A stretch of 64,000 bases of DNA, taken from a bacterium. Its GTDB lineage: Bacteria; Desulfobacterota; Binatia; DP-6. Made by a program: the position numbers and the translations under genes. Position 1 is the stretch's first letter. Each line of letters begins with the position of its first letter. The stretch lies in the NCBI GenBank assembly GCA_026129405.1, contig JAHCID010000005.1, forward strand, positions 62,001 to 126,000. Reading direction: 5' to 3'. Positions 1 through 64,000 of this stretch are shown here, one piece after another. A model generated the notes under the pieces. That model saw only the letters and a program-made list of their open reading frames with translations, was not told the origin of the DNA and made no database searches.

Positions 1-1476
1 GCCGAGATGCTCTCGGCGCTGGCCGAGGTCATCGACGATCCGCGTCCCGATCTCGCGGTGCTGGAGAAGGTCCCCGGCCTCGCCTTCCGGCTCGGCGATC
101 GCATCGTGCGCACGCCCGACCGCGAGCGCATCACCGACCTCGACGTCATCCCGTCGCCGTATCTGACCGGTCTCTTCGACAGCTTCGGCAAGGCGTCCAC
201 CGAGGCGGCGGTGATCGAGAGCAACCGCGGCTGCCCGTACGGCTGCACCTTCTGTGACTGGGGCTCGGCCACCGCGCAGCGCATCCGCAAGTTCTCCCTC
301 GAGCGCGTCTTCGAGGAGATCGAGTGGTGCGCGCGCCACGGCGTCGAGACCATCGGGCTCGCCGACGCCAACTTCGGCGTCTTCGAGCGCGACGTCGCGA
401 TCGCCGAGAAGGTCGCCGAGGTGAAGGCGCGCTACGGATACCCGCGCCACTTCGGCGTCAACTACGCCAAGAACTCGCTGAAGCACCTGAAGCCGATCGT
501 GAAGATCCTGAGCGGCGCCGGCACCATCGCCTACGGGCAGCTGTCGCTCCAGTCGATGGATCCCGGGACGCTCGAGACCATCGAGCGCCACAACATCAAG
601 TCGGAGAAGTACCACGAGCTGGCGCAGGAGTTCCGGCAGGCCGGCCTGCCGCTGTTCATCGACCTGATGATGGGACTGCCCGGCAGCACCGTCACCTCGT
701 TCCGCGCCGATCTCCAGCAGGCGATCGACCGCGAGGTGATCGCCAAGGTCTATCCGACCCAGCTGCTGGTCAACAGCCCGATGAACGATCCGGAGTACCG
801 CCAGGAGCACGACATCCAGGCCAAGCCCGGCGCGTTCCTCACCTCGTGCGCCAGCTTCTCGACCGCGGACTACGCGCGCATGAAGGAGATGCGGCGCGTG
901 TTCCTGCTGCTGGAGAAGTTCGGCATCCTGCGCCACGTCGCGCGCCACGTGCGTCGCGAGGTCGGCGTCCGCGAGATGGAGTTCTTCGAGCGCCTGCTCG
1001 ACGACGGCCGCGCCGCGCGCACGCGCTGGCCGGTGCTCGCCTTCACCCTCGAGTCGGTGCCGAACCTCATGGTGCCGCCGGGGCGCTGGCAGCTGCTGCT
1101 CGACGAGGTGCGCCAGTACCTGACCGAGGTGGTGCACATCGCCGACGACTCGGCGCTCGACACCGTGCTCACGGTGCAGCGGCTGCTGCTGCCGGCGCGC
1201 AACCGGCGCTTCCCCGACGAGGTGCAGCTGCCGCACGACTACGCCGCCTGGTACGGTGCGATGCTCGCCGCGAAGGACGCCGGCCATCTCCAGGACTGGC
1301 CGAGCGTCGTGCCGCCGCTGCGCGAGTACGGTCCCGGGACGCTGCGCGTGAGCGACCCGTTCGACGTGTGCGTCTTCGGCATCGGGCACTCGGTGGAGTC
1401 CGACAGCTTCGGCGTCTGGGAGCTCGATTCGCCGATCTCGCGCCCCGTCGTCCCGCTGCACTCCGCCCTCGGCTGA
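1..1476 (+). CDS. Radical SAM protein, B12-binding type (5' end outside window)
   Basis: The reading frame is open from the left edge, so the protein is probably cut at its N-terminus; the ATG at 7 need not be the start. The visible part contains the radical SAM cluster motif CPYGCTFC (Cys76, Cys80, Cys83 counted from the ATG at 7), followed by DWG, then a TIM-barrel-like region with GLPG and a long C-terminal extension. The stretch before the motif resembles the linker that normally follows a cobalamin-binding domain, so a B12 domain upstream of the window is likely. Such enzymes make a 5'-deoxyadenosyl radical and often methylate or rearrange unactivated carbons. The gene runs in the same direction as the downstream KS genes and may belong to the same locus. 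The substrate cannot be told from sequence. Confidence 0.85.
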   Translation, partial: AEMLSALAEVIDDPRPDLAVLEKVPGLAFRLGDRIVRTPDRERITDLDVIPSPYLTGLFDSFGKASTEAAVIESNRGCPYGCTFCDWGSATAQRIRKFSLERVFEEIEWCARHGVETIGLADANFGVFERDVAIAEKVAEVKARYGYPRHFGVNYAKNSLKHLKPIVKILSGAGTIAYGQLSLQSMDPGTLETIERHNIKSEKYHELAQEFRQAGLPLFIDLMMGLPGSTVTSFRADLQQAIDREVIAKVYPTQLLVNSPMNDPEYRQEHDIQAKPGAFLTSCASFSTADYARMKEMRRVFLLLEKFGILRHVARHVRREVGVREMEFFERLLDDGRAARTRWPVLAFTLESVPNLMVPPGRWQLLLDEVRQYLTEVVHIADDSALDTVLTVQRLLLPARNRRFPDEVQLPHDYAAWYGAMLAAKDAGHLQDWPSVVPPLREYGPGTLRVSDPFDVCVFGIGHSVESDSFGVWELDSPISRPVVPLHSALG

Positions 1477-1560
1477 CCCGCGGCGTATCCGCAACCCGGC
1501 TGGCGCGTTTCCCGTGCATGGGTTACAGCGGCTTTCGGGTCCGGGTCGGCCGGACCGACG

Positions 1561-1568
1561 AAGGAGGT
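1561..1568 (+). promoter_or_regulatory. Strong Shine-Dalgarno site
   Basis: AAGGAGGT lies 5 bases before the ATG at 1574. It is a near-perfect anti-16S match and decides that start over the in-frame ATG at 1514. It stands out because most genes in this window with their own promoter have no Shine-Dalgarno sequence. Confidence 0.8.
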
Positions 1569-1573
1569 GTGGC

Positions 1574-2008
1574 ATGAAGGGGTTGCGGTTGCTGGTGGGA
1601 GCGGCGGCGCTGGGCGCGTCGCTCGGCGTGGTGAGCCCGGCGCAGGCGGAGTTTCTCGAGGACGCCGGCTGGGGCTCCCTGACGGTCCTGTCCAACGTCC
1701 TCTACATGCCGGCGAAGGTCGGCTACGCGCTCTTCGGCGGGCTCACCGGCGGGGCGGCCTACGGGCTCACCGGCGGTGACTACGACACGGCGCAGAACGT
1801 CTGGGATCCGGCCCTCAGCGGCACCTACGTGCTGACGCCGGGCATGCTGAGGGGCGAGCAGCCCATCCAGTTCGCAGGACCGGTCACCCCGGGCACGTCG
1901 TCCACGTCGGCTTCGTACGCTCCGCTCGCCGAGGCTCCGCCCGATCCGCCCGCGCATCAGCAGAGCGCCGGCGGCTTCAGCGACGAGGCCATCGGTGGGG
2001 GCATGTGA
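1574..2008 (+). CDS. Small exported protein of unknown function
   Basis: This is a 144-residue protein. Its N-terminus (MKGLRLLVGAAALGASLGVV, then SPAQA) is a typical Sec signal peptide with cleavage after AQA near residue 24. The mature part has a Gly-rich hydrophobic stretch around residues 45-70 (repeated GGLTGGAAYGLTGG-like run) that could sit in or on a membrane, then a Pro/Ser-rich tail. The ATG at 1574 was chosen because of the strong Shine-Dalgarno site just before it. I do not recognise a characterised family. It lies between a radical SAM gene and the ketosynthase core, but nothing ties it to either. Confidence 0.7.
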   Translation: MKGLRLLVGAAALGASLGVVSPAQAEFLEDAGWGSLTVLSNVLYMPAKVGYALFGGLTGGAAYGLTGGDYDTAQNVWDPALSGTYVLTPGMLRGEQPIQFAGPVTPGTSSTSASYAPLAEAPPDPPAHQQSAGGFSDEAIGGGM

Positions 2009-2026
2009 GGCGACGCCGCGCGTCGG

Positions 2027-2056
2027 TTGGTGCGCGGCCGGATGGGTTCGGATAAG
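2027..2056 (+). promoter_or_regulatory. Possible promoter for the ketosynthase core operon
   Basis: TTGGTG and GATAAG are separated by 18 bases, and the GTG start at 2068 follows 11 bases later without a Shine-Dalgarno sequence. The match is weaker than others in the window. Confidence 0.35.
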
Positions 2057-2067
2057 CTCCCGCGCCG

Positions 2068-3264
2068 GTGATGGCCGGCGCGTCTCGGGAGCCCGTGATC
2101 ACGGGATGTGGGGTCGTCTCCCCGCTCGGTGAGGGTGTACCCGCCTTCTGGGAGGGGCTGCTCGCGGGGCGGTCGGCGGTCGCGCCCGCCCGCGGCTTCG
2201 CCGCCGCCGATCTCGCGCCGAACGCGGTCGCCGAGGTGCGCGGCGTCGCCGACGACGATCCCGACCGGGCCGGTGCCTTCGCGCTCCTCGCCGCCGCCCA
2301 GGCGCTGGCCGAAGCGGGGCTCGACGTGCCGTCCGCGACCGCGCGCTGGGGGGTCGCGCTCGGCACCACGCTCGGCGGCATGCGTCTCCACGAGCTCTGG
2401 GACGCGGGCCGTCCGGAGGCCCTGCCCGCGCTCGCGGCGATCCCGTACTACGGCCCCGCCGTCCGCCTGGCGCGGCGCTTCGGCTGCCGGGGGCCGGTGG
2501 CCACCGCGCAGCTGGCCTGTGCCTCCGGCACGCAGGCGATCGCCTGGGCAGGCCGCTGGATACGCGACGGCCGCGCCGACGTCGTGCTGGCGGGGGGGGC
2601 CGACCTCCTGTGCCGCTTCGTGGTGGCCGGCTTCAACTGTCTGCGCGCGACGGCCGATACGGCGCGCCCGTTCGACCGCCGTCGCCAGGGCCTCGTGCTG
2701 GGCGAGGGCGCGGCGCTGGTCGTCGTCGAGAGCCGCGCCCATGCGGAGGCGCGGGGGGCGCGGCTGCGGGCCGTGCTGCGCGGGGCGGGCGCGGCCGCGG
2801 ACGCGGTCCACATGACCGCGCCCGATCGCGAGGGCGGCGGCGCGGCGCGTGCCATGACCGCCGCCTTGCGCGACGCCGGGGTCGATCCTACGGCGGTCGG
2901 TCTGGTGTCCGCCCACGGCACCGGTACCGTCTACAACGATGCGATGGAGGCGGCCGCGCTGGGGCGCGTGTTCGCGGAGCACCGCGTGCCGGTGAACTCG
3001 ATCAAGGGCGCGATCGGCCACACCCTCGGGGCGGCTGGCGCGTTCGAAGCGGTGATGTGCGTGCAGGCGCTCGCCACCGGATGCATCCCGCCCACCGCCG
3101 GACTCGAGGAGCCGGACCCGGCGTGTGCGGCGATCGACCTCGTGCGGGGCGCGGCGCGCTCCGCGCCGGTGGCGGTCGCACTCTCCACCTCGTCGGGCTT
3201 CGCGGGCGCGAACGCGGCGCTCGTCCTGGGGGCGCCGAGCGGTGCGCCGATGGGAGACCGGTGA
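2068..3264 (+). CDS. Beta-ketoacyl-ACP synthase (KS1), catalytically complete
   Basis: A FabF/type II PKS ketosynthase of 398 residues that condenses an acyl group on its active-site cysteine with malonyl-ACP. The triad is visible: Cys151 in ACASGTQ, His283 in SAHGTGT and His318 in IGHTLGA, with the SIKG lysine just before the last. The C-terminal Gly-rich SGFAGANAALVLG motif is also present. GTG at 2068 or ATG at 2071 can start it. Its stop overlaps the GTG start of the next gene (GTGA), which encodes a ketosynthase lacking these residues, so the two probably form a KS/chain-length-factor-type heterodimer as in aryl polyene and type II PKS systems. Length is normal for the family. Confidence 0.92.
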   Translation: MMAGASREPVITGCGVVSPLGEGVPAFWEGLLAGRSAVAPARGFAAADLAPNAVAEVRGVADDDPDRAGAFALLAAAQALAEAGLDVPSATARWGVALGTTLGGMRLHELWDAGRPEALPALAAIPYYGPAVRLARRFGCRGPVATAQLACASGTQAIAWAGRWIRDGRADVVLAGGADLLCRFVVAGFNCLRATADTARPFDRRRQGLVLGEGAALVVVESRAHAEARGARLRAVLRGAGAAADAVHMTAPDREGGGAARAMTAALRDAGVDPTAVGLVSAHGTGTVYNDAMEAAALGRVFAEHRVPVNSIKGAIGHTLGAAGAFEAVMCVQALATGCIPPTAGLEEPDPACAAIDLVRGAARSAPVAVALSTSSGFAGANAALVLGAPSGAPMGDR

Positions 3265-4280
3265 GCGGAGCGCTGGCGATGAGCGGCGTCGGTGCGCTGA
3301 CGGCGCGCGGGACGCTCCCGGCGCGCTGGAGTGGGCCGCCGCCGGGCGTGATGGGCGCGGTGCCCCTCGACGTCCTGCCGGAGCCGGCGCGTGGCCGCGC
3401 GGCTCGCGCCGAGCGGCTGACGCAGCTCTTGCTCGGTGCGGCGCTCCCGGCGCTCGACGCCGCGGCGCTGCTCGCGATCGACGGCCCGCCGCGCCCGCGT
3501 CTCGGCGCCGTCGTCGGCACCGCCTTCGGCTGCTTCCTCACCAATGCCGCCTATCAGCACCGACTCGCCGAGGGCGGCATGCCCGCCGCGAGCCCGCGCC
3601 TCTTCGCCGCGACGGTGTCGAACGCCGCCGCCGGCGAGCTCGCGATCGCCGCGCGGCTCGGCGGTCCGTCGATCACCGTGACGGCCGGCGCCGCGGCCGG
3701 TCTCACCGCGCTCGCCGACGCCGCCGACCTGGTGGCGCAGGGCCACGCCGACGCCCTCGTCGCCGCCGGCGTCGATGCGCAGGGCGCCGCGCTGGCCGCG
3801 TTCGTCGCTGCCGGCGGCCTCGTCGTGCGCGATCCGCCGGGCGAGGCGGCGGGGGCTCTGGTGGTCGAGCCGCTGGCCGCCGTACGGGCGCGCGGCGCGC
3901 ACCCGTACGGCCTTCTCGCCGGCTGGGCGCTGGGCTTCGAGCCCGACGCGCACGGACCCGAGGGCGGGGCGGCGCTCGCCGAGACCATCGGCCAGGCGCT
4001 GGCGCAGGCCGACGTCGCGCCCGGCGGCCTGGCGCGCGTCGTCGCGCCGGCCGGCACTGCCGCCGTCGACCGCGGCCTGCGTCTCGCGCTGGGCGACGCG
4101 GCGCCGCCCGACGATCCGGTGCGCGCCGCGCTCGGCGAGACGCTCGCGGCGCACGGCCCGCTCGCCGTGCAGCACGCGCTCGCCACCTCCGCCGCGGGCG
4201 ACGTCGTCCTCCTCGTCGACGCGTGTGCGAGCGGCCACCTGGCGGCCGTCGTCGTGCGTGCCGCGGAGGGTAGGGCGTGA
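3261..4280 (+). CDS. Ketosynthase-like chain-length-factor partner (CLF1), active site lost
   Basis: A 339-residue thiolase-fold protein, short for a ketosynthase. In the nucleophile elbow, where active ketosynthases have TACSSG, it reads TAGAAAG, so the catalytic Cys is replaced by Ala. The HGTGT histidine is also absent (PAGTAA). It is therefore unlikely to condense by itself and resembles KS-beta/CLF proteins that shape chain length in a heterodimer. The GTG start at 3261 overlaps the KS1 stop, and an in-frame ATG lies at 3279. Its own stop overlaps the GTG of the ketoreductase gene. Tight coupling on both sides supports a role in the same complex. Family assignment rests on the overall fold pattern, since sequence decay is considerable. 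Confidence 0.78.
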   Translation: MSGALAMSGVGALTARGTLPARWSGPPPGVMGAVPLDVLPEPARGRAARAERLTQLLLGAALPALDAAALLAIDGPPRPRLGAVVGTAFGCFLTNAAYQHRLAEGGMPAASPRLFAATVSNAAAGELAIAARLGGPSITVTAGAAAGLTALADAADLVAQGHADALVAAGVDAQGAALAAFVAAGGLVVRDPPGEAAGALVVEPLAAVRARGAHPYGLLAGWALGFEPDAHGPEGGAALAETIGQALAQADVAPGGLARVVAPAGTAAVDRGLRLALGDAAPPDDPVRAALGETLAAHGPLAVQHALATSAAGDVVLLVDACASGHLAAVVVRAAEGRA

Positions 4281-5032
4281 CGCTCGCCGGGCGGCGCGTG
4301 CTCGTGACCGGCGGCTCGCGCGGCATCGGACGCGCGACGGCGCTCGCCTGTGCGCGGGCCGGCGCCGCCGTCGCCTTCAACTGGTCGCGCAGCGAGGACG
4401 GCGCCGAGGCCGAGGAGACGCGGGCCGCGCTCGCGGCCGCCGGGGGCACGGTGCACGCCGCCCAGGCCGACGTCGCCGACGCGGGCGCCGTCGCCACGCT
4501 CTTCGCCGACGTGCGCGCGGCGCTCGGCGGCCCCGTCGACGTGCTCGTGAACAACGCCGCCGTGAGCCAGGACGGCCTCGTCATGCTGCAGAGCGAGGAG
4601 GCCTTCGCGCGCACGGTGGCCGTGAATCTCCAGGGCGCGTGGCTCTGCTGCCGGGCGGCGCTGCGCGGCATGATCGCCGCCCGCGGCGGGCGCATCGTGA
4701 ACGTCGTCTCGCCCGCGGCGTTCTTCGGCAAGGAAGGCGCCGGCGCGTACGCCGCGTCGAAGGGCGGCCTCGTCGCGCTCACGAAGTCGCTCGCGCGCGA
4801 GGTCGCGCGCTACCGGATCACCGTCAACGCCGTGTCCCCCGGCTACGTCCGCACGCAGCTCACGGCCGACCTCGACGCGCGCACGCGCGGCACGCTCGAG
4901 CAGCAGATCCCCCTCGGTCGTTTCGCCGATCCCGACGAGATCGCGGCGGCGATCGCCTTCCTGGCGTCCCCCGCGGCGTCCTACCTCACCGGCACCACGC
5001 TCCACGTGGACGGTGGGCTCACGATGATTTAA
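4277..5032 (+). CDS. fabG: 3-oxoacyl-ACP reductase (KR), FabG-like SDR
   Basis: A 251-residue classical short-chain dehydrogenase that would reduce the beta-keto group of an ACP-bound chain with NADPH. Visible motifs are TGGSRGIG for cofactor binding near the N-terminus, VNNAA, the catalytic Ser in VVSP, and AYAASK with Tyr and Lys. The end HVDGGLTMI is typical of FabG. The GTG start at 4277 overlaps the stop of the KS-like gene, and the ACP gene follows 11 bases after its stop. Position within the KS/ACP/DH set indicates a dedicated ketoreductase of this pathway rather than the housekeeping FabG. Confidence 0.9.
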   Translation: MTLAGRRVLVTGGSRGIGRATALACARAGAAVAFNWSRSEDGAEAEETRAALAAAGGTVHAAQADVADAGAVATLFADVRAALGGPVDVLVNNAAVSQDGLVMLQSEEAFARTVAVNLQGAWLCCRAALRGMIAARGGRIVNVVSPAAFFGKEGAGAYAASKGGLVALTKSLAREVARYRITVNAVSPGYVRTQLTADLDARTRGTLEQQIPLGRFADPDEIAAAIAFLASPAASYLTGTTLHVDGGLTMI

Positions 5033-5043
5033 ACGAGGCTTCG

Positions 5044-5304
5044 ATGGAGAGTAACGGTCTGCTCGGGGAGGTGAAGGACCTCCTCACGACGGGGCTCCGC
5101 CTGACGACGGCCCCCGCCGACATCCCGGACGACTCGCCGATCTTCGGCGAGGGGCTGGGACTCGACTCGATCGACGCGCTGGAGCTGGTCGTCCTGGTCG
5201 AGGAGCGCTTCCACGTCTCCATCCCCGACGAGGAGGTCGGCAAGCGCGCCTTCGCTTCGGTGCGTGCGCTGGCGGACTTCATCGCCGCGGAGCGCCCGCG
5301 CTGA
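5044..5304 (+). CDS. Acyl carrier protein
   Basis: An 86-residue acidic four-helix acyl carrier protein. Ser42 in GLDSIDALEL is the expected attachment site for 4'-phosphopantetheine. The ATG at 5044 is preceded by a weak GAGG. It sits between the ketoreductase and the second ketosynthase, so it would carry the growing chain for this pathway. It is the only ACP in the window; no phosphopantetheinyl transferase gene is visible here, so activation must come from elsewhere in the genome. Confidence 0.92.
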   Translation: MESNGLLGEVKDLLTTGLRLTTAPADIPDDSPIFGEGLGLDSIDALELVVLVEERFHVSIPDEEVGKRAFASVRALADFIAAERPR

Positions 5305-5312
5305 CGGGTCCC

Positions 5313-6542
5313 GTGCGGCACTCGCGGGTCGCGGTGACGGGGCTGGGCGCGGTGACCGCGCTCGGTGCCGACGTGGCGTCGCTGGCGGCGGCGCTCGCCG
5401 ACGGCCGGCGCGCGATCGGCCCGCTCACCCGTTTCCCGCACGCGGGGCGCTGTGCGATCGCGGCGCAGGTGCCGGAGCTCACGCCGGAGGCCGTCGACGG
5501 CGCGCGCGCGCGGCTGTCGGCCGCGACGGGCCGCCGCCTGTCGTATCCCGACCGGCTCGGCCTCGCGGCGACGGCGCAGGCGCTGCGCCAGGCGCGGCTC
5601 GAGCCGGGCGCCCGCGGCGACGTCGGCGTGTACGTCGGGGCGTCGGTCGGCGGCATGGGCGATGCCGAAGCGGCGTACCAGCGCCGCCAGGAGGGCCGCG
5701 ATGCGCGCTACCGCCTCTCGCGCCTCCTGCCCGCGCCGCTCTCGAACACCGCCGCGGCCCTCGCGCAGGGCCTCGGCCTCCAGGGCCCGCGCGCGACGTT
5801 CTCCACGGCGTGCTCGTCGAGCGCGCTCGCGATCGCCGAGGCGGCCGACGCGATCGCACGCGGGCGCGTGCGCCAGGCCGTCGCGGTCGGCACGGATGCG
5901 CTCTGCCGCATCACGTTCTCCGGCTTCGACGCGCTCCAGGCGCTCGACGCGCGGCCGTGCCGCCCGTTCGCGGCCGACCGCGCGGGACTGTCGCTCGGCG
6001 AGGGCGCGGCGGCGCTCGTCCTCGAAGACGTCGACGTCGCCCGGGCGCGCGGGACGGAGCCGCTCGCCTTCGTGCTCGGCCATGGCGTGGCCACCGACGC
6101 GCACCACGTCACCGCGCCGCATCCCGCGGGCGCGGGCGCGCGCGCGGCGCTCGAGGCCGCGCTGGCGGCGGCCGGCGTGTCGCCCGACGCCGTCGACTAC
6201 GTCAACGCGCACGGCACCGGCACGCCGAAGAACGACGCCATCGAGCTGGCCGTGCTGCGCGCCGTGCTCGGCGACCGCCTGCCGCGCGTGCCGGTCAGCT
6301 CCACGAAGGCGCAGGTCGGTCATTGCCTCGCGGCCGCGGGCGCCGTCGAGGCGGTGGTGACGGTGCTGGCGCTGGCCGAGGCGCTCGTCCCGCCCACCGC
6401 CGGCCTCGCCGGCGTCGACCCCGAGTTCGCCGACCTCGACCTCGTGCCGCTGCCCGGGCGCCGCCAGGCGCTGGACGTCGCCGTGAGCTCCTCGTTCGGC
6501 TTCGGCGGCCACAACGTCACGCTCGTCCTCGGGCGCGCCTGA
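5313..6542 (+). CDS. Beta-ketoacyl-ACP synthase (KS2), catalytically complete
   Basis: A second FabF-type ketosynthase, 409 residues, GTG start 8 bases after the ACP stop. The catalytic residues are present: Cys167 in STACSSS, His300 in NAHGTGT and His337 in VGHCLAA. It also has the C-terminal SSSFGFGGHN motif that is typical of FabF and of aryl-polyene ketosynthases. It is only moderately similar to KS1, so this is not a recent duplication. Each of the two active ketosynthases is followed at once by a degenerate ketosynthase, suggesting two distinct KS/CLF condensing pairs that may act at different chain lengths or on different starters. Confidence 0.92.
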   Translation: MRHSRVAVTGLGAVTALGADVASLAAALADGRRAIGPLTRFPHAGRCAIAAQVPELTPEAVDGARARLSAATGRRLSYPDRLGLAATAQALRQARLEPGARGDVGVYVGASVGGMGDAEAAYQRRQEGRDARYRLSRLLPAPLSNTAAALAQGLGLQGPRATFSTACSSSALAIAEAADAIARGRVRQAVAVGTDALCRITFSGFDALQALDARPCRPFAADRAGLSLGEGAAALVLEDVDVARARGTEPLAFVLGHGVATDAHHVTAPHPAGAGARAALEAALAAAGVSPDAVDYVNAHGTGTPKNDAIELAVLRAVLGDRLPRVPVSSTKAQVGHCLAAAGAVEAVVTVLALAEALVPPTAGLAGVDPEFADLDLVPLPGRRQALDVAVSSSFGFGGHNVTLVLGRA

Positions 6543-6550
6543 GGTCGGCG

Positions 6551-7680
6551 ATGGCCACTCCCGTCGCCGTCACCGGCATCGGTGTGCTCAGCGTCGCCGG
6601 CTGCGGCGTCGACGCGTTCTGGGACGGGCTGTGCGCCGGCGTCGCGCCGGCGGCCGACCGGCTGCGGCTCGACGTCGCCGGGACGGTGCGCACGCCGCAG
6701 GGCCGGCGCATCGACCGCGCCTCGCTGCTGACCCTCGCCGCCGCACGCGCCGCGCTGGTCCATGCCGACCTCGCCGCCGACGCGCTGCCGCCCGGCCGCA
6801 GCGGGCTCGCGCTCGGATCCGCCTTCGGCAACGTCACCGAGACGCAGACGTTCCTCGATCGCCTGCTCACACGCGGCTCCGGCAACCCGCTCGTCTTTCC
6901 GAACCTGGTGATGAACGCCGCGCTCAGCTACGCCACGATCGAGCTCGGCACGACGGGGCCGTCGGCGATGCTGACGGAGCAGGAGGCGTCGGGCGAGGCG
7001 GCGCTCGGGTGGGGCGCGCAGCAGGTGGCCGACGGGAGGCTCGACGTATGTCTCGCCGGCGGCGCCGACGAGGTGACCGACGAGCTGCTGCGCATCGAGC
7101 GCGAGACGCGGGTGGCGAGCCCGCGCGGCCTCGCGCGGCCGTTCGATCGCGACGCCGACGGCGTGCGTCCCGCCGAGGGCGCCGCCGTGCTGGTGCTGGA
7201 GCCGGCGGCGCGTGCGCAGGCGCGCGGCGCGCGCATCTGGGCCTTGCTCGAGCCGCATGTGGGCGCGTCGGTGCCGTCACCGCTGCATGGCTGGCCGGTG
7301 GACGCCGCCGCGCTCGCCGGGGTCCTCGCGCCCTCCTCGCCGACGCCGACCTCGTCGTCGCCGCTGCGAGCGGCGCGCCGGCGCTCGACGCGGTCGAGGC
7401 CGACGCGCTGGCCGTCGCGCTCGCCGGGCGGGCGACGCCGATCACCGCGCCGCGCGGCGTGACCGGCCAGTTCGGGGCCGCCGGTGCGCTGGCGGTGGCG
7501 ACGGCCGTGCTGGCCCTCGCCCGTGGCGCCGTGCCCCCGACCGCCGGCTGTCGCACGTGCCGGCGCGGCGACCTCGCCGTGGTGCGCGACGCACCGCTCG
7601 CCCGCCCGCTGCGCACGGCCGTCGTCGACGGCATCGCGCGCGGCGGGGCCTGCCGGCCCTTGCGTCTCCGTACGCCGTGA
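6551..7680 (+). pseudogene. Ketosynthase-like chain-length-factor partner (CLF2), frameshifted
   Basis: The coding signal starts at the ATG at 6551 in one frame and continues after about 7322-7335 in the -1 frame to the stop at 7680. Before the shift the elbow reads LTEQEASG, so the catalytic Cys is replaced by Glu with a Gln beside it. After the shift the frame shows a ketosynthase C-terminus (GQFGAAGA, then VPPTAG) with the last His replaced by Gln, and the HGTGT region reads AASGAPA. Without the shift the first frame ends at 7462 in low-complexity Arg/Ser-rich sequence. One missing base in the C-rich run near 7325-7337 would restore it. This may be a sequencing or assembly error, a true lesion, or less likely programmed -1 frameshifting. 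If repaired it would encode about 376 residues, a normal size. Confidence 0.75.
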
Positions 7681-7702
7681 TGGTGTGTAGGGGCCGCCCG
7701 CC

Positions 7703-8113
7703 ATGGCCGACGTGACGAATCCGGTTCCGCGTCTCCCGCACGGCTCGCCGTTCCTGCTCCTCGATCGGGTGCTGGAGATCGGCGACCGCACGGGCGTCTT
7801 CCTGAAGCACGTCACCGCCGCCGACCCCTGTGTCGGCGCCGACGGCACCCTCGCTGCCGCGTTCGTGCTCGAAGCGCTGGCGCAGGGCGGCGGCGCGCTG
7901 CTCTCGGCGCTCACCGACGGCACGCCGTCGGCCGGCTACCTCGCCGCCGTCGACGACTTCCGCCTGGTGGCGCCGATCCGGGTCGGCGAGGCGGTCCGCG
8001 TCGAGGTCGAGGTGCTGCGCCACTTCGCGGCGGCGACGCAGATCCGCGGCCGGGCGCTGGTCGACGGCGAGCTGCGCGCCGAGGGACGGGTCACGCTGGC
8101 GCAGCCGCGCTGA
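7703..8113 (+). CDS. ApeP-like hot-dog fold 3-hydroxyacyl-ACP dehydratase
   Basis: A 136-residue single hot-dog protein. The N-terminus LPHGSPFLLLDRV and the helix motif FVLEALAQGGG match the FabZ/ApeP dehydratase superfamily. The FabZ catalytic motif GHFP is missing: between the two motifs there is only a short acidic loop. ApeP-type dehydratases of aryl polyene clusters also lack GHFP and keep the early PH and the Glu of the central helix, so that assignment fits better than FabZ. It would dehydrate ACP-bound 3-hydroxyacyl intermediates to the trans double bonds of a polyene. It is the last gene of the plus-strand core and is convergent with the RidA gene. Confidence 0.8.
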   Translation: MADVTNPVPRLPHGSPFLLLDRVLEIGDRTGVFLKHVTAADPCVGADGTLAAAFVLEALAQGGGALLSALTDGTPSAGYLAAVDDFRLVAPIRVGEAVRVEVEVLRHFAAATQIRGRALVDGELRAEGRVTLAQPR

Positions 8114-8125
8114 GCCGGGAGCGGG

Positions 8126-8521
8126 CTATCGCCGCGGGATGCGGGCGATGACCTTGATCTCGAACTGGAAGCCCGCGAGCCAGGTGACGCCGACGGCGGT
8201 GACGTTCGGCTTCGGCTCCGAGGCGAACGTGCTGCGCAAGGCTTCGAGCACGGGCCCGGCGCTCCGATCGGGGTCTATGAGGAAGAGCGTGAGGTCGACC
8301 ACGTCGTCGAACGTGCATCCGCCGGCGCGGAGGACGCCTTCCAGGTTGTCGAAGGCCAGCCGGATCTGGCTGCGCAGATCGGGCTCGGGTGAGCCGTCCT
8401 CGCGGGCGCCGACCATGCCGGAGACGAACAGCAGGTCGCCGGAGCGGACGGCCGGCGAGTAGCCGTGCTCCGCGTAGAGCGCGTGGGGGCGGCTCGGGAA
8501 GACGGCCGTGCGCGTGCCCAT
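8126..8521 (-). CDS. RidA (YjgF/YER057c/UK114) family protein
   Basis: A 131-residue RidA-type protein. Characteristic segments are GYSPAVRSGDLLFVSG near residue 20, the region DLRSQIRLAFDNLEGVLRAG, the DVVDLTLFL strand and a C-terminal FEIKVIARIP. Family members hydrolyse reactive enamines/imines made by PLP or flavin enzymes, or act as diverged pathway enzymes. It starts 6 bases after the stop of the molybdopterin oxidoreductase gene on the same strand, so the two are cotranscribed. The Arg of the canonical imine-binding motif is not in the usual context, so I would not claim archetypal RidA activity. It overlaps no other gene and ends 12 bases from the convergent dehydratase. Confidence 0.88.
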   Translation of the reverse strand: MGTRTAVFPSRPHALYAEHGYSPAVRSGDLLFVSGMVGAREDGSPEPDLRSQIRLAFDNLEGVLRAGGCTFDDVVDLTLFLIDPDRSAGPVLEALRSTFASEPKPNVTAVGVTWLAGFQFEIKVIARIPRR

Positions 8522-8527
8522 GGCCGC

Positions 8528-10765
8528 CTATCCCACCCGCTCCACCGCCACCGGAATCCCGTTCAGCACCGCGTTCCCCGACAGCGGATCGAAGGCCGCT
8601 TCGTCCGCGAGCAGGTTCGAGTTCACGCCGGCGTGCTCCTGCGCGACGCGGATCGCGATGCCCGGGGCGTCGTGGCCCCAGCCGTGCGGAATGCTGACGA
8701 CGCCGGGCATGATCGCGTCGGTGACCTCGACGGGCAGCTCGACGCTGCCGGTCTTCGAGCGCACGCGGGCGCGGGTGCCGCGGGCGATGCCGAGGCGGCC
8801 GGCGTCGTCGGGATGGAGCCACAGCGTGCAGCGCGCCTCGCCGCGGACGAGGTTCGGGACGTTGTGCATCCAGGAGTTGTTGGAGCGGAGATCGCGGCGG
8901 CCGACGAGCACCATGCCGTCGTCGCCGCGCGCGAGGCGCGCGCGCAGGCGCGGCAGATCGGCCAGGATCGGCTCGGGCGCCAGCTCGATGCGGCCCGACG
9001 GCGTGCGCAGCATCTCGGGGATGCGCGGGGCGAGCGGGCCCAGGTCGACGCCGTGCGGGTGCTGCTCGAGGAGGTCGAGCGAGAGGCCGTCGGGGTTCGT
9101 GCCGAAGCCGTCGCCGTAGGGGCCCGTGCGGACGAGCAGGTCGAGGAGCCGCGCCGGGCCGACGCGCGGCGCCAGCGCCGCCATGATCTCGTCGGGGTCG
9201 CGGCCGGCGACGTTCGACCCCGTCGCGCCGATCGCCTGCTCGACCTGCTGGCGGGCGACGAAGGCGTCGAGCGCTGCGGTGTCGGCGCCAGCGCCCTGGC
9301 CGAGGACGATGCCGGTGAGGCGCAGGATCACCTCCCAGTCGCTCGGCCGATCGGCCGGCGGGTCGAAGATCGGCGGCGACCAGTTGGCGTAGTTGCGGAT
9401 CGCGAGCTGCCAGAGCGCGAGATCGTAGTGCGGCGACTCGAGCGGCGAGAGGCCGGGCAGGATCACGTCGGCGTGGCGCGTGGTCTCGTTCAGGTAGATG
9501 TCGAGCGAGAGCATGAAGTCGAGCGACGCGAAGGCGCGGTCGAGGCGCGCGCCGTTCGGATTCGAGAGCACGGGGTTGCCGGCGACGGTGATCATGGCGC
9601 GGATCTGGCCGTCGCCCGGGGTTTCGATCTCGTCCGCGAGCGCGCCGACGGGGAGCTCGCCCAGCACCTCGGGCAGGCCGCCGACGCGGCTCCTCCGCCG
9701 TCCGACCTGGAGCCCCTTGCCGCGCCCGGGCGTGCCGCGTGTGTTCGCGGCACCGACCGCGGCCTTGGTGAACATCGCGCCGCCGGATCGGTCGAGGTTG
9801 CCGGTGACCACGTTCAGCACGTCGATGAGCCAGCTGGTGACCGTCCCGAACTCCTGCTGGCAGGTGCCGACGCGGCCGTAGACCGCCGCGCACGGCGCCG
9901 CAGCGAGGTCGCGTGCGAGCGCCGCGATCGTGGCCGCGTCGATGCCGCAGACGGCCGCCACCTCGGCGGGCGCGAACTCGCGCGCGATCGCTTCGATCGG
10001 CGCGAGCCCGGCGACGTGCTCGGCGACGCCGCCGAGCCGGACCAGCTTCTCGGCGAACAGCACGTGCAGCATGCCGAGCAGCAGGAACGCGTCGGTGCCG
10101 GGACGGATGAAGTGGTGCGCCGTCGCCTCGGCGGCGGTGCGGCTGCGACGCGGATCGACGACGACGATGCGGCCGCCGCGCGCGCGGATGGCACGCAGGC
10201 GCTCCTTCACGTCGGGCGCCGTCATGAGGCTGCCGTTCGACATGAGCGGATCGGCGCCGAGCATGAGCAGGTACTGCGTACGGTCGAGGTCGGGCACCGG
10301 GATCGAGAGCGCGGTGCCGAACATGTAGCCGGCGCTGATCTGCTTCGGCATCTGGTCGACGGTGCTGGCCGAGTAGACGTTGCGCGTGCCGAGCACGCGC
10401 AGCAGCGCGCGTGGGTACAGCATCAGCACGAGATGATGCGCGGAGGGGTTGCCGAGATAGACGCCGACCCCGTCGCGCCCGTGCCGCGCGACGACCGGCG
10501 GCAGGCGGCGCTCGATCTCGGCGAAGGCCTCGTCCCAGGCCACCGGCACGTGGCGGCCGTCGCGCTTCACGAGCGGCTGGCGCAGGCGGTCGGGGTCGGC
10601 GTCGAGGTGCTTCAGCGCCGGACCCTTGGGGCAGAGGTAGCCGCGGCTGAACGGATCGGCGGCGTCGCCGCGGATGTCGACGACCTCGCGTCCCCGGGTC
10701 GTGATCGCGAGCCCGCACGTGGCCTCGCACAGCGGGCAGGTGCGGTAGTGCGTGACGGCGTCCAT
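8528..10765 (-). CDS. Molybdopterin-dependent oxidoreductase, DMSO reductase family
   Basis: A 745-residue enzyme of the molybdopterin guanine dinucleotide family. At the N-terminus Cys10, Cys13 and Cys17 (CPLCEATC) plus a Cys in YLCPKG near residue 45 bind a 4Fe-4S cluster, as in formate dehydrogenase/nitrate reductase-type subunits. The large cofactor domain follows (YLLMLGADP, GRIVVVDPRR, ITVAGNPVLSNPNG), and the C-terminal MoCo-dinucleotide barrel contains NNSWMHN and GVVSIPHGWGH. There is no Tat signal, so it should be cytoplasmic. No electron-transfer partner subunit is adjacent; only RidA follows. The physiological substrate cannot be inferred; related solitary enzymes oxidise or reduce varied small organics. 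It is divergent from the LpxL-like gene, with its own promoter at 10772-10800. Confidence 0.9.
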   Translation of the reverse strand: MDAVTHYRTCPLCEATCGLAITTRGREVVDIRGDAADPFSRGYLCPKGPALKHLDADPDRLRQPLVKRDGRHVPVAWDEAFAEIERRLPPVVARHGRDGVGVYLGNPSAHHLVLMLYPRALLRVLGTRNVYSASTVDQMPKQISAGYMFGTALSIPVPDLDRTQYLLMLGADPLMSNGSLMTAPDVKERLRAIRARGGRIVVVDPRRSRTAAEATAHHFIRPGTDAFLLLGMLHVLFAEKLVRLGGVAEHVAGLAPIEAIAREFAPAEVAAVCGIDAATIAALARDLAAAPCAAVYGRVGTCQQEFGTVTSWLIDVLNVVTGNLDRSGGAMFTKAAVGAANTRGTPGRGKGLQVGRRRSRVGGLPEVLGELPVGALADEIETPGDGQIRAMITVAGNPVLSNPNGARLDRAFASLDFMLSLDIYLNETTRHADVILPGLSPLESPHYDLALWQLAIRNYANWSPPIFDPPADRPSDWEVILRLTGIVLGQGAGADTAALDAFVARQQVEQAIGATGSNVAGRDPDEIMAALAPRVGPARLLDLLVRTGPYGDGFGTNPDGLSLDLLEQHPHGVDLGPLAPRIPEMLRTPSGRIELAPEPILADLPRLRARLARGDDGMVLVGRRDLRSNNSWMHNVPNLVRGEARCTLWLHPDDAGRLGIARGTRARVRSKTGSVELPVEVTDAIMPGVVSIPHGWGHDAPGIAIRVAQEHAGVNSNLLADEAAFDPLSGNAVLNGIPVAVERVG

Positions 10766-10771
10766 GTCGGG

Positions 10772-10800
10772 CTCGTACGCCCCCGCTCGCCCGCGCGCAA
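10772..10800 (-). promoter_or_regulatory. Promoter for the molybdopterin oxidoreductase gene
   Basis: On the minus strand TTGCGC and TACGAG are separated by exactly 17 bases, and the ATG at 10765 follows 6 bases later. This implies a leaderless transcript; no Shine-Dalgarno sequence is present. Confidence 0.6.
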
Positions 10801-10827
10801 TCCGGATCCGGCTTCCATATTCGGAGC

Positions 10828-10856
10828 TTGTGGGTCCCCCGGGGGTCGGATAAGGC
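10828..10856 (+). promoter_or_regulatory. Promoter for the LpxL-like acyltransferase gene
   Basis: TTGTGG and TAAGGC are separated by 17 bases, and the ATG at 10866 follows 9 bases later. A 10-base palindrome CCCCCGGGGG lies in the spacer and could be an operator or chance. Confidence 0.5.
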
Positions 10857-10865
10857 CGATGGCGG

Positions 10866-11810
10866 ATGGACGGGGACCGGGTGCGACAGGCCCTGCGCTT
10901 CGACGGGGCCTGGTGGCGCCGCCTCGCGGAGATGGGCTGCGTCTATGGGCCCGAGTGGTGGAAGCGCAGCGCCCCGCCTGCCATCGCGGCGCTCATCTAC
11001 GCGATCGCCCGCGGCCAGCGCGAAGCGGTGCTCGCAAACCAGCTCCAGGTGCGCGGCGCGCGCCGCGCGCTGCGCGAGCACTGGGACGCCTACTGCGTCT
11101 TCGCCGAGCTGGCGCGCTCCATGACCGAGGGCATGGAGCAGTGGGGCCCGCACCCGAAGCCGCTGACGGTCACGATCCACGGCCAGGAGCTGGTCCATGC
11201 CGCGCTCGCCGAAGGCCGCGGCCTCGTCATGCTGACGGGCCACTTCGGCTCGTGGGAGGTCGGCGCCCGCCTGCTGTCCGACCTCGGCCGCCCGGCGCAC
11301 CTCGTCACCGCGCACGAGCCGAACCCGACCGTGCACGAGTTCCTGCACCAGATGCGCACGCGGCACGGCTTCAACGTCATCTACTCCGACCGCTCGCTCT
11401 TCACCGGCCTGCCGGTGCTGCACGCGCTCCGTCGCCACGAGATCGTCGGCATGCAGATCGAGCCGTGGGGGCCGAAGCGGGGGAGCCAGGTGGTCGACTT
11501 CTTCGGCCGGCCGACGAGCTTCCAGCTCGGCCCGTTCGCGGTGGCCCGCGTGGCGCGGGCGCCGATCGTGGCGGTGTTCGCGCTGCGCACGGGCATCCGG
11601 CGCTACGAGCTGCGCATCGTCGGGCGCTTCGATCCGCGCACGCCAGCGGAGAGCGTGCAGGCGCTGCGGGACACGGTCGCGCTCTACGAGGACGTCGTAC
11701 GGCAGGCGCCGAGCCAGTGGCTCATGTTCGAGCCGGTCTGGGGCGGCGAGGCGGGAACCGACGCGGAGGGTGCGGCGGCCCCGGCGCGTGCGGCCGGCGC
11801 CGGACGCTAG
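10866..11810 (+). CDS. LpxL/HtrB-family lysophospholipid acyltransferase
   Basis: A 314-residue acyltransferase of the lipid A biosynthesis acyltransferase family. The catalytic HX4E motif is visible as GHFGSWE (His126, Glu131), with a later EPWGPKRGSQVVDFFGRP block typical of the family and a conserved FEPVW near the C-terminus. The usual N-terminal membrane anchor is weak, with one hydrophobic segment near residues 38-50. In aryl polyene clusters a similar acyltransferase links the polyene to a lipid, so by context it may esterify the product of this locus. It could also be a lipid A enzyme unrelated to the cluster. It is flanked by its own promoter upstream and a convergent radical SAM gene downstream. 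Confidence 0.82.
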   Translation: MDGDRVRQALRFDGAWWRRLAEMGCVYGPEWWKRSAPPAIAALIYAIARGQREAVLANQLQVRGARRALREHWDAYCVFAELARSMTEGMEQWGPHPKPLTVTIHGQELVHAALAEGRGLVMLTGHFGSWEVGARLLSDLGRPAHLVTAHEPNPTVHEFLHQMRTRHGFNVIYSDRSLFTGLPVLHALRRHEIVGMQIEPWGPKRGSQVVDFFGRPTSFQLGPFAVARVARAPIVAVFALRTGIRRYELRIVGRFDPRTPAESVQALRDTVALYEDVVRQAPSQWLMFEPVWGGEAGTDAEGAAAPARAAGAGR

Positions 11811-11825
11811 GCCCGTCCGGCTCGC

Positions 11826-13187
11826 TCACGAGATCGTCCCCCACGCCTCCGGGTTCCGTCGCAGGTACCCGTGCACCTTCGCGTTGGCGACCAGCATCGC
11901 CATCGACTCCAGCAGGTTCTTCCGCGGCGGCGGCACGAAGCGGCGCAGCATGCTGCGCACCGAGTAGAAGCCGCGGTAGACGTACTGGAAGCCCTCCAGC
12001 ATCTCGTCCGTCGACATGTTCTGCGGGCGGACGATCGGGCTGCCGTAGTCGTAGCGTCCCCAGTCGCGGTCGAGGATGCGGCCGGCCGCCTCCATGTCGG
12101 TGTGGAACTTGGTGCCGGGGTAGGGCGCCGGCGTGAAGAGCTTCAGGAAGCTGATGCGGTTCTGGTCGAGCCACTCGAGCGTCTTCGGGAAGGTCTCGAG
12201 GGTGTCGCCGTCGAGCCCGACCATGACCAGGGCGATCACCTGGATGCCGGCGTCGCGCAGCTTCCTGATGTCCTCGGCGAAGCGGGACGGGCGGTTGAAC
12301 TGCTTCGCGACCTGGGCGAGCGAGTCCTCGCTGAGGCTCTCGAAGCCGATCGAGAGGACGCGGCAGCCGGAGCGCGCGACGAGGTCCAGCAGCTCGGGGT
12401 CGCGCGCGACGTTGATCGTCGCCTGGCTCACCCACTGCACCTTGTGCGGGACGAGCGCGCGCAGCATCTCCTTCGCCGCCTCGGGGCGCGCCACGGGGTT
12501 GTCGTCCATGAGGAGGAAGCGGCGCGCGCCGATGGTGCGCATGCGGGCGATCTCGTCGATGAACTCCTCGACCGGGCGGGTGCGATAGCTGCGCTGGTAG
12601 TACGTCTGCACGGCGCAGTACTCGCAGGGATGCGGACAGCCGCGCGAGAAGAACGTCGGCCAATAGAAGTACATGCGGTAGAGCCAGCTCGCGCGGAAGG
12701 CGTCGGGCTTGAGCAGCGGCAGCGACCACGGGTCGATCGCGGGTACGTCGCGCAGATCGTGCCAGCGCTCGGCGCGGTAGATGCCGCGCGAGCGGCCGGC
12801 GGCGAGGTCGGCGAGGACGTCGGCCCAGACGTACTCGGCTTCGCCGGCGACGACGGCGTCGGCGTGGCGCAGCGAGTCCTCCGGCGTCAGCGTGACCCAG
12901 GTGCCGCCGAGGACGACCTTCCTGCCGCGGGCGCGGAAGCGATCGGCCAGGTGGTAGGCCCGCGTGATCTGCGGGCCCATGGCCGTCAGGCCGACGACGT
13001 CGGCCCACTGCTCCACCGCCTCGAGGTCGAGGTCCTGCATCAGCTCGTCGGCGAAGCGGACCTCGTGCTCCGGGGGCGTCAGCGCCTTCAGGTAGGGGAG
13101 CGTCGTGCCGCTCGTCCAGTAGCGCGTCGTCTTGTGGAGCGAGCCGTCGGGCAGGTGGTGGCTCGGCGAGATCAGGAAGATGCGCAT
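11826..13187 (-). CDS. B12-binding domain radical SAM protein
   Basis: A 453-residue protein with an N-terminal cobalamin-binding Rossmann domain (about residues 1-140, including DVVGLTAMGPQ and VVLGGTWVT) and a radical SAM domain with Cys184, Cys188 and Cys191 (CPHPCEYC). Conserved later segments are LLMDDNP, IGFESLSEDSL and GLDGDTLETF, then PAPYPGTKF. The layout is that of BchE/HpnR-like class B enzymes, many of which do methyl transfer, oxidative cyclisation or ring contraction. The B12 domain lacks an obvious DXHXXG motif, so base-off histidine ligation is doubtful. The start at 13187 is preceded by a good promoter. Substrate unknown; by context it probably tailors the pathway product. 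Confidence 0.88.
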   Translation of the reverse strand: MRIFLISPSHHLPDGSLHKTTRYWTSGTTLPYLKALTPPEHEVRFADELMQDLDLEAVEQWADVVGLTAMGPQITRAYHLADRFRARGRKVVLGGTWVTLTPEDSLRHADAVVAGEAEYVWADVLADLAAGRSRGIYRAERWHDLRDVPAIDPWSLPLLKPDAFRASWLYRMYFYWPTFFSRGCPHPCEYCAVQTYYQRSYRTRPVEEFIDEIARMRTIGARRFLLMDDNPVARPEAAKEMLRALVPHKVQWVSQATINVARDPELLDLVARSGCRVLSIGFESLSEDSLAQVAKQFNRPSRFAEDIRKLRDAGIQVIALVMVGLDGDTLETFPKTLEWLDQNRISFLKLFTPAPYPGTKFHTDMEAAGRILDRDWGRYDYGSPIVRPQNMSTDEMLEGFQYVYRGFYSVRSMLRRFVPPPRKNLLESMAMLVANAKVHGYLRRNPEAWGTIS

Positions 13188-13202
13188 GCGACGGCGCGGC
13201 GG

Positions 13203-13231
13203 ATGATGTCGGGGGGTCTCCGGGCTGTCAA
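13203..13231 (-). promoter_or_regulatory. Promoter for the B12 radical SAM gene at 11826-13187
   Basis: On the minus strand a consensus TTGACA lies 17 bases before CATCAT, and the ATG at 13187 follows 15 bases later. It is divergent from the PaaK-like ligase gene. Confidence 0.6.
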
Positions 13232-13244
13232 CGCGTGACGTCGC

Positions 13245-13273
13245 TTGACTCCCCCTGCCGTCGCAACGCACGC
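13245..13273 (+). promoter_or_regulatory. Possible promoter for the PaaK-like ligase gene
   Basis: TTGACT is a good -35 match, but the hexamer 17 bases later (GCACGC) is poor. The TTG of this box is what would be used if the gene started at 13245, which is one reason to prefer the GTG at 13284. Confidence 0.3.
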
Positions 13274-13283
13274 TGCCGGGGAC

Positions 13284-14672
13284 GTGAGCCAGGCGCCGTC
13301 CGTTCCCGCCGCGGCCCCCGCCGCCGATCCCATCGCCGCCCTCGACGCCACCGTCGCGCGTGCGGCGAAGAGCCCGCTGTATGCGACGCGCCTCGCCGGC
13401 GTCCGCATCCGTGCGCTCGACGACCTGCACGCCCTGCCCCTGACGACGCGCGCCGATCTCCAGCAGGCGGGACCGCACGGCACGCGCGCGGTGCCGCTTG
13501 AGGCCGTCTGCCACTTCGGCGAGTCGTCCGGTACGAGCGGCGGCGCGGTCAACACGACGTGGCTCACCGCCGACGACTTCGCGCGCGACGCCGCGACGCT
13601 GCGGGCTCGCCATCCCGACGTCTTCGCCCCCGGCCGCGTGCTGCTGAACCGCTTTCCGTTCATGGCCGCGCCGGCGCACCTGATGCAGCTGGTCGCGCAG
13701 CAGGGCGGCGGCGTCGCCGTTCCCGCCGGCAACATCAACTGGGACGTGCCGTTCCCGCGTGCGCTCGAGCTGGCGCGACGGACGGGGGCGCACGTGCTCG
13801 CCGGCGTGCCGCTCGAGCCGATCGTGCTGGGCGCGGTCGCGCGCGGGCAGGGCATCGACCCGGCCCGCGACACCGCGGTCGACACGCTCTTCCTCGGCGG
13901 CGCCGCGCTGCCCCCGGCGCTCCAGCGCCGCATGGCGCGGACGTGGGGGGCGCGCGTCATCGAGCTCTACGGCTCCACCGAGACCATGCTCCTCGGCACC
14001 TCCTGCCCGCGCGCGACGCTGCACCTCGAGGACGGGCTCGCCTTCGCCGAGGTGCTCGACCCGGCGACCGGCACGGCGGTCCCGCTGGGCGGCGAAGGCC
14101 ATCTCGTCGTCACCACGCTCGGCATCGACGGCAGCCCGCTCGTGCGTTACGACACCGGCGATCTCGTGCGCGCGCTGCCGCCGTGTCCCTGCGGCGACGC
14201 CCGGCCGGCGATCCAGGTCCTCGGCCGTGCCGCCGAGACCGTCGTCCTGGGCGACGTCCGGCTCCACGCCCACGACCTCGTCGACGGTGCCGCATGCGCC
14301 GCCGACGCCCTCGACAGCGACGTCTTCTTCGTCGTCGTCCTGCGCGACCGCATCCTCCTGCGCGTCGAGACCCGCGGCGAGCACGGCGACCCGATGGCCG
14401 CGTGGCGGGCCCGCGTCGGCGACGTGCCGCTCGAGATCGAGTGCGTGGCGGCGTGCGACCTCCTCGACGTCGAGACGCTGGCGCGCAGCCCGCGCGTCTA
14501 CAAGCCGGCCGTCTCGGCCGACTGGCGGGGGCCGGGACGGCGCATCCTCACCGTCGGCGAAGGCATGATCGAATGGCCGCGGCCGAGCGCCGCCGAGGCC
14601 GGACGCTGGATCGCGCGCACCTGGCGGGCGGCCCGCCGCCGTCGCGCGCTCGCCCGCGAGCAGGGCCGGTGA
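13284..14672 (+). CDS. PaaK-type adenylate-forming ligase
   Basis: A 462-residue ANL-superfamily protein of the phenylacetate-CoA ligase branch, activating a carboxylic acid as acyl-AMP and transferring it to CoA or ACP. Visible motifs are the phosphate loop SSGTSGG, the ELYGSTE motif, and VRYDTGDLVR followed by a Cys-containing CPCG loop that is common in PaaK relatives. The C-terminal lid is shortened and lacks an obvious catalytic Lys, but YKPAVS near the end is a candidate. GTG at 13284 was preferred; an in-frame TTG at 13245 would add 13 residues but coincides with a -35 box. The ThiH-like gene starts 1 base after its stop. By context it may load an aryl acid made by the MIO lyase. Confidence 0.85.
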   Translation: MSQAPSVPAAAPAADPIAALDATVARAAKSPLYATRLAGVRIRALDDLHALPLTTRADLQQAGPHGTRAVPLEAVCHFGESSGTSGGAVNTTWLTADDFARDAATLRARHPDVFAPGRVLLNRFPFMAAPAHLMQLVAQQGGGVAVPAGNINWDVPFPRALELARRTGAHVLAGVPLEPIVLGAVARGQGIDPARDTAVDTLFLGGAALPPALQRRMARTWGARVIELYGSTETMLLGTSCPRATLHLEDGLAFAEVLDPATGTAVPLGGEGHLVVTTLGIDGSPLVRYDTGDLVRALPPCPCGDARPAIQVLGRAAETVVLGDVRLHAHDLVDGAACAADALDSDVFFVVVLRDRILLRVETRGEHGDPMAAWRARVGDVPLEIECVAACDLLDVETLARSPRVYKPAVSADWRGPGRRILTVGEGMIEWPRPSAAEAGRWIARTWRAARRRRALAREQGR

Positions 14673-14673
14673 T

Positions 14674-15849
14674 ATGACCGCGAACCCGATGTTCCGGCTC
14701 GAGGTGGAGGCGGTGTGCGCGGCACGCGCGCGGGCAGCGGAGCTGGCGCGGACCCCCGGCGAGGCCGCCGCGCTCCTGGGCGAGGTCGCCCGCGACGACG
14801 CCCCGGGCGGCGACGCCGTGGCGGCCCTGTTCCTCACCCCGCATCTCGACACCGAGACGCTGCTCGCGGCCGCGGCCCGGCGGCGCCGCGCCGCGGGGGC
14901 GCCGCTCGAGACCTTCGCGCCCCTCTATCTCACCAACGAGTGCGACGCCGCCTGCGCCATGTGCGGCATGCGTGCGGGCAACGCGTCCCTGCGTCGCGAG
15001 ACCGCCGACGGCGGCACCGTCGCCGAGCAGCTCGACATCCTCCACCGGCGCGGCCTGCGCGGCGTCGCCGTCCTCACCGGCGAGTACCGCCACGGCGCGC
15101 GCCGCGAGGCCATGATCGCGCGCGCCGCCGAGGCCCTGCGTCTGGCGCTGGACCGCGGCTTCCAGCACGTGCTGATCAACATCGGCGCGCTCGAGGCGGA
15201 CGAGTACCCGACGCTCCTCGCCGGCGTCCCGCGCGACGCCGCCGGCCGCATCGGGCCGCGCGTCACCATGTGCACCTTCCAGGAGACGTACGACCCGGGC
15301 GTCTACGCGCGCTTCATGGGCAGCGACGCCGGCAACCCGCGCAGCGACTTCGCGCGCCGCCTGACCAACTTCGACCGCGCCCACGCGGCGGGTATGTGGG
15401 CGGTGAATCCGGGCGTGCTGCTCGGGCTCCACAAGGATCCGGCGTTCGAGCTGATCGCGCTGCTCGCGCACGTGCGGCACCTCGCGGCGCGCGACCTCGC
15501 GGTCTACGTCAGCGTGCCGCGCCTGCGGCGCGCCAACGACACCACGCTGCGCACCGGGCTCGACGACGACGCCCTCTGCCGCGCCGTCTCGGCGCTGGCG
15601 CTGGGTGCACCGCGCGCGCAGGTCGTGATCTCGACGCGCGAGCCGAAGGCCATCCAGCATCGCCTGCTGCCGGTGATTGGGGTGCTCACGCCCGGCTCGC
15701 CCGGGGTCGCGCCCTACACCCCCGACGGCGCCCGCTTCGAGCTCGAGGCGAGCCAGTTCGAGGTGCTCGATCACCGCCCGTTCGAGGCCATCCTCGGCGA
15801 CGTCGCGGCCACCGGCACGCCCATCGCCTGCTGGGAGCCGGCCGCCTGA
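14674..15849 (+). CDS. ThiH/HydG-like radical SAM protein
   Basis: A 391-residue radical SAM enzyme without a B12 domain. The cluster motif CDAACAMC (Cys90, Cys94, Cys97) is preceded by APLYLTNE, the context seen in the biotin synthase/ThiH/HydG group, where the motif is preceded by an Asn. Also visible are VLTGEY, LINIGALE, VTMCTFQETYDP, and late SVPRLRRAND resembling the ThiH region FSFPRLRP. ThiH cleaves tyrosine to p-cresol and dehydroglycine. Thiamine genes are absent, so a role in this locus is more likely, perhaps on tyrosine or a related aryl substrate. The aromatic residue before the last cluster Cys of ThiH is Met here. It is translationally coupled to the ligase upstream and to the membrane protein downstream. 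Confidence 0.78.
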   Translation: MTANPMFRLEVEAVCAARARAAELARTPGEAAALLGEVARDDAPGGDAVAALFLTPHLDTETLLAAAARRRRAAGAPLETFAPLYLTNECDAACAMCGMRAGNASLRRETADGGTVAEQLDILHRRGLRGVAVLTGEYRHGARREAMIARAAEALRLALDRGFQHVLINIGALEADEYPTLLAGVPRDAAGRIGPRVTMCTFQETYDPGVYARFMGSDAGNPRSDFARRLTNFDRAHAAGMWAVNPGVLLGLHKDPAFELIALLAHVRHLAARDLAVYVSVPRLRRANDTTLRTGLDDDALCRAVSALALGAPRAQVVISTREPKAIQHRLLPVIGVLTPGSPGVAPYTPDGARFELEASQFEVLDHRPFEAILGDVAATGTPIACWEPAA

Positions 15850-16889
15850 GCGCCCGTACGCGCCGGGCGATCCTCGTCGGCACGAACTGCGTCCTCGCGA
15901 TCGCGGCCCTCGTCTGGCTGCTGCGCGACAACGGCGCCGCGGCGCTGGCCCTCCTCACGGCGCAGCCGCGGCTGGGCCTGCTCGCGGCCATGGTCGCGGC
16001 CGCCGCGGCGGCGGTCGTCCTCTACGCCGTGCGCTGGGGGATGCTGCTCGCGGGGCTCGGCACGCCCGTCGGTCTCGGGCGGCTGACGGCGCTGCGCGCG
16101 GCCGGGCAGAGCGTCTCGGCGATCCTGCCCACGGCGAGGCTCGGCGGCGATCCGCTGCGCGTCTGGCTGCTGGCGCGCAGCGAGGTGCCGGTGCCGCCGG
16201 CGATCGCCAGCGTCGCCGTCGATCGCGCGCTCGAGATGGGCAGCGGCGCCGCGTTCGCGGTGCTGTTCGGAACCATCCTCGTGCAGCACGGGCTGCCGGC
16301 GCTGAGCGGCATCGTCGCGAGCCTCGGCTTCGGGCTGGTCGCGCTGGCCGTCGGGCTGTGGGTGACCTCCCGCCGGCTCGGGCGCGGCGACGGCCTCGTC
16401 ACCGCGCTCGCCCGCGCGACGGGGCTGGGGCGCCTGCGCGCGCTGCGCGGCGGCCTCGACGTCATGGAAGGGGCCGAGCACGCCGCCGCCGGCCTCCTCG
16501 CGCAGCCGCGGCGTGTGCGGCGGGCGTTCCTCGCCGGCGTGGCAGCGAACCTCGTCACGCCGCTCGAGTACTGGCTGCTCCTGTCGGCGTTCGGCCTGCC
16601 GGCGGACGGTGTGGCGGTGGTCGCGGCCATCTTCGCGGCGGGCGCGGCACACGCGATGCCGGTGCCCGCGGGCATCGGCGTCCTCGAAGGCGGGCAGATG
16701 TGGCTCTTCGGGCTGCTCGGCCATCCGCCGGAGGTCGGGCTCGCGGTCGGGCTCGCGGTGCGGCTGCGCGAGCTGGTGTGGGTCGTGCCCGGGCTGGTGG
16801 TTCTCGCCGGCATGGCATGGTGGCTGCCGCGGGCTCCCGAGGCGGGCGCCTACGGGCTCGCCGGCGCCGACGGGCGCTCGGCGCGCTGA
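15846..16889 (+). CDS. Lysylphosphatidylglycerol-synthase TM-region (UPF0104) membrane protein, flippase-like
   Basis: A 347-residue integral membrane protein with about eight hydrophobic segments. It resembles the AglD/MprF N-terminal flippase domain family, with the typical early stretch LTALRAAGQSVSAILPTARLGGDPLRVWLL and a late PVPAGIGVLEGG motif. Members move lipids or lipid-linked products across the inner membrane. The only start that keeps the first membrane segment is a CTG at 15846 overlapping the previous stop (CTGA); the first in-frame ATG is at 15990 and would remove that segment. A CTG start is unusual and needs checking. Within the locus it is a candidate exporter or flippase for the lipid- or sugar-linked product. 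Confidence 0.8.
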   Translation: MSARTRRAILVGTNCVLAIAALVWLLRDNGAAALALLTAQPRLGLLAAMVAAAAAAVVLYAVRWGMLLAGLGTPVGLGRLTALRAAGQSVSAILPTARLGGDPLRVWLLARSEVPVPPAIASVAVDRALEMGSGAAFAVLFGTILVQHGLPALSGIVASLGFGLVALAVGLWVTSRRLGRGDGLVTALARATGLGRLRALRGGLDVMEGAEHAAAGLLAQPRRVRRAFLAGVAANLVTPLEYWLLLSAFGLPADGVAVVAAIFAAGAAHAMPVPAGIGVLEGGQMWLFGLLGHPPEVGLAVGLAVRLRELVWVVPGLVVLAGMAWWLPRAPEAGAYGLAGADGRSAR

Positions 16890-16950
16890 ATCGACGCCTC
16901 GGACGCGCGCGACGTGCCCTCGGTACATCGACGCGCTAAGCTGGCTGGAA

Positions 16951-16971
16951 ACGTCACAGGCTATGTGACGT
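16951..16971. promoter_or_regulatory. Perfect inverted repeat upstream of the hybrid kinase gene
   Basis: ACGTCACA and its exact reverse complement TGTGACGT are separated by 5 bases (GGCTA). The site sits about 25 bases before the kinase start. A TAAGCT hexamer at 16937-16942 could be a -10 box that places the repeat at the start of transcription, which would fit a repressor operator. The half-site orientation is opposite to a CRP site (TGTGA-N6-TCACA). Confidence 0.55.
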
Positions 16972-16995
16972 CGTCGTCGCCTGCGCTCCGTGCCC

Positions 16996-19446
16996 ATGTC
17001 CGTGCTCGATCGGCTCATCGACGTGCTGCGCTCCCCCGACACTCCGGAGTCGGACCCGACGCTCGCCCGCACCCATGCCGAGCTGGCGCGTGAGATCGCC
17101 GAGCGCCGCCGGGTCGAGGCCGAGCTGCGGCAGGCCGAGGCGCGCTACCGCGGCATCGTCGAGAACGCCGTCGGCGGCATCTTCCAGACCACGCCCGACG
17201 GCCAGTACCTGCACGTGAACCCGGCGCTCGCGCGCCTGTACGGCTACGACGATCCCGCCGAGCTGGTGCGCGGCCTGGTCGACATCGGCGGCCAGCTCTA
17301 CGTCGACCCGGCCCGGCGCGACGAGTTCGCGCGCCTGCTCCAGGCGCAGAGCGCGGTGTCGGGGTTCGAGTCGCAGGTCTATCGCCGCGACGGCAGCGTC
17401 ATCTGGATCAGCGAGAGCGCGCGCGCCGTGCGCGACGCCGACGGCGCGCTGCTCCACTACGAGGGCTTCGTCGAGGACGTCACCGAGCGCAAGCGGGCCG
17501 AGGCCGCGCTGCGCGAGGCCAAGGCGGCGGCCGAGGCGGCGGTGCGGGCGAAGAGCGACTTCCTCGCCAACGTCAGCCACGAGCTGCGCACGCCGATGAA
17601 CGGCGTCCTCGGCATGACGGCGCTGGCCCTCGATACCGAGCTGACGAGCGAGCAGCGCGAGTATCTCCAGGTCGTGCAGGACTCGGCCGAGGCGCTGCTC
17701 GACCTGCTGAACGACGTCCTCGACTTCTCGAAGATGGAGGCTGGCCGCTTCGACCTCGCACCGGCGCCGTTCGCGCTGCGGCGCAACCTCGAGACCATCA
17801 TGAAGGGCCTCGCCGTGCGGGCGCATGCGAAGGGGCTGGAGCTGGTCTGCCAGGTGGCGCCCGACGTGCCCGACGCGCTCGTCGGCGACGCCGGGCGGCT
17901 GCGGCAGGTCGTCGTGAACCTCGTCGGCAACGCCATCAAGTTCACCGAGTGGGGCGAGGTCGCGCTGCGGGTCGAGCCGGCGCCCGCGGCGCCGGGGCGC
18001 CTCGGCCTCCATCTGGCCGTGCACGACACCGGCATCGGCATCGCGCCGGAGAAGCAGGCGGAGGTCTTCCAGCCGTTCACGCAGGCGGACACCTCGGCCA
18101 CGCGACGCTTCGGCGGCACCGGGCTCGGGCTCACGATCACGGCGGAGCTGGTCGCGATGATGGGCGGCACGATCTGGGTGGTGAGCGCGCCCGGCGCCGG
18201 GAGCACGTTCCACTGCACGATCGAGCTGGACGCCGACACGGATGCGCCCGCGCCCGGCGGCGGGCAGGCGGAGATCCTCGCCGACCTGCCGGTCGTCGTG
18301 GTCGACGACAACGCCACGAGCCGGCTCCATCTCGAGGAGGTGCTCGTCGGCTTCGGCCTGCGTCCGCTGCTCGCGGCGGACGGCGAGGCGGCGTTCGCGA
18401 TCCTGCGCGACGCGATCGCCGTCGGCAGCGCGGTGCCGCTGCTGGTCGTCGACGCGCACATGCCGGGGCTCGACGGCGCCGCGATGGTGCTGTCGCTGCG
18501 CCGGGACGCCGCGCTCGCGGGCACGCGCGTCGTGCTGCTGACCGCCCCCGGGCACCCCGGCGAGGCCACCCGCAGCCGGAACCTGCCGGTCGAGGCCACG
18601 GTGGCGAAGCCGCTCGCGCGGGCGGACCTGCTCGCCGCGCTGCATGCCGCGCTTCGCACGCCGGCGGTGGCCGCCGCGCCGGCGACCGCCGCCGCGGACG
18701 AGACGCCGCCGCTGCGCGTCCTGGTCGCCGAGGACAACCCGGTGAACCAGATGCTCGTGCGCCGGCTGCTCGAGAAGATGGGCCACAGCGTGACGGTCGC
18801 GAACGACGGTGCGCAGGCGCTCGCGGCGCTCGAGGCCGGGGGCGAGTTCGCGCTCGTCCTGATGGACGTGCAGATGCCGGAGATGGACGGCCTCGCGGCG
18901 ACCGCCGCCATCCGCGCCCGTGAGGCGGCGCGCGGCGGGCCGCGGCTGCCGATCCTCGCGCTGACGGCGCACGCGATGCCCGGCGACCGCGAGCAGTGCC
19001 TGGCCGCAGGGATGGACGACTACCTGACGAAGCCGATCCAGGTGGCGACCCTGTGTGCCGCGATCGCGCGCGCCGTGGCGGGCCGCGCCGGCACGAGCGC
19101 CGCGCCGTGCGTGCCTGCGGCCGAGACCGTCCTGGCCGCGGTGCGCACCAACGTGGCGCGCCTCGGCCCGCTGGTGACCGCGTTCCGCACCGAGGCGCCG
19201 ACGCTGGTCGCGGCCGCCGGGGCCGCGCTCTCGCGACGCGACGCCGCCGGCCTCGTCGAGGCGGCGCAGGTGCTGAAGTGGATCGTGGGCAGCCTCGGCG
19301 ACGGCGCGGTGCTGGAGGCCGCGTGCCGCCTCGAGCGGCTCGGCCGCGACGGCGATCTCGATGCGGCGGCGGATACGTGGGTGGCGCTGGAGCAGGGCGT
19401 CGCCCAGCTCGCCCGCCGGCTGGCGCCGGTGAACGGCGCCGGCTGA
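16996..19446 (+). CDS. Hybrid sensor histidine kinase: PAS, HisKA, HATPase, two receiver domains, degenerate HPt
   Basis: An 816-residue soluble kinase with no transmembrane segment. Order: short coiled coil (25-50), PAS domain (about 50-165), HisKA with the phospho-acceptor His195 in [10 protein letters not shown], HATPase with NAIKF, DTGIGIA and GTGLGLT, a receiver domain with Asp486 in DAHMPGLDG, a second receiver with Asp624 in [10 protein letters not shown], and a C-terminal helical region. That last region looks like an HPt domain, but its active-site position is Gln758 (AQVLKW) instead of His, so it cannot pass on phosphate. ATG at 16996 was chosen; GTG at 16990 is also possible. It lies inside the biosynthetic locus with a palindromic site upstream and could regulate it; no response regulator with a DNA-binding domain is adjacent. 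Confidence 0.9.
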
Positions 19447-19452
19447 GCCCGC

Positions 19453-20601
19453 TCAGGCGCGGCGCCCGCACACCGCGGCGGCGTAGAAGTTCGGCTGGAG
19501 CGCGGCGAGTGCCTCGACGTCGGGCTCGAGGGCGACGTCGGCGAAGCCCGCGCGCCCGAGCGCCGCGCGCCAGTGTGCCGCCGTGAGGAATCCGGGCTCC
19601 GGCCGCGTCGCCGGATCGAGCCGCACTCCGCGCCAGGCGGACAGCAGCTGGAACGGCAACTCGGCGCCCACCGGCACGCCCGGCGCGGGACGCATGCCCT
19701 CGCCGACGACGAGCCATCCGCCCGGCGCCAGCGCGGCATGCGCCTCGGCGAGGACCGCGTCGAGGTCGTCCGCCAGGTGGAACACGTTGACGCCCCACAC
19801 GAGCGTGCAGCTCGCAGTCCCGACGTCCTGCGCGGCCCAGGGGCGGTTCAGGTCGAGGTCGCCGAAGGCGAGGGGGGCGGAGGGAAAGTCGGCGGCGAGC
19901 GTGCGCTGCGCGCGCCGGCGGAAGAACGGCTGCGGCTCGGTGACGGCGTAGGCGGCGAGCGCCGCGCCGCCGCCTACGCCGGCGAGCAGGGTTTCGCTGG
20001 CGCTGCCGAGCCCGGCGCCGACCTCGAGGACGCGCGTGCCGGCCCCGCAGCGGCGGGCGGCGGCGCGTGCGGCGACGTGGTTGTTGAGCGCGTAGTAGCC
20101 GTGGCGGTTGCTGAAGTAGGCGAGCCACAGGGCGAGCCGGGTGAGCAGCGCCTCCTCGCCCGTGGTCTCGCCGCGGAGCACGCGCGGGTAGGCGGCGGCC
20201 GCCGCGTCGACGAGATCGTAGGCCGGGGCGTAGTCCGGCCTCTCGGCGAGCGCCTCGGTGCGCACCGGCCCGGCGACGGGCAGGGGAAGCGGCGCCGTGA
20301 GCCGCCAGCGCGTCCCGTCGGCGACCGCGCGCCCGTCCGCGGCGAGGCGGCGGCAGAGCCAGGCGAGCGCGTCGCGGCGCTCCGGCGCGGCGCCGGCCGC
20401 GGTCGCGAGCGCGTCGAGCGATGCGCCGGCGGCGAGGCGGTCGCCGAGCCCGAGCGCCGCCGTGATGTCCAGCACGCGCTCGGCGACGTAGCGCTCGACG
20501 AGCAGGCAGGCGCGATGCTGCGCGGGATGGAAGACGTCGCCGAGCCCGTCGGCGTCGAGGTGCGCGAGGACGCGCGGGTCGGGCGGCGCGGTGGCGATCA
20601 T
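19453..20601 (-). CDS. SAM-dependent methyltransferase, class I
   Basis: A 382-residue protein. The N-terminal half is helical (about residues 1-160) and the C-terminal half holds a class I Rossmann domain with motif I VLEVGAGLGSASE near residue 195 and a later LAPGGWLVVGEG. This bipartite layout recalls small-molecule and polyketide methyltransferases or FkbM/UbiE-like tailoring enzymes. The ATG at 20601 overlaps the stop of the upstream hot-dog gene (ATGA), so it is the last gene of the minus-strand operon. It probably O- or C-methylates the pathway product. It is convergent with the hybrid kinase gene, with 6 bases between the stops. Confidence 0.82.
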   Translation of the reverse strand: MIATAPPDPRVLAHLDADGLGDVFHPAQHRACLLVERYVAERVLDITAALGLGDRLAAGASLDALATAAGAAPERRDALAWLCRRLAADGRAVADGTRWRLTAPLPLPVAGPVRTEALAERPDYAPAYDLVDAAAAAYPRVLRGETTGEEALLTRLALWLAYFSNRHGYYALNNHVAARAAARRCGAGTRVLEVGAGLGSASETLLAGVGGGAALAAYAVTEPQPFFRRRAQRTLAADFPSAPLAFGDLDLNRPWAAQDVGTASCTLVWGVNVFHLADDLDAVLAEAHAALAPGGWLVVGEGMRPAPGVPVGAELPFQLLSAWRGVRLDPATRPEPGFLTAAHWRAALGRAGFADVALEPDVEALAALQPNFYAAAVCGRRA

Positions 20602-20978
20602 GGCTGCGGTGCGAGCGTGACGCGGGCGGTGAGGAGGACGCGGCCGTCGGCGCCGGCGACGCGGGTGCGGCAGCGCCAGAAGCGCAGCACGCGGCGGTCG
20701 AGCGCCGCGGCGAAGGAGACGGGACCGGCGTGGCACGCGACGCGGACCTCGAGATCGCGGTACTCGGCCACGAGCGCCCCGGCGCCCGGGCCGCCGAGCA
20801 CGCCGGCGAGGAGGCCCGCCGCCTGCGCGGCGCCTTCGAGCAGCTCCGCCCAGCCGAACGGGCCGGCGTTGCGCGACGTGCACACGAGCCGGCCATCCGC
20901 GTGGGCGGTGACGGCGCCGAGGAGCAGCGCCGGCGGCACGTGGCGCAGGAAGGCGGCCGCGTCCGTCGCCGTCAGCAT
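20598..20978 (-). CDS. Hot-dog fold protein, ApeP-like
   Basis: A 126-residue protein. FLRHVPPALLLG near the N-terminus and AELLEGAAQAAG in the central helix parallel the PH...LLLD and E.MAQ motifs of ApeP-type dehydratases. GHFP is absent. The His in RHVPP and the Glu in ELLEG are candidate catalytic residues, but the Asp that usually follows LLL is missing, so activity may be altered. Both ends overlap neighbouring genes by 4 bases, making it a tightly coupled member of the operon. It may dehydrate ACP-bound intermediates, or form a heterodimer with the FabZ-like protein encoded just upstream. Confidence 0.6.
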   Translation of the reverse strand: MLTATDAAAFLRHVPPALLLGAVTAHADGRLVCTSRNAGPFGWAELLEGAAQAAGLLAGVLGGPGAGALVAEYRDLEVRVACHAGPVSFAAALDRRVLRFWRCRTRVAGADGRVLLTARVTLAPQP

Positions 20979-21295
20979 GATCCGGCGACCAGGGCGCGCG
21001 CCGCGACGACGCCGTCCTGCGAGAGCTCGACCGCCGCGTCGCCGCCGTGGCGCCGCACCACCACCTCCACCGCGCCGCCCGGGCGCACCGGGCGCCGGAA
21101 CGTGCAGCGTGCCACCCGGGGCGTCGTCACCCCGGCCGCCGCCACCATCACCTCGAGCAGATAGGCGCCGGGTACGAGCGGGTCGCCGGGGAAGTGGCCG
21201 GCGCAGCGCGCCGCGATCCACGCCGGATCGACGCGCGCGACCGTGCCGTCGCCGGTACGGCGTACGTCGACGAGGGCGGCGGCCGCGGCGCTCAC
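20975..21295 (-). CDS. Short FabZ-like hot-dog dehydratase
   Basis: A short protein whose GTG start at 21295 overlaps the stop of the decarboxylase gene. The catalytic FabZ motif is intact: AGHFPGDPLVPGAYLLEVM contains the His of GHFP and the Glu of the central helix. At about 107 residues it lacks the usual N-terminal strand with PHRYPFLLVD, so it is a minimal hot-dog domain. The stop codon lies at 20972-20974 and overlaps the start of the next hot-dog gene. The two adjacent small hot-dog proteins have complementary features, one with GHFP and one with the N-terminal PH motif, which suggests a heterodimer. Confidence 0.65.
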
Positions 21296-22527
21296 TCCGG
21301 CAGCACCTCGTTGGCGAGGATCTGGTCGAACGTCTGGCGCCGGCGCACGAGCCGCAGCGTGCCGCCGGGCTCGCGCATCACCTCCGGCGCCTGCGGGTAC
21401 GAGTTGTAGTTGATGGTCGACATGGCGGCGCAGTACGCGCCGGCGCCGTCGACGACGACGAGGTCGTCGATCGCCGGACGCGGCACGGTGCGCGGCGCCA
21501 GCGCCTCGGGGTCGCCGGGCGCCGGCGTCAGCACGTCGCCCGACTCGCAGCACGGGCCGACGAAGACGACCGCTGCCGGCGGGCGCTCGGCCAGCACCGT
21601 GATCGGGTGCTGCGCGCCGTAGAGCGACGGGCGCGTGACCTCGGTCATGCCGGTGTCGAGCTTCGCGAAGGTGTAGCCGCCCGCGCCGGTGTCGACGACG
21701 TCGATCACCGTGGCGACGACGCAGCCCGCGTTGGCGACGAGGTAGGTGCCCGGCTCGACCTCGAGGTCGAGCGCCCGGCCGGTGCGCTCGCGGAAGGCGA
21801 CGAGCTCCTCGCGCACCGGCGTTCCGACGCGGGCGAGGTCGGTGGCGACCTCGTCGGGCATGCGCGCCACCTTGAAGCCGCCGCCGAGGTTCAGCGAGGT
21901 GACGTCGGGCAGCCGGGCGGCGATGTCGAGCGACAGGCGCGACACGCGCGTCCACACGGCCGGGTCGCTGCCCGAGCCGATGTGCGTATGGAGGCCGCGG
22001 ATCGAGACCCCGTGGCGTGCGGCGATCGCCTTCGCGTCGTCGAGCCGCTCGTGCCAGATGCCGAAGCTCGACGCCGGGCCGCCGGTGTTCGTGCGGTTGG
22101 TCGAGCCGCTGCCGAGCCCGGGATTGACGCGGATGGTGACGTCGCGCCCGGGGCAGGTCTTCCCGAAGCGCTCGAGCTGGTGCAGCGAGCAGGCGTTGTA
22201 GAGGACGCCGCGCTCGGCCCACTCGGCGAGGCGCTTCGACGGGGCCTGCGAGGTCAGCTGGATCTGCTCCGGCGCGAAGCCCGCGCGCAGCGCGCGCTCC
22301 ACCTCGAAGTCGGACGAGGCGTCGACGTGTAGCCCGAGGCCGCGGAAGACGTCGAGGATCGCGCGGCTCGGATTCGCCTTCATCGCGTAGCGCAGGCGGA
22401 AGCCGAACGCGCGCGGGAAGGCGAGGGCGGTGCGCGCGGCCTGCTCGAGGGCGGCGCGGTCGTACACGTAGCAGGGCGTCCCGAACTCGTCGCGCACCCG
22501 GGCGGCCTCGGCGGGGGAGATCAGCAT
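21292..22527 (-). CDS. PLP-dependent decarboxylase, LysA-like (alanine racemase fold)
   Basis: A 411-residue group IV decarboxylase. Lys50 in YAMKANP should bind PLP. Family motifs follow: HIGSGSD, LGGGFK, a conserved EPGTYLV and the C-terminal CCESGD with the active-site Cys/Glu/Asp of meso-diaminopimelate decarboxylase-type enzymes. Housekeeping LysA usually sits with lysine genes; here it is in a secondary-metabolism operon, so it may decarboxylate another D- or L-amino acid to give an amine building block. The FabZ-like gene downstream overlaps it by 4 bases; the radical SAM gene upstream ends 48 bases before its start. Confidence 0.87.
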   Translation of the reverse strand: MLISPAEAARVRDEFGTPCYVYDRAALEQAARTALAFPRAFGFRLRYAMKANPSRAILDVFRGLGLHVDASSDFEVERALRAGFAPEQIQLTSQAPSKRLAEWAERGVLYNACSLHQLERFGKTCPGRDVTIRVNPGLGSGSTNRTNTGGPASSFGIWHERLDDAKAIAARHGVSIRGLHTHIGSGSDPAVWTRVSRLSLDIAARLPDVTSLNLGGGFKVARMPDEVATDLARVGTPVREELVAFRERTGRALDLEVEPGTYLVANAGCVVATVIDVVDTGAGGYTFAKLDTGMTEVTRPSLYGAQHPITVLAERPPAAVVFVGPCCESGDVLTPAPGDPEALAPRTVPRPAIDDLVVVDGAGAYCAAMSTINYNSYPQAPEVMREPGGTLRLVRRRQTFDQILANEVLPE

Positions 22528-22575
22528 GGCGGCGGATGATAGCCGGGGCGGCTGCGCCGAGCGAAACGGAACGGC

Positions 22576-23979
22576 TCAGCCGCGCGCGAGCGCCTGGCCC
22601 AGCCGCACCCGCGTGACGTAGCGCCAGAGGTCGCCCTTCAGACCGCGGCCGCGCAGGGTCGCGAACAGCTGCTCCTCGTCGTTCACCTTGTTGCCGGGGA
22701 GGAGCCAGTTGCCGCGCGCACGGGCGGTGCGGGCCACGTGCTCTGCCAGGCCCTCGCGCACCCCGGGGCCGAAGAAGAAGTACGGCTCGTGGAACGTCGC
22801 CGGATCCGTCACCTCGCCGCGGGCGAGGAGCGCGTGCGCGAGCGGGGTCTCGGGATAGACGCGCACGCCGCACATCGCGTTCACGGCCGTCGGCCGGCAC
22901 TCGTCCATGACCGCGATCGTCTGCGCGACGGTCTCCCAGGTCTCGCCCTCGCCGCCGAACACCAGGCTGTGGCAGAAGGGCAGACCGCGCGCGCGGCAGA
23001 CGGCGGAGGCGGCGACGACGTCGTCGACCGTGAAGCTCTTGCGGAAGCCGCGCAGCGTGGGCGTGGCGGCGGCGTCGGTGCCGAAGTCGACCGACTGGCA
23101 GCCGGCCTCCATGAGGAGGTCGCACAGCTCGCCCGAGAAGTTGCCGGGGCCGACGAAGCACGACCAGCGGATGCGCCGGCCGAGCGGGCGCAGCGCCGCC
23201 GCGACGCGCTCGGCATAGCCGCGCGGGGCGTTGAAGATCGAGTCGACGACGAAGAACTGGTCGATGCCGTGCTCGTCGAGCAGCGTGCGGACCTCGTCGG
23301 CGACGCGGGCCGGGTCGCGCAGGCGCATGCCGCGGCCTTCGATCACCGGATAGGCGCAGTACGTGCACTTGAAGTGACAGCCGCGCTTCGTCTGCACGTT
23401 CGCCATGCCGCCGCGCGCGAAGTAGAGGCCGACGTCGATCCAGCGCCGGTCGGCACGCAGCGCGTCGAGCGCGGGCTCCCACGCCGGCGGAACGATGCGG
23501 ACCGCGCCGCCGGCGGTGCGCGCCGCGACGCCGCCGACGTCCGACGGGTCGGCCCCCGCGGCGAGCCGCGCGAGCAGCCGGGTGAACGCGATCTCGCCCT
23601 CGCCGACGACGCCGAACGAGACGCCGAGCGCGTCGAGGTAGTACGCCGGCATGGTCGTGAAGGCGGAGCCGCCGAGCACGATCGGCGCCTCGCTCACCGC
23701 GCGGCAGGCGGCGACGACCCGCCGGTAGTGCGGCAGGTAGCTCACCGTGTCCGGCCAGGCGCAGTTGTCGACGTTGCGCAGCGAGAGGCCGACGACGTCG
23801 GGCCGCAGCGCCGAGACGCCCTCGGCGATCGCCGCCTCGACGTCGGGCCGGAAGCAGAGGTCGGTGACGTGGACCTCGTGCCCGGCGTCGGCCGTCGCGG
23901 TGGCGACGTAGCACAGGCCGAGCGGCGCGACCGGGTCGGGGCTCTTCTCCTGGTTGGCCGAGACGAGGAGGACGCGCAC
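22576..23979 (-). CDS. B12-binding domain radical SAM protein
   Basis: A 467-residue protein with an N-terminal cobalamin-binding Rossmann domain (about 1-145, with DVVGLSLRN and IVLGGSAFTTMP) and a radical SAM domain whose cluster motif is CHFKCTYC (Cys201, Cys205, Cys208). Later segments include FFVVDSIFN, CQSVDFGTD and HSLVFGGEGET. The C-terminus has a long extension rich in basic residues. Class B enzymes of this type commonly do radical methylation or oxygen-independent ring chemistry. It is the second gene of the minus operon, 6 bases after the halogenase-like gene, so both should act on the same intermediate. Substrate unknown. Confidence 0.88.
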   Translation of the reverse strand: MRVLLVSANQEKSPDPVAPLGLCYVATATADAGHEVHVTDLCFRPDVEAAIAEGVSALRPDVVGLSLRNVDNCAWPDTVSYLPHYRRVVAACRAVSEAPIVLGGSAFTTMPAYYLDALGVSFGVVGEGEIAFTRLLARLAAGADPSDVGGVAARTAGGAVRIVPPAWEPALDALRADRRWIDVGLYFARGGMANVQTKRGCHFKCTYCAYPVIEGRGMRLRDPARVADEVRTLLDEHGIDQFFVVDSIFNAPRGYAERVAAALRPLGRRIRWSCFVGPGNFSGELCDLLMEAGCQSVDFGTDAAATPTLRGFRKSFTVDDVVAASAVCRARGLPFCHSLVFGGEGETWETVAQTIAVMDECRPTAVNAMCGVRVYPETPLAHALLARGEVTDPATFHEPYFFFGPGVREGLAEHVARTARARGNWLLPGNKVNDEEQLFATLRGRGLKGDLWRYVTRVRLGQALARG

Positions 23980-23985
23980 CCGCCG

Positions 23986-25314
23986 TCACTCCTCGATGAG
24001 CCGCTCGGTCGTGCGCACGCGGAAGACGTCGCTGCCCGGGATCGCCGCCACGCGACCGCGCTCGATCGCGCTCGCCCAGCGCGTGTGCTCGCGCTCGACC
24101 AGGTCGGGGAGCGCGTCCCAGTCTCCGCCGCCGGACATGAGGCGCACGAACGAGGTGCGTGCGTCGAGCGCCGCCGGCGCGTGCTCCAGCACGCGGCGCG
24201 CGGTCCAGAAGTAGGAGTCGGCGTCGACGTTGTGGTCGTAGAAGAAGTAGAGGAAGCGGAGATAGCGCTGGAAGGCGCCGCGATACCCGGCCTCGTAGTC
24301 GGCGAAGGCGGTGGCCTCGTCGGCCTCGCCCGTGAGGATGCGGGTGCAGGCCCGCGCGCCGAGGAGCCCGGCGAGCGACGCCAGGTGCACGCCGGTCGAG
24401 AACACGGGGTCGATGAAGCAGGCGGCGTCGCCGGCGAGCATCCAGCCCGGGCCCCAGAAGCGCGTGCTGTCGTAGGAGTAGTCGCGGATGATGCGGATCT
24501 CGGAGACCAGCTCGGCGCGCGCGAGCCGCTGCGCGATGGCCGGGGCGCGGGCGACGAGGCCGCGGTAGGTCTGCTCGGGGTCGGACTCGGCGACCTCCTG
24601 CCAGCGGCGCACGTCGACCACGCCGCCGACGCTCATCGTCCCGTCGTGGAGCGGGATGTACCAGAACCAGCCGTCGGCGAAGGCGGCCGACAGGATGTGG
24701 TTCGCGAGCTCACCGGGCAGGCGCTCGGCGCCGCGCCAGTAGCCGAAGATCGCCAGGTTCTTGAAGAAGTCGTCGAAGCGCCGGAGGCCCTGGGCGCGGC
24801 CGAGGAGCGCGCGCTGGCCGCTGGCGTCGATCACCAGCCGCGGCTCGCAGCGGAAGGTGCCGCCGCCCGGCGTCTCGCCGTGGACCACGGGCGTCGGCCC
24901 CGAGACGTCGATGCGCGCCACCGCGTGCTCCTCGTGCACCTCGGCGCCGTGGGCCGCGGCGTTGCGCAGGAGGATCTCGTCGAACTGCGAGCGGATCACC
25001 TGGAAGGCGTACGGCCGGCCACCCGGGTCCTCCTTGAACCAGAAGCTCCAGGGCTCGGCGGCGCGGCCCCACTGGAACGTGCCGCCGGGCTTGCGCAGGA
25101 AGCCGTGGCGTTCGACCAGCGGCGTCGCGTCGATGGCGTCGAGGATCGGCAGGGTGGCCGAGAGCAGCGACTCGCCGATGTGGTAGCGCGGGAAGCGCTC
25201 GCGCTCGAGGACGACGACGCGGCGGCCCGCCTTGGCGAGCAGCGTGGCGGCCACGGAGCCGGCGGGTCCGCCGCCCACCACGACCACATCCGGCGTCCGG
25301 GACGGCTGCGACAT
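23986..25314 (-). CDS. Flavin-dependent halogenase-like oxidoreductase
   Basis: A 442-residue FAD enzyme. The N-terminal GGGPAGS binds the dinucleotide. GWFWYIP (residues 215-221) matches the WXWXIP signature of flavin halogenases, and GDAACFIDPVFSTGVHLA is the usual second FAD motif. Lys75 in FLRKPGGTF is in the position expected for the halogenase lysine. The C-terminal region resembles the PltA/CmlS branch that acts on carrier-bound substrates. Related enzymes in the same superfamily are geranylgeranyl reductase-like or monooxygenases, so halogenation is likely but not certain. Xanthomonadin-type aryl polyenes are brominated, which fits the context. First gene of the minus operon, with a good promoter. 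Confidence 0.82.
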   Translation of the reverse strand: MSQPSRTPDVVVVGGGPAGSVAATLLAKAGRRVVVLERERFPRYHIGESLLSATLPILDAIDATPLVERHGFLRKPGGTFQWGRAAEPWSFWFKEDPGGRPYAFQVIRSQFDEILLRNAAAHGAEVHEEHAVARIDVSGPTPVVHGETPGGGTFRCEPRLVIDASGQRALLGRAQGLRRFDDFFKNLAIFGYWRGAERLPGELANHILSAAFADGWFWYIPLHDGTMSVGGVVDVRRWQEVAESDPEQTYRGLVARAPAIAQRLARAELVSEIRIIRDYSYDSTRFWGPGWMLAGDAACFIDPVFSTGVHLASLAGLLGARACTRILTGEADEATAFADYEAGYRGAFQRYLRFLYFFYDHNVDADSYFWTARRVLEHAPAALDARTSFVRLMSGGGDWDALPDLVEREHTRWASAIERGRVAAIPGSDVFRVRTTERLIEE

Positions 25315-25323
25315 CCGGTCCGG

Positions 25324-25352
25324 TTGTTACGGAGCGCCGCCGGATCCGTCAA
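25324..25352 (-). promoter_or_regulatory. Promoter of the halogenase-methyltransferase operon
   Basis: On the minus strand TTGACG and TAACAA are separated by exactly 17 bases; the ATG at 25314 follows 9 bases later. It should drive the six genes 25314-19453. Confidence 0.7.
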
Positions 25353-25369
25353 CCGGCGCGCGCCGCGCT

Positions 25370-25927
25370 TCAGCGCTGGATCAGCGAGACCTTGTCGCCG
25401 TCGAAGTAGACGACCATCTGGTGCCAGCGGTTCTCCCAGAAGCTCCACTGCGGCGACGCGAGGTCGGGCGTGCGGTTCGCGGGCGGGTAGCCCCACGACC
25501 AGAGGACCTGCTGGCGCGTCATGCCCTTCTCGATCTGCCCGGCCTCGACCAGCGGGCGGATCTTCTTCGGCAGCCTCGCGATCGCCGGCTTCGGATCGGT
25601 GGTGACGAGCCAGCGATCGATGAGGCCGTCCATGGGCAGCACCTTCTTGCCGTAGCGGTTCACCATGGTGATCGCCGGGTATCCGTCGGGCTGGAAGGTG
25701 ACGCTGTTCTTGCGCACGCCGGTGATCTGCACGCGCGTTCCGACCGGGATCAGCGTGCCCACCTGGTACGGGTTGTCGGTGACGGCCGGCTTCTCGTAGC
25801 GCAGGTTGCAGCAAAGGAAGCGGGTCTCGCCGATGCGCGGATCCGCCACCTTCGGCCCCTGGAGACAGGCGGAGAGCGCGGGCAGGAGCAGGGCGAGGCC
25901 GAGCAGCGCAGCGCGGGATGGTCGCAT
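25370..25927 (-). CDS. Lipoprotein with BamE-like C-terminus
   Basis: A 185-residue lipoprotein. The signal peptide MRPSRAALLGLALLLPALSAC ends in lipobox LSAC with the lipidated Cys near residue 21. The C-terminal part has GMTRQQVLWSWGYP followed by W-rich strands and VVYFDGDKVSLIQR, which resembles the SmpA/BamE (OmlA) pattern GMTXXQV...G.P...F. The middle part contains a possible metal or disulfide CC pair. ATG at 25927 was chosen because the signal peptide begins there and a promoter lies just upstream; an in-frame upstream ATG at 25972 would spoil the signal. It may be an envelope protein of the locus, as aryl polyene clusters include lipoproteins. Confidence 0.7.
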   Translation of the reverse strand: MRPSRAALLGLALLLPALSACLQGPKVADPRIGETRFLCCNLRYEKPAVTDNPYQVGTLIPVGTRVQITGVRKNSVTFQPDGYPAITMVNRYGKKVLPMDGLIDRWLVTTDPKPAIARLPKKIRPLVEAGQIEKGMTRQQVLWSWGYPPANRTPDLASPQWSFWENRWHQMVVYFDGDKVSLIQR

Positions 25928-25933
25928 CGCGCC

Positions 25934-25962
25934 CCGGTAGCAGAGGGTCCGGAGTCCTTCAA
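25934..25962 (-). promoter_or_regulatory. Promoter of the lipoprotein gene
   Basis: On the minus strand TTGAAG and TACCGG are 17 bases apart, with the ATG at 25927 6 bases downstream. It is back-to-back with the lyase promoter. Confidence 0.6.
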
Positions 25963-25986
25963 TTCCCGGCATTGCACCGCCGCGGA

Positions 25987-26015
25987 TTGCCGCGTCGCCG
26001 ACCCTCCGCTAGCGT
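25987..26015 (+). promoter_or_regulatory. Promoter of the MIO lyase gene
   Basis: TTGCCG and TAGCGT are separated by 17 bases, with the GTG at 26023 7 bases later. No Shine-Dalgarno sequence is seen; a leaderless transcript is expected. Confidence 0.6.
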
Positions 26016-26022
26016 CGCGCGC

Positions 26023-27573
26023 GTGTCGGATCCGGTCCTGCTCGCACCGCCCGAGCCGCTCGCGCTCGCGGCGCTCGGTCGCATCGCCGCGGGGGCGCGT
26101 GTCGTCGTCGGGCGCGACGTCGTGCCGCGTATGGAGGCGTCGCGGCGTCAGCTCGCGGCGCTCGCGCGCGCGGGCCGCGTCGTCTACGGGCTCAACACCG
26201 GCTGCGGGCCGCTGTGCGACCGGACGGTGCCGCCCGAGCAGGCGGCGCGCTTCCAGCTGAACCTCCTGCGCAGTCACGCCTCGGGGCTCGGCGCGCCGCA
26301 CGTGCCCGCGGTCGCGCGCGCGACGATGGCGGTACGCGCGCTCTCGCTGGCGCAGGGTCGCTCGGCGGTGCGGCCGCTCGTCGTCGACACGCTGGTCGCG
26401 ATGCTGAACGCCGACCTGCTGCCCGTGATCCCGGAGACGGGCTCGGTCGGTGCCAGCGGCGATCTCGTCGAGCTGGCGCACGTGGCGCGGGCGCTCGCGG
26501 GCGAGGGCGTCGTCACCTGGCAGGGCCGGCAGCGTCCCGCGGCCGACGCGTTCGCCGAGGCGGGGCTGCGTCCCCTCGTGCCCGAGGGCCGCGAGGCGCT
26601 CGCGCTCATGAACGGCACCGCGTGCGAGACGGCGCAGGCGGCGCTCGCCGTGCTGGGGACCGAGGAGGTGCTCGCCGCCGCCGAGACCGCCGCGGCGCTC
26701 GTGCTCGACGTCTTCGGCAGCAGCCCGGAGGCCTTCGACCCGCGCGTCCACGGCGCGCGCCCGCACGCCGGGCAGGCGGCGACGGCCGCGCGCCTGCGCA
26801 CGCTGCTCGCCGGCAGCGGCCGCCTGCGTGACGCGGCCGCACGTGGCGGGCCGGCGGGCGGCCGCACCGAGCCGGTGCAGGACGCCTACACGCTGCGCTG
26901 CGTGCCGCAGGTGCTGGGCGCGGTGCGGGCGACGCTGGCGCACGTGCGCGACGTGATCGGCGTCGAGGTGAACGCGGTCACCGACAACCCGACGTTCTTC
27001 CCCGAGGACGACGTCGTACTCCATGCCGGCAACTTCCACGGCCAGCCGGTGGCGATGGCGGCCGACCACCTGAAGCTGGCGCTGGCGGAGATCGCCGTCT
27101 TCTCCGAGCGCCGCCTGGCACGCCTGCTCGATCCCGCGACCAACGCCGGCCTGCCGCCGTTCCTGATCCGCGATCAGGTGGGCGTGCGCAGCGGGCTCAT
27201 GGGGCTCCAGTACTGCGCCAGCTCCACCGTCGCCGAGAACCAGGTGCTCGCGACGCCCGCCTCGCTCGGTACCGTGCCCACCAACGCCAACAACCAGGAC
27301 GTCGTCGGCATGGGCACCGTCGCGGTGCGCCAGGCGCGGCGGCTGCTCGACAACGCCCGCCGTGTGGTGGCGATCGAGCTGGTCGCGGCGGCGGAGGCGG
27401 CCGACCTCGTCGGCACGGACGCCTTCGCACCGGCGACGCGCGCCGCCCACGATGCCATCCGCGCGCTCGTGCCGCCGCTGCTCGAGGACCGCGCCCTCGG
27501 CGACGACGTCGAGCGCCTCGCCGCCTCGCTGGAGCGCGTCGTCGCGGCGGCCGACGCGACTCGGGACGACTAG
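26023..27573 (+). CDS. MIO-type aromatic amino acid lyase (tyrosine/phenylalanine/histidine ammonia-lyase family)
   Basis: A 516-residue enzyme whose prosthetic group forms from Ala144-Ser145-Gly146 in GSVGASGDL. Tyr55 in VVYGLNTGCG is the catalytic tyrosine of the family. The selectivity pair is Ser84-His85 and the distal motif is NNQDVVGMG with Gln425, as in tyrosine or phenylalanine enzymes, whereas bacterial histidases have a Glu there. Tyrosine is therefore the favoured substrate, giving coumarate for use as an aryl starter, but aminomutase activity or histidine cannot be excluded. The GTG start matches a leaderless promoter and gives normal length. Flexirubin and some aryl polyene clusters carry such a lyase. 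Confidence 0.9.
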   Translation: MSDPVLLAPPEPLALAALGRIAAGARVVVGRDVVPRMEASRRQLAALARAGRVVYGLNTGCGPLCDRTVPPEQAARFQLNLLRSHASGLGAPHVPAVARATMAVRALSLAQGRSAVRPLVVDTLVAMLNADLLPVIPETGSVGASGDLVELAHVARALAGEGVVTWQGRQRPAADAFAEAGLRPLVPEGREALALMNGTACETAQAALAVLGTEEVLAAAETAAALVLDVFGSSPEAFDPRVHGARPHAGQAATAARLRTLLAGSGRLRDAAARGGPAGGRTEPVQDAYTLRCVPQVLGAVRATLAHVRDVIGVEVNAVTDNPTFFPEDDVVLHAGNFHGQPVAMAADHLKLALAEIAVFSERRLARLLDPATNAGLPPFLIRDQVGVRSGLMGLQYCASSTVAENQVLATPASLGTVPTNANNQDVVGMGTVAVRQARRLLDNARRVVAIELVAAAEAADLVGTDAFAPATRAAHDAIRALVPPLLEDRALGDDVERLAASLERVVAAADATRDD

Positions 27574-27589
27574 ACGCCGCGCCGGTGGG

Positions 27590-27605
27590 GGGGCGCGCGC
27601 GCCCC
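27590..27605. terminator. GC palindrome between convergent genes
   Basis: GGGGCGCG directly abuts its reverse complement CGCGCCCC. It lies 16 bases after the lyase stop and 10 bases before the end of the convergent glycosyltransferase gene, so it could end transcription from both sides. There is no U-tract, so this is tentative. Confidence 0.25.
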
Positions 27606-27615
27606 GGGGAGGACG

Positions 27616-29220
27616 TCACCCGCCCGGCGCCGGGGCCGGGGGGCGCGGCGGCGTCAGCCGGTAGAGCGCGATGCGCTGGCCCGGGTCGGCGAGCAGCGGC
27701 TGGAAGCGCACGTCGAGCAGGTGCGCCAGCGCCGGCTCGGGCGGCAGGTGCGGGTCGAGCAGGGGCGCGTAGTAGACGGGCCGGCCGGTGGCGGCGATCG
27801 CCGCCAGCGTCTGCGCCACCGCGTCGGCGTCGAACGGCACGTCGATCGCCGGCAGCATCCAGCGGCCGTCGTCGGCGGCCGGTCCCGACGGCCGCAGGCG
27901 CCAGCGCGCGATCGTCGCGCAGTGCTCGCATTGCCCGACCGGCACCCACAGGCGGTCGGTGCCGCGGTGCACGAGGCGGTCGAACAGGAACGGATGCGTG
28001 CGCGCGACGACGACGGCGTTCGGCTCGACCGTCGCGGCGACGATGCGCAGCGCCGCGACCTCCTGCCGATCCGGGTCGGGCGCGGCGAACGCGCCGGGCG
28101 TGCGCAGCGGCCACGCCGCGGCCGCGACGACCAGCACGACGGCGGCCGCGCGCAGCGCCGCAGGCCCTCCGGCCCGCAGCGGCATCGCCGCCAGCGCGCA
28201 GCACAGCGGCAGGGCCGGCAGGAGGAAGCGATCCCACTGCCAGAAGAACGGCAGGTGCAGCGCCAGCAGCACGACGAGGACGCCGGCGGCGAGCGCGAGC
28301 AGGCGCCGCGGCCCGCCCGCCGTGCGCAGGGCCAGGACGGTGCCGAGGGCGACGAGGATGGCGGTGGGCGGCGGGTAGAGCCGGCCGAGGCCGAGCAGCT
28401 CGCGCAGGTAGAAGACGCCGTTCGGCATCGTGCCGCCGCCGTCCGGCAGCCCGGTGACGAAGCCCGGCGCGAAGAAGCGGGCGATCACCCAGTACCCGTA
28501 GCCGCTGCCGAACGGCGTGCCGAAGCGTTGCCAGGCGAACGCCAGCGACGGGACCAGCCCGAGCGCGGCGCCGGCACAGAGCGCGGCCAGGGGGCGGATC
28601 GCACCGCGCACGGCGAGCATGGTCGCCAGCGGCAGCACGACGGCGGCCGCCACCGGCCGGATGCTCGCCGCCAGGGCCGCGCATACTCCGAGCCCCGCCC
28701 AGCCCGCCGTCGCGTCGCGCCGCGCGAGCAGGACGAGGCCCCACCACGCGAGCAGCGCGACGGCGGTGGTCGTCGGCACGTCGGCCATCACCGCCTGCGA
28801 CCAGCGCACGTGCAGCGGCGCGAGCGCGAGGAGCAGGCCCGCGGCGAGCCCGACGGGCAGGCCGCCCGCCGTGGCGCCGAGGCCGATGGTTGCGGCGATC
28901 GCGACGGCGGCGCTCGCGAGGACGACGACGATGCCGGTGCCCGGTGCGTCGCCGGCGACCCAGAACGCGGGCACGAGCAGCGCCGAGAAGCCGATCGGGT
29001 AGCGAGGGGGGTACCGGCCGCCGGCGATCTCGAGCCAGTAGCCGTCGCCGCGCGCGAGGTGTCGGGCGCCCTCCTCGTACTCGAGGGCGTCGGGCCGCGG
29101 GCGCAGGTCGGCGACGGCGGCCGGCGTCGTCCAGCGCAGGGCGAGCCCGAGCCCGACCACGGCGGCGACCGCGAGCGCGGCGACGAGGCGCGGGAGCGGG
29201 GTGGGCGAGGCCGGTGTCAC
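27616..29220 (-). CDS. Glycosyltransferase family 39-like integral membrane protein
   Basis: A 534-residue protein with about ten hydrophobic segments and a soluble C-terminal domain. After the first membrane segment comes DALEYEEGARHLARGDGYW, the luminal/periplasmic catalytic loop pattern of PMT/ArnT-type enzymes, and then a loop with WSQAVMADVP. The family transfers a sugar from a polyprenyl-phosphate donor to lipid or protein outside the membrane. The GTG at 29220 was chosen since a promoter (29228-29256) sits just upstream; an in-frame TTG at 29256 coincides with its -35 box. It may decorate the product of the locus, or be a generic envelope glycosyltransferase. Confidence 0.8.
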   Translation of the reverse strand: MTPASPTPLPRLVAALAVAAVVGLGLALRWTTPAAVADLRPRPDALEYEEGARHLARGDGYWLEIAGGRYPPRYPIGFSALLVPAFWVAGDAPGTGIVVVLASAAVAIAATIGLGATAGGLPVGLAAGLLLALAPLHVRWSQAVMADVPTTTAVALLAWWGLVLLARRDATAGWAGLGVCAALAASIRPVAAAVVLPLATMLAVRGAIRPLAALCAGAALGLVPSLAFAWQRFGTPFGSGYGYWVIARFFAPGFVTGLPDGGGTMPNGVFYLRELLGLGRLYPPPTAILVALGTVLALRTAGGPRRLLALAAGVLVVLLALHLPFFWQWDRFLLPALPLCCALAAMPLRAGGPAALRAAAVVLVVAAAAWPLRTPGAFAAPDPDRQEVAALRIVAATVEPNAVVVARTHPFLFDRLVHRGTDRLWVPVGQCEHCATIARWRLRPSGPAADDGRWMLPAIDVPFDADAVAQTLAAIAATGRPVYYAPLLDPHLPPEPALAHLLDVRFQPLLADPGQRIALYRLTPPRPPAPAPGG

Positions 29221-29227
29221 GGGCGGC

Positions 29228-29256
29228 CGGATAGCGCGCGCCGGCCTGCCGGCCAA
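29228..29256 (-). promoter_or_regulatory. Promoter of the GT39-like gene
   Basis: On the minus strand TTGGCC and TATCCG are separated by 17 bases, with the GTG at 29220 7 bases later. This decides the start of that gene. Confidence 0.6.
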
Positions 29257-29278
29257 GCGCTGCCGCCCATCTCGCTAC

Positions 29279-29307
29279 TGGCCGGGGCGGCGACCCTCGG
29301 CTATACG
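29279..29307 (+). promoter_or_regulatory. Promoter of the B12 radical SAM gene at 29315
   Basis: TGGCCG (a weak -35) and TATACG (a good -10) are 17 bases apart, and the ATG at 29315 follows 7 bases later. Divergent from the GT39-like promoter. Confidence 0.45.
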
Positions 29308-29314
29308 CGGCCCG

Positions 29315-30778
29315 ATGCGTCCCGGGTCCGTGGTCTTCGTCGAGCCGCCGTACGTCTGCTGGGATCGCAAGCTCGACCGCGTGCGCGAGGGCGAGGAGGA
29401 CATCCCCGGCATCGGCACGCTGACGCTCGCCGCCGTGATGCGCGAGCGCGGGCACCGCGTCCACGTGATCGACGGCAAGCGCACCGGGACGCCCGTCGAG
29501 GAGGTTGCGCAGGCGGTCGCGGCCCTGCGCCCCGATCACGTCGGCATCAGCGCGACCACGATCTCCGTCACCAACGCGGGCCGCATCGCCGCGCGCGTGA
29601 AGGCGCTCGTGCCGGGCGCGGTGGTGACCGTCGGCGGCCCGCACGTGAGCGCGGTCCCCGAGCGCACGCTCGCCATGTTCCCGGGCTTCGACTACGGCAT
29701 CGTCGGCGAGGGCGAGCGCGCCTATCCGATGCTGGTCGACCGGCTGGCCGCGGGCGGCGGCGTCGATGACGTGCCGGGCTGCGTGCACCGTACGCCGGGC
29801 GGCGTCGCCGCCAATCCGCGCGCCGCCTATCTCGACGGCGACGAGCTCGACCGCCTGCCGGAGCCCGCCTGGGACCTCGTTCCCGGCTTCCCGCTGCGCT
29901 TTCTGCCCAACGTCTTCAACTACCGGCAGACGCCGGTCGCGAGCCTGGTCACGTCGCGCGGCTGTCCGTTCTCGTGCACGTTCTGCGACCGCTCGACGTC
30001 CGGCCGCCGCGGCCGCTTCCACGGCGTCGAGTACGTCGTCGCCATGTGCCGGCGCCTGGAGCGCATGGGCGTGCGCCACATCCTCTTCTACGACGACCTC
30101 TTCACGGTGAACCGCCCGCGCGTCGTCGCGCTCTGCGAGCGCTTTCTCGCCGAGGGGTTCCGGTTCACGTGGAGCTGCAACAGCCACCCGAACCTCCTCG
30201 ATCCGCCGACGTTGGCGCTCATGCGCCGCGCCGGCTGCTGGCAGATCGCCTACGGCATCGAGTCGGGCTCGCAGCGCGTGCTCGACGTCGTGAAGCACGA
30301 GGTGAAGCTGCCGCGCATGCTGGAGACGCTGCGCCAGACGCGCGCCGCCGGCATCCGCGTGAAGGGGCTCCTCATGATGGGCCACCCGACCGAGGACGAG
30401 GCGGCGCTGGCGGAGACGACGGCCTTCCTGCGCACGGCACCGCTCGACCTCGTGCAGATCACCAAGTTCACCCCCTATCCGGGCACGCCCGCGTATCCGA
30501 CCATCCACCAGCACGGCCACTTCGTCGAGGACTGGGAGCGCATGAACGCGATGAACTGGGTGTTCGTCCCGAACGGGCTCCGCGCCGAGACGCTCGAGCG
30601 CTGGTTCCGGCGTGCGTATCGGGCCTTCTACTCGCGTCCCGACGTGCTCTGGGGCCTGGCGCGCACGCTCGCGGGCGAGCCGCGCTTCCTCCGCCGCATG
30701 GCGACCTACGTGCGCGTCGGAGCGCGTGACTGGTTCGGCACGTCGCCCGCCGCCGCCGATGCGCCCGCGGCGCCGTGA
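29315..30778 (+). CDS. B12-binding domain radical SAM protein
   Basis: A 487-residue protein with an N-terminal B12-binding domain (about 1-145; DHVGISATTIS, VVTVGGPHVSAVPE, GIVGEGERA) and a radical SAM domain with CPFSCTFC (Cys217, Cys221, Cys224). Conserved later segments are FYDDLFTVN, IAYGIESGSQRVL and LMMGHPTEDE. The C-terminus has a helical tail. It matches the large YgiQ/BchE-like B12 radical SAM group that includes methyltransferases acting on lipids and peptides. Its stop overlaps the GTG of the following glycosyltransferase gene, so the two are coupled; sugar or polyprenyl chemistry may be involved. Confidence 0.88.
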   Translation: MRPGSVVFVEPPYVCWDRKLDRVREGEEDIPGIGTLTLAAVMRERGHRVHVIDGKRTGTPVEEVAQAVAALRPDHVGISATTISVTNAGRIAARVKALVPGAVVTVGGPHVSAVPERTLAMFPGFDYGIVGEGERAYPMLVDRLAAGGGVDDVPGCVHRTPGGVAANPRAAYLDGDELDRLPEPAWDLVPGFPLRFLPNVFNYRQTPVASLVTSRGCPFSCTFCDRSTSGRRGRFHGVEYVVAMCRRLERMGVRHILFYDDLFTVNRPRVVALCERFLAEGFRFTWSCNSHPNLLDPPTLALMRRAGCWQIAYGIESGSQRVLDVVKHEVKLPRMLETLRQTRAAGIRVKGLLMMGHPTEDEAALAETTAFLRTAPLDLVQITKFTPYPGTPAYPTIHQHGHFVEDWERMNAMNWVFVPNGLRAETLERWFRRAYRAFYSRPDVLWGLARTLAGEPRFLRRMATYVRVGARDWFGTSPAAADAPAAP

Positions 30779-31455
30779 GCACCGCGGCGCTGGTGCCGGC
30801 GTTCGATGCCGCGGGCTCGATCGCGGACGTCGTGCGCGGAGCGGCCGAGGTGCTGACGCCGGTCGTGGTCGTCGACGACGGCTCGGCCGACGACACGGCG
30901 GCGCGCGCGCAGGCCGCGGGCGCCGTCGTGGTGCGCCAGCCCGTCAACCGCGGCAAGGGCGCCGCGCTCGTGGTCGGGCTGCGGTACATGGCCGAGCACG
31001 GCATCACCCACGCGCTCACCCTCGACGCCGACGGCCAGCACCTGCCGTCGCAGCTGCCCGTGCTGCTGGCGGCCTCGGCGGCGGCGCCCGACGCGATCGT
31101 CGTCGGCGTGCGCAAGAAGGAGGGGCACACGATCCGCGGCATCAACCGCTTCGGGAACAGGGTCGCCGACACGCTCATGCGGCGGATCGCGGGCCGGCCG
31201 CTCCCCGACACGCAATCGGGGTTCCGCGTCTATCCCGTCGCGTCGACCCTGGCGCTCGGCACCGAGGGGACGCGCTACGAGTTCGAGACCGAGGTGCTCC
31301 TGCGCGCGGCCCGCGCGGCCATGCCGCTCGTCGGCATCCCCGTCGAGGTCTTCTACCCGCCGGTCGACGAGCGCATCAGTCACTACCGCCCGTGGCGGGA
31401 CACCCTGCGCATCATCGGCATCGTGCTGCGCGTGCTCGCCGCCGGGCGGCGCTGA
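30775..31455 (+). CDS. Glycosyltransferase family 2 (DPM1-like)
   Basis: A 226-residue soluble GT-A fold enzyme. VVVVDDGSADDT near residue 32 and TLDADGQHLPSQLP near residue 84 are the nucleotide- and metal-binding motifs. NRGKGAALV and the late SGFRVYP are typical of dolichyl-phosphate-mannose-synthase-like enzymes that load a sugar on polyprenyl phosphate. Such a product would be the donor for the GT39-like enzyme encoded nearby. The GTG start overlaps the stop of the radical SAM gene by 4 bases (GTGA). It is the last gene that clearly belongs to the biosynthetic region. Confidence 0.88.
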   Translation: MSTAALVPAFDAAGSIADVVRGAAEVLTPVVVVDDGSADDTAARAQAAGAVVVRQPVNRGKGAALVVGLRYMAEHGITHALTLDADGQHLPSQLPVLLAASAAAPDAIVVGVRKKEGHTIRGINRFGNRVADTLMRRIAGRPLPDTQSGFRVYPVASTLALGTEGTRYEFETEVLLRAARAAMPLVGIPVEVFYPPVDERISHYRPWRDTLRIIGIVLRVLAAGRR

Positions 31456-31473
31456 GCGCGGACGGCGGCCGTC

Positions 31474-31503
31474 TTGTGCCGCCCAGGCGCCATCGGCTAA
31501 GAG
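31474..31503 (+). promoter_or_regulatory. Promoter of the SRPBCC lipoprotein-engB-murI operon
   Basis: TTGTGC and TAAGAG are separated by 18 bases, and the ATG at 31511 follows 7 bases later; a leaderless transcript is expected. Confidence 0.5.
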
Positions 31504-31510
31504 CCGCGCC

Positions 31511-32119
31511 ATGCGTCGACTTCTTCCTCTCATGCTCGGGTTCGCGCTCGCGTTCGGTGGCTGCGGCGGCTGTGGCGGCGGCGAGACGACGACGCCCGTC
31601 AAGGAGATCGTGACCGAGCGCATCGAGAAGGACGGCGACGTCTGGAAGGTGAACTTCACCTCCAAGATCGACGCCCCCATCGAGCAGGTCTGGGAGGCGT
31701 TCACGCAGCCGGAGCGCGCCAAGGAGCTGGCGCCGGAGAACGTGAAGAAGTCCGAGGTCGTCTCCTCCGAGGGCAACAAGAAGACGATCGACCTCGTCGG
31801 CACGCTCGACATCCTGCCCCCGGGCTTCAAGATGCAGCAGGTCGTCACGGAGTACACCTTCTTCCCGGACGAGAAGCGCATCACCTCGAAGACGATCGAC
31901 TTCAAGCTCGCCGACATCACCTCGGAGTACAAGTTCACCGCCGCGGACGGCGGCAAGGCGACGCTGCTCACGTTCACGCAGGAGAGCAAGGACAAGGCCG
32001 CGCTGCCGGTCGCGTCGCTGCAGAAGGGCGCGCTGCGCGAGACCTACATCCTCCAGATCAAGGTCGTGAACCGCGCGCTCGGGCTCGACAAGCCCGCCGC
32101 GGCCGCCGCCCAGGGCTGA
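31511..32119 (+). CDS. Lipoprotein with SRPBCC (START-like) domain
   Basis: A 202-residue predicted lipoprotein. The signal MRRLLPLMLGFALAFGG runs into a Cys-rich segment CGGCGGG, whose first Cys near residue 18 is the likely lipidation site. The mature part begins with WKVNFTSKIDAPIEQVWEAF, a typical SRPBCC opening (ligand-binding helix-grip fold), and continues with alternating strands to a C-terminal helix. The ligand is unknown. It lies directly before engB with 1 base between stop and start, suggesting cotranscription, though no functional link to ribosome assembly is evident. Confidence 0.72.
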   Translation: MRRLLPLMLGFALAFGGCGGCGGGETTTPVKEIVTERIEKDGDVWKVNFTSKIDAPIEQVWEAFTQPERAKELAPENVKKSEVVSSEGNKKTIDLVGTLDILPPGFKMQQVVTEYTFFPDEKRITSKTIDFKLADITSEYKFTAADGGKATLLTFTQESKDKAALPVASLQKGALRETYILQIKVVNRALGLDKPAAAAAQG

Positions 32120-32120
32120 C

Positions 32121-32762
32121 GTGAAGGTCACCGCGGCCCGCTTCCTCGGCGCCGCGGCAGGCAGGGCGGAGGGGCCGGCGCCGGCCGGACCCGAGGTCGC
32201 GATCGCCGGCCGGTCGAACGTCGGCAAGTCGTCGCTGCTGAACGTGCTGCTGGCCCGCAAGGGGCTGGCGCGTACCAGCGCCACGCCGGGGCGCACCCGG
32301 CAGATCAACTTCTTCCTCGTCAACGAGCGCCTGGTGATCGCCGACCTGCCGGGCTACGGCTTCGCGGTCGGCTCCGAGGCGGAGCGTGCGGCGTGGGGGC
32401 CGCTCGTCGAGGGCTACCTGCGGCGCCGCGCGCCGCTGCGCGGCGTGGCCGTGCTGGTCGACGTCCGCCGCGGCCTCCAGGACGCCGAGCGCCAGCTGCT
32501 CGACTTCCTCGATCATGTGGAGCTGCCGTCGGCGCTGGTGGTGACCAAGATCGACAAGCTCGGCCGCAACGCCGCGTCGGTCGCGGTCGCGACGCTGGGG
32601 CGCGAGGTCGGGCCCGACGTGCCCGTCGTCGGCTGGTCGTCGCACACGGGCGCCGGCCGCGACGCCCTGTGGGGCGTGCTCCGCGGCTGGCTCGACGCAC
32701 CGCCTCGCGTCCTCCATAACGGCGACGATGCCGCCGGCCCTCCGGCGCGCAGGCGACGATGA
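32121..32762 (+). CDS. engB: Ribosome biogenesis GTPase EngB (YsxC/YihA)
   Basis: A 213-residue small GTPase. Motifs are G1 GRSNVGKS (residues 30-37), the switch region TSATPGRTRQINFF, G3 DLPGYGF and G4 TKIDK. EngB assists assembly of the large ribosomal subunit. The GTG start lies 1 base after the lipoprotein stop. The C-terminal 15 residues are basic and disordered. The stop overlaps the ATG of murI by 4 bases (ATGA), so the three genes form an operon. Length is usual for the family. Confidence 0.93.
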   Translation: MKVTAARFLGAAAGRAEGPAPAGPEVAIAGRSNVGKSSLLNVLLARKGLARTSATPGRTRQINFFLVNERLVIADLPGYGFAVGSEAERAAWGPLVEGYLRRRAPLRGVAVLVDVRRGLQDAERQLLDFLDHVELPSALVVTKIDKLGRNAASVAVATLGREVGPDVPVVGWSSHTGAGRDALWGVLRGWLDAPPRVLHNGDDAAGPPARRRR

Positions 32763-33559
32763 GCAGCCGCGACGACGCGATCGGCATCTTCGACTCGGGG
32801 GTGGGCGGGCTCACCGTCGTGCACGCGTTGCTGCGCGCGCTGCCGCACGAGGATCTGATCTACCTCGGCGACACGGGACGCGCGCCGTACGGCACCAAGT
32901 CGGGCGAGACGGTCACGCGCTACAGCATCGAGAACGTCGAGTTCCTGCTCGCACGCGACGTGAAGATGATCGTCGTCGCGTGCAACTCGGCATCGGCCAC
33001 GGCGCTCGACGTCCTCCGGGCCCGCTTCACGGTGCCCATCGTCGGCGTCATCGAGCCCGGGGCGCGCGCCGCCGTGGCGCATACGCACGCGCGGCGCGTC
33101 GGGGTGATCGGCACGGAGGCGACGATCGCGTCGGGCGCCTACACGCGGGCGCTGCGCCGGATCGAGCCGTCGCTCGAGCTCTACACCCGGGCCTGCCCGC
33201 TGCTCGTCCCGCTCGCCGAGGAGGGCTGGATCGAGGGTGACATCGCACGCAGTGTGGTCGAGACCTATCTCGCGAGCCTCACCCGCAGCGGCATCGACGC
33301 GCTCATCCTCGGCTGCACGCACTACCCGCTGCTGCGCGACGTCATCGCCGCGGTCATGGGAGCCGGCGTCCGCCTCGTCGATTCGGCCGAGGAGACGGCA
33401 CGGGAGGTCGCGGCCCGGCTCGCCGACGCGGGCCTCGCGCGCGCCGCGGGCACGGGCGGCACGAGCTTCTTCGTCACCGACGTCCCGGACCGCTTCGTGC
33501 GCATCGGCCAACGCTTCCTCGGGGCGCGGGTGGAGTCGGCGGTGCGGATCGAGCGATGA
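32759..33559 (+). CDS. murI: Glutamate racemase MurI
   Basis: A 266-residue enzyme that interconverts L- and D-glutamate for peptidoglycan synthesis. Both catalytic cysteines are visible: Cys75 in VVACNSASA and Cys186 in LGCTHYPLL. The N-terminal IGIFDSGVGGLTV and the Asp-Thr-Gly of LGDTGRAPYG are typical. The ATG overlaps the engB stop. No terminator with a U-tract follows, but secA has its own promoter 40 bases downstream. Nothing unusual in length. Confidence 0.95.
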   Translation: MSSRDDAIGIFDSGVGGLTVVHALLRALPHEDLIYLGDTGRAPYGTKSGETVTRYSIENVEFLLARDVKMIVVACNSASATALDVLRARFTVPIVGVIEPGARAAVAHTHARRVGVIGTEATIASGAYTRALRRIEPSLELYTRACPLLVPLAEEGWIEGDIARSVVETYLASLTRSGIDALILGCTHYPLLRDVIAAVMGAGVRLVDSAEETAREVAARLADAGLARAAGTGGTSFFVTDVPDRFVRIGQRFLGARVESAVRIER

Positions 33560-33599
33560 GGCGTCGGCCCACGCTCTCGGCCCGGGGCGAGGCCCCGGC

Positions 33600-33628
33600 T
33601 TGACCCCCCAGGGGTCCACGTCGACAAT
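33600..33628 (+). promoter_or_regulatory. Promoter of secA
   Basis: TTGACC and GACAAT, both close to the sigma-70 consensus, are separated by exactly 17 bases. The ATG at 33641 follows 12 bases later, leaving a leader of about 5 bases at most. Confidence 0.75.
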
Positions 33629-33640
33629 GGTGCGCTTGCA

Positions 33641-37174
<3,534 letters not shown>

Positions 37175-37178
37175 CGCG

Positions 37179-38381
37179 GTGAAGCTGCCTCGCCGCGCCC
37201 ATCGGGTGCGCGTCCCCGGCTTCCGCTTCGCCGGCGTGCGCGCGGGGCTGAAGACGCGCGGCCGCGACGTCGCGCTCATCGCCTGCGAGCGTCCGGTCAC
37301 GGCGGCGGGCGTGCTGACGACGAACCGTGCCCCGGCGGCGCCGGTCGTGCTCACGCGGGCGCGCCTGGCTACCGGCCGTGCGGCCGCCGTGCTCGTGAAC
37401 GCCGGCAACGCCAACGCCTGCACGGGCCGCGCGGGTCAGCGCACCGCGGAGTCGTCGACGGCCCTCGTCGCCGAGCTGCTGGCGGTGCCGCCGGCGAGCG
37501 TGCTCGTCTGCTCGACCGGGCGCATCGGCGTTCCGGTGCCGGACGACCTCCTCCAGGGCGGCGTGCGCGCGGCGGCGCGGGCGCTGCGGCCCGACGGCTT
37601 CGGCGACGCGGCCGAGGCCATCTGCACCACCGACGCGTTTCCGAAGACGGCCGTCCGCCGGCTGCGCCTGGGCGGCAAGCCGGTGACCATCGCGGTGCTC
37701 GGCAAGGGCGCCGGCATGATCTCGCCGAACATGGCGACGCTGCTGGTGTTCGCCTGCACCGACGCGCGCCTGTCGCCCGCCGTCGCGCGCCGGGCGCTCG
37801 CGGCGGGCGTAGACGGCTCGTTCAATCGCATCACCGTCGACGGCGACATGAGCACCAACGACAGCGTGCTGCTCCTCGCCAGCGGCGCCGCCGGCAACGC
37901 GGCGGTGCGCGCCGGCTCGCCCGACCATCGGCGCTTCGAGCAGGCGCTCACGGCGGCGCTCGCCGAGGTCGCGCGCCTCGTCGTCCTCGACGGCGAGGGC
38001 GCCCGCAAATGCGTGCAGGTGACCGTCGAGGGCGCGCGCGACGACGACGCGGCGCAGTGCGCCGCCCGGGGCGTCGCCGAGTCGATGCTGTGCAAGGCGG
38101 CGTTCGCCGGCGCCGATCCGAACTGGGGCCGCTTCGTGTGCGCCGCCGGCGCCACCGGCGTCACGCTCGACGCCGGCAGGGTCGACGTGGTGATCGGCGG
38201 CGTGCCGGTGGCGCGTGCCGGCAGGCCCATCCCGGGCGCGCTCCGCCGGGCCAAGGCCCGCATGCAGCAGCGCGAGTTCACGGTGCTGCTGCGCCTGCGC
38301 CAGGGTACGGGGCGCGGATGGATGTGGACGTCGGATCTCACCGTCGAGTACGTCCACTTCAACGCCGCCTACACCACCTGA
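37179..38381 (+). CDS. argJ: Bifunctional ornithine acetyltransferase/N-acetylglutamate synthase ArgJ
   Basis: A 400-residue enzyme of arginine synthesis that recycles acetyl groups between acetylornithine and glutamate. The self-cleavage and nucleophile site is Thr187 in KGAGMISPNMATLL. VNAGNANACTG, CSTGRIGVP and the C-terminal DLTVEYVHFNAAYTT are family hallmarks. It should mature into alpha and beta chains. GTG start 4 bases after the secA stop, so cotranscription is likely. Whether it has both activities or only the ornithine one cannot be told from sequence. Confidence 0.95.
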   Translation: MKLPRRAHRVRVPGFRFAGVRAGLKTRGRDVALIACERPVTAAGVLTTNRAPAAPVVLTRARLATGRAAAVLVNAGNANACTGRAGQRTAESSTALVAELLAVPPASVLVCSTGRIGVPVPDDLLQGGVRAAARALRPDGFGDAAEAICTTDAFPKTAVRRLRLGGKPVTIAVLGKGAGMISPNMATLLVFACTDARLSPAVARRALAAGVDGSFNRITVDGDMSTNDSVLLLASGAAGNAAVRAGSPDHRRFEQALTAALAEVARLVVLDGEGARKCVQVTVEGARDDDAAQCAARGVAESMLCKAAFAGADPNWGRFVCAAGATGVTLDAGRVDVVIGGVPVARAGRPIPGALRRAKARMQQREFTVLLRLRQGTGRGWMWTSDLTVEYVHFNAAYTT

Positions 38382-38385
38382 GCCG

Positions 38386-39282
38386 GTGCCGACCCTCCGG
38401 CTGCTCGCCGCCGCCCTCGGCCTGCTCGCCGCCACCGCGGTGCTGAGCCCGTGGGTGGCGTGGGGCACCCAGGCGCTCGGCTTCGACTTCAAGTTCTCGC
38501 GCGTTTGGAACCGTGTGCTCCAGGTGCTGCTCGTGCTGGCCGTCGTCTTCGGCTGGCGCCGGCTCGACCTCGGCAACGCGACCCAGATCGGGCTGCGGTG
38601 GCCGCACTGGCGCCGCGACCTCGGCCTCGGGCTGGCGGCGGGGGTCACCGGCGTCGGCGTCGCGCTCTTCGTCGCCTACCTCGGCGACGGCGTGCGCCCC
38701 GCGGTGCGCTTCGACGATCCCGCGAAGATGGTGCGCAAGGCGCTCGCCGGGCTGTCGGGGGCGATGCTCATCGCCGTCGGCGAGGAGGCGCTCTTCCGCG
38801 GCGTGCTGCTGCGACGGCTGGTGCTCGACCTCGGCCGCAGCGGCGGCGTCGCGGTGACGACGGCGGTCTACGCGGTCGTGCACGTGCTCCGTCCGGGCGG
38901 CAGCCGCGAGGTGTACGCGTGGGCCGGCGTCGACCGCGTGGTGACCCTCTTCGTGCCGCTCGCCGATCCGGCTGCGCTGCCGAGCATCGTCGGGCTCGCC
39001 GCGCTGGGCGCGCTGCTCGCGTGGGCGACGCTGCGCACGGGCAGCCTGTGGACGGCGATCGGCATCCACGCCGCGTTCGTCGCCGTCTTCCGCGTCGGCC
39101 GCCTGTTCGTGAACATCCGCCGCAAGCCCGCGTGGCTCATGGGGCCGGGATGGCCGCCGCTCATCGGCGGCGTGGCGGGACTGCTCGCCGTCGCGCTGAC
39201 GGGCGTGCTGCTGTGGTGGGCGCTGCGCCGGCGCGCGTTGCGCGGCGCGGAGCCGGTCCCTACACTCGCCGCCCGCGCATGA
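38386..39282 (+). CDS. CPBP-family intramembrane metalloprotease
   Basis: A 298-residue membrane protein with about seven hydrophobic segments. The glutamate motif GEEALFRG (EEXXXR) and two downstream His positions (AVVHVL and GIHAAF) make the CPBP/Rce1-like active site for intramembrane proteolysis. An insertion between these contains [12 protein letters not shown], unusual for the family, and may be an extramembrane loop. The GTG start is 4 bases after the argJ stop and the stop overlaps the RNase HI start (ATGA), so it is in the argJ operon. The substrate is unknown. Confidence 0.83.
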
Positions 39283-39728
39283 AGCTGACGATCTTCACGG
39301 ATGGGGCGTGTCTCGGGAATCCGGGACCGGGGGGCTGGGGAGCGATCCTCGTCGACGGCGCGCAGCGCCGCGAGCTGTCGGGCTTCGACCCGGCGACGAC
39401 GAACAACCGCATGGAGATCATGGCGGCGCTCGAGGCGCTGCGCCGCGTGCCCGACGGGGCGGACGTCGATCTCCACACCGACTCGCAGTACCTGCGCAAC
39501 GGCATGAACGACTGGCTGGCGCGCTGGAAGCGCAACGGCTGGCGCACCGCCGACAAGAAGCCCGTCAAGAACGAGGACCTCTGGCGCGCGCTCGACGCCG
39601 AGGCACAGCGTCACCGGGTGCGTTGGCACTGGGTGCGCGGCCACGCCGGGCATCCCGAGAACGAGCGCTGCGACGCGCTCGCCAACGCCGCCATCCGCGC
39701 CCGTCGCGGCAGCGACACGGGGGACTGA
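39279..39728 (+). CDS. rnhA: Ribonuclease HI
   Basis: A 149-residue RNase HI that removes RNA from RNA-DNA hybrids. The four catalytic acids are visible: Asp8 (FTDGA), Glu46 (NNRMEIMAA), Asp68 (HTDSQYL) and Asp132 (ERCDALA). [11 protein letters not shown] carries the catalytic-loop His. The basic [19 protein letters not shown] handle helix is present. Start and stop both overlap neighbours, so it is translated with the CPBP protease and S9 peptidase genes. Confidence 0.96.
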
Positions 39729-41665
39729 TGCGGCGCGCGCCGTACGGCGCCTGGGCGTCGCCGCTCGGCGCAGCGCAGGTGGCGGCGGCGAGCCTGCGCT
39801 TCGGCGACCTCGTCACCACCGGCGAGGCGGCGTACTGGGTCGAGACGCGTCCCGACGAGGGCGGTCGCGGCGTGCTCGTGCGCTGGGCGCCGGGGGGCGA
39901 GCCCGAGGACGTCCTGCCGGCGCCGTGGAGCGTGCGCACGCGCGCCCACGAGTACGGCGGCGGTGCCCTCGCGGCACAGGGCGCCGTCGTGTGCGTCGTC
40001 CACGACGGCGACCAGCGGCTCTATCGCGTCGGTCCGGACCGCACGCCGGTCGCGCTCACACCGGCGGGGCCGTGGCGCTGGGCGGACGCCAGCATCGATG
40101 TGGCGCGTGGGCGGCTCGTCGCCGTGCGTGAGGCGCTCGGCGAGCGCACGACCCACGTCCTCGCCGCCGTGCCGCTCGACGGCGGGGCGGCGCCCGTGCC
40201 GCTCGTCGCCGGCGACGACTTCTACGCCTCGCCGCGCCTGTCGCCCGACGGCACGCAGCTGGCCTGGCTGGCGTGGAGCCATCCGCGCATGCCGTGGGAC
40301 GGCACCGAGCTGTGGGTCGCGCCGCTCGACGCCGCGGGGCGACTCGGGCCGCGCGCCCGCGTCGCCGGCGGCCCGCGCGAGTCGGTGCTCCAGCCGGAGT
40401 GGTCGCCGGAGGGCGCGCTGCACTTCGTCTCCGACCGCAGCGGCTGGTGGAACCTGCATCGCTGGCAGGACGGCGTCGCCGAGCCGCTCTGTCCGCTGGC
40501 CGCGGAGTTCGGCGTGCCGCAGTGGGTCTTCGGGCTGCACCTCTACGCGCTCGCGCCCGACGGCGCCGTCTACTGTGCGGTCGGCCGCGACGGCACGTGG
40601 CAGCTCGGGCGCGTGCCGGCGGGCGGCGGGCCGTTGCGCGTGCTCGACGCGCCCTTCACCGAGGTGTCGGCCGTGCGCGTTGCCGGCCGCACGCTCGTGC
40701 TGCGCGCGGGCGCGCCGGCACTGGCGCCGGCGATCGTCGCGCGCGATCTCGCCGGCGACGTCGCACGGGTGCTGCGCCGTGCCGGCGACGACCTCGACCC
40801 GGCCCGCGTCTCGACGCCGACCGCGGTGAGGTTCCCGTCCGCCGGCGGCCGCGAGGTGCATGCGCTGCACTATGCGCCCTGCAACCCGGACCACGCGGCC
40901 CCGCCCGGGACGCGCCCACCGCTCCTCGTGCGCTGCCACGGCGGGCCGACCGCCGCGGCGTCCAGCGCGCTCGATCCGGCGCTCCAGTTCTGGACCAGCC
41001 GCGGCTTCGCCGTCCTCGACGTCAACTACGGCGGCTCGAGCGGCTACGGCCGTGCCTACCGCGAGCGGCTGCTCGGCCAATGGGGCGTGGTCGACGTCGA
41101 GGACTGCGTGGCCGCCGCCCGGCATGCCGTCGCCGCCGGCTGGGCCGATCCGGCGCGCACCGCGATCCGCGGCTCGAGCGCCGGCGGCTTCACCGTGCTG
41201 TGTGCGCTGGCGTTCCACGACGTCTTTCGCGCCGGCGTCAGCTGGTACGGCGTCGGCGACCTGGAGGCGCTGGCGCACGAGACGCACGACTTCGAGGCCC
41301 ACTATACCGACTCCCTCGTCGCCCCCTGGCCCGAGGGCCGGGCCCTCTACCGCGCCCGCTCGCCGGTGCACGCCGCCGCCCGCATCGGGGTGCCGGTGCT
41401 GTTCCTCCAGGGACTCGAGGACCGCGTCGTGCCGCCGGCCCAGGCCGAGGCCATGGTGGCGGCGTTGCGGGCCCGCGGGCGGTCCTGCGCGTACGTCCCC
41501 TTCGCGGGCGAGGGCCACGGGTTTCGCCGCGCCGCGACCATCCGCCGGGCGCTGGAGGCGGAGTGGTCGTTCTATGCGCAGGTCTTCGGCCTGCCGCCGC
41601 CGGACGTCGAGGCCGTGACCATCTTGCCCGGACTGCCCGGCACGGCGGCCGCCTCGCCCCGATGA
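39728..41665 (+). CDS. S9-family prolyl oligopeptidase-type peptidase
   Basis: A 645-residue enzyme: an N-terminal seven-bladed propeller (about 1-390) with TolB-like repeats such as SPRLSPDGTQLAWLAW, and a C-terminal alpha/beta hydrolase domain. The catalytic triad can be placed at Ser484 (GSSAGG), Asp565 (LEDRVVP) and His597 (GEGHGF). No signal peptide is seen, so it is probably cytoplasmic. This is the acylaminoacyl-peptidase/dipeptidyl-peptidase branch. The ATG overlaps the rnhA stop by 1 base. Substrate specificity cannot be predicted. Confidence 0.9.
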   Translation: MRRAPYGAWASPLGAAQVAAASLRFGDLVTTGEAAYWVETRPDEGGRGVLVRWAPGGEPEDVLPAPWSVRTRAHEYGGGALAAQGAVVCVVHDGDQRLYRVGPDRTPVALTPAGPWRWADASIDVARGRLVAVREALGERTTHVLAAVPLDGGAAPVPLVAGDDFYASPRLSPDGTQLAWLAWSHPRMPWDGTELWVAPLDAAGRLGPRARVAGGPRESVLQPEWSPEGALHFVSDRSGWWNLHRWQDGVAEPLCPLAAEFGVPQWVFGLHLYALAPDGAVYCAVGRDGTWQLGRVPAGGGPLRVLDAPFTEVSAVRVAGRTLVLRAGAPALAPAIVARDLAGDVARVLRRAGDDLDPARVSTPTAVRFPSAGGREVHALHYAPCNPDHAAPPGTRPPLLVRCHGGPTAAASSALDPALQFWTSRGFAVLDVNYGGSSGYGRAYRERLLGQWGVVDVEDCVAAARHAVAAGWADPARTAIRGSSAGGFTVLCALAFHDVFRAGVSWYGVGDLEALAHETHDFEAHYTDSLVAPWPEGRALYRARSPVHAAARIGVPVLFLQGLEDRVVPPAQAEAMVAALRARGRSCAYVPFAGEGHGFRRAATIRRALEAEWSFYAQVFGLPPPDVEAVTILPGLPGTAAASPR

Positions 41666-41707
41666 GGGACGGCCGGCGCGTCGCGCGTACCGGCCGATAC
41701 GTTTTCC

Positions 41708-41737
41708 TTGAGCGGCGCCGCGGCCGTGTGGTGTAAC
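41708..41737 (+). promoter_or_regulatory. Promoter of the beta-propeller/cytochrome gene
   Basis: TTGAGC and TGTAAC are 18 bases apart. The start at 41782 follows a roughly 38-base leader with a purine-rich ribosome site GAGAGGGGGA, unlike the leaderless genes elsewhere in the window. Confidence 0.5.
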
Positions 41738-41781
41738 CCTCGCCGTCGCCCGTCCGTGGGCGATCCGAGAGGGGGAGTCGC

Positions 41782-44700
41782 ATGGGAAGCCGTCGAGGGG
41801 CGCGGCGCGTCGGGGCACTGGTCGCGGCGCTGGTCGTGGGTTGGGCTGCAGCTGCGGCCGCACAGTCGCCGAGTGGAGCATTCGTCAACTTCGAGAGCGG
41901 GCATACGCGACCGCTCGCGCTGTCGCCGGACGGCAACCGCCTGTTCGCGGTCAACACGCCCGACAACCGGCTCGCGATCTACGACGTCGGCGCGGGCGGC
42001 CTGACGCTCGTCGGCGAGGTCCCGGTCGGTCTCGAGCCCGTCGCGGTCGCGGCGCGCACGAACACCGAGGTCTGGGTCGTGAACCACCTCTCGGACAGCA
42101 TCAGCATCGTGCAGGTGAACGCCGGCAACCCGGCGCTCTCGCGCGTCGTGCGCACCATCCTCACCTGCGACGAGCCGCGCGACATCGTCTTCGCCGGCAC
42201 CAGCGGCAACCGCGCCTTCGTCACCAGCGCGCGGCGCGGCCAGAACTGCACCGTGGCGGCCAACCTCACGACCGCCGGCACCGGACGCGCGGTCGTGCAG
42301 GTCTGGGACGCGACCAACCTCGGCAGCAGCCTCGGCGGCACGCCGATCGCCTCCCTGGCGCTCTTCACCGACACCCCGCGCGCGCTCGCGCGCACGCCCG
42401 ACGGCTCCCGCGTCTATGCGGCCGGCTTCCACACCGGCAACCGCACGACGGCGATCGTCGAGCCGACGGTCACGAGCGGCGGCGGTCTGCCGCCGAACCC
42501 GCCCGGCTCGACGCCCGGCCGCCCCAACACCGGCCTCATCGTCAAGTTCAACGGCACGAACTGGGTCGACGAGATCAACCGCAACTGGAACTCGCGGGTG
42601 CCGTTCTCGCTGCCCGACCGCGACGTCTTCATCATCGACGCCAACGCGGGAACGCCGGCGCTGGTCCCGGCGCCGAACAACGTCCAGGGCGTCGGCACCG
42701 TCATCTTCAACATGGCCGTCCGTCCGGGCGGCTCGAACCGGCTCTACGTCAGCAACACCGAGGCGCGGAACCAGGTGCGCTTCGAGCCGCGCATCAACAA
42801 CACGTGGGGCGTGCAGGGCCACATCGCCGAGAGCCGTATCACGGTGGTGAACGGCACCACGCCGACGGCGCGGCATCTCAATCCGCACATCGACTACACC
42901 TGCGTGCCGCCGGGCTGCATCTCGCCGCAGTCCGAGCGCGACCAGACCCTGGCCTTCCCGACCGACATGGTCTTCTCGAGCGACGGCGCACGTCTCTACG
43001 TCGCCGGCCTCGGCTCGGGCAAGGTCGGCATCTTCGACGCGGCGGCGCTCGAGGCCGGCACCATCACGCCGCTCACGAAGACGCTGGTCCAGGTGGGGCA
43101 GGGGCCGAGCGGCGTCGTGCTCGACGAGGCGCGCAACCGCCTCTACGTCATGAACCGCATCAGCCACGACCTCTCGATCGTGGCGAACGCGTCGACGCCG
43201 GCGTCGGCGTTCGAGTCGGCCGTCGTGCCGCTGCGCTACGATCCGTCGCCGGCGTTCGCGCGTGACGGCCGCATCTTCCTCTACGACGCCCTGGGCACGT
43301 CGGGCCACGGCGACTCGGCCTGCGCGAGCTGCCACATCTTCGGCGACTTCGACAGCCTGGCGTGGGACCTCGGCGATCCCTTCGGCGCCGTGGTGCCGAA
43401 CCCGAACCCGTTCCTGATCGGCACGGGCGGCCCGTTCCATCCGATGAAGGGCCCGATGACGACGCAGACCCTGCGCGGCATGGCGGGCGCCGGGCCGATG
43501 CACTGGCGCGGCGATCGCACCGGCGGCAGCGTCGGCGGCGATCCGCTGGACGAGGATCTCGCGTTCAAGGAGTTCAACCCGGCGTTCGTCGGCCTCCTCG
43601 GCCGCGCGACGGAGCTCACGCACGACGAGATGCAGTCCTTCACCGACTTCATCCTGAGCGTCGTGTTCCCGCCGAACCCGATCCGCGCGCTCGACAACGC
43701 GCCCACCGCCCAGGAGGCGCAGGGCGAGAACCTGTTCCTCACCCGCGTTACGGACGCCGGCGCGCTCACGTGCGTCAGCTGCCACCGGCTGCCGTTCGGC
43801 ACCGACGGCTCCTCGACGTTCGAGGGCGAGACCCAGGAGTTCAAGGTCGCCCACCAGCGCAACCTCTATCAGAAGGTCGGCATGTTCGGGGCCTCCGGCG
43901 AGCAGGTCCGCGGCTTCGGCTTCCTGCACGACGGCTCGGTGCCGACCATCCAAGGCTTCGTCGCCAGCGCGATCTTCCAGAACCTGAACCTCACCGAGGA
44001 GCGCGCCATCGAGGCGTTCCTGCTCGCGCACGACACCGGGCTCGCCCCGGTCGTCGGCCAGCAGGTGTCGATCGACTCGACCAGCTGGAACGGCGTCTCC
44101 TTCGTGAACCGCATCAACCTGCTCCTGGCCCGTGCGGACGCCGGGGAGTGCGACGTCGTCGTCAAGGGCAACATCGGGGGCGAAGCCCGCGGCGGCGTCT
44201 ACGCCGGCGGCAACAGCTTCCGCCTCGATCGGCACGCCGACGGGCTCGTCTCCGTGACCACGATGCGCGGCTTCGCCCAGACCGCCGGCCAGGAGATCAC
44301 GTTCACGGCCGTGCCGCCGGGGACCGGGACGCGTATCGGCATCGATCGTGACCTCGACGGCGTCTTCGATCGTCGTGAGCTCGACTGCGCCACCGACCCC
44401 GCCAACGCGGCGGACTTCCCACCGACGTTGAGCGGCGCGTGCAACGTCGTGACGACGACGACGACCAGCACCACGACCACGACGATCACGGCCACGACCT
44501 CGACCACCACGACGACCGTCCTCGTGACGACGACGTCGACGACGACCAGCACCACCGTCACGTCGACCACCACGACGACGGTCACGACCACGACGAGCAC
44601 CAGCACGACCACCACGACCGTGCCGCCAGCGCCCTTCGTCCTCGTCCAGACGACGCAGCTGGCGCTGAAGGATCGCGTCAACCCGCCGCTGCCGGCGGCG

Positions 44701-45168
44701 CGCAAGCTGAACTTCAAGTCCGATACCCGCAAGGACGGGCCGGCGAACCGCATCGTGGTTCCGGGCCGCGTCTCGGCGGGCGATCCCACGCTCGGCGGTG
44801 CGACCCTCGTCGTCTACAACGCGAACGGCAGCGGTGAGGCGGTCACGATCCCGCTGCCCGCGAGCGGCTGGGCGGCCTACGACAGCTCCCCGACGCCGAA
44901 GGGCTACCGCTTCAAGGGCAGCGACCCGAACGGGCCGGTGTCGCGCGTCATCCTCAAGGCCGACCAGATCAAGATCAAGGGCGGCAAATCGAACTTCGCC
45001 TACACGCTCGACGAGGCGTCGCAGGGCCGCATGGCGATCCGTCTCCAGCTCGGCAGCGCGACGCCGTGGTGTGCGGCGGCGGGCGCGAAGAACGCGAACA
45101 ACGACGTGGCCGGCCGCTTCACCGCGGCGTCGCGCACGCCGGCTCCGCCGAGCTGCCCGAGCCTCTGA
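41782..45168 (+). CDS. Secreted YncE-type beta-propeller/diheme cytochrome c protein with Thr-rich linker
   Basis: A 1128-residue exported protein. Signal peptide to about residue 27 (VVGWAAAAAAQS). Residues 30-500 are a beta-propeller with YVTN-like repeats (LALSPDGNRLFAVNTPDN, FSSDGARLYVAGLGSG). Two heme c sites follow: CASCH at 514-518 and CVSCH at 664-668, with MauG/cytochrome c peroxidase-like surroundings. Residues 891-947 are almost entirely Thr/Ser/Val, a rigid linker likely glycosylated, coded by ACG/ACC repeats. The last 170 residues form a separate domain with RKLNFKSDTRKDGPANRIVVP and IKIKGGK strands that I do not recognise as a named family. It probably acts in the periplasm or on the surface. 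Confidence 0.85.
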   Translation: MGSRRGARRVGALVAALVVGWAAAAAAQSPSGAFVNFESGHTRPLALSPDGNRLFAVNTPDNRLAIYDVGAGGLTLVGEVPVGLEPVAVAARTNTEVWVVNHLSDSISIVQVNAGNPALSRVVRTILTCDEPRDIVFAGTSGNRAFVTSARRGQNCTVAANLTTAGTGRAVVQVWDATNLGSSLGGTPIASLALFTDTPRALARTPDGSRVYAAGFHTGNRTTAIVEPTVTSGGGLPPNPPGSTPGRPNTGLIVKFNGTNWVDEINRNWNSRVPFSLPDRDVFIIDANAGTPALVPAPNNVQGVGTVIFNMAVRPGGSNRLYVSNTEARNQVRFEPRINNTWGVQGHIAESRITVVNGTTPTARHLNPHIDYTCVPPGCISPQSERDQTLAFPTDMVFSSDGARLYVAGLGSGKVGIFDAAALEAGTITPLTKTLVQVGQGPSGVVLDEARNRLYVMNRISHDLSIVANASTPASAFESAVVPLRYDPSPAFARDGRIFLYDALGTSGHGDSACASCHIFGDFDSLAWDLGDPFGAVVPNPNPFLIGTGGPFHPMKGPMTTQTLRGMAGAGPMHWRGDRTGGSVGGDPLDEDLAFKEFNPAFVGLLGRATELTHDEMQSFTDFILSVVFPPNPIRALDNAPTAQEAQGENLFLTRVTDAGALTCVSCHRLPFGTDGSSTFEGETQEFKVAHQRNLYQKVGMFGASGEQVRGFGFLHDGSVPTIQGFVASAIFQNLNLTEERAIEAFLLAHDTGLAPVVGQQVSIDSTSWNGVSFVNRINLLLARADAGECDVVVKGNIGGEARGGVYAGGNSFRLDRHADGLVSVTTMRGFAQTAGQEITFTAVPPGTGTRIGIDRDLDGVFDRRELDCATDPANAADFPPTLSGACNVVTTTTTSTTTTTITATTSTTTTTVLVTTTSTTTSTTVTSTTTTTVTTTTSTSTTTTTVPPAPFVLVQTTQLALKDRVNPPLPAARKLNFKSDTRKDGPANRIVVPGRVSAGDPTLGGATLVVYNANGSGEAVTIPLPASGWAAYDSSPTPKGYRFKGSDPNGPVSRVILKADQIKIKGGKSNFAYTLDEASQGRMAIRLQLGSATPWCAAAGAKNANNDVAGRFTAASRTPAPPSCPSL
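44449..44625 (+). repeat. Thr-codon repeat tract
   Basis: An imperfect trinucleotide repeat of ACG and ACC, with a few TCG, AGC and GTC codons, encodes the Thr-rich linker. Such tracts can vary in length by slippage. Confidence 0.8.
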
Positions 45169-45181
45169 TCGGCTCGACGCG

Positions 45182-45213
45182 GGTGCCCGCGGAGCTTCGG
45201 CTTCGCGGGCACC
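45182..45213 (+). terminator. Stem-loop after the cytochrome gene
   Basis: GGTGCCCGCGGAGC pairs with GCTTCGCGGGCACC (14 base pairs with one G-U) around a TTCG tetraloop, and GGTTTCGTT follows. It lies 13 bases after the stop codon. Stem strength and tetraloop support a terminator despite a weak U-tract. Confidence 0.65.
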
Positions 45214-45273
45214 GGTTTCGTTGCCCGCCCGGAGCCCGTGGGCTACGAGGGGGCGGGTGCGGAGGAGAGGGGG

Positions 45274-46443
45274 ATGACGCCGGGAGCGGCGCGACGGCGG
45301 CCGGGGCGCACCCTCGGGCTCGTCCTGTCCGGCGGCGGTGCGCGCGGCGCGTTCCAGGTCGGCGTCTACGAGCGCCTGCTCGAGGACGAGCGCTTCGCCG
45401 GCGGGCCGGCGGTGTTGTCGGGCACCTCGGCGGGCGGCATCAACGCCGCGCTCATCGCCGCCGGCCGCAGCCCGCAGGAGATGCTGCGCTTCTGGCGCGC
45501 GCTCGCCGACGACCCGCCGGTGGTCGCGAGCCGTCTCTTCTTCGACGGGGTGCTGCGCGCCATCGTCTCGCTCGCGCTCGAGGAGGGGCGCCGGTGGATC
45601 AGCGGGCCCGGCCCGCTGCGTGCGTTCCTCCAGCGCCTGCGCAACCATCTCTCCCCGGCGCCGGGCGAGGTCGTGGCGTTGTGGGTCGAGTACCTCCTCA
45701 CCGCACGCTTCGAGCTCGTGAGCCGCTTGCTGGAGCGCATCCAGGAGCCGTACCTGGCCGACACCGCGCCGCTGCGCGCGCGGCTGGTGGAGGAGTTCGG
45801 CGGCGAGCGGGTCCCGAACCGCGGCGTGCGGCTCGCGATCAACACGGTCGACGCCAACACCGGGCAGGTCGTGCGCTTCGTCGGCGCACCGTCGCCGGCC
45901 ACGGACTCGCCGGACTACGTGGTCGTCGACGCCATCACCGTCGACATGGTCCTCGCGAGCGCGAGCATCCCGCTGCTGTTCCCGCCGGTGCAGATCGGCG
46001 AGCACCTGTGCTGGGACGGTGGTCTACTCGTGAACACGCCGCTCGCCCCGGTCGTCAGCCTCGGCGCCGACGAGATCGTCACCGTGCTGGTGACCGAGCC
46101 GGCGGAGCAGGGCGCGCGCGGCCTCGCGCACTTCGGCCGCGCGGTGGAGCGATCCGTCGACAGCTTTCTCGAGAACGCCTACAACATCGACCGCAAGCTG
46201 CTCCTGGAGCGCAACCGCGTCGCCCGCCTCCAGGGCGGTCCGTACCGCGCGGTCACCCTCTACGAGGCCGTGCGTCCCGCGCGCGACGCCTGCTTCAGCG
46301 CCGGCTCGTATCTCTACTTCGAGCGCAGCGTGCTGGGGGCGATGTACGAGGCGGGACGCCGCGCCGGGGCGGCGTGGCTCGCGACGGGGCCGCGCGTCGA
46401 CCACCTCGACGAGCCCGCGCCGGCGCTGGCGCCGGGCGCCTGA
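45274..46443 (+). CDS. Patatin-like phospholipase
   Basis: A 389-residue protein of the patatin/RssA family. Oxyanion loop SGGGARG near residue 19, nucleophile Ser52 in GTSAG, and Asp248 in WDGGLLVNTP complete the Ser-Asp dyad. It would cleave acyl esters of phospholipids in the cytoplasm or at the membrane; no signal peptide is seen. ATG at 45274 is preceded by a good ribosome site GGAGGAGAGGGG; an in-frame start at 45238 is less likely. It is separated from the upstream cytochrome gene by a terminator and is convergent with a hypothetical gene. Confidence 0.88.
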   Translation: MTPGAARRRPGRTLGLVLSGGGARGAFQVGVYERLLEDERFAGGPAVLSGTSAGGINAALIAAGRSPQEMLRFWRALADDPPVVASRLFFDGVLRAIVSLALEEGRRWISGPGPLRAFLQRLRNHLSPAPGEVVALWVEYLLTARFELVSRLLERIQEPYLADTAPLRARLVEEFGGERVPNRGVRLAINTVDANTGQVVRFVGAPSPATDSPDYVVVDAITVDMVLASASIPLLFPPVQIGEHLCWDGGLLVNTPLAPVVSLGADEIVTVLVTEPAEQGARGLAHFGRAVERSVDSFLENAYNIDRKLLLERNRVARLQGGPYRAVTLYEAVRPARDACFSAGSYLYFERSVLGAMYEAGRRAGAAWLATGPRVDHLDEPAPALAPGA

Positions 46444-46449
46444 GCCGGC

Positions 46450-46872
46450 TCAGCGTCCGGGGCGGCGCAGGCCGGGCGCCGGCGGGCTCACGTCCGCGAC
46501 GTCGGCGCGGGAGGGGAAGCGCCGCACCTCGCCGCCGCGGACGCGGCGCATCCAATCGCCGCCGGCGTCGAGCTCGCGCTCGAGCGCGGCGTGCAGGCCC
46601 AGCGGGTCGAGCCCGAGGGCGCCGCAGACGTTACGGAACGAGAGCGGCCAATCGACGTCGTCGCTCTCGAACCAGCCGAGCGTGTTGCGCAGGAGCTGGC
46701 GCGAGTGACGCTCCTGCCCGTAGGCGTGCTCGCGCAGCAGCGCGACGGCGTCGGCCAGCACCGCGAGCATCAGTCTATCTTCCGCGCTGCGCGGCTCGGG
46801 GAGCTTGAGGATGATCTCGGAAGCGAACTCCGTGGCCGGAGCCTCTGCTTCGCGCTGTCGATCGGGTTGCAT
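46450..46872 (-). CDS. Hypothetical protein
   Basis: A 140-residue cytoplasmic protein, or 153 residues if it starts at 46911. A helical N-terminal half (EFASEIILKLPEPRSAEDRLMLAVLADAV) precedes a W-containing segment NTLGWFESDDVDWPLSFRNV and CGALGLDPLGL, then a basic disordered tail. It lies 65 bases after gatB on the same strand and may be cotranscribed. I do not recognise a family. Coding is supported by base usage and by the absence of a better frame. Confidence 0.55.
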   Translation of the reverse strand: MQPDRQREAEAPATEFASEIILKLPEPRSAEDRLMLAVLADAVALLREHAYGQERHSRQLLRNTLGWFESDDVDWPLSFRNVCGALGLDPLGLHAALERELDAGGDWMRRVRGGEVRRFPSRADVADVSPPAPGLRRPGR

Positions 46873-46936
46873 GGGAACGCCTGCGTCATAGCGCGCGAAC
46901 GCTCCGCGCACCAGACCGACTTTCGGGTAGGTGCGC

Positions 46937-48409
46937 CTACGACGAGAGGGCAGCGCGCAGGAGCTGCTGCACGACCTGTGGGTTCGCCTTCCCGCCGGTC
47001 GTCTTCATCACCTGACCGACGAGGAAGCCGAGCACCTTCTCCTTGCCGCTGCGGAACTGCTCCACCTGCTCGGGATGACGCGCGAGCACGTCACGTACCG
47101 CTCGGTCCAACGCGTCCCGGTCGCTCACCTGTGCCAGGCCTTCCGCAGCGACGAGCGCGGCCGGATCGACGTCGGTCCCGAGCAGACGCGGCAGCAGACC
47201 CTTCGCGGTGTTGCGGTTGATCGTGCCGCCCTCGACCAGGCGGGCGAGCGCCGCCAGTCGGGTGGGCGCGATCGGCCATTCGCGAATCACGAGGGCGTCG
47301 TCGAGCTTCTGCTCGCGCACGATGCGCAGCAGCTCGGTGGTGATCCAGTTCGCCGCGTCCTTCGCGCCGGCGCCGGCTGCCACCATCGCCTCGAAATAGT
47401 CCGCGACGTCCTTGCGCTGCGTGAGCACGTCGGCGTCGTAGGCCGAGAGACCGTGTGCCGCCTCGAAGCGCTGCCGGCGCGCGGGCGGCAGCTCGGGCAG
47501 CGCGGCGCGGACGGCGTCGACCCAGGCGGCGTCGACGACGAGCGGGCGCAGGTCCGGCTCGGGGAAGTAGCGGTAGTCGTGCGCCGATTCCTTGCTGCGC
47601 ATCGAGCGCGTCTCGCTGCGGTCGGGGTCCCACAGCCGCGTCTCCTGGTGCAGCGCTTCGCCCTGCTGGAGCGCCTGCACCTGGCGCGCGAGCTCGAAGT
47701 CGACGGCACGCTCGACGTTGCGGAACGAGTTCATGTTCTTGATCTCGACCTTCGTGCCGAGCGTGCGGTCGCCGATGCGGCGGACGGAGCAGTTCGCGTC
47801 GCAGCGGAAGCTGCCTTCCTCCATGTTGCCGTCGCAGATCTCGAGATACTGGAGGATCGAGCGCAGCGCGCGCAGGTAGGCGCCCGCTTCGGCCGGGCTG
47901 CGCATGTCGGGCTCGCTGACGATCTCGAGCAGCGGCACGCCGCCGCGGTTGAAGTCGACCAGGCTGCCCGCCGCGTGCGCGTCGTGGATGTTCTTCCCGG
48001 TATCCTCCTCCATGTGGATGCGGGTGAGGCCGATGCGGCGCGCGACCCCCTCGACCACCACGTCGAGGCCGCCGCCGACGCACAGCGGCTGCTCGTACAT
48101 GCTGATCTGATAGCCCTTCGAGAGGTCCGGGTAGAAGTAGTTCTTGCGCGCGAAGCGCGAGTGCTCGGCGATCGTGCAGCCGGTGGCGAGCCCGGCGCGG
48201 ATCGCGAACTCGACGACGCGGCGGTTCAGCACGGGCAGCACGCCGGGCATGCCGAGGCAGACGGGGCAGACGTTGGTGTTCGGCGGTGCGCCGAACCGGG
48301 CCGAGCAGCCGCAGAAGATCTTCGACGCCGTCAGCAGCTCGGCGTGGACCTCGAGCCCGATGACGGCCTCGTAGCCGTCGAGGATCCAGGGCGCGGCGCT
48401 CTCGCTCAC
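46937..48409 (-). CDS. gatB: Asp/Glu-tRNA amidotransferase subunit B
   Basis: A 490-residue GatB, the kinase and tRNA-binding subunit that activates Glu-tRNA(Gln) or Asp-tRNA(Asn). Motifs: [13 protein letters not shown] at the N-terminus, the zinc-type cysteines near CGCSARFG and [32 protein letters not shown], then [11 protein letters not shown] and the C-terminal YqeY-like tail. GTG at 48409 overlaps the gatA stop by 4 bases (GTGA). Its presence implies indirect charging of Gln or Asn tRNA in this organism. Confidence 0.96.
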
Positions 48410-49872
48410 GGCAGCGGGCTCCGCGGCGTCCACACGCCGCTCGCCTCGACGGCGCCCGCGACGCGGAAGCAGGTGGCCTCGTCCCAGGCGCGGCCGATCA
48501 CCTGGAAGCCGATCGGCAGGCCCGCGGCGTCGAGGCCGCAGGGCACCGACAGGGCGGGAAGCCCGGCGAGCGGGACGGCGAGCGTGAGCACGTCGGAGAG
48601 GTACATCGCGAGCGGGTCGTCGAGCCGCTCGCCGAGACGGAACGCGGTGGACGGCGCCACCGGCGAGACGAGCGCGTCGCAACCGGCGAGGGCGGCCTCG
48701 AAGTCGCGCCGGATCAGCGTCCGTACCTGCTGTGCCTTGCCGTAGAAGGCGTCGTAGTAGCCGGCCGACAGCGCGTAGGTGCCGAGCATGATCCGGCGCT
48801 TCACCTCGGCGCCGAAGCCGGCGTCGCGGGTGGCGGCGTACATCGCGCCGAGGCCGCCCGCGTCCTCGACGCGCAGCCCGTAGCGCACGCCGTCGTAGCG
48901 CGCGAGGTTCGACGACGCCTCGGCGCTCGACACGAGGTAGTAGGTGGCCACCGCGTACTCGGTGTGGGGCAGGGAGACGTCGGTGACGCTGGCGCCCGCG
49001 GCCTCGAGCGCGCGGATCGTGTCGCGCACGGCGCGCTCGACGTCGGGCTGGAGGCCGGCGGCGAAGTACTCGCGCGGCAGGCCGAGCCGCAGCCCGCGGA
49101 CGCCTTCCTCGACGGCGGCGACGAAGTTCGGCACCGCGCGCGGGCTGCTGGTGGCGTCGCGCGGGTCGTGGCCGGCGATCGCCCCGAGGACGAGCGCCGT
49201 GTCGGCGACGTCGCGTCCCAGCGGGCCCACCTGATCGAGCGTCGAGGCGAAGGCCATGACGCCGTAGCGCGACACGCGCCCGTAGGTCGGCTTGATGCCG
49301 ACGACCCCGCAGAACGCGGCCGGCAGGCGGATCGAGCCGCCGGTGTCGGTGCCGAGCGTGACCGGGCAGGCGGCCGACGCGACCGCGGCGGCGGAGCCGC
49401 CCGACGAGCCGCCGGCGACGCGCGCCGGGTCCCACGGGTTGCGCGTCGTGCCGAGCGCGGAGTTCTCGCACGACGAGCCCATCGCGAACTCGTCGCAGTT
49501 GACCTTGCCGGCGACGATCGCGCCGGCGCGGCGCAGGCGCTCGACCACGGTCGCGTCGTATGCCGGCACGAAGTGCTCGAGGATGCGCGACGCGGCGGTC
49601 GTCCGGACACCGGCGGTGCAGATGATGTCCTTGACGCCGACGGGGACGCCGGCGAGCGGGCCCGGGTCGTCGCCGGCGGCGACGCGGCGGTCGATCTCGG
49701 CGGCCGCGGCGCGGGCCTCGTCGGCGCACACGGTGAGGAACGCGCCGATCGTCGGCTCGGTGGCGGCGGTGCGGGCCAGAGCGGCGTCGGTCAGGGCGGC
49801 GGCGGAGAGCTCGCCGCGCCGGACGCGTTCGGCCGCCGCGCGGGCGCCGAGGGTGTGGAGCGGCTCGGCCAC
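48406..49872 (-). CDS. gatA: Asp/Glu-tRNA amidotransferase subunit A
   Basis: A 488-residue amidase-signature protein that releases ammonia from glutamine. The Ser-cisSer-Lys triad is placed at Lys81 (VGVKDI), Ser156-157 in GGSSGGS, and Ser180 in [10 protein letters not shown]. The family marker [21 protein letters not shown] is present. GTG start 6 bases after the gatC stop. Operon order gatC-gatA-gatB with tight spacing is classic for the heterotrimer. Confidence 0.96.
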
Positions 49873-49878
49873 GTGCGG

Positions 49879-50166
49879 CTATTCGATGATGCGGGGGACG
49901 CGGAAGAGGCGCCCGGAGCGGGCCGGGGCGCCCTCGAACAGCGCGTCCGGCGCCTCGGGGTTGGTGACGGCATCGTCCCGCAGCGGCGCCGATTCGGGGT
50001 CGACGTGGGCGGTGGGCTCGACGCCGGTGGTGTCGAGCGCCGCGAGGCGCGTGAAGGCGTCGAGGATGTGGTCGAGATCGGCGGTGAGACGGGTCTCCTC
50101 GTCGGGCTCGAGTCGCAGCCGGGCCAGGGCGGCGACCTGCCGGACCTCGTCCAGGGTGAGGGCCAC
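49879..50166 (-). CDS. gatC: Asp/Glu-tRNA amidotransferase subunit C
   Basis: A 95-residue GatC, the linker that wraps GatA and GatB. The N-terminus TLDEVRQVAALARLRL and the later LDTTGVEPTAHVDP are standard, and the C-terminus RLFRVPRIIE is typical. GTG at 50166 was chosen from length and from the promoter ending 6 bases upstream. It is the first gene of the gatCAB operon. Confidence 0.93.
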   Translation of the reverse strand: MALTLDEVRQVAALARLRLEPDEETRLTADLDHILDAFTRLAALDTTGVEPTAHVDPESAPLRDDAVTNPEAPDALFEGAPARSGRLFRVPRIIE

Positions 50167-50172
50167 GCGGGT

Positions 50173-50201
50173 GGTGTAGCGAAGCCGTCCGGACCCCGCA
50201 A
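50173..50201 (-). promoter_or_regulatory. Promoter of the gatCAB operon
   Basis: On the minus strand TTGCGG and TACACC are separated by 17 bases, with the GTG at 50166 6 bases downstream; no Shine-Dalgarno sequence. Confidence 0.65.
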
Positions 50202-50251
50202 CGACGTGCGCGCCGACCGTCGCCGTGGCCGCGGCGAGGCGCCGGCTCGCC

Positions 50252-50280
50252 TTGCGACGCCGGGGGGCCGTCGCTAAGGT
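50252..50280 (+). promoter_or_regulatory. Promoter of yraN-serS
   Basis: TTGCGA and TAAGGT are separated by 17 bases, and the GTG at 50289 follows 8 bases later. Back-to-back with the gatC promoter. Confidence 0.65.
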
Positions 50281-50288
50281 CGCCCGCG

Positions 50289-50654
50289 GTGGACGGGCGG
50301 CGGGAGCTGGGGCAGCGCGGCGAGGCGCTCGCGGCCGAGTTCCTGCGCGCGCGCGACTGGGTGATCGTGGCTCGCAACTATCGCTGCCGACTCGGTGAGA
50401 TCGACCTCGTGGCGCTCGACGGCCCGACGCTGGTCTTCGTCGAGGTGCGCAGCCGCAGCGGCGAGCGTCTCGGCACCCCGCTCGAGTCGGTCGACCCGCG
50501 CAAGCAGGCGCGGGTGGCGCGGGTCGCCCGCCACTTCGTCGCGACCCGTGGCTACGCCGACCGCGACGCGCGCTTCGACGTCGTCGGCATCCGCTTCGAC
50601 CGCGAGCCGCCCGCGGTCGAGCACGTGGCCGGCGCGTTCGAGCTGCGAGACTAG
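50289..50654 (+). CDS. yraN: YraN/UPF0102 family nuclease-like protein
   Basis: A 121-residue protein with a restriction endonuclease-like fold. ARNYRCRLGEIDLVALDG and VFVEVRSRS contain the conserved Glu-Asp and Glu-X-Lys/Arg-type residues of the UPF0102 family (in most members the second motif reads EVK; here EVR). Its role is uncertain; some relatives act on branched DNA. The GTG start fits the leaderless promoter. serS starts 9 bases after its stop, with the purine-rich AGGGGAGGG between, so the two are cotranscribed. Confidence 0.9.
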   Translation: MDGRRELGQRGEALAAEFLRARDWVIVARNYRCRLGEIDLVALDGPTLVFVEVRSRSGERLGTPLESVDPRKQARVARVARHFVATRGYADRDARFDVVGIRFDREPPAVEHVAGAFELRD

Positions 50655-50663
50655 GGGAGGGCG

Positions 50664-51947
50664 ATGCTCGACATCCGCACGATCCGCGCCGAGCCCGATC
50701 GGGTGAAGGCCGAGCTGGCCAAGGTGGGCACCCCACCCGAGCAGGTCGACGCGCTCCTCGAGGCCGATCGCCGGCGCCGCGAGGTGCTGCACGCCGTCGA
50801 GACGCTGCGTGCGGAGCGCACCGCCGCCTCGAAGCGCATCGGCGCCCTCGCGGACAAGGCGGAGCGCGAGCAGGCGATCGCGGCGCAGCGCGAGGTGGGC
50901 GGCCGTCTCGAGGCGGCCGAGGCCGCGGTCGAGCCCGCCGAGGCCGAGTTCGAGCGGCAGATGCTGCTGCTGCCGAACCTGCCGCATCCCGACGTCCCCG
51001 TCGGCGCCGACGACGGCGCCAACGTCGTCGTGCGCGAGGAGGGCACGAAGCGCACCTACGACTTCACGCCGCTGCCGCACTGGGACCTCGGCGTGCGGCT
51101 CGGCATCCTCGACTTCGAGCGCGGCGTGAAGATCAGCGGCAGCCGCTTCTACGTCCTGCGCGGCATGGGCGCGCGTCTCCAGCGGGCCCTCATCGCCTGG
51201 ATGCTCGACCTGCACACGCGCGAGCACGGCTACACCGAGATCTACCCGCCGGCGATGGTGAAGGGCGAGTGCCTCGTCGGCACCGGCAACCTGCCGAAGT
51301 TCGCGGACACGCTCTATCACGACGCCGAAGAGGATTTCTGGTGGGTGCCCACGGCCGAGGTGCCGGTGACGAACCTGCATCGCGAGGAGATCCTCGACGC
51401 CGCACGGCTGCCCATCCACTACGTCGCCTACACGCCGTGCTTCCGGCGCGAGCGGATGTCGGCGGGGCGGGACGTGCGCGGCATCAAGCGCGGCCACCAG
51501 TTCGACAAGGTCGAGCTCGTGAAGCTGGTTCGGCCCGAGGATTCCGACGCCGAGCTGCTGCGCCTCCTCGACGACGCCGAGGACGTCTGCCGGCGGCTCG
51601 AGCTGCCGTACCGCATCGTCCAGATGTGCACCGGCGACCTCTCGTTCCAGGCGGCGATGAAGTACGACGTCGAGATATGGTCGCCGGGCTGCGCGGAGTG
51701 GCTCGAGGTGAGCTCCTGCTCCAACATGCGCGACTTCCAGGCGCGGCGCGCGCAGATCCGCTACCGCGCCGGTGCCGGGGCGAAGCCCGAGCTGGTGCAC
51801 ACGCTGAACGGCTCGGGGCTGGCGCTGCCGCGCGTGCTGCTCGCGGTGCTCGAGACCTACCAGCGGTCCGACGGCAGCGTCACCGTGCCGGAGGTGCTGC
51901 GGCCCTACGTCGGCGCCGACGCCATCGCGGCGCAGGCGCCGCACTGA
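50664..51947 (+). CDS. serS: Seryl-tRNA synthetase
   Basis: A 427-residue class II synthetase that charges tRNA-Ser. N-terminal long coiled-coil arm (about 25-105), then motif 2 FRRERMSAGRDVRGIKRGHQFDKVE and motif 3 GSGLALPRVLLAVLE. VSSCSNMRDFQARR is the serine-binding signature. It has a Shine-Dalgarno sequence (AGGGGAGGG) before the ATG and follows yraN directly. Normal length. Confidence 0.97.
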   Translation: MLDIRTIRAEPDRVKAELAKVGTPPEQVDALLEADRRRREVLHAVETLRAERTAASKRIGALADKAEREQAIAAQREVGGRLEAAEAAVEPAEAEFERQMLLLPNLPHPDVPVGADDGANVVVREEGTKRTYDFTPLPHWDLGVRLGILDFERGVKISGSRFYVLRGMGARLQRALIAWMLDLHTREHGYTEIYPPAMVKGECLVGTGNLPKFADTLYHDAEEDFWWVPTAEVPVTNLHREEILDAARLPIHYVAYTPCFRRERMSAGRDVRGIKRGHQFDKVELVKLVRPEDSDAELLRLLDDAEDVCRRLELPYRIVQMCTGDLSFQAAMKYDVEIWSPGCAEWLEVSSCSNMRDFQARRAQIRYRAGAGAKPELVHTLNGSGLALPRVLLAVLETYQRSDGSVTVPEVLRPYVGADAIAAQAPH

Positions 51948-51959
51948 GGAGGGACGTCG

Positions 51960-52493
51960 ATGGTCACGCGTCGCAGGGTCCTCGGGACCGCGCTCGGGGC
52001 GCTCGTCACGCCGCCGTTCGCCGCGGCCGCGGACGAGCGCACGAACGCCCGTGCGAGCGGACCGGCGGTCGAGGGACGCTCGATCACCCCCGCCGTCGCC
52101 GCGTTCCTCGGCCGCCCGCTCGCGTCGCAGCTCGTGACGCTCAACACCAAGGGCGACCCGCAGATCACGATGATGTGGTTCCGCTACGAGGACGGCGGGC
52201 TGCTCTTCACCACCACGACGAAGCGGATCAAGTTCCGCAACCAGCAGCGCGACCCGCGGGCCGCGTTCTGCGCGGCCGACCCCGCCGACATGTACCGCTG
52301 GGTGACCGTCACCGGCACGCTGTCGATCGACGGCCGCGACCCGCGCGCGTTCTATCGCGGGCTGGCGGAGCGCTATCTCGCGCCGGACGCGCTGGCCGCA
52401 TGGCAGGCCCGCGTCGCGGCCGAGGGCGGCATGGACGATCGCACGGTGCTGCGTCTCACGCCGAAGCGTGTCCGCGCGATGGGCCTCGGCTGA
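51960..52493 (+). CDS. Exported PPOX-fold (split-barrel flavin/F420-binding) protein with Tat-like signal
   Basis: A 177-residue protein. The N-terminus VTRRRVLGTALGALVTPPFAAAADE is a Tat-like signal with twin arginines followed by a hydrophobic core. The mature part is a split-barrel of the pyridoxamine-phosphate-oxidase/Rv1155 type: ASQLVTLNTKGDPQITMMWFRYEDG and FTTTTKRIKFRNQQRDPRAAFCA. Rv1155-like proteins bind F420 or flavin. Export of such a cofactor protein through Tat would be logical since the folded cofactor form is transported. A GAGG precedes the ATG. It follows serS by 12 bases. Confidence 0.8.
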   Translation: MVTRRRVLGTALGALVTPPFAAAADERTNARASGPAVEGRSITPAVAAFLGRPLASQLVTLNTKGDPQITMMWFRYEDGGLLFTTTTKRIKFRNQQRDPRAAFCAADPADMYRWVTVTGTLSIDGRDPRAFYRGLAERYLAPDALAAWQARVAAEGGMDDRTVLRLTPKRVRAMGLG

Positions 52494-52500
52494 CGCCGCG

Positions 52501-52875
52501 TCAGAGCAGGTTCGGGAACCAGGGCGCGCTGCTGCCCGAGACGTCCTCGGCCACGACCACGTCGTAGAGCGTGCGATCGCCGACGCGGGCCTCGGGGACG
52601 AGGATGCCCTCGACCTTGACCCACTCGCCCACGCCGACCTTGGCCGGGCCGGTGACGCGGATCAGGATGCGGTTCTCGCGGGCGTCGGCGATCTCGAGGA
52701 CGGTGTCGCCGTCCACGGTCTGCATGCGCGTGACCTCGCCCTTGATCTTGACGGTCTGCTGGTAGTGTAGCTCGGGGCGCAGGTTGAGCTCGCCGATGCC
52801 GGGGCTACAGGCGGTGAGCGCGAGCGACACGAGCGCAGCCGCGACGGCGACGCGACCCCTTCCACGGAACCCCAT
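52501..52875 (-). CDS. Lipoprotein with OB-fold-like domain
   Basis: A 124-residue lipoprotein. Signal GFRGRGRVAVAAALVSLALTAC with lipobox LTAC (Cys near residue 23). The mature part reads as a small beta barrel (VKIKGEVTRMQ, TVLEIADA, RILIRVTGPAKVGVGEWVKVEGILV), which resembles OB-fold or DUF4131-type nucleic-acid-binding-like barrels found in outer-membrane lipoproteins; no function is known. ATG at 52875 fits the promoter; ATG at 52896 would give 131 residues but lies within the -10 region. Confidence 0.65.
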   Translation of the reverse strand: MGFRGRGRVAVAAALVSLALTACSPGIGELNLRPELHYQQTVKIKGEVTRMQTVDGDTVLEIADARENRILIRVTGPAKVGVGEWVKVEGILVPEARVGDRTLYDVVVAEDVSGSSAPWFPNLL

Positions 52876-52886
52876 ACGGCCCTGGG

Positions 52887-52915
52887 CGGCTAGCATGGGG
52901 TTTCGAGGATTGCAA
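52887..52915 (-). promoter_or_regulatory. Promoter of the OB-fold lipoprotein gene
   Basis: On the minus strand TTGCAA and TAGCCG are separated by 17 bases; the ATG at 52875 follows 11 bases later. Confidence 0.6.
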
Positions 52916-52939
52916 AACCGCGCGGCCCGCGCACGCCTG

Positions 52940-52968
52940 TTGACCCCCATCGGGCCCGCCCATAGGAG
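52940..52968 (+). promoter_or_regulatory. Promoter of the SurA-N/DsbA-like gene; -10 box overlaps a Shine-Dalgarno sequence
   Basis: TTGACC and TAGGAG are separated by 17 bases and the ATG at 52975 follows 6 bases later. The same bases include AGGAGG at 52964-52969, a good Shine-Dalgarno site 5 bases from the ATG. If the -10 reading is right, that site is not in the mRNA. Confidence 0.55.
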
Positions 52969-52974
52969 GGTCCG

Positions 52975-53979
52975 ATGCGAACGCGAATCCTCGTCGCCGT
53001 CTCGGCGACCCTCCTCGCCGTTACGGCGGCCAGGGCCGCGGACGAGACGGTTGCCACCGTCGGCACCGTCACCATCACGCGCGAGCAGCTGGAGAAGGCG
53101 GTGAAGCCGCAGCTGATCGAGGTCGAGAACCAGCGCTTCGAGATCCTGAGCGACGGTCTCGACGAGCTGATCGCCGAGCAGCTGTTCACGCTCGAGGCGA
53201 AGAGCAAGGACATCTCCAGCGAGCAGCTCGTGCAGACGGAGATCAACGCCAAGGTGCCCGAGCCGTCGGACGCCGAGGTGCAGAAGGTGTACGACGACAA
53301 CAAGGCCCAGCTCGGCGGCCAGACGCTCGACGCCGTGAAGCCGCGCATCGTCGAGTTCCTGAAGCAGCAGAAGGCCGAGGAGCGGCACGCGGCCTACGTC
53401 GAGGAGCTGAAGGGCAAGTACAAGACGACCGTCGCCCTGAAGGCGCCGAAGGTCGAGGTATCGACGGCGGGGCGGCCGGCCCGCGGGCCCGAGAGCGCGC
53501 CGGTGACGATCATCGAGTTCTCGGACTACGAGTGCCCGTTCTGCAAGCGTGCCGAGGTCGTGGTGCAGGAGGTCGTGAAGGCCTACCCCGACAAGGTGAA
53601 GCTCGTGTACCGCCACTTCCCGCTCGACTTCCACGAGCAGGCGAAGCCTGCCGCCGAGGCGTCCGCCTGCGCCGGCGCGCAGGGCAAGTTCTGGGAGTTC
53701 CACGACAAGCTCTTCGCGGGCCCGTCGCTGTCGCCCGAGCGCTACAAGGCGATCGCGGCCGAGGTCGGCCTCGACCAGGCGAAGTTCGACCAGTGCGTGC
53801 AGAAGAACGAGTTCAAGGCCCAGATCGAGCAGGACATGGCCGACGCGTCCGCGGTCGGCGTCACCGGCACGCCGGCGTTCTTCATCAACGGCCGCATGAT
53901 CTCCGGCGCCCAGCCGTTCGAGAAGTTCAAGGAGATCATCGACGAGGAGCTGGCGGCCTCGGCCGCGCCCAAGTCCTGA
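52975..53979 (+). CDS. Periplasmic SurA-N-like/DsbA-like fusion protein
   Basis: A 334-residue exported protein. Signal peptide to about residue 21 (LAVTAARAADE). Residues 25-160 are helical and resemble the SurA/PpiC N-terminal chaperone domain (VATVGTVTITREQLE). Residues 170-325 are a thioredoxin fold with redox site CPFC (Cys187, Cys190) and a later GTPAFFINGR with the cis-Pro. Such chaperone-oxidoreductase fusions are known in deltaproteobacteria and may combine folding and disulfide formation. The gene ends just before a strong stem-loop. Confidence 0.87.
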   Translation: MRTRILVAVSATLLAVTAARAADETVATVGTVTITREQLEKAVKPQLIEVENQRFEILSDGLDELIAEQLFTLEAKSKDISSEQLVQTEINAKVPEPSDAEVQKVYDDNKAQLGGQTLDAVKPRIVEFLKQQKAEERHAAYVEELKGKYKTTVALKAPKVEVSTAGRPARGPESAPVTIIEFSDYECPFCKRAEVVVQEVVKAYPDKVKLVYRHFPLDFHEQAKPAAEASACAGAQGKFWEFHDKLFAGPSLSPERYKAIAAEVGLDQAKFDQCVQKNEFKAQIEQDMADASAVGVTGTPAFFINGRMISGAQPFEKFKEIIDEELAASAAPKS

Positions 53980-54022
53980 TCCGACGCGCCGCGCGGGACG
54001 GCGCTTTCTGGAATCTCCCGGT

Positions 54023-54062
54023 GCTTTCGACACGGCGGGCGCAGTCCCGCCGTGTCGAAGGC
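54023..54062 (+). terminator. Strong stem-loop after the DsbA-like gene
   Basis: A 17-base-pair stem (54023-54039 with 54046-54062, one G-U pair) closes a CGCAGT loop. It lies 43 bases after the stop. There is no T-tract, but stem length supports transcription termination or mRNA 3'-end protection. Confidence 0.5.
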
Positions 54063-54121
54063 CGCCACGGCGGGACTTTCCGCCGCCTCCGGCTGGCACC
54101 CCGGTTGCTCCCCGGTCACCC

Positions 54122-54850
54122 ATGGCATCGCTCATCGAGAAGGGGATCGAGGTCGAGGCGCCGGTCCGCGTCGCCTACGACCAGTGGACCCAGTTCGAGG
54201 ACTTCCCGCGCTTCATGGAGGGTGTCCTCTCGGTCGAGCAGCTGGACGACCGCCGGCTGCGCTGGACTGCCGACGTCGGCGCCGGCAACACGCGCGAGTG
54301 GACGGCCGAGATCACCGAGCAGCTGCCCGATCGGCGCATCGCCTGGCGCAGCCTGGAAGGCGCCCGCAACCGCGGCGTCGTGACCTTCCACCACGTCGCG
54401 CCCGACCGCTGCCGCGTCATGCTCCAGCTCGAGTACGAGCCGGAAGGTCTCATGGAGAACGTCGGCGACGTGCTCGGCGTCATGAGCGCGCGCGTCTCGG
54501 GCGACCTCGAGCGCTTCAAGCGCTTCATCGAGGATCGCGGCACGGAGACCGGCGGCTGGCGCGGCACGATCGGTCGTCCGGCGCCGTCGCCCGAAGCCCA
54601 CGCCGCCGACCGCGGCGCGGCCCGCTGCATGACCTGCGGCAACACCTACGAGGACGCCTTCACGGTGACGCTCGGCGGTCGCAGCTACGTCTTCGACAGC
54701 TTCGAGTGCGCGCTGCACCGTCTGGCGCCGTCGTGCGCCCACTGCGGCTGTCGCATCCTCGGCCACGGCGTCAGCGCAGACGGCGCGCTCTTCTGCTGCG
54801 CGCACTGCGCGCGCCGATCGGGCAACGACGAGGTCCGCGACAGCGCGTGA
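54122..54850 (+). CDS. SRPBCC domain fused to a Cys-rich zinc-ribbon-like domain
   Basis: A 242-residue cytoplasmic protein with two parts. Residues 1-140 are a polyketide cyclase/coenzyme Q-binding-type SRPBCC domain (EAPVRVAYDQWTQFEDFPRFMEGV, a COQ10/YwoF-like opening). Residues 155-240 carry seven or eight cysteines in CXXC pairs (CMTC, CAHC, CGC, CCAHC), a likely zinc-binding treble. This second half resembles a short metal-binding domain in proteobacterial proteins of unknown role. The fusion suggests a redox- or metal-sensing ligand-binding protein. No link to its neighbours is obvious. Confidence 0.75.
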   Translation: MASLIEKGIEVEAPVRVAYDQWTQFEDFPRFMEGVLSVEQLDDRRLRWTADVGAGNTREWTAEITEQLPDRRIAWRSLEGARNRGVVTFHHVAPDRCRVMLQLEYEPEGLMENVGDVLGVMSARVSGDLERFKRFIEDRGTETGGWRGTIGRPAPSPEAHAADRGAARCMTCGNTYEDAFTVTLGGRSYVFDSFECALHRLAPSCAHCGCRILGHGVSADGALFCCAHCARRSGNDEVRDSA

Positions 54851-54905
54851 GGCGCGTCGCCGGGCTTGAGAACCCTCCGGGGGGCGCGTAGGGTCGCCGC
54901 ACCCC

Positions 54906-54995
54906 GGAGGGGTGCTCGAGTGGTTGAAGAGAGCGGTCTTGAAAACCGCCAGGGTGGCGACACCCTCGGGGGTTCGAATCCCCCCCCCTCCGCCA
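54906..54995 (+). tRNA. tRNA-Ser (anticodon UGA)
   Basis: A 90-base type II tRNA. Acceptor arm GGAGGGG pairs with CCCCTCC, the discriminator base is G, and CCA is encoded. The anticodon stem GCGGT/ACCGC holds loop CTTGAAA with anticodon TGA at 54940-54942. There is a long variable arm, as in serine tRNAs, and the T-arm is GGGGG-TTCGAAT-CCCCC. Reads UCA and, by wobble, other UCN codons. Confidence 0.97.
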
Positions 54996-55085
54996 CTGCC
55001 GAATCCGCGAGCGCAGCGTCCCGCCGGCGGCGGCCGGCAGCTGGCCTCTCCCGCGCAATCGCGTTCGTCTCCTCGCCCCGGGGCG

Positions 55086-57596
55086 CTATCGCCTGTCGGC
55101 GGCCTTCTCCATGGCCTCCTCCAGGCGCGCCCGGTCCGCTGCTGAAAGCTGCGGCCGGTCGATCTTGACCGTCAGCGTTTCGAGCTTGGCGGTGAGCGGG
55201 AACGGCGGCTCGTAGTCGGCGTCGTTCACGCCGGTCAGCAAGTCGGAGCCGATGTCGAAGCTCTCGTCCCACTGCAGGGTCGTTGGCAGCGTGCTCGTCA
55301 TGGGCTTCGTGTCGACCACCTTGCCGTTCACCTTGAGGGTCCCGGTGCCGGGGCGACCGACGCCGCTGAAGTCGTTGAAGGCAAGGGTGCCGACGCCGAG
55401 CCCGTCGTACTCGAAGTCGAACTCGACGGTGTGGCGCCCGGGAGGCAGGGCGTCGGGAGCTTGCCACTTGATCCGCGCGAGACCGGCGAGATTCCACAGG
55501 AACACCGGCGTGCCCCGCAGCAGATAGAAGCCGTAGCCGGCGAAGCGCCCGCCGGAGGTGAGAATCATGCCCTCGGCGCCGCCCTCCGGCACTTCGATCT
55601 CGGCCGTGATCGTGTAGGAGGTGTTGAGCAGCAGGGGCGAGTCGCCTTGCGGCAGACCGACCATCGGACGGGTGTAGACGAACTCCGTGCGTCCGGCCGT
55701 GATGTTCGGGCGCGGCGCGACGATACGGGACGCCACCGAAGCATCCATCGGAAACACCTGGTACTTGTTCGCCTCGGCGACGAACATCCTCTCGAGCTCC
55801 CTGACCTTCTCCGGATGCGTCGCTGCGACGTTCTCGCTCTGGCTGAAGTCCCGGCTCAGATCGAAGAGCTCGAGCACCTGGTTGTTCAGGGGATCGGGGT
55901 TGGCCGGTCCGAAGGCTTCCCACGGCGCGCGGTTCACCTTCGTGCTGAGAAACCAGCCGTCGTGGTAGAGCGCCCACTGGCCCATCATCTCGAAGTATTG
56001 CGTCCGGTGCCGCGACGGCGCCGCGGCGTTCGCCGCATCGAAGGTGTAGGCGAAGCTCGTGCCCTCGATCGGCTTCTGCGCGATGCCGTCGACCGTGTCG
56101 GGCGCGCTGATGCCGGTGGCCTCGAGGATCGTCGGTAGCACGTCGATCACGTGCACGAACTGCTCGCGCAGGCCGCCCTTGTCCTTGATGCGTGCCGGCC
56201 ACGCCACGACCATGTTCTGGTTGACGCCGCCGAGCTGAGACGCGTTCTGCTTGAACCAGGAGAACGGCGTGTCGAAGGCCCAGGCCCAGCCGGCCGACAT
56301 GTGGGGGTAGGTCTGATCGGTGCCCCACACGTCGTAGAACTCGAGTTGCTCTTCCGCGGGCACCATGTTGATGCCGTTGAAGAACGCGACCTCGTTCGAC
56401 GTGCCGAGCGGCCCGCCTTCGGCGCTCGTCCCGTTGTCGCCGTTGATGTAGATGACGAGCGTGTCGTCGAGCCGGCCGATGTCCTCGAACGCCGCGATCA
56501 CACGGCCGATCTCATAGTCGTTGTAGGCGGCGAAGGCGGCGAACACCTCGACCTGTCGGATGAAGAGCTTCTTTTCGTCTGCGCTGAGCTGGTCCCAGGG
56601 CTTCAGCACGTCCTTGGGCCAGGGTGCCAGCTTGGTGTCCCTCGGGATGACGCCGAGCCGCTTCTGGTTCTCGAAGATGCGCTCCCGCACCTTCTCGTAG
56701 CCCTCGTCGAACAGCTTCATCGCGCTGATCTTGTCCACCCACTCCCGGGTCGGGTGGTGGGGCGCGTGCGTCGCGCCGGGAGCGTACTTGATGAAGATCG
56801 GCTTGCCCGGCTGGATCTGGTGCATGCGATCGACGTAGTCGATGGCGTCGTCGGCCATCGCGGTCACGAGGTTCCACGTGCCAGGCGGCTGGCCCTCGAA
56901 CGGGAAGATCTGCGTCGTGTTGCGGTACAGGTTCGGCTGCCATTGGTTCGAGTCGCCGCCGATGAAGCCGTAGAAGTATTCGAAGCCCATGCCGTTCGGC
57001 CACTTGTCGAACGGACCCGCCTGGCTCGCCTGGAAGGCCGGAACATTGTGATCCTTGCCGAACCAGGCGGTGCTGTAGCCGTTGTCCCTCAGGATGCGTC
57101 CGATCGTGGCCTTGTCGCGTTCGATGACGCTGTTGTAGCCGGGGAAGCCCGTGGACTGTTCGGAGATGACGCCGAAGCCGGCCGAGTGGTGGTTGCGGCC
57201 GGTGAGCAGGGCAGCCCGCGTCGGCGAGCACAGCGCGGTCGAGAACGTCCGGTTGTAGCGCAGTCCTTCCTGGGCGAGGCGGTCCATCGTCGGCGTGGGG
57301 ATCACGCCGCCGAAGGTGCTCGGCACGCCGAAGCCGGCGTCGTCGGTGATGATCAGGAGGATGTTGGGCGCGCCCTTGGGCGGCACGACACGCGGCGCCC
57401 ACCATGGCGTCGACTCGAGAGCGTCGTCCTCGATCACGCCGCCGAACCTCGGGTCGGGCGGCGGAAGCTGTTTGCCCGTTATGGTGGTCGTGGCGCCGGG
57501 CGAGCCCGGCGTGCCCGTGATCTGCTGGGCATGCGCTTGAACCAGGGTCAGCGCGCCCGCCACCGCTCCGAGCATCGCGAGCAGTGTCCGCTTCAT
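55086..57596 (-). CDS. Periplasmic arylsulfatase
   Basis: An 836-residue type I sulfatase. Signal peptide to about residue 24 (TLVQAHAQQ). Catalytic Cys123 in ALCSPTRAALLTGR is the C-X-P-X-R site converted to formylglycine; no sulfatase-modifying enzyme is nearby. Calcium-binding Asp residues are in ITDDAGFG and the later NGDNGTSAEGG. Beyond about residue 560 a beta-rich C-terminal region (FEYDGLGVGTLAFNDFSG) looks like a lectin-type domain. The ATG overlaps the stop of the upstream beta-propeller gene (ATGA), so both are one operon. Confidence 0.93.
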   Translation of the reverse strand: MKRTLLAMLGAVAGALTLVQAHAQQITGTPGSPGATTTITGKQLPPPDPRFGGVIEDDALESTPWWAPRVVPPKGAPNILLIITDDAGFGVPSTFGGVIPTPTMDRLAQEGLRYNRTFSTALCSPTRAALLTGRNHHSAGFGVISEQSTGFPGYNSVIERDKATIGRILRDNGYSTAWFGKDHNVPAFQASQAGPFDKWPNGMGFEYFYGFIGGDSNQWQPNLYRNTTQIFPFEGQPPGTWNLVTAMADDAIDYVDRMHQIQPGKPIFIKYAPGATHAPHHPTREWVDKISAMKLFDEGYEKVRERIFENQKRLGVIPRDTKLAPWPKDVLKPWDQLSADEKKLFIRQVEVFAAFAAYNDYEIGRVIAAFEDIGRLDDTLVIYINGDNGTSAEGGPLGTSNEVAFFNGINMVPAEEQLEFYDVWGTDQTYPHMSAGWAWAFDTPFSWFKQNASQLGGVNQNMVVAWPARIKDKGGLREQFVHVIDVLPTILEATGISAPDTVDGIAQKPIEGTSFAYTFDAANAAAPSRHRTQYFEMMGQWALYHDGWFLSTKVNRAPWEAFGPANPDPLNNQVLELFDLSRDFSQSENVAATHPEKVRELERMFVAEANKYQVFPMDASVASRIVAPRPNITAGRTEFVYTRPMVGLPQGDSPLLLNTSYTITAEIEVPEGGAEGMILTSGGRFAGYGFYLLRGTPVFLWNLAGLARIKWQAPDALPPGRHTVEFDFEYDGLGVGTLAFNDFSGVGRPGTGTLKVNGKVVDTKPMTSTLPTTLQWDESFDIGSDLLTGVNDADYEPPFPLTAKLETLTVKIDRPQLSAADRARLEEAMEKAADRR

Positions 57597-59680
57597 GACC
57601 AGCCTCGGACCTGGCTGCCGACCACCGGCGTCCTCACGGGCTTCGCCAGCCCGAAGAAGACCACGAAGCCGTTGCCGCCACAGCGCGTCGACAGCGTTTC
57701 GTCGGGAACCTTCGTCAGACAGACCTCGTCCATGAGATCGATGTTGTTGGCGGCCCATACGTTGCCGGCCGGGTCGACGACGACACCGGTCAGGAATTGC
57801 ATGCCCTTGCCGGCGTAGCCGGTCCTGGGAGGAGAGATCGGGTCGCCGGTCTCGAAGCCGGGCGGGCATGTCTCGGTCCTCACGCCGCAAAGCTGCGTCA
57901 GTGTTTTGCCGAAACCGTTCGCGACCCACACGTGGTCGTTGCCGTCGATGGTGATGCCCCAAGGTCCGCTGATGCTTCCTCCACCGTCGAACGACGGAGC
58001 CGGTCCTTGGATGCCGTCCGGGCGGATCATGCTGACGCTGCCGCCCGGGAACTCCTCGATGATGCGGACCAGGGCGATGAACTTCTCGACGGTCTGGTCG
58101 CCGCCGCCGGCCGGCGCCAGTCTGCTTTCCAATTCGCTCCGAAGCTTGGTCTGGAGCAGATCGAGCTTCTCCTTGACGCTCGGCTCGCCGAGCGTATTGG
58201 CGACCCAGGCGTTGCCCCGGCTGTCGATGGCGATGGCATGGGGACTGTAGCCGACCGTCAATTGCTCGGCGTTGCCGGGATCGTTCGCCGGGAAGCGTGT
58301 GACGGTGTTGGAGTTGGCGTTGGAGACCAGGATCCGGCCTTGCAGGTCGACCGCGACGTGGAACGGTCCTTTCACCTGACAGGTGCCGTCGACAGGCTCG
58401 TCGTCGACGGTGCGGCAGAGGATGCGCGCCTGAGCCGGGTCGCCCTTCGGCAGGTGGACGATCTGGCTCTTGCTCGAGTCCAGCGCCCAGACGTCTCCGT
58501 CAGGGGTCGTGTTGATCCCCTGCATTCCGCCGAGCTGCCCGTTCAAGTCGTAGCCGGTCGGCGGCGACAGCGGCTTGCCCGTCGCATCGAAGACCGAAAT
58601 CGTCTTCCCGGCGATGCTGGTCACCCAAACCTTGCCGTCGCCTGCGATGGTGAGGCCCCAGCCGGGGAAGTCGACGCCCCCTCCGGTGTAGCCGATCGTC
58701 ATCGGCGAGATGGGCCGGCCGTTCGGTGCCAGCTCGGAGAGCGTGCCGCCGATCCCGCCGTACATGGTCGATTGCGAGCCGGCCATCTGGTTGTTGGCCG
58801 CCCAGGCGTTGCCCTCGCCGTCGATCCCGATGCCGCCCAGGCCGGCGAGACCGCCGCCGGCGTAGCGCAGCGCGATGGTCCAGGCGCCGGGAGCGAACAG
58901 GAGGTAGGGCCGGAACGGGACGGCGCTGGAGCCCGGTCCCTGCCGGGCCGGATAGACATGGTCCAACACCGCGAACAGCGTCGCGGGCGCATTCCACGGA
59001 TGGCGCGCGATCGCTTCGGCCGCGGTCAGGGTGTCCGTCGGAGCGGGCGCTCCCGGCGGCGTCGATGCCTCGAACAACCTTTCGCACGCATCCGGTCGAG
59101 CCCGCGTGACACAGCCTGCCAGCAAGCCAGCCAGCGTGTTCATCGTCGCCAGCGAGGTGGTCTGCGTGCTGTTCAGAGCATCCTGGATCACGGGCCCCAA
59201 TCCGCCGGTGGTGACGTCCACGAGGTTCGGCACGTTGCCTGCGGCGATCTTCAAGCCGAGCGCATGGCCGCGGAGTGCTCCACCGTTCAGAAATTGCGCG
59301 CCCGTCCACACCGAGGCCACGGTCGTGAGCTCGTTGATGGTCACCGTCTTCGGGGCGGTGGCGCCCAACGTTGCCATCAGCGCGATGGCCGGGTTCGCTC
59401 CCACGGAGCCGCCGATCTTGGGCTCTCCCCCCCTGACGGTCAGGTAGAGCACGCCGCCACCGGCCTCGTGGGCGTCGAAATCGAGGCGAAAGGCGCCGTC
59501 GTCACCGGAGCGTGTCTCCGACAGCTTGGTGGGATCGGCCTCACCCGCAGCCCACAACGTCACCGTCGACTCTGCGATGGGGCCCCCGCCGCCGGTGACG
59601 TTGCCGGTAAGCTGCTCTGCTGAGGCGATCTGCCCGAAGGCGCCGGCGGCGAGTGCAACGGCGAGCAATGGCAGGCGCAT
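57593..59680 (-). CDS. Secreted NHL/Vgb-type beta-propeller protein
   Basis: A 695-residue exported protein. Signal peptide MRLPLLAVALAAGAFGQIASA. Residues 22-120 resemble a carboxypeptidase regulatory-like fold (GNVTGGGGPIAESTVTLW). Residues 250-690 are a propeller of NHL/virginiamycin-B-lyase-type repeats (GIGIDGEGNAWAANNQM, PHAIAIDSRGNAWVANTLG, GITIDGNDHVWVANGFGKT). The catalytic His pair of true Vgb lyases is not evident, so binding is more likely than catalysis. It has a good ribosome site GAGGTGA upstream. Coupled to the sulfatase gene, so it may bind the same sulfated substrate. Confidence 0.8.
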   Translation of the reverse strand: MRLPLLAVALAAGAFGQIASAEQLTGNVTGGGGPIAESTVTLWAAGEADPTKLSETRSGDDGAFRLDFDAHEAGGGVLYLTVRGGEPKIGGSVGANPAIALMATLGATAPKTVTINELTTVASVWTGAQFLNGGALRGHALGLKIAAGNVPNLVDVTTGGLGPVIQDALNSTQTTSLATMNTLAGLLAGCVTRARPDACERLFEASTPPGAPAPTDTLTAAEAIARHPWNAPATLFAVLDHVYPARQGPGSSAVPFRPYLLFAPGAWTIALRYAGGGLAGLGGIGIDGEGNAWAANNQMAGSQSTMYGGIGGTLSELAPNGRPISPMTIGYTGGGVDFPGWGLTIAGDGKVWVTSIAGKTISVFDATGKPLSPPTGYDLNGQLGGMQGINTTPDGDVWALDSSKSQIVHLPKGDPAQARILCRTVDDEPVDGTCQVKGPFHVAVDLQGRILVSNANSNTVTRFPANDPGNAEQLTVGYSPHAIAIDSRGNAWVANTLGEPSVKEKLDLLQTKLRSELESRLAPAGGGDQTVEKFIALVRIIEEFPGGSVSMIRPDGIQGPAPSFDGGGSISGPWGITIDGNDHVWVANGFGKTLTQLCGVRTETCPPGFETGDPISPPRTGYAGKGMQFLTGVVVDPAGNVWAANNIDLMDEVCLTKVPDETLSTRCGGNGFVVFFGLAKPVRTPVVGSQVRGWS

Positions 59681-59789
59681 GGTCGTGTCACCTCGTAGTG
59701 TCGCGCTGGGTGGGCCGTATGCGGCGGAGCCGAGGGACGGGCGAGCCGGATGCTTTCCCTCCACGGCCCTTTGGCGGCACAAGGGATCC

Positions 59790-60389
59790 ATGGCGGAGAC
59801 CACGGATCGGCCCCCCGAGGCGCGCATGGACGCTCCACGCATGCGGCGCTCCCCGCGACGCCGCGTGCTGCTCACCGCGCTCGCGCTCGTCTGCGCTGCG
59901 CCGCTCGCCCGCGCGGAGCCCGCCTGCGACGACAGCAGCGCCGCCTTCGACCGCCTTCTCGCACGCAAGTCGCACGATCATCCCACGCCCCAAGGCCGCG
60001 GCGCCGTCCATTGGTCGAAGATCAAGTGGACCGGGAAGCAGTGGGCGCTCGCCGAGGTCGCCGTGCCGACCGGTGGGCGGCACCTGTGCATCCACGCCGG
60101 CAACGCCGACGTGGCGGATACGCTGTCGGGGCTCGATCGCGCCCTCCCGGATGCGGGCATGACCCGCGACGACTTCCAGGGCAACGTCGCGTTCGTGTGC
60201 CATGTGGAGGTGGCGGGACTGCGCGAGTCGAAGCACGAGGGATGCGCGCGCGACGTTCTCGTCGAGGTCATGGACGCGTGCGAGGTGTCGGCGCGGGCCG
60301 AGCCGTGCCCGCGCCTCGAGGATTATGACGACCTCAGCGCCGAGCAGACCGCGCGCTACAAGACGCTCAGCGCGCCGTCTGCCCGATGA
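59790..60389 (+). CDS. Exported protein of unknown function
   Basis: A 199-residue protein with a delayed signal sequence (RRSPRRRVLLTALALVCAAPLARA, residues 15-38), so the ATG at 59826 is an alternative start. The mature part has Cys residues suited to two disulfides (ACDD, HLCIHAG, VCHVE, GCARD, CEV, CPRL). KIKWTGKQWALAEVAVPTGGRHLC suggests a compact beta domain. No family recognised. The convergent neighbour is a DUF1254 gene. Confidence 0.6.
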   Translation: MAETTDRPPEARMDAPRMRRSPRRRVLLTALALVCAAPLARAEPACDDSSAAFDRLLARKSHDHPTPQGRGAVHWSKIKWTGKQWALAEVAVPTGGRHLCIHAGNADVADTLSGLDRALPDAGMTRDDFQGNVAFVCHVEVAGLRESKHEGCARDVLVEVMDACEVSARAEPCPRLEDYDDLSAEQTARYKTLSAPSAR

Positions 60390-60416
60390 TGCGTTCGACA
60401 CCCGCCGGCCGCCCGC

Positions 60417-61865
60417 TCAGCGTGCCTCGTGGACGCGCGGGATGCGCCACGAGCCGTCGAGGATCGACGGCTTCTTCTCCTGCGGCCAGTACATGCGCAG
60501 CATCAGCACGAACTCGCCCGCCGGCGCGGGCAGCCAGTTGCTCTCCTTGTCGGCGCCCGGCGACTCGTGCTGGATGTACAGGTCGACCGAGCCGTCGGGG
60601 TTCGTCTTCAGCGCGTCGCGCTGGCTCAGGGTGTAGCGGTTCAGCGGGTTGGCGACGAAGAAGTAGGCGGCGTCGTACATCGTCAGCGACCAGAAGCCTT
60701 CGACGGGGGGCAGCTTTCCCTTCTCGAAGTGCATGACGTACTTCTTCTTGCCGTCGTAGGTCTGGAGGATGTCCGGGCCCTGCGACATCGGGTAGACCGC
60801 GTCCTGCGGGCGGTTGGCGCCGAGGCCGATGGCGGTGACGAGCGCACGCTGGCGGTAGGCGGTGCCGTAGATCCCGGTCTTGGTGGTGAAGAGCCAGCCG
60901 TCCTGCATCGTCATGTCGCCGGTGAGGAGGCCTTCCTTCAACCAGCGCATGATCGCGTCCTGCGCGGGCTTGGGGGCGGCGTCGATGCCCTTCACGACCT
61001 CGGGGTCGAGCTTCGAGGCGTCGAAGTCCTGGCCCGGCACGAGGCCGATCGCCGCCAACTTCACGACCATCGGCGCGTCGGCGTCGGCCGGCGGGTTCGT
61101 CTTCAGGAGCTGCGCGAGGAGCGTGAAGTAGGCGACGCCGCCGAGCGCGTTCACCTGGTCGCGCACCGCCGTCTTCATGTCGATCGCCGGATCCACGGTG
61201 CCCGCGGGCGGCGTGTAGGGCTTGCCCCATGCGCTGAGCGGCACGAGCGTCACCGCGTCCTGGATGGCGTGGACCGCGGCATAGTCCTCCTGTGTGCCGG
61301 TGCAGTAGATGCGGCCGAGGAGCCAGACGAGGCCGGTCGGCGATGCGTACTGCTTCACGCCCGCGGGCAGCGTGCCCGTCCACCCCGGACCCGTGATCGC
61401 GTAGGTCTGCGCGCCCGTTCCGGTCGTGCGCTTGCCGGGGACCTGAAAGATGTCGGTCCAGCCGTCGAGCATGGGGAAGAGATAGTAGCGTCCCGCCATG
61501 TCCGGAATGCTGAGGATCCACGGCTCCTTCGAGACGTCGATCCAGCTCGTGGTGTAGAGCGTGTCGGCGTTCGGCGCGGTGACGTCGCGAAACTCGGCGT
61601 TCGGGTACGAGCGCATGCGCAACAGCTGGCCCATCGGCGCGCGCGAGCCCTCGGGGGCGGCGACGTTCGTCATCACCCGCCGCGTCATCTCCATGGTGAC
61701 GAGCGGGTAGCCGTAGACGTAGGCGTCGATCGCCGTCTCGCGGGCCTCGAGCTCGCGGGCGAGCCCGCGCAGCCCGTCGAACTGGGCCTCGGCGGAGCGC
61801 GGCGCGACGAGCACCGAGAGGAGGAGGGCGGCGAGCGCCGCCGTTCTTCGCAGGTAGGGAGTCAT
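60417..61865 (-). CDS. DUF1254/DUF1214 domain exported protein
   Basis: A 482-residue protein. Signal peptide LLLSVLVAPRSAEAQ to about residue 27. N-terminal DUF1254 (AIDAYVYGYPLVTMEMTRRVM, TAPNADTLYTTSWIDVS, GRYYLFPMLDGWTDIF) followed by C-terminal DUF1214 (FWSLTMYDAAYFFVANPLNRYTLS, DLYIQHESPG, NWLPAPAGEFVLMLRMYWP). These paired domains are common in environmental bacteria; the activity is unknown. No clear promoter with a TTG box was found upstream, only TAGAGG 9 bases before the ATG. Confidence 0.9.
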   Translation of the reverse strand: MTPYLRRTAALAALLLSVLVAPRSAEAQFDGLRGLARELEARETAIDAYVYGYPLVTMEMTRRVMTNVAAPEGSRAPMGQLLRMRSYPNAEFRDVTAPNADTLYTTSWIDVSKEPWILSIPDMAGRYYLFPMLDGWTDIFQVPGKRTTGTGAQTYAITGPGWTGTLPAGVKQYASPTGLVWLLGRIYCTGTQEDYAAVHAIQDAVTLVPLSAWGKPYTPPAGTVDPAIDMKTAVRDQVNALGGVAYFTLLAQLLKTNPPADADAPMVVKLAAIGLVPGQDFDASKLDPEVVKGIDAAPKPAQDAIMRWLKEGLLTGDMTMQDGWLFTTKTGIYGTAYRQRALVTAIGLGANRPQDAVYPMSQGPDILQTYDGKKKYVMHFEKGKLPPVEGFWSLTMYDAAYFFVANPLNRYTLSQRDALKTNPDGSVDLYIQHESPGADKESNWLPAPAGEFVLMLRMYWPQEKKPSILDGSWRIPRVHEAR

Positions 61866-61942
61866 ACCCCGCAGCCTCTAGCCGGTGGGAATCGGCGCGG
61901 CTTGCCCGCCGACGCCACAAAACGCGCCCCTCGCATCGGGGC

Positions 61943-61971
61943 TGGCTGCCGTCCTCCGTTGGGCCTACACG
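61943..61971 (+). promoter_or_regulatory. Possible promoter of the small basic protein gene
   Basis: TGGCTG and TACACG are separated by 17 bases and the ATG at 61978 follows 6 bases later. Confidence 0.35.
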
Positions 61972-61977
61972 TCGGGC

Positions 61978-62238
61978 ATGGCACGCTACGGCAAGAAGGC
62001 CCAGGCGAAGGTCCGCAAGGCGATGCGGGAGCGCAAGGCCGGCACGCTGAAGAGCGGGCGCAGCGGCAAGCAGGTCACGAGTCGCAAGCAGGCGATCGCG
62101 ATCGGCCTTGCCGAGGCGCGGCGCGAGGGCGGCAAGGTCCCCAAGAAGCGGGCGTCACGCCGCTCGGCGGCGAAGAAGAAGGGCGTCGGCCGCACGGGCA
62201 CGAAGCGCCGCACGACACGGGCGCGCAAGAAGAAGTAG
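61978..62238 (+). CDS. Small Lys/Arg-rich protein, DUF6496-like with histone-like tail
   Basis: An 86-residue very basic protein. The N-terminal half (MARYGKKAQAKVRKAMRERK, then GTLKSGRSGKQVTSRKQAIAIGLAEAR) fits DUF6496, a family of small proteins with a helix that resembles plasmid-stabilisation or chromatin-type factors. The C-terminal half is almost only Lys, Arg, Ala, Thr and Gly, like bacterial histone H1 tails. It may bind DNA or RNA. An earlier in-frame start at 61885 would add 31 residues without basic character, so 61978 is favoured. Confidence 0.78.
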   Translation: MARYGKKAQAKVRKAMRERKAGTLKSGRSGKQVTSRKQAIAIGLAEARREGGKVPKKRASRRSAAKKKGVGRTGTKRRTTRARKKK

Positions 62239-62274
62239 CGACTGCGCGACGCCGCGCCGACCCCACGGCGCGCC

Positions 62275-62303
62275 TTGCCCTCCAGAGCCGATCGGCATAC
62301 GCC
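62275..62303 (+). promoter_or_regulatory. Promoter of the WS/DGAT gene
   Basis: TTGCCC and TACGCC are separated by 17 bases, with the GTG at 62311 7 bases later. The TTG of this box is the first in-frame start-like codon of the reading frame but is more likely the -35 box. Confidence 0.6.
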
Positions 62304-62310
62304 AACGTTC

Positions 62311-63750
62311 GTGGTCGCCTTCCATGAGCGCCTGTCCGCGCAGGACCGCGTGTTCCTGCACTTCGAGGAGGGGCCGGCGCACATGCACCTCGGCGGGCTG
62401 ACCCTCTTCGAGCCCGGCACGTTGGCCACACCCGACGGCGGCATCGACGTCGGCCGCATCCGCGCCCATATCGCGTCCCGCCTCCACCTCGTGCCGCGCT
62501 ACCGGCAGCGGCTCTCGTGGATCCCCGTCGTGGGGCGTCCGGTGTGGGTCGACGACGAGCACTTCGACCTGAGCTACCACGTGCGTCATACCGCCGTGCC
62601 GCGTCCGGGCGACGATGCCCAGCTGAAGCTGCTCGCCGGCCGCATCTTCTCGCAGCAGCTCGACCGCGGAAAGCCGCTCTGGGAGATCTGGGTCATCGAG
62701 GGGCTTGCCGACGGTCGCTTCGCGCTCCTCGTGAAGACGCACCACGCGCTCGCCGACGGCATCTCGGCCTTCGATCTCTTCGCCGCCCTGCTGACGCCCG
62801 AGCCGCAGGAGCACGTCGATTCGCCGCAGCCGTGGCGTGCGCGCCCGGCGCCCTCGGGGCTCGTCCTGCTGCGCGACGAGCTGCGTGAGACCGCCCGCTC
62901 CCCCATCACCCTCGCGGCGACGCTCCTGCGCAGCCTGCGCGACCCGGCCGCGCTGCGCGACGAGCTGATGGCGCCGCTACGCGCGCTGTGGGCGCTCGTC
63001 GAGACCACCGCGCGCCCGCTCGGGGCGAATCCGCTCAACCGGCCGATCGGGCCGCACCGCCGCTTCGACTGGCACGTGCAGGATCTCGAAACGGTACGCG
63101 CCATCCGCTCGGCGCTGGGTGGAACGGTGAACGACGTCGCGCTGACGGTCGTCGCCGGCGCGATGCGCCGCCTGCTGGCGGCGCGGGGGGCGGCGCCGGA
63201 TCGCATCGATTTCCGCGTCGTGGTGCCGGTCAGCGTGCGGGCCGAGGACGAGCAGGGCGTCATCAACAACCGCGTCTCGGGGTGGATGGTGCCGTTGCCG
63301 GTCGGCGAGCCGGACGCGCGCCGGCGGCACGCGGCGGTGCGCGAGACCACGGCGCGGCTGAAGGCCGTGCGCATGGAGCTCGGTGCCGAGCTCCTCGGGC
63401 GCGCGGCGGAGCACGCCGTGCCCGGCGTCCTCGGCCTCGGTGTGCGGCTGACGGCGCGCCTCAGCCCCTACAATCTCATCGTCACCAACGTCCCCGGCCC
63501 GCCCATTCCGCTCTGGCTGCTCGGGGCGCGTCTGTGCGCCGGCTTCCCGCAGGTGCCGCTCTTCGAGCACCAGGCCCTCGGCATCGCGCTCTTCAGCTAC
63601 GACGGCCAGCTCTGCTGGGGCATCAACACCGACTGGGACGGCGTATCGGACCCGGGCGAGGTGGTCGAAGCGCTGCGCCGCGCGTCGGCGGAGCTGTGCG
63701 GGGCGGCGGGCGTGCGCGAGGCGGACGCCGCCGCGAGCGCGGTCGGCTAG
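62311..63750 (+). CDS. Wax ester synthase/diacylglycerol acyltransferase (WS/DGAT)
   Basis: A 479-residue acyltransferase that makes wax esters or triacylglycerol from acyl-CoA. The catalytic HHXXXDG motif is at residues 144-150 (THHALADGIS). Other family blocks are RLSAQDRVFLHFE at the N-terminus, PLWEIWVIEGL, GGTVNDVALTVVAGAMRRLL and a late LIVTNVPGPPIPLW. GTG at 62311 gives a normal N-terminus (a few residues before LSAQD). It indicates storage-lipid synthesis. The neighbouring LplA-type gene starts 10 bases downstream on the same strand. Confidence 0.92.
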   Translation: MVAFHERLSAQDRVFLHFEEGPAHMHLGGLTLFEPGTLATPDGGIDVGRIRAHIASRLHLVPRYRQRLSWIPVVGRPVWVDDEHFDLSYHVRHTAVPRPGDDAQLKLLAGRIFSQQLDRGKPLWEIWVIEGLADGRFALLVKTHHALADGISAFDLFAALLTPEPQEHVDSPQPWRARPAPSGLVLLRDELRETARSPITLAATLLRSLRDPAALRDELMAPLRALWALVETTARPLGANPLNRPIGPHRRFDWHVQDLETVRAIRSALGGTVNDVALTVVAGAMRRLLAARGAAPDRIDFRVVVPVSVRAEDEQGVINNRVSGWMVPLPVGEPDARRRHAAVRETTARLKAVRMELGAELLGRAAEHAVPGVLGLGVRLTARLSPYNLIVTNVPGPPIPLWLLGARLCAGFPQVPLFEHQALGIALFSYDGQLCWGINTDWDGVSDPGEVVEALRRASAELCGAAGVREADAAASAVG

Positions 63751-63760
63751 GCGCCGCGCG

Positions 63761-64000
63761 ATGCCGGTGCTGGCGCTGGCGCGGCTCGACGCGACGTCGA
63801 CGGTGTCCGCGCGGGCCGTGGACCGTGCCTGCCTCGACCTCGCGCGCGCGACGGGAGACGGCGTGCTGGCGGCGATCCCGGGGCGCGGCGACGCGGTCGC
63901 GCTCGGGCGCTTCCATCGACGTCCCGCCGCGGACGTCGCCGGCGCGGCGCTCGTCCGGCGCACGACGGGTGGGCGTGCGTGCGCCGCCGGTGACGGCTTC
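63761..64000 (+). CDS. Lipoate-protein ligase A-like protein (3' end outside window)
   Basis: Only 80 residues are in the window, and the frame is open to the right edge. VALGRFHRRPAADVAGAALVRRTTGGRACAAGDG matches the LplA/biotin-ligase fold, in particular the RRXTGG motif that binds the adenylate of lipoate or octanoate. It may be an LplA or LipM-type transferase. It follows the WS/DGAT gene by 10 bases and may be cotranscribed. Confidence 0.7.
   Translation, partial: MPVLALARLDATSTVSARAVDRACLDLARATGDGVLAAIPGRGDAVALGRFHRRPAADVAGAALVRRTTGGRACAAGDGF

Follow-up and report, generated by a model that had tools for sequence, protein, structure and literature searches.

The window (the whole stretch of 64,000 nucleotides that was analysed) carries an operon in which two cognate pairs, each consisting of an active-type ketosynthase (KS) and a degenerate KS-fold partner (CLF), appear to share one ketoreductase (KR), one acyl carrier protein (ACP) and one dehydratase (DH). 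At the level of sequence this reading is well supported, because the gene order is conserved and the KS clades are matched by the CLF clades. In the full model, to which we assign a probability of roughly 0.55, the operon would encode a reducing type II polyketide/fatty-acid-like assembly line akin to aryl-polyene (APE) synthases, with two heterodimers, KS2-CLF2 as the core and KS1-CLF1 as a second pair. The less specific statement that two KS-CLF pairs serve an APE-like polyene pathway can be made with good confidence; the joint assignment of early condensation to KS1-CLF1 and main elongation to KS2-CLF2 is tentative and falls somewhat short of even odds.

Gene order, residues, phylogeny and co-occurrence were observed, and from these we infer the heterodimers, the sharing of the ACP, the roles and the product. 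Each active KS would pair with the degenerate KS encoded right after it, both pairs would extend chains on the common ACP, and KR and DH would turn each beta-keto group into a double bond. The ancestral core elongase would be the ApeO-ApeC-like KS2-CLF2; KS1-CLF1 would be an additional, lineage-specific pair, most likely for the first condensation(s) onto a starter. A polyene is the expected product because KR and DH make double bonds and the operon holds no enoyl reductase (Pfam scan and comparison with the E. coli APE set); it is probably a pigment-like polyene lipid.

Operon layout and ketosynthase residues

Open reading frames at 2068-8113 were read and scanned with Pfam and NCBIfam, which gave the order KS1-CLF1-KR-ACP-KS2-CLF2-DH, head to tail (Table 1). 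CLF1 overlaps both of its neighbours, KS1 and KR, by 4 nt each, the remaining junctions are gaps of 8-22 nt, and a single ACP was found in the operon by Pfam scan. KS1 starts at GTG 2068 or ATG 2071; directly upstream of it, in four relatives, lie homologues (56-65% identical) of the small protein at the operon head, with tblastn matches in five.

Table 1. Features annotated in the window (positions are those of the window)
Feature	Position	Strand	Basis
Small secreted-looking protein, function unassigned	1571-2008	+	operon head; no Pfam match
KS1, active-type ketosynthase (Cys151, His283, Lys313, His318)	2068-3264	+	Pfam/NCBIfam, conserved residues, KS1 clade 100/99
CLF1, KS-fold partner without nucleophile (Cys to Ala/Gly; second His to Glu)	3261-4280	+	Pfam, alignment, AlphaFold model
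Ketoreductase KR, FabG-like	4277-5032	+	PF13561 2.8e-61; 41% to E. coli FabG
Acyl carrier protein ACP	5044-5304	+	PF00550 2e-10; best APE match ApeE, 46%
KS2, active-type ketosynthase (Cys167, His300, Lys332, His337)	5313-6542	+	Pfam, conserved residues; nearest ApeO
CLF2, N-terminal part as encoded	6551-7462	+	260 in-family residues, then frameshifted tail; Cys to Glu
CLF2 frame-break site, CCC run one base short of intact family frame	7331-7333	+	comparison with relatives
CLF2, C-terminal part, other reading frame	7333-7680	+	PF02801 1e-9; frame break versus six relatives
Hot-dog dehydratase DH, ApeP-like	7703-8113	+	FabA-like and FabZ matches; PH..P.LLL motif common to ApeP
Lysophospholipid/lipid A-type acyltransferase	10866-11810	+	PF03279 3.5e-22; adjoins operon in several relatives
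B12-binding radical SAM protein	11826-13187	-	PF04055, PF02310; 76-79% in relatives; conserved near operon
PaaK/FlxY-like AMP-dependent ligase, candidate for starter activation	13245-14672	+	profile matches
ThiH/NosL-like radical SAM protein	14674-15849	+	TIGR04158 278 bits (cut-off 400); 1 bp after ligase; homologues adjoin KS2-CLF2 in other families
Ladderane-type B12-radical SAM protein	22576-23979	-	TIGR04072 357 bits (cut-off 360)
Halogenase-like FAD protein	23986-25314	-	PF04820 3.5e-43

The sequence-only reading had described two KSs that keep Cys-His-His, each followed immediately by a KS-fold protein that has lost the nucleophile. Both KSs matched PF00109/PF02801 (E 1e-31 to 1e-36), and alignment to E. 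coli FabF recovered the Cys and the two His in each and added the Lys; the immediate succession of the partners was borne out by Pfam, alignment and junction distances. CLF1 is a 339-aa KS-fold protein (PF00109 7e-12) in which the same alignment placed the Ala that had been read at the nucleophile position of 3261-4280, with Glu at the second His. Its AlphaFold model (single chain; input of 16 window and related sequences) reached a pTM of 0.82, and the PDB matches were FabF and KS-CLF structures. In one draft assembly (G003, L060 2133-4216) the CLF1 gene is split between frames, as CLF2 is in the window.

Phylogeny and distribution of the two pairs

The main tree was a careful IQ-TREE run with 67 rows. 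Four robust clades were obtained in the trees, with CLF1 mirroring KS1 and CLF2 mirroring KS2 (main-tree support 100/99 for KS1, 100/99 for CLF1 and 99/97 for all CLFs of the class); the marked divergence of KS1 from KS2 that had been read from the sequence thus appears as two separate clades. KSs of the class formed one clade with E. coli ApeO (97/97), with KS2 grouping with ApeO and Iga11 falling outside. ApeR grouped with FabB/FabF, and KS1 lay outside this FabB/FabF/ApeR group; the position ruled out KS1 as an ApeR, so that any analogy with ApeR-style initiation is functional only. A placement of the CLF-like proteins with unrelated thiolases, named beforehand as counter-evidence, was not found: the CLFs lie within the KS superfamily and none groups with thiolases in trees or structure matches, which ruled out a thiolase origin. 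CLF1 and CLF2 formed one clade (100/99) in a second careful tree that included other classes; the deepest CLF branching order is unsure because one quick tree shifted CLF1 towards Iga12. On the simplest reading of these trees, a whole KS-CLF pair would have been duplicated within the class and specialised later.

CLF1 was present in all seven genomes of the order examined (five genera), with the same operon gene order in two loci (L055, L056) and in the covered parts of L057-L063, several draft loci of the order being incomplete or split over contigs. Because the architecture is conserved in every one of these genomes, chance or misannotation was ruled out. Of 148 genomes in the class, 12 had strong CLF1 relatives (all seven of the order, plus G069 and G075-G078), CLF2 accompanied CLF1 in 12/12, and many genomes had CLF2 only, all counts being phylogenetically non-independent. 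KS2-CLF2 without CLF1 and with the Glu retained was read directly in G097, G101, G104, G106, G144 and G146. Both pairs occur in one locus in two further families (f6, f7); in G075-G078 they share a locus in which a B12-radical SAM gene separates CLF1 from KR, the CLF2 of G075 being a fragment at a contig edge. In G016 and G022 the KS1-like enzyme has no CLF1, and the CLF of the KS2-like KS is Gly-type. Other families of the phylum likewise have pairs resembling KS2-CLF2, whose nucleophile position holds Glu or Ala.

Other families also showed further degenerate KSs (Cys to Phe) near KS genes (L114, L115, L116, L117 and L119), and in f24 one KS is flanked by two different CLF-like genes. The two-partner loci of f24 and f27, with a second degenerate KS (Cys to Phe), fell outside the CLF1 group and were excluded as a lineage of their own.

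At FabF position 108, the residue limiting the acyl pocket, the alignment gave Leu or Ile in KS1s, Thr in most KS2s, ApeO and ApeR, and Asp in Iga11; the window's own KS2, with Val, is an exception. The Iga11 Asp agrees with the Asp113 treated in PMC8358021. A division of labour between the pairs, as the sequence-only reading had suggested, is supported only indirectly: KS2-CLF2 is a widespread core, KS1-CLF1 was never found without it (12/12) and the residues at FabF position 108 differ. The pairs might instead work in parallel, giving two products or chain-length windows from one ACP, KR and DH. Such an arrangement would suit the strong divergence of KS1 from KS2 and the layout in G069, where a single contig carries KS1-CLF1 by itself near 488 kb and KS2-CLF2 near 988 kb (~500 kb apart), but it sits poorly with the tight single operon of the window's order and with the constant company of KS2-CLF2, and we consider it unlikely.

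CLF2 substitutions and frame break

For CLF2 the sequence-only reading had given one gene at 6551-7680 with Cys to Glu, first His to Ser and second His to Gln. The Glu held and is invariant across the order, and the Gln held in the window, with D, W, R or S among relatives; the first His aligned with Ala (gap-dependent) rather than Ser. The Glu also recurs at this site in f6, f7, f13 and f17, and its invariance there and in the order would fit degenerate subunits that are not length factors and perform other chemistry, with the CLF2 Glu aiding malonyl-ACP decarboxylation (compare the Gln in KSQ/CLF) or CLF1 cyclising like AmcG. Although devoid of KS motifs, AmcG heterodimerises and drives cyclisation (PMC10698177), and the cispentacin pair AmcF-AmcG resembles the present pairs in joining a KS to a motif-less KS-like partner. 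NCBIfam matches to AmcF (NF058662; cut-off 325) were obtained for KS1 (247 bits) and KS2 (211 bits), both below the cut-off. Against this stand the presence of KR, ACP and DH, as for polyene elongation and in contrast to the single elongation of AmcF-AmcG, and the variable nucleophile position (A/G/M/L/F in CLF1s, E/G/A/F in distant CLFs), which speaks against a single conserved catalytic role at that site; the proposal is rated as rather unlikely.

The 1130 nt of 6551-7680 do not form a single frame: translation from 6551 meets a stop at 7460-7462. When CLF2 proteins of six relatives are aligned to the window, the match switches from one frame to another within 7331-7368, and the gene is open throughout in 6/6 other genomes of the order examined (387-391 aa); the break in the window is therefore a sequencing error or a private mutation. 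One base missing from the C run at 7331-7333 would explain it. A programmed -1 frameshift was not favoured, since no usual slippery heptamer was seen by eye at 7331-7368 and the relatives are intact.

If the break were real, CLF2 might here be a pseudogene, or a half-CLF like ApeC, leaving only KS1-CLF1 fully working. In the AlphaFold model of the encoded protein the fold extends to about residue 236 and the tail (237-303) is disordered, and the E. coli ApeC CLF has only 240 aa; a structure search with the encoded short CLF2 gave generic KS-fold matches only, and ApeC of A. baumannii retains a single thiolase-fold domain (PMC8358021). A single base in a C run is, on the other side, a typical assembly error, the coding sequence downstream of the break is still conserved, and no break of this kind was found in the other genes compared with relatives, so that loss of CLF2 function is improbable.

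Accessory genes and comparison with known systems

The ligase at 13245-14672 and the radical SAM protein at 14674-15849 suggest starter supply, and the acyltransferase at 10866-11810 suggests lipid attachment; the starter would be unusual and perhaps aromatic. The neighbourhood also points to radical chemistry. A minus-strand group at 19453-25314 comprises a methyltransferase, two small hot-dog-like proteins (one without Pfam match), a LysA-like decarboxylase, the B12-radical SAM protein and the halogenase-like FAD protein. Homologues of 22576-23979 sit between CLF1 and KR in f6 and f7, radical SAM gene homologues lie beside KS2-CLF2 in G069 and G077, and a halogenase-like homologue does likewise in G069; because homologues adjoin KS2-CLF2 in other families, the radical SAM and halogenase-like genes were tied to the pathway. 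A large KedN5-like B12-radical SAM gene crosses the left edge of the window just upstream of the operon (window 1-1476; L012 18975-20000) and does not occur in those loci of relatives that were compared. As in APE clusters, the pairs of other families are accompanied by export genes (LolA, MMPL), and from the lipid A-type acyltransferase and the LolA-like genes the host is apparently Gram-negative. The extent of the cluster is unsure because accessory genes are spread over both strands and as far as 20 kb from the operon. An aromatic amino acid lyase (26023-27573) has relatives of at least 50% identity solely in KS1-CLF1 genomes (10/12); it was retained only as a lead for a starter enzyme, since its profile match is HutH-like and its SH motif is histidine-lyase-like.

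APE synthases of E. coli and Acinetobacter (ApeO-ApeC with ApeR) share with the operon two KSs per cluster, an ACP, a KR, an ApeP-type DH and lipid-transfer genes. Compared with the E. coli set, KS2 was nearest to ApeO (among FabF, FabB, ApeR and ApeO), the ACP to ApeE and the DH to ApeP, and KS1 was nearest to FabF and the KR to FabG. Like an APE cluster, the operon has KR and DH and no enoyl reductase, but it holds one ACP where APE clusters have two. In APE synthesis ApeO-ApeC elongates and the second KS, ApeR, initiates or boosts (PMC8253772, PMC8358021); in the window both KSs have a CLF, KS1 is not ApeR-like, and the CLFs are full-size (339 aa for CLF1, and relatives' CLF2 as above), unlike the half-size, single-domain ApeC.

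The idea of a division of labour is itself not new, because multi-pair type II PKSs with divided roles have been described in actinomycetes. The cinnamoyl-lipid PKSs of Streptomyces (youssoufene ysf, globisporamic acid gla) likewise have multiple KS-CLF pairs, two or three per cluster with modular, staged roles (PMC9381841), and staged action has likewise been proposed for an Amycolatopsis cluster that has two pairs (PMC11446937). Those systems are actinomycete, whereas the KSs of the operon lie in a clade apart from Iga11-type KSs, and the annotated genes included no isomerase for benzene-ring formation of the cinnamoyl-lipid kind. Ishigamide Iga11-Iga12 (6KXD) is also a reducing type II KS-CLF giving a polyene, but with one pair, in other clades for KS and CLF, and with the Asp at FabF position 108.

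Ladderane/FASII clusters of anammox bacteria and Desulfotalea likewise have FabF paralogues, some degenerate, beside SAM radical enzymes, and in Rhodopirellula Glu or Asp replaces Cys in degenerate FabF paralogues (PMC2649909); the pair architecture is not described for those clusters. A ladderane-like or radical-cyclised lipid, made as a polyene by the KS pairs and then cyclised by B12-radical SAM enzymes, would accord with these clusters, with the TIGR04072-type protein just below cut-off and with its homologue inside the f6/f7 operons, but is very unlikely given that this gene lies 15 kb from the operon in the window, that the ladderane pathway itself is unproven, that no ladderane evidence was obtained and that no phytoene-desaturase gene was seen among the genes annotated here.

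A more far-reaching version would be a Gram-negative type II synthase with heterodimers in series on one ACP, the invariant CLF2 Glu doing malonyl decarboxylation or chain positioning, and KS1-CLF1 loading an unusual, radical-SAM-made starter; as a whole it is improbable. Nothing specific was found in the literature on this lineage and polyketide synthases, and two full-size CLFs with a Glu-type CLF2 in this lineage were not found in the literature searched. The two pairs would carry the range of multi-pair KS-CLF systems beyond actinomycetes to uncultured bacteria that are apparently Gram-negative. The Glu-type CLF family invites comparison with the Gln-type CLFs of aromatic synthases, and the existence of single-pair (f13/f17) and two-pair (f1/f6/f7) relatives makes the effect of a second KS-CLF pair testable.
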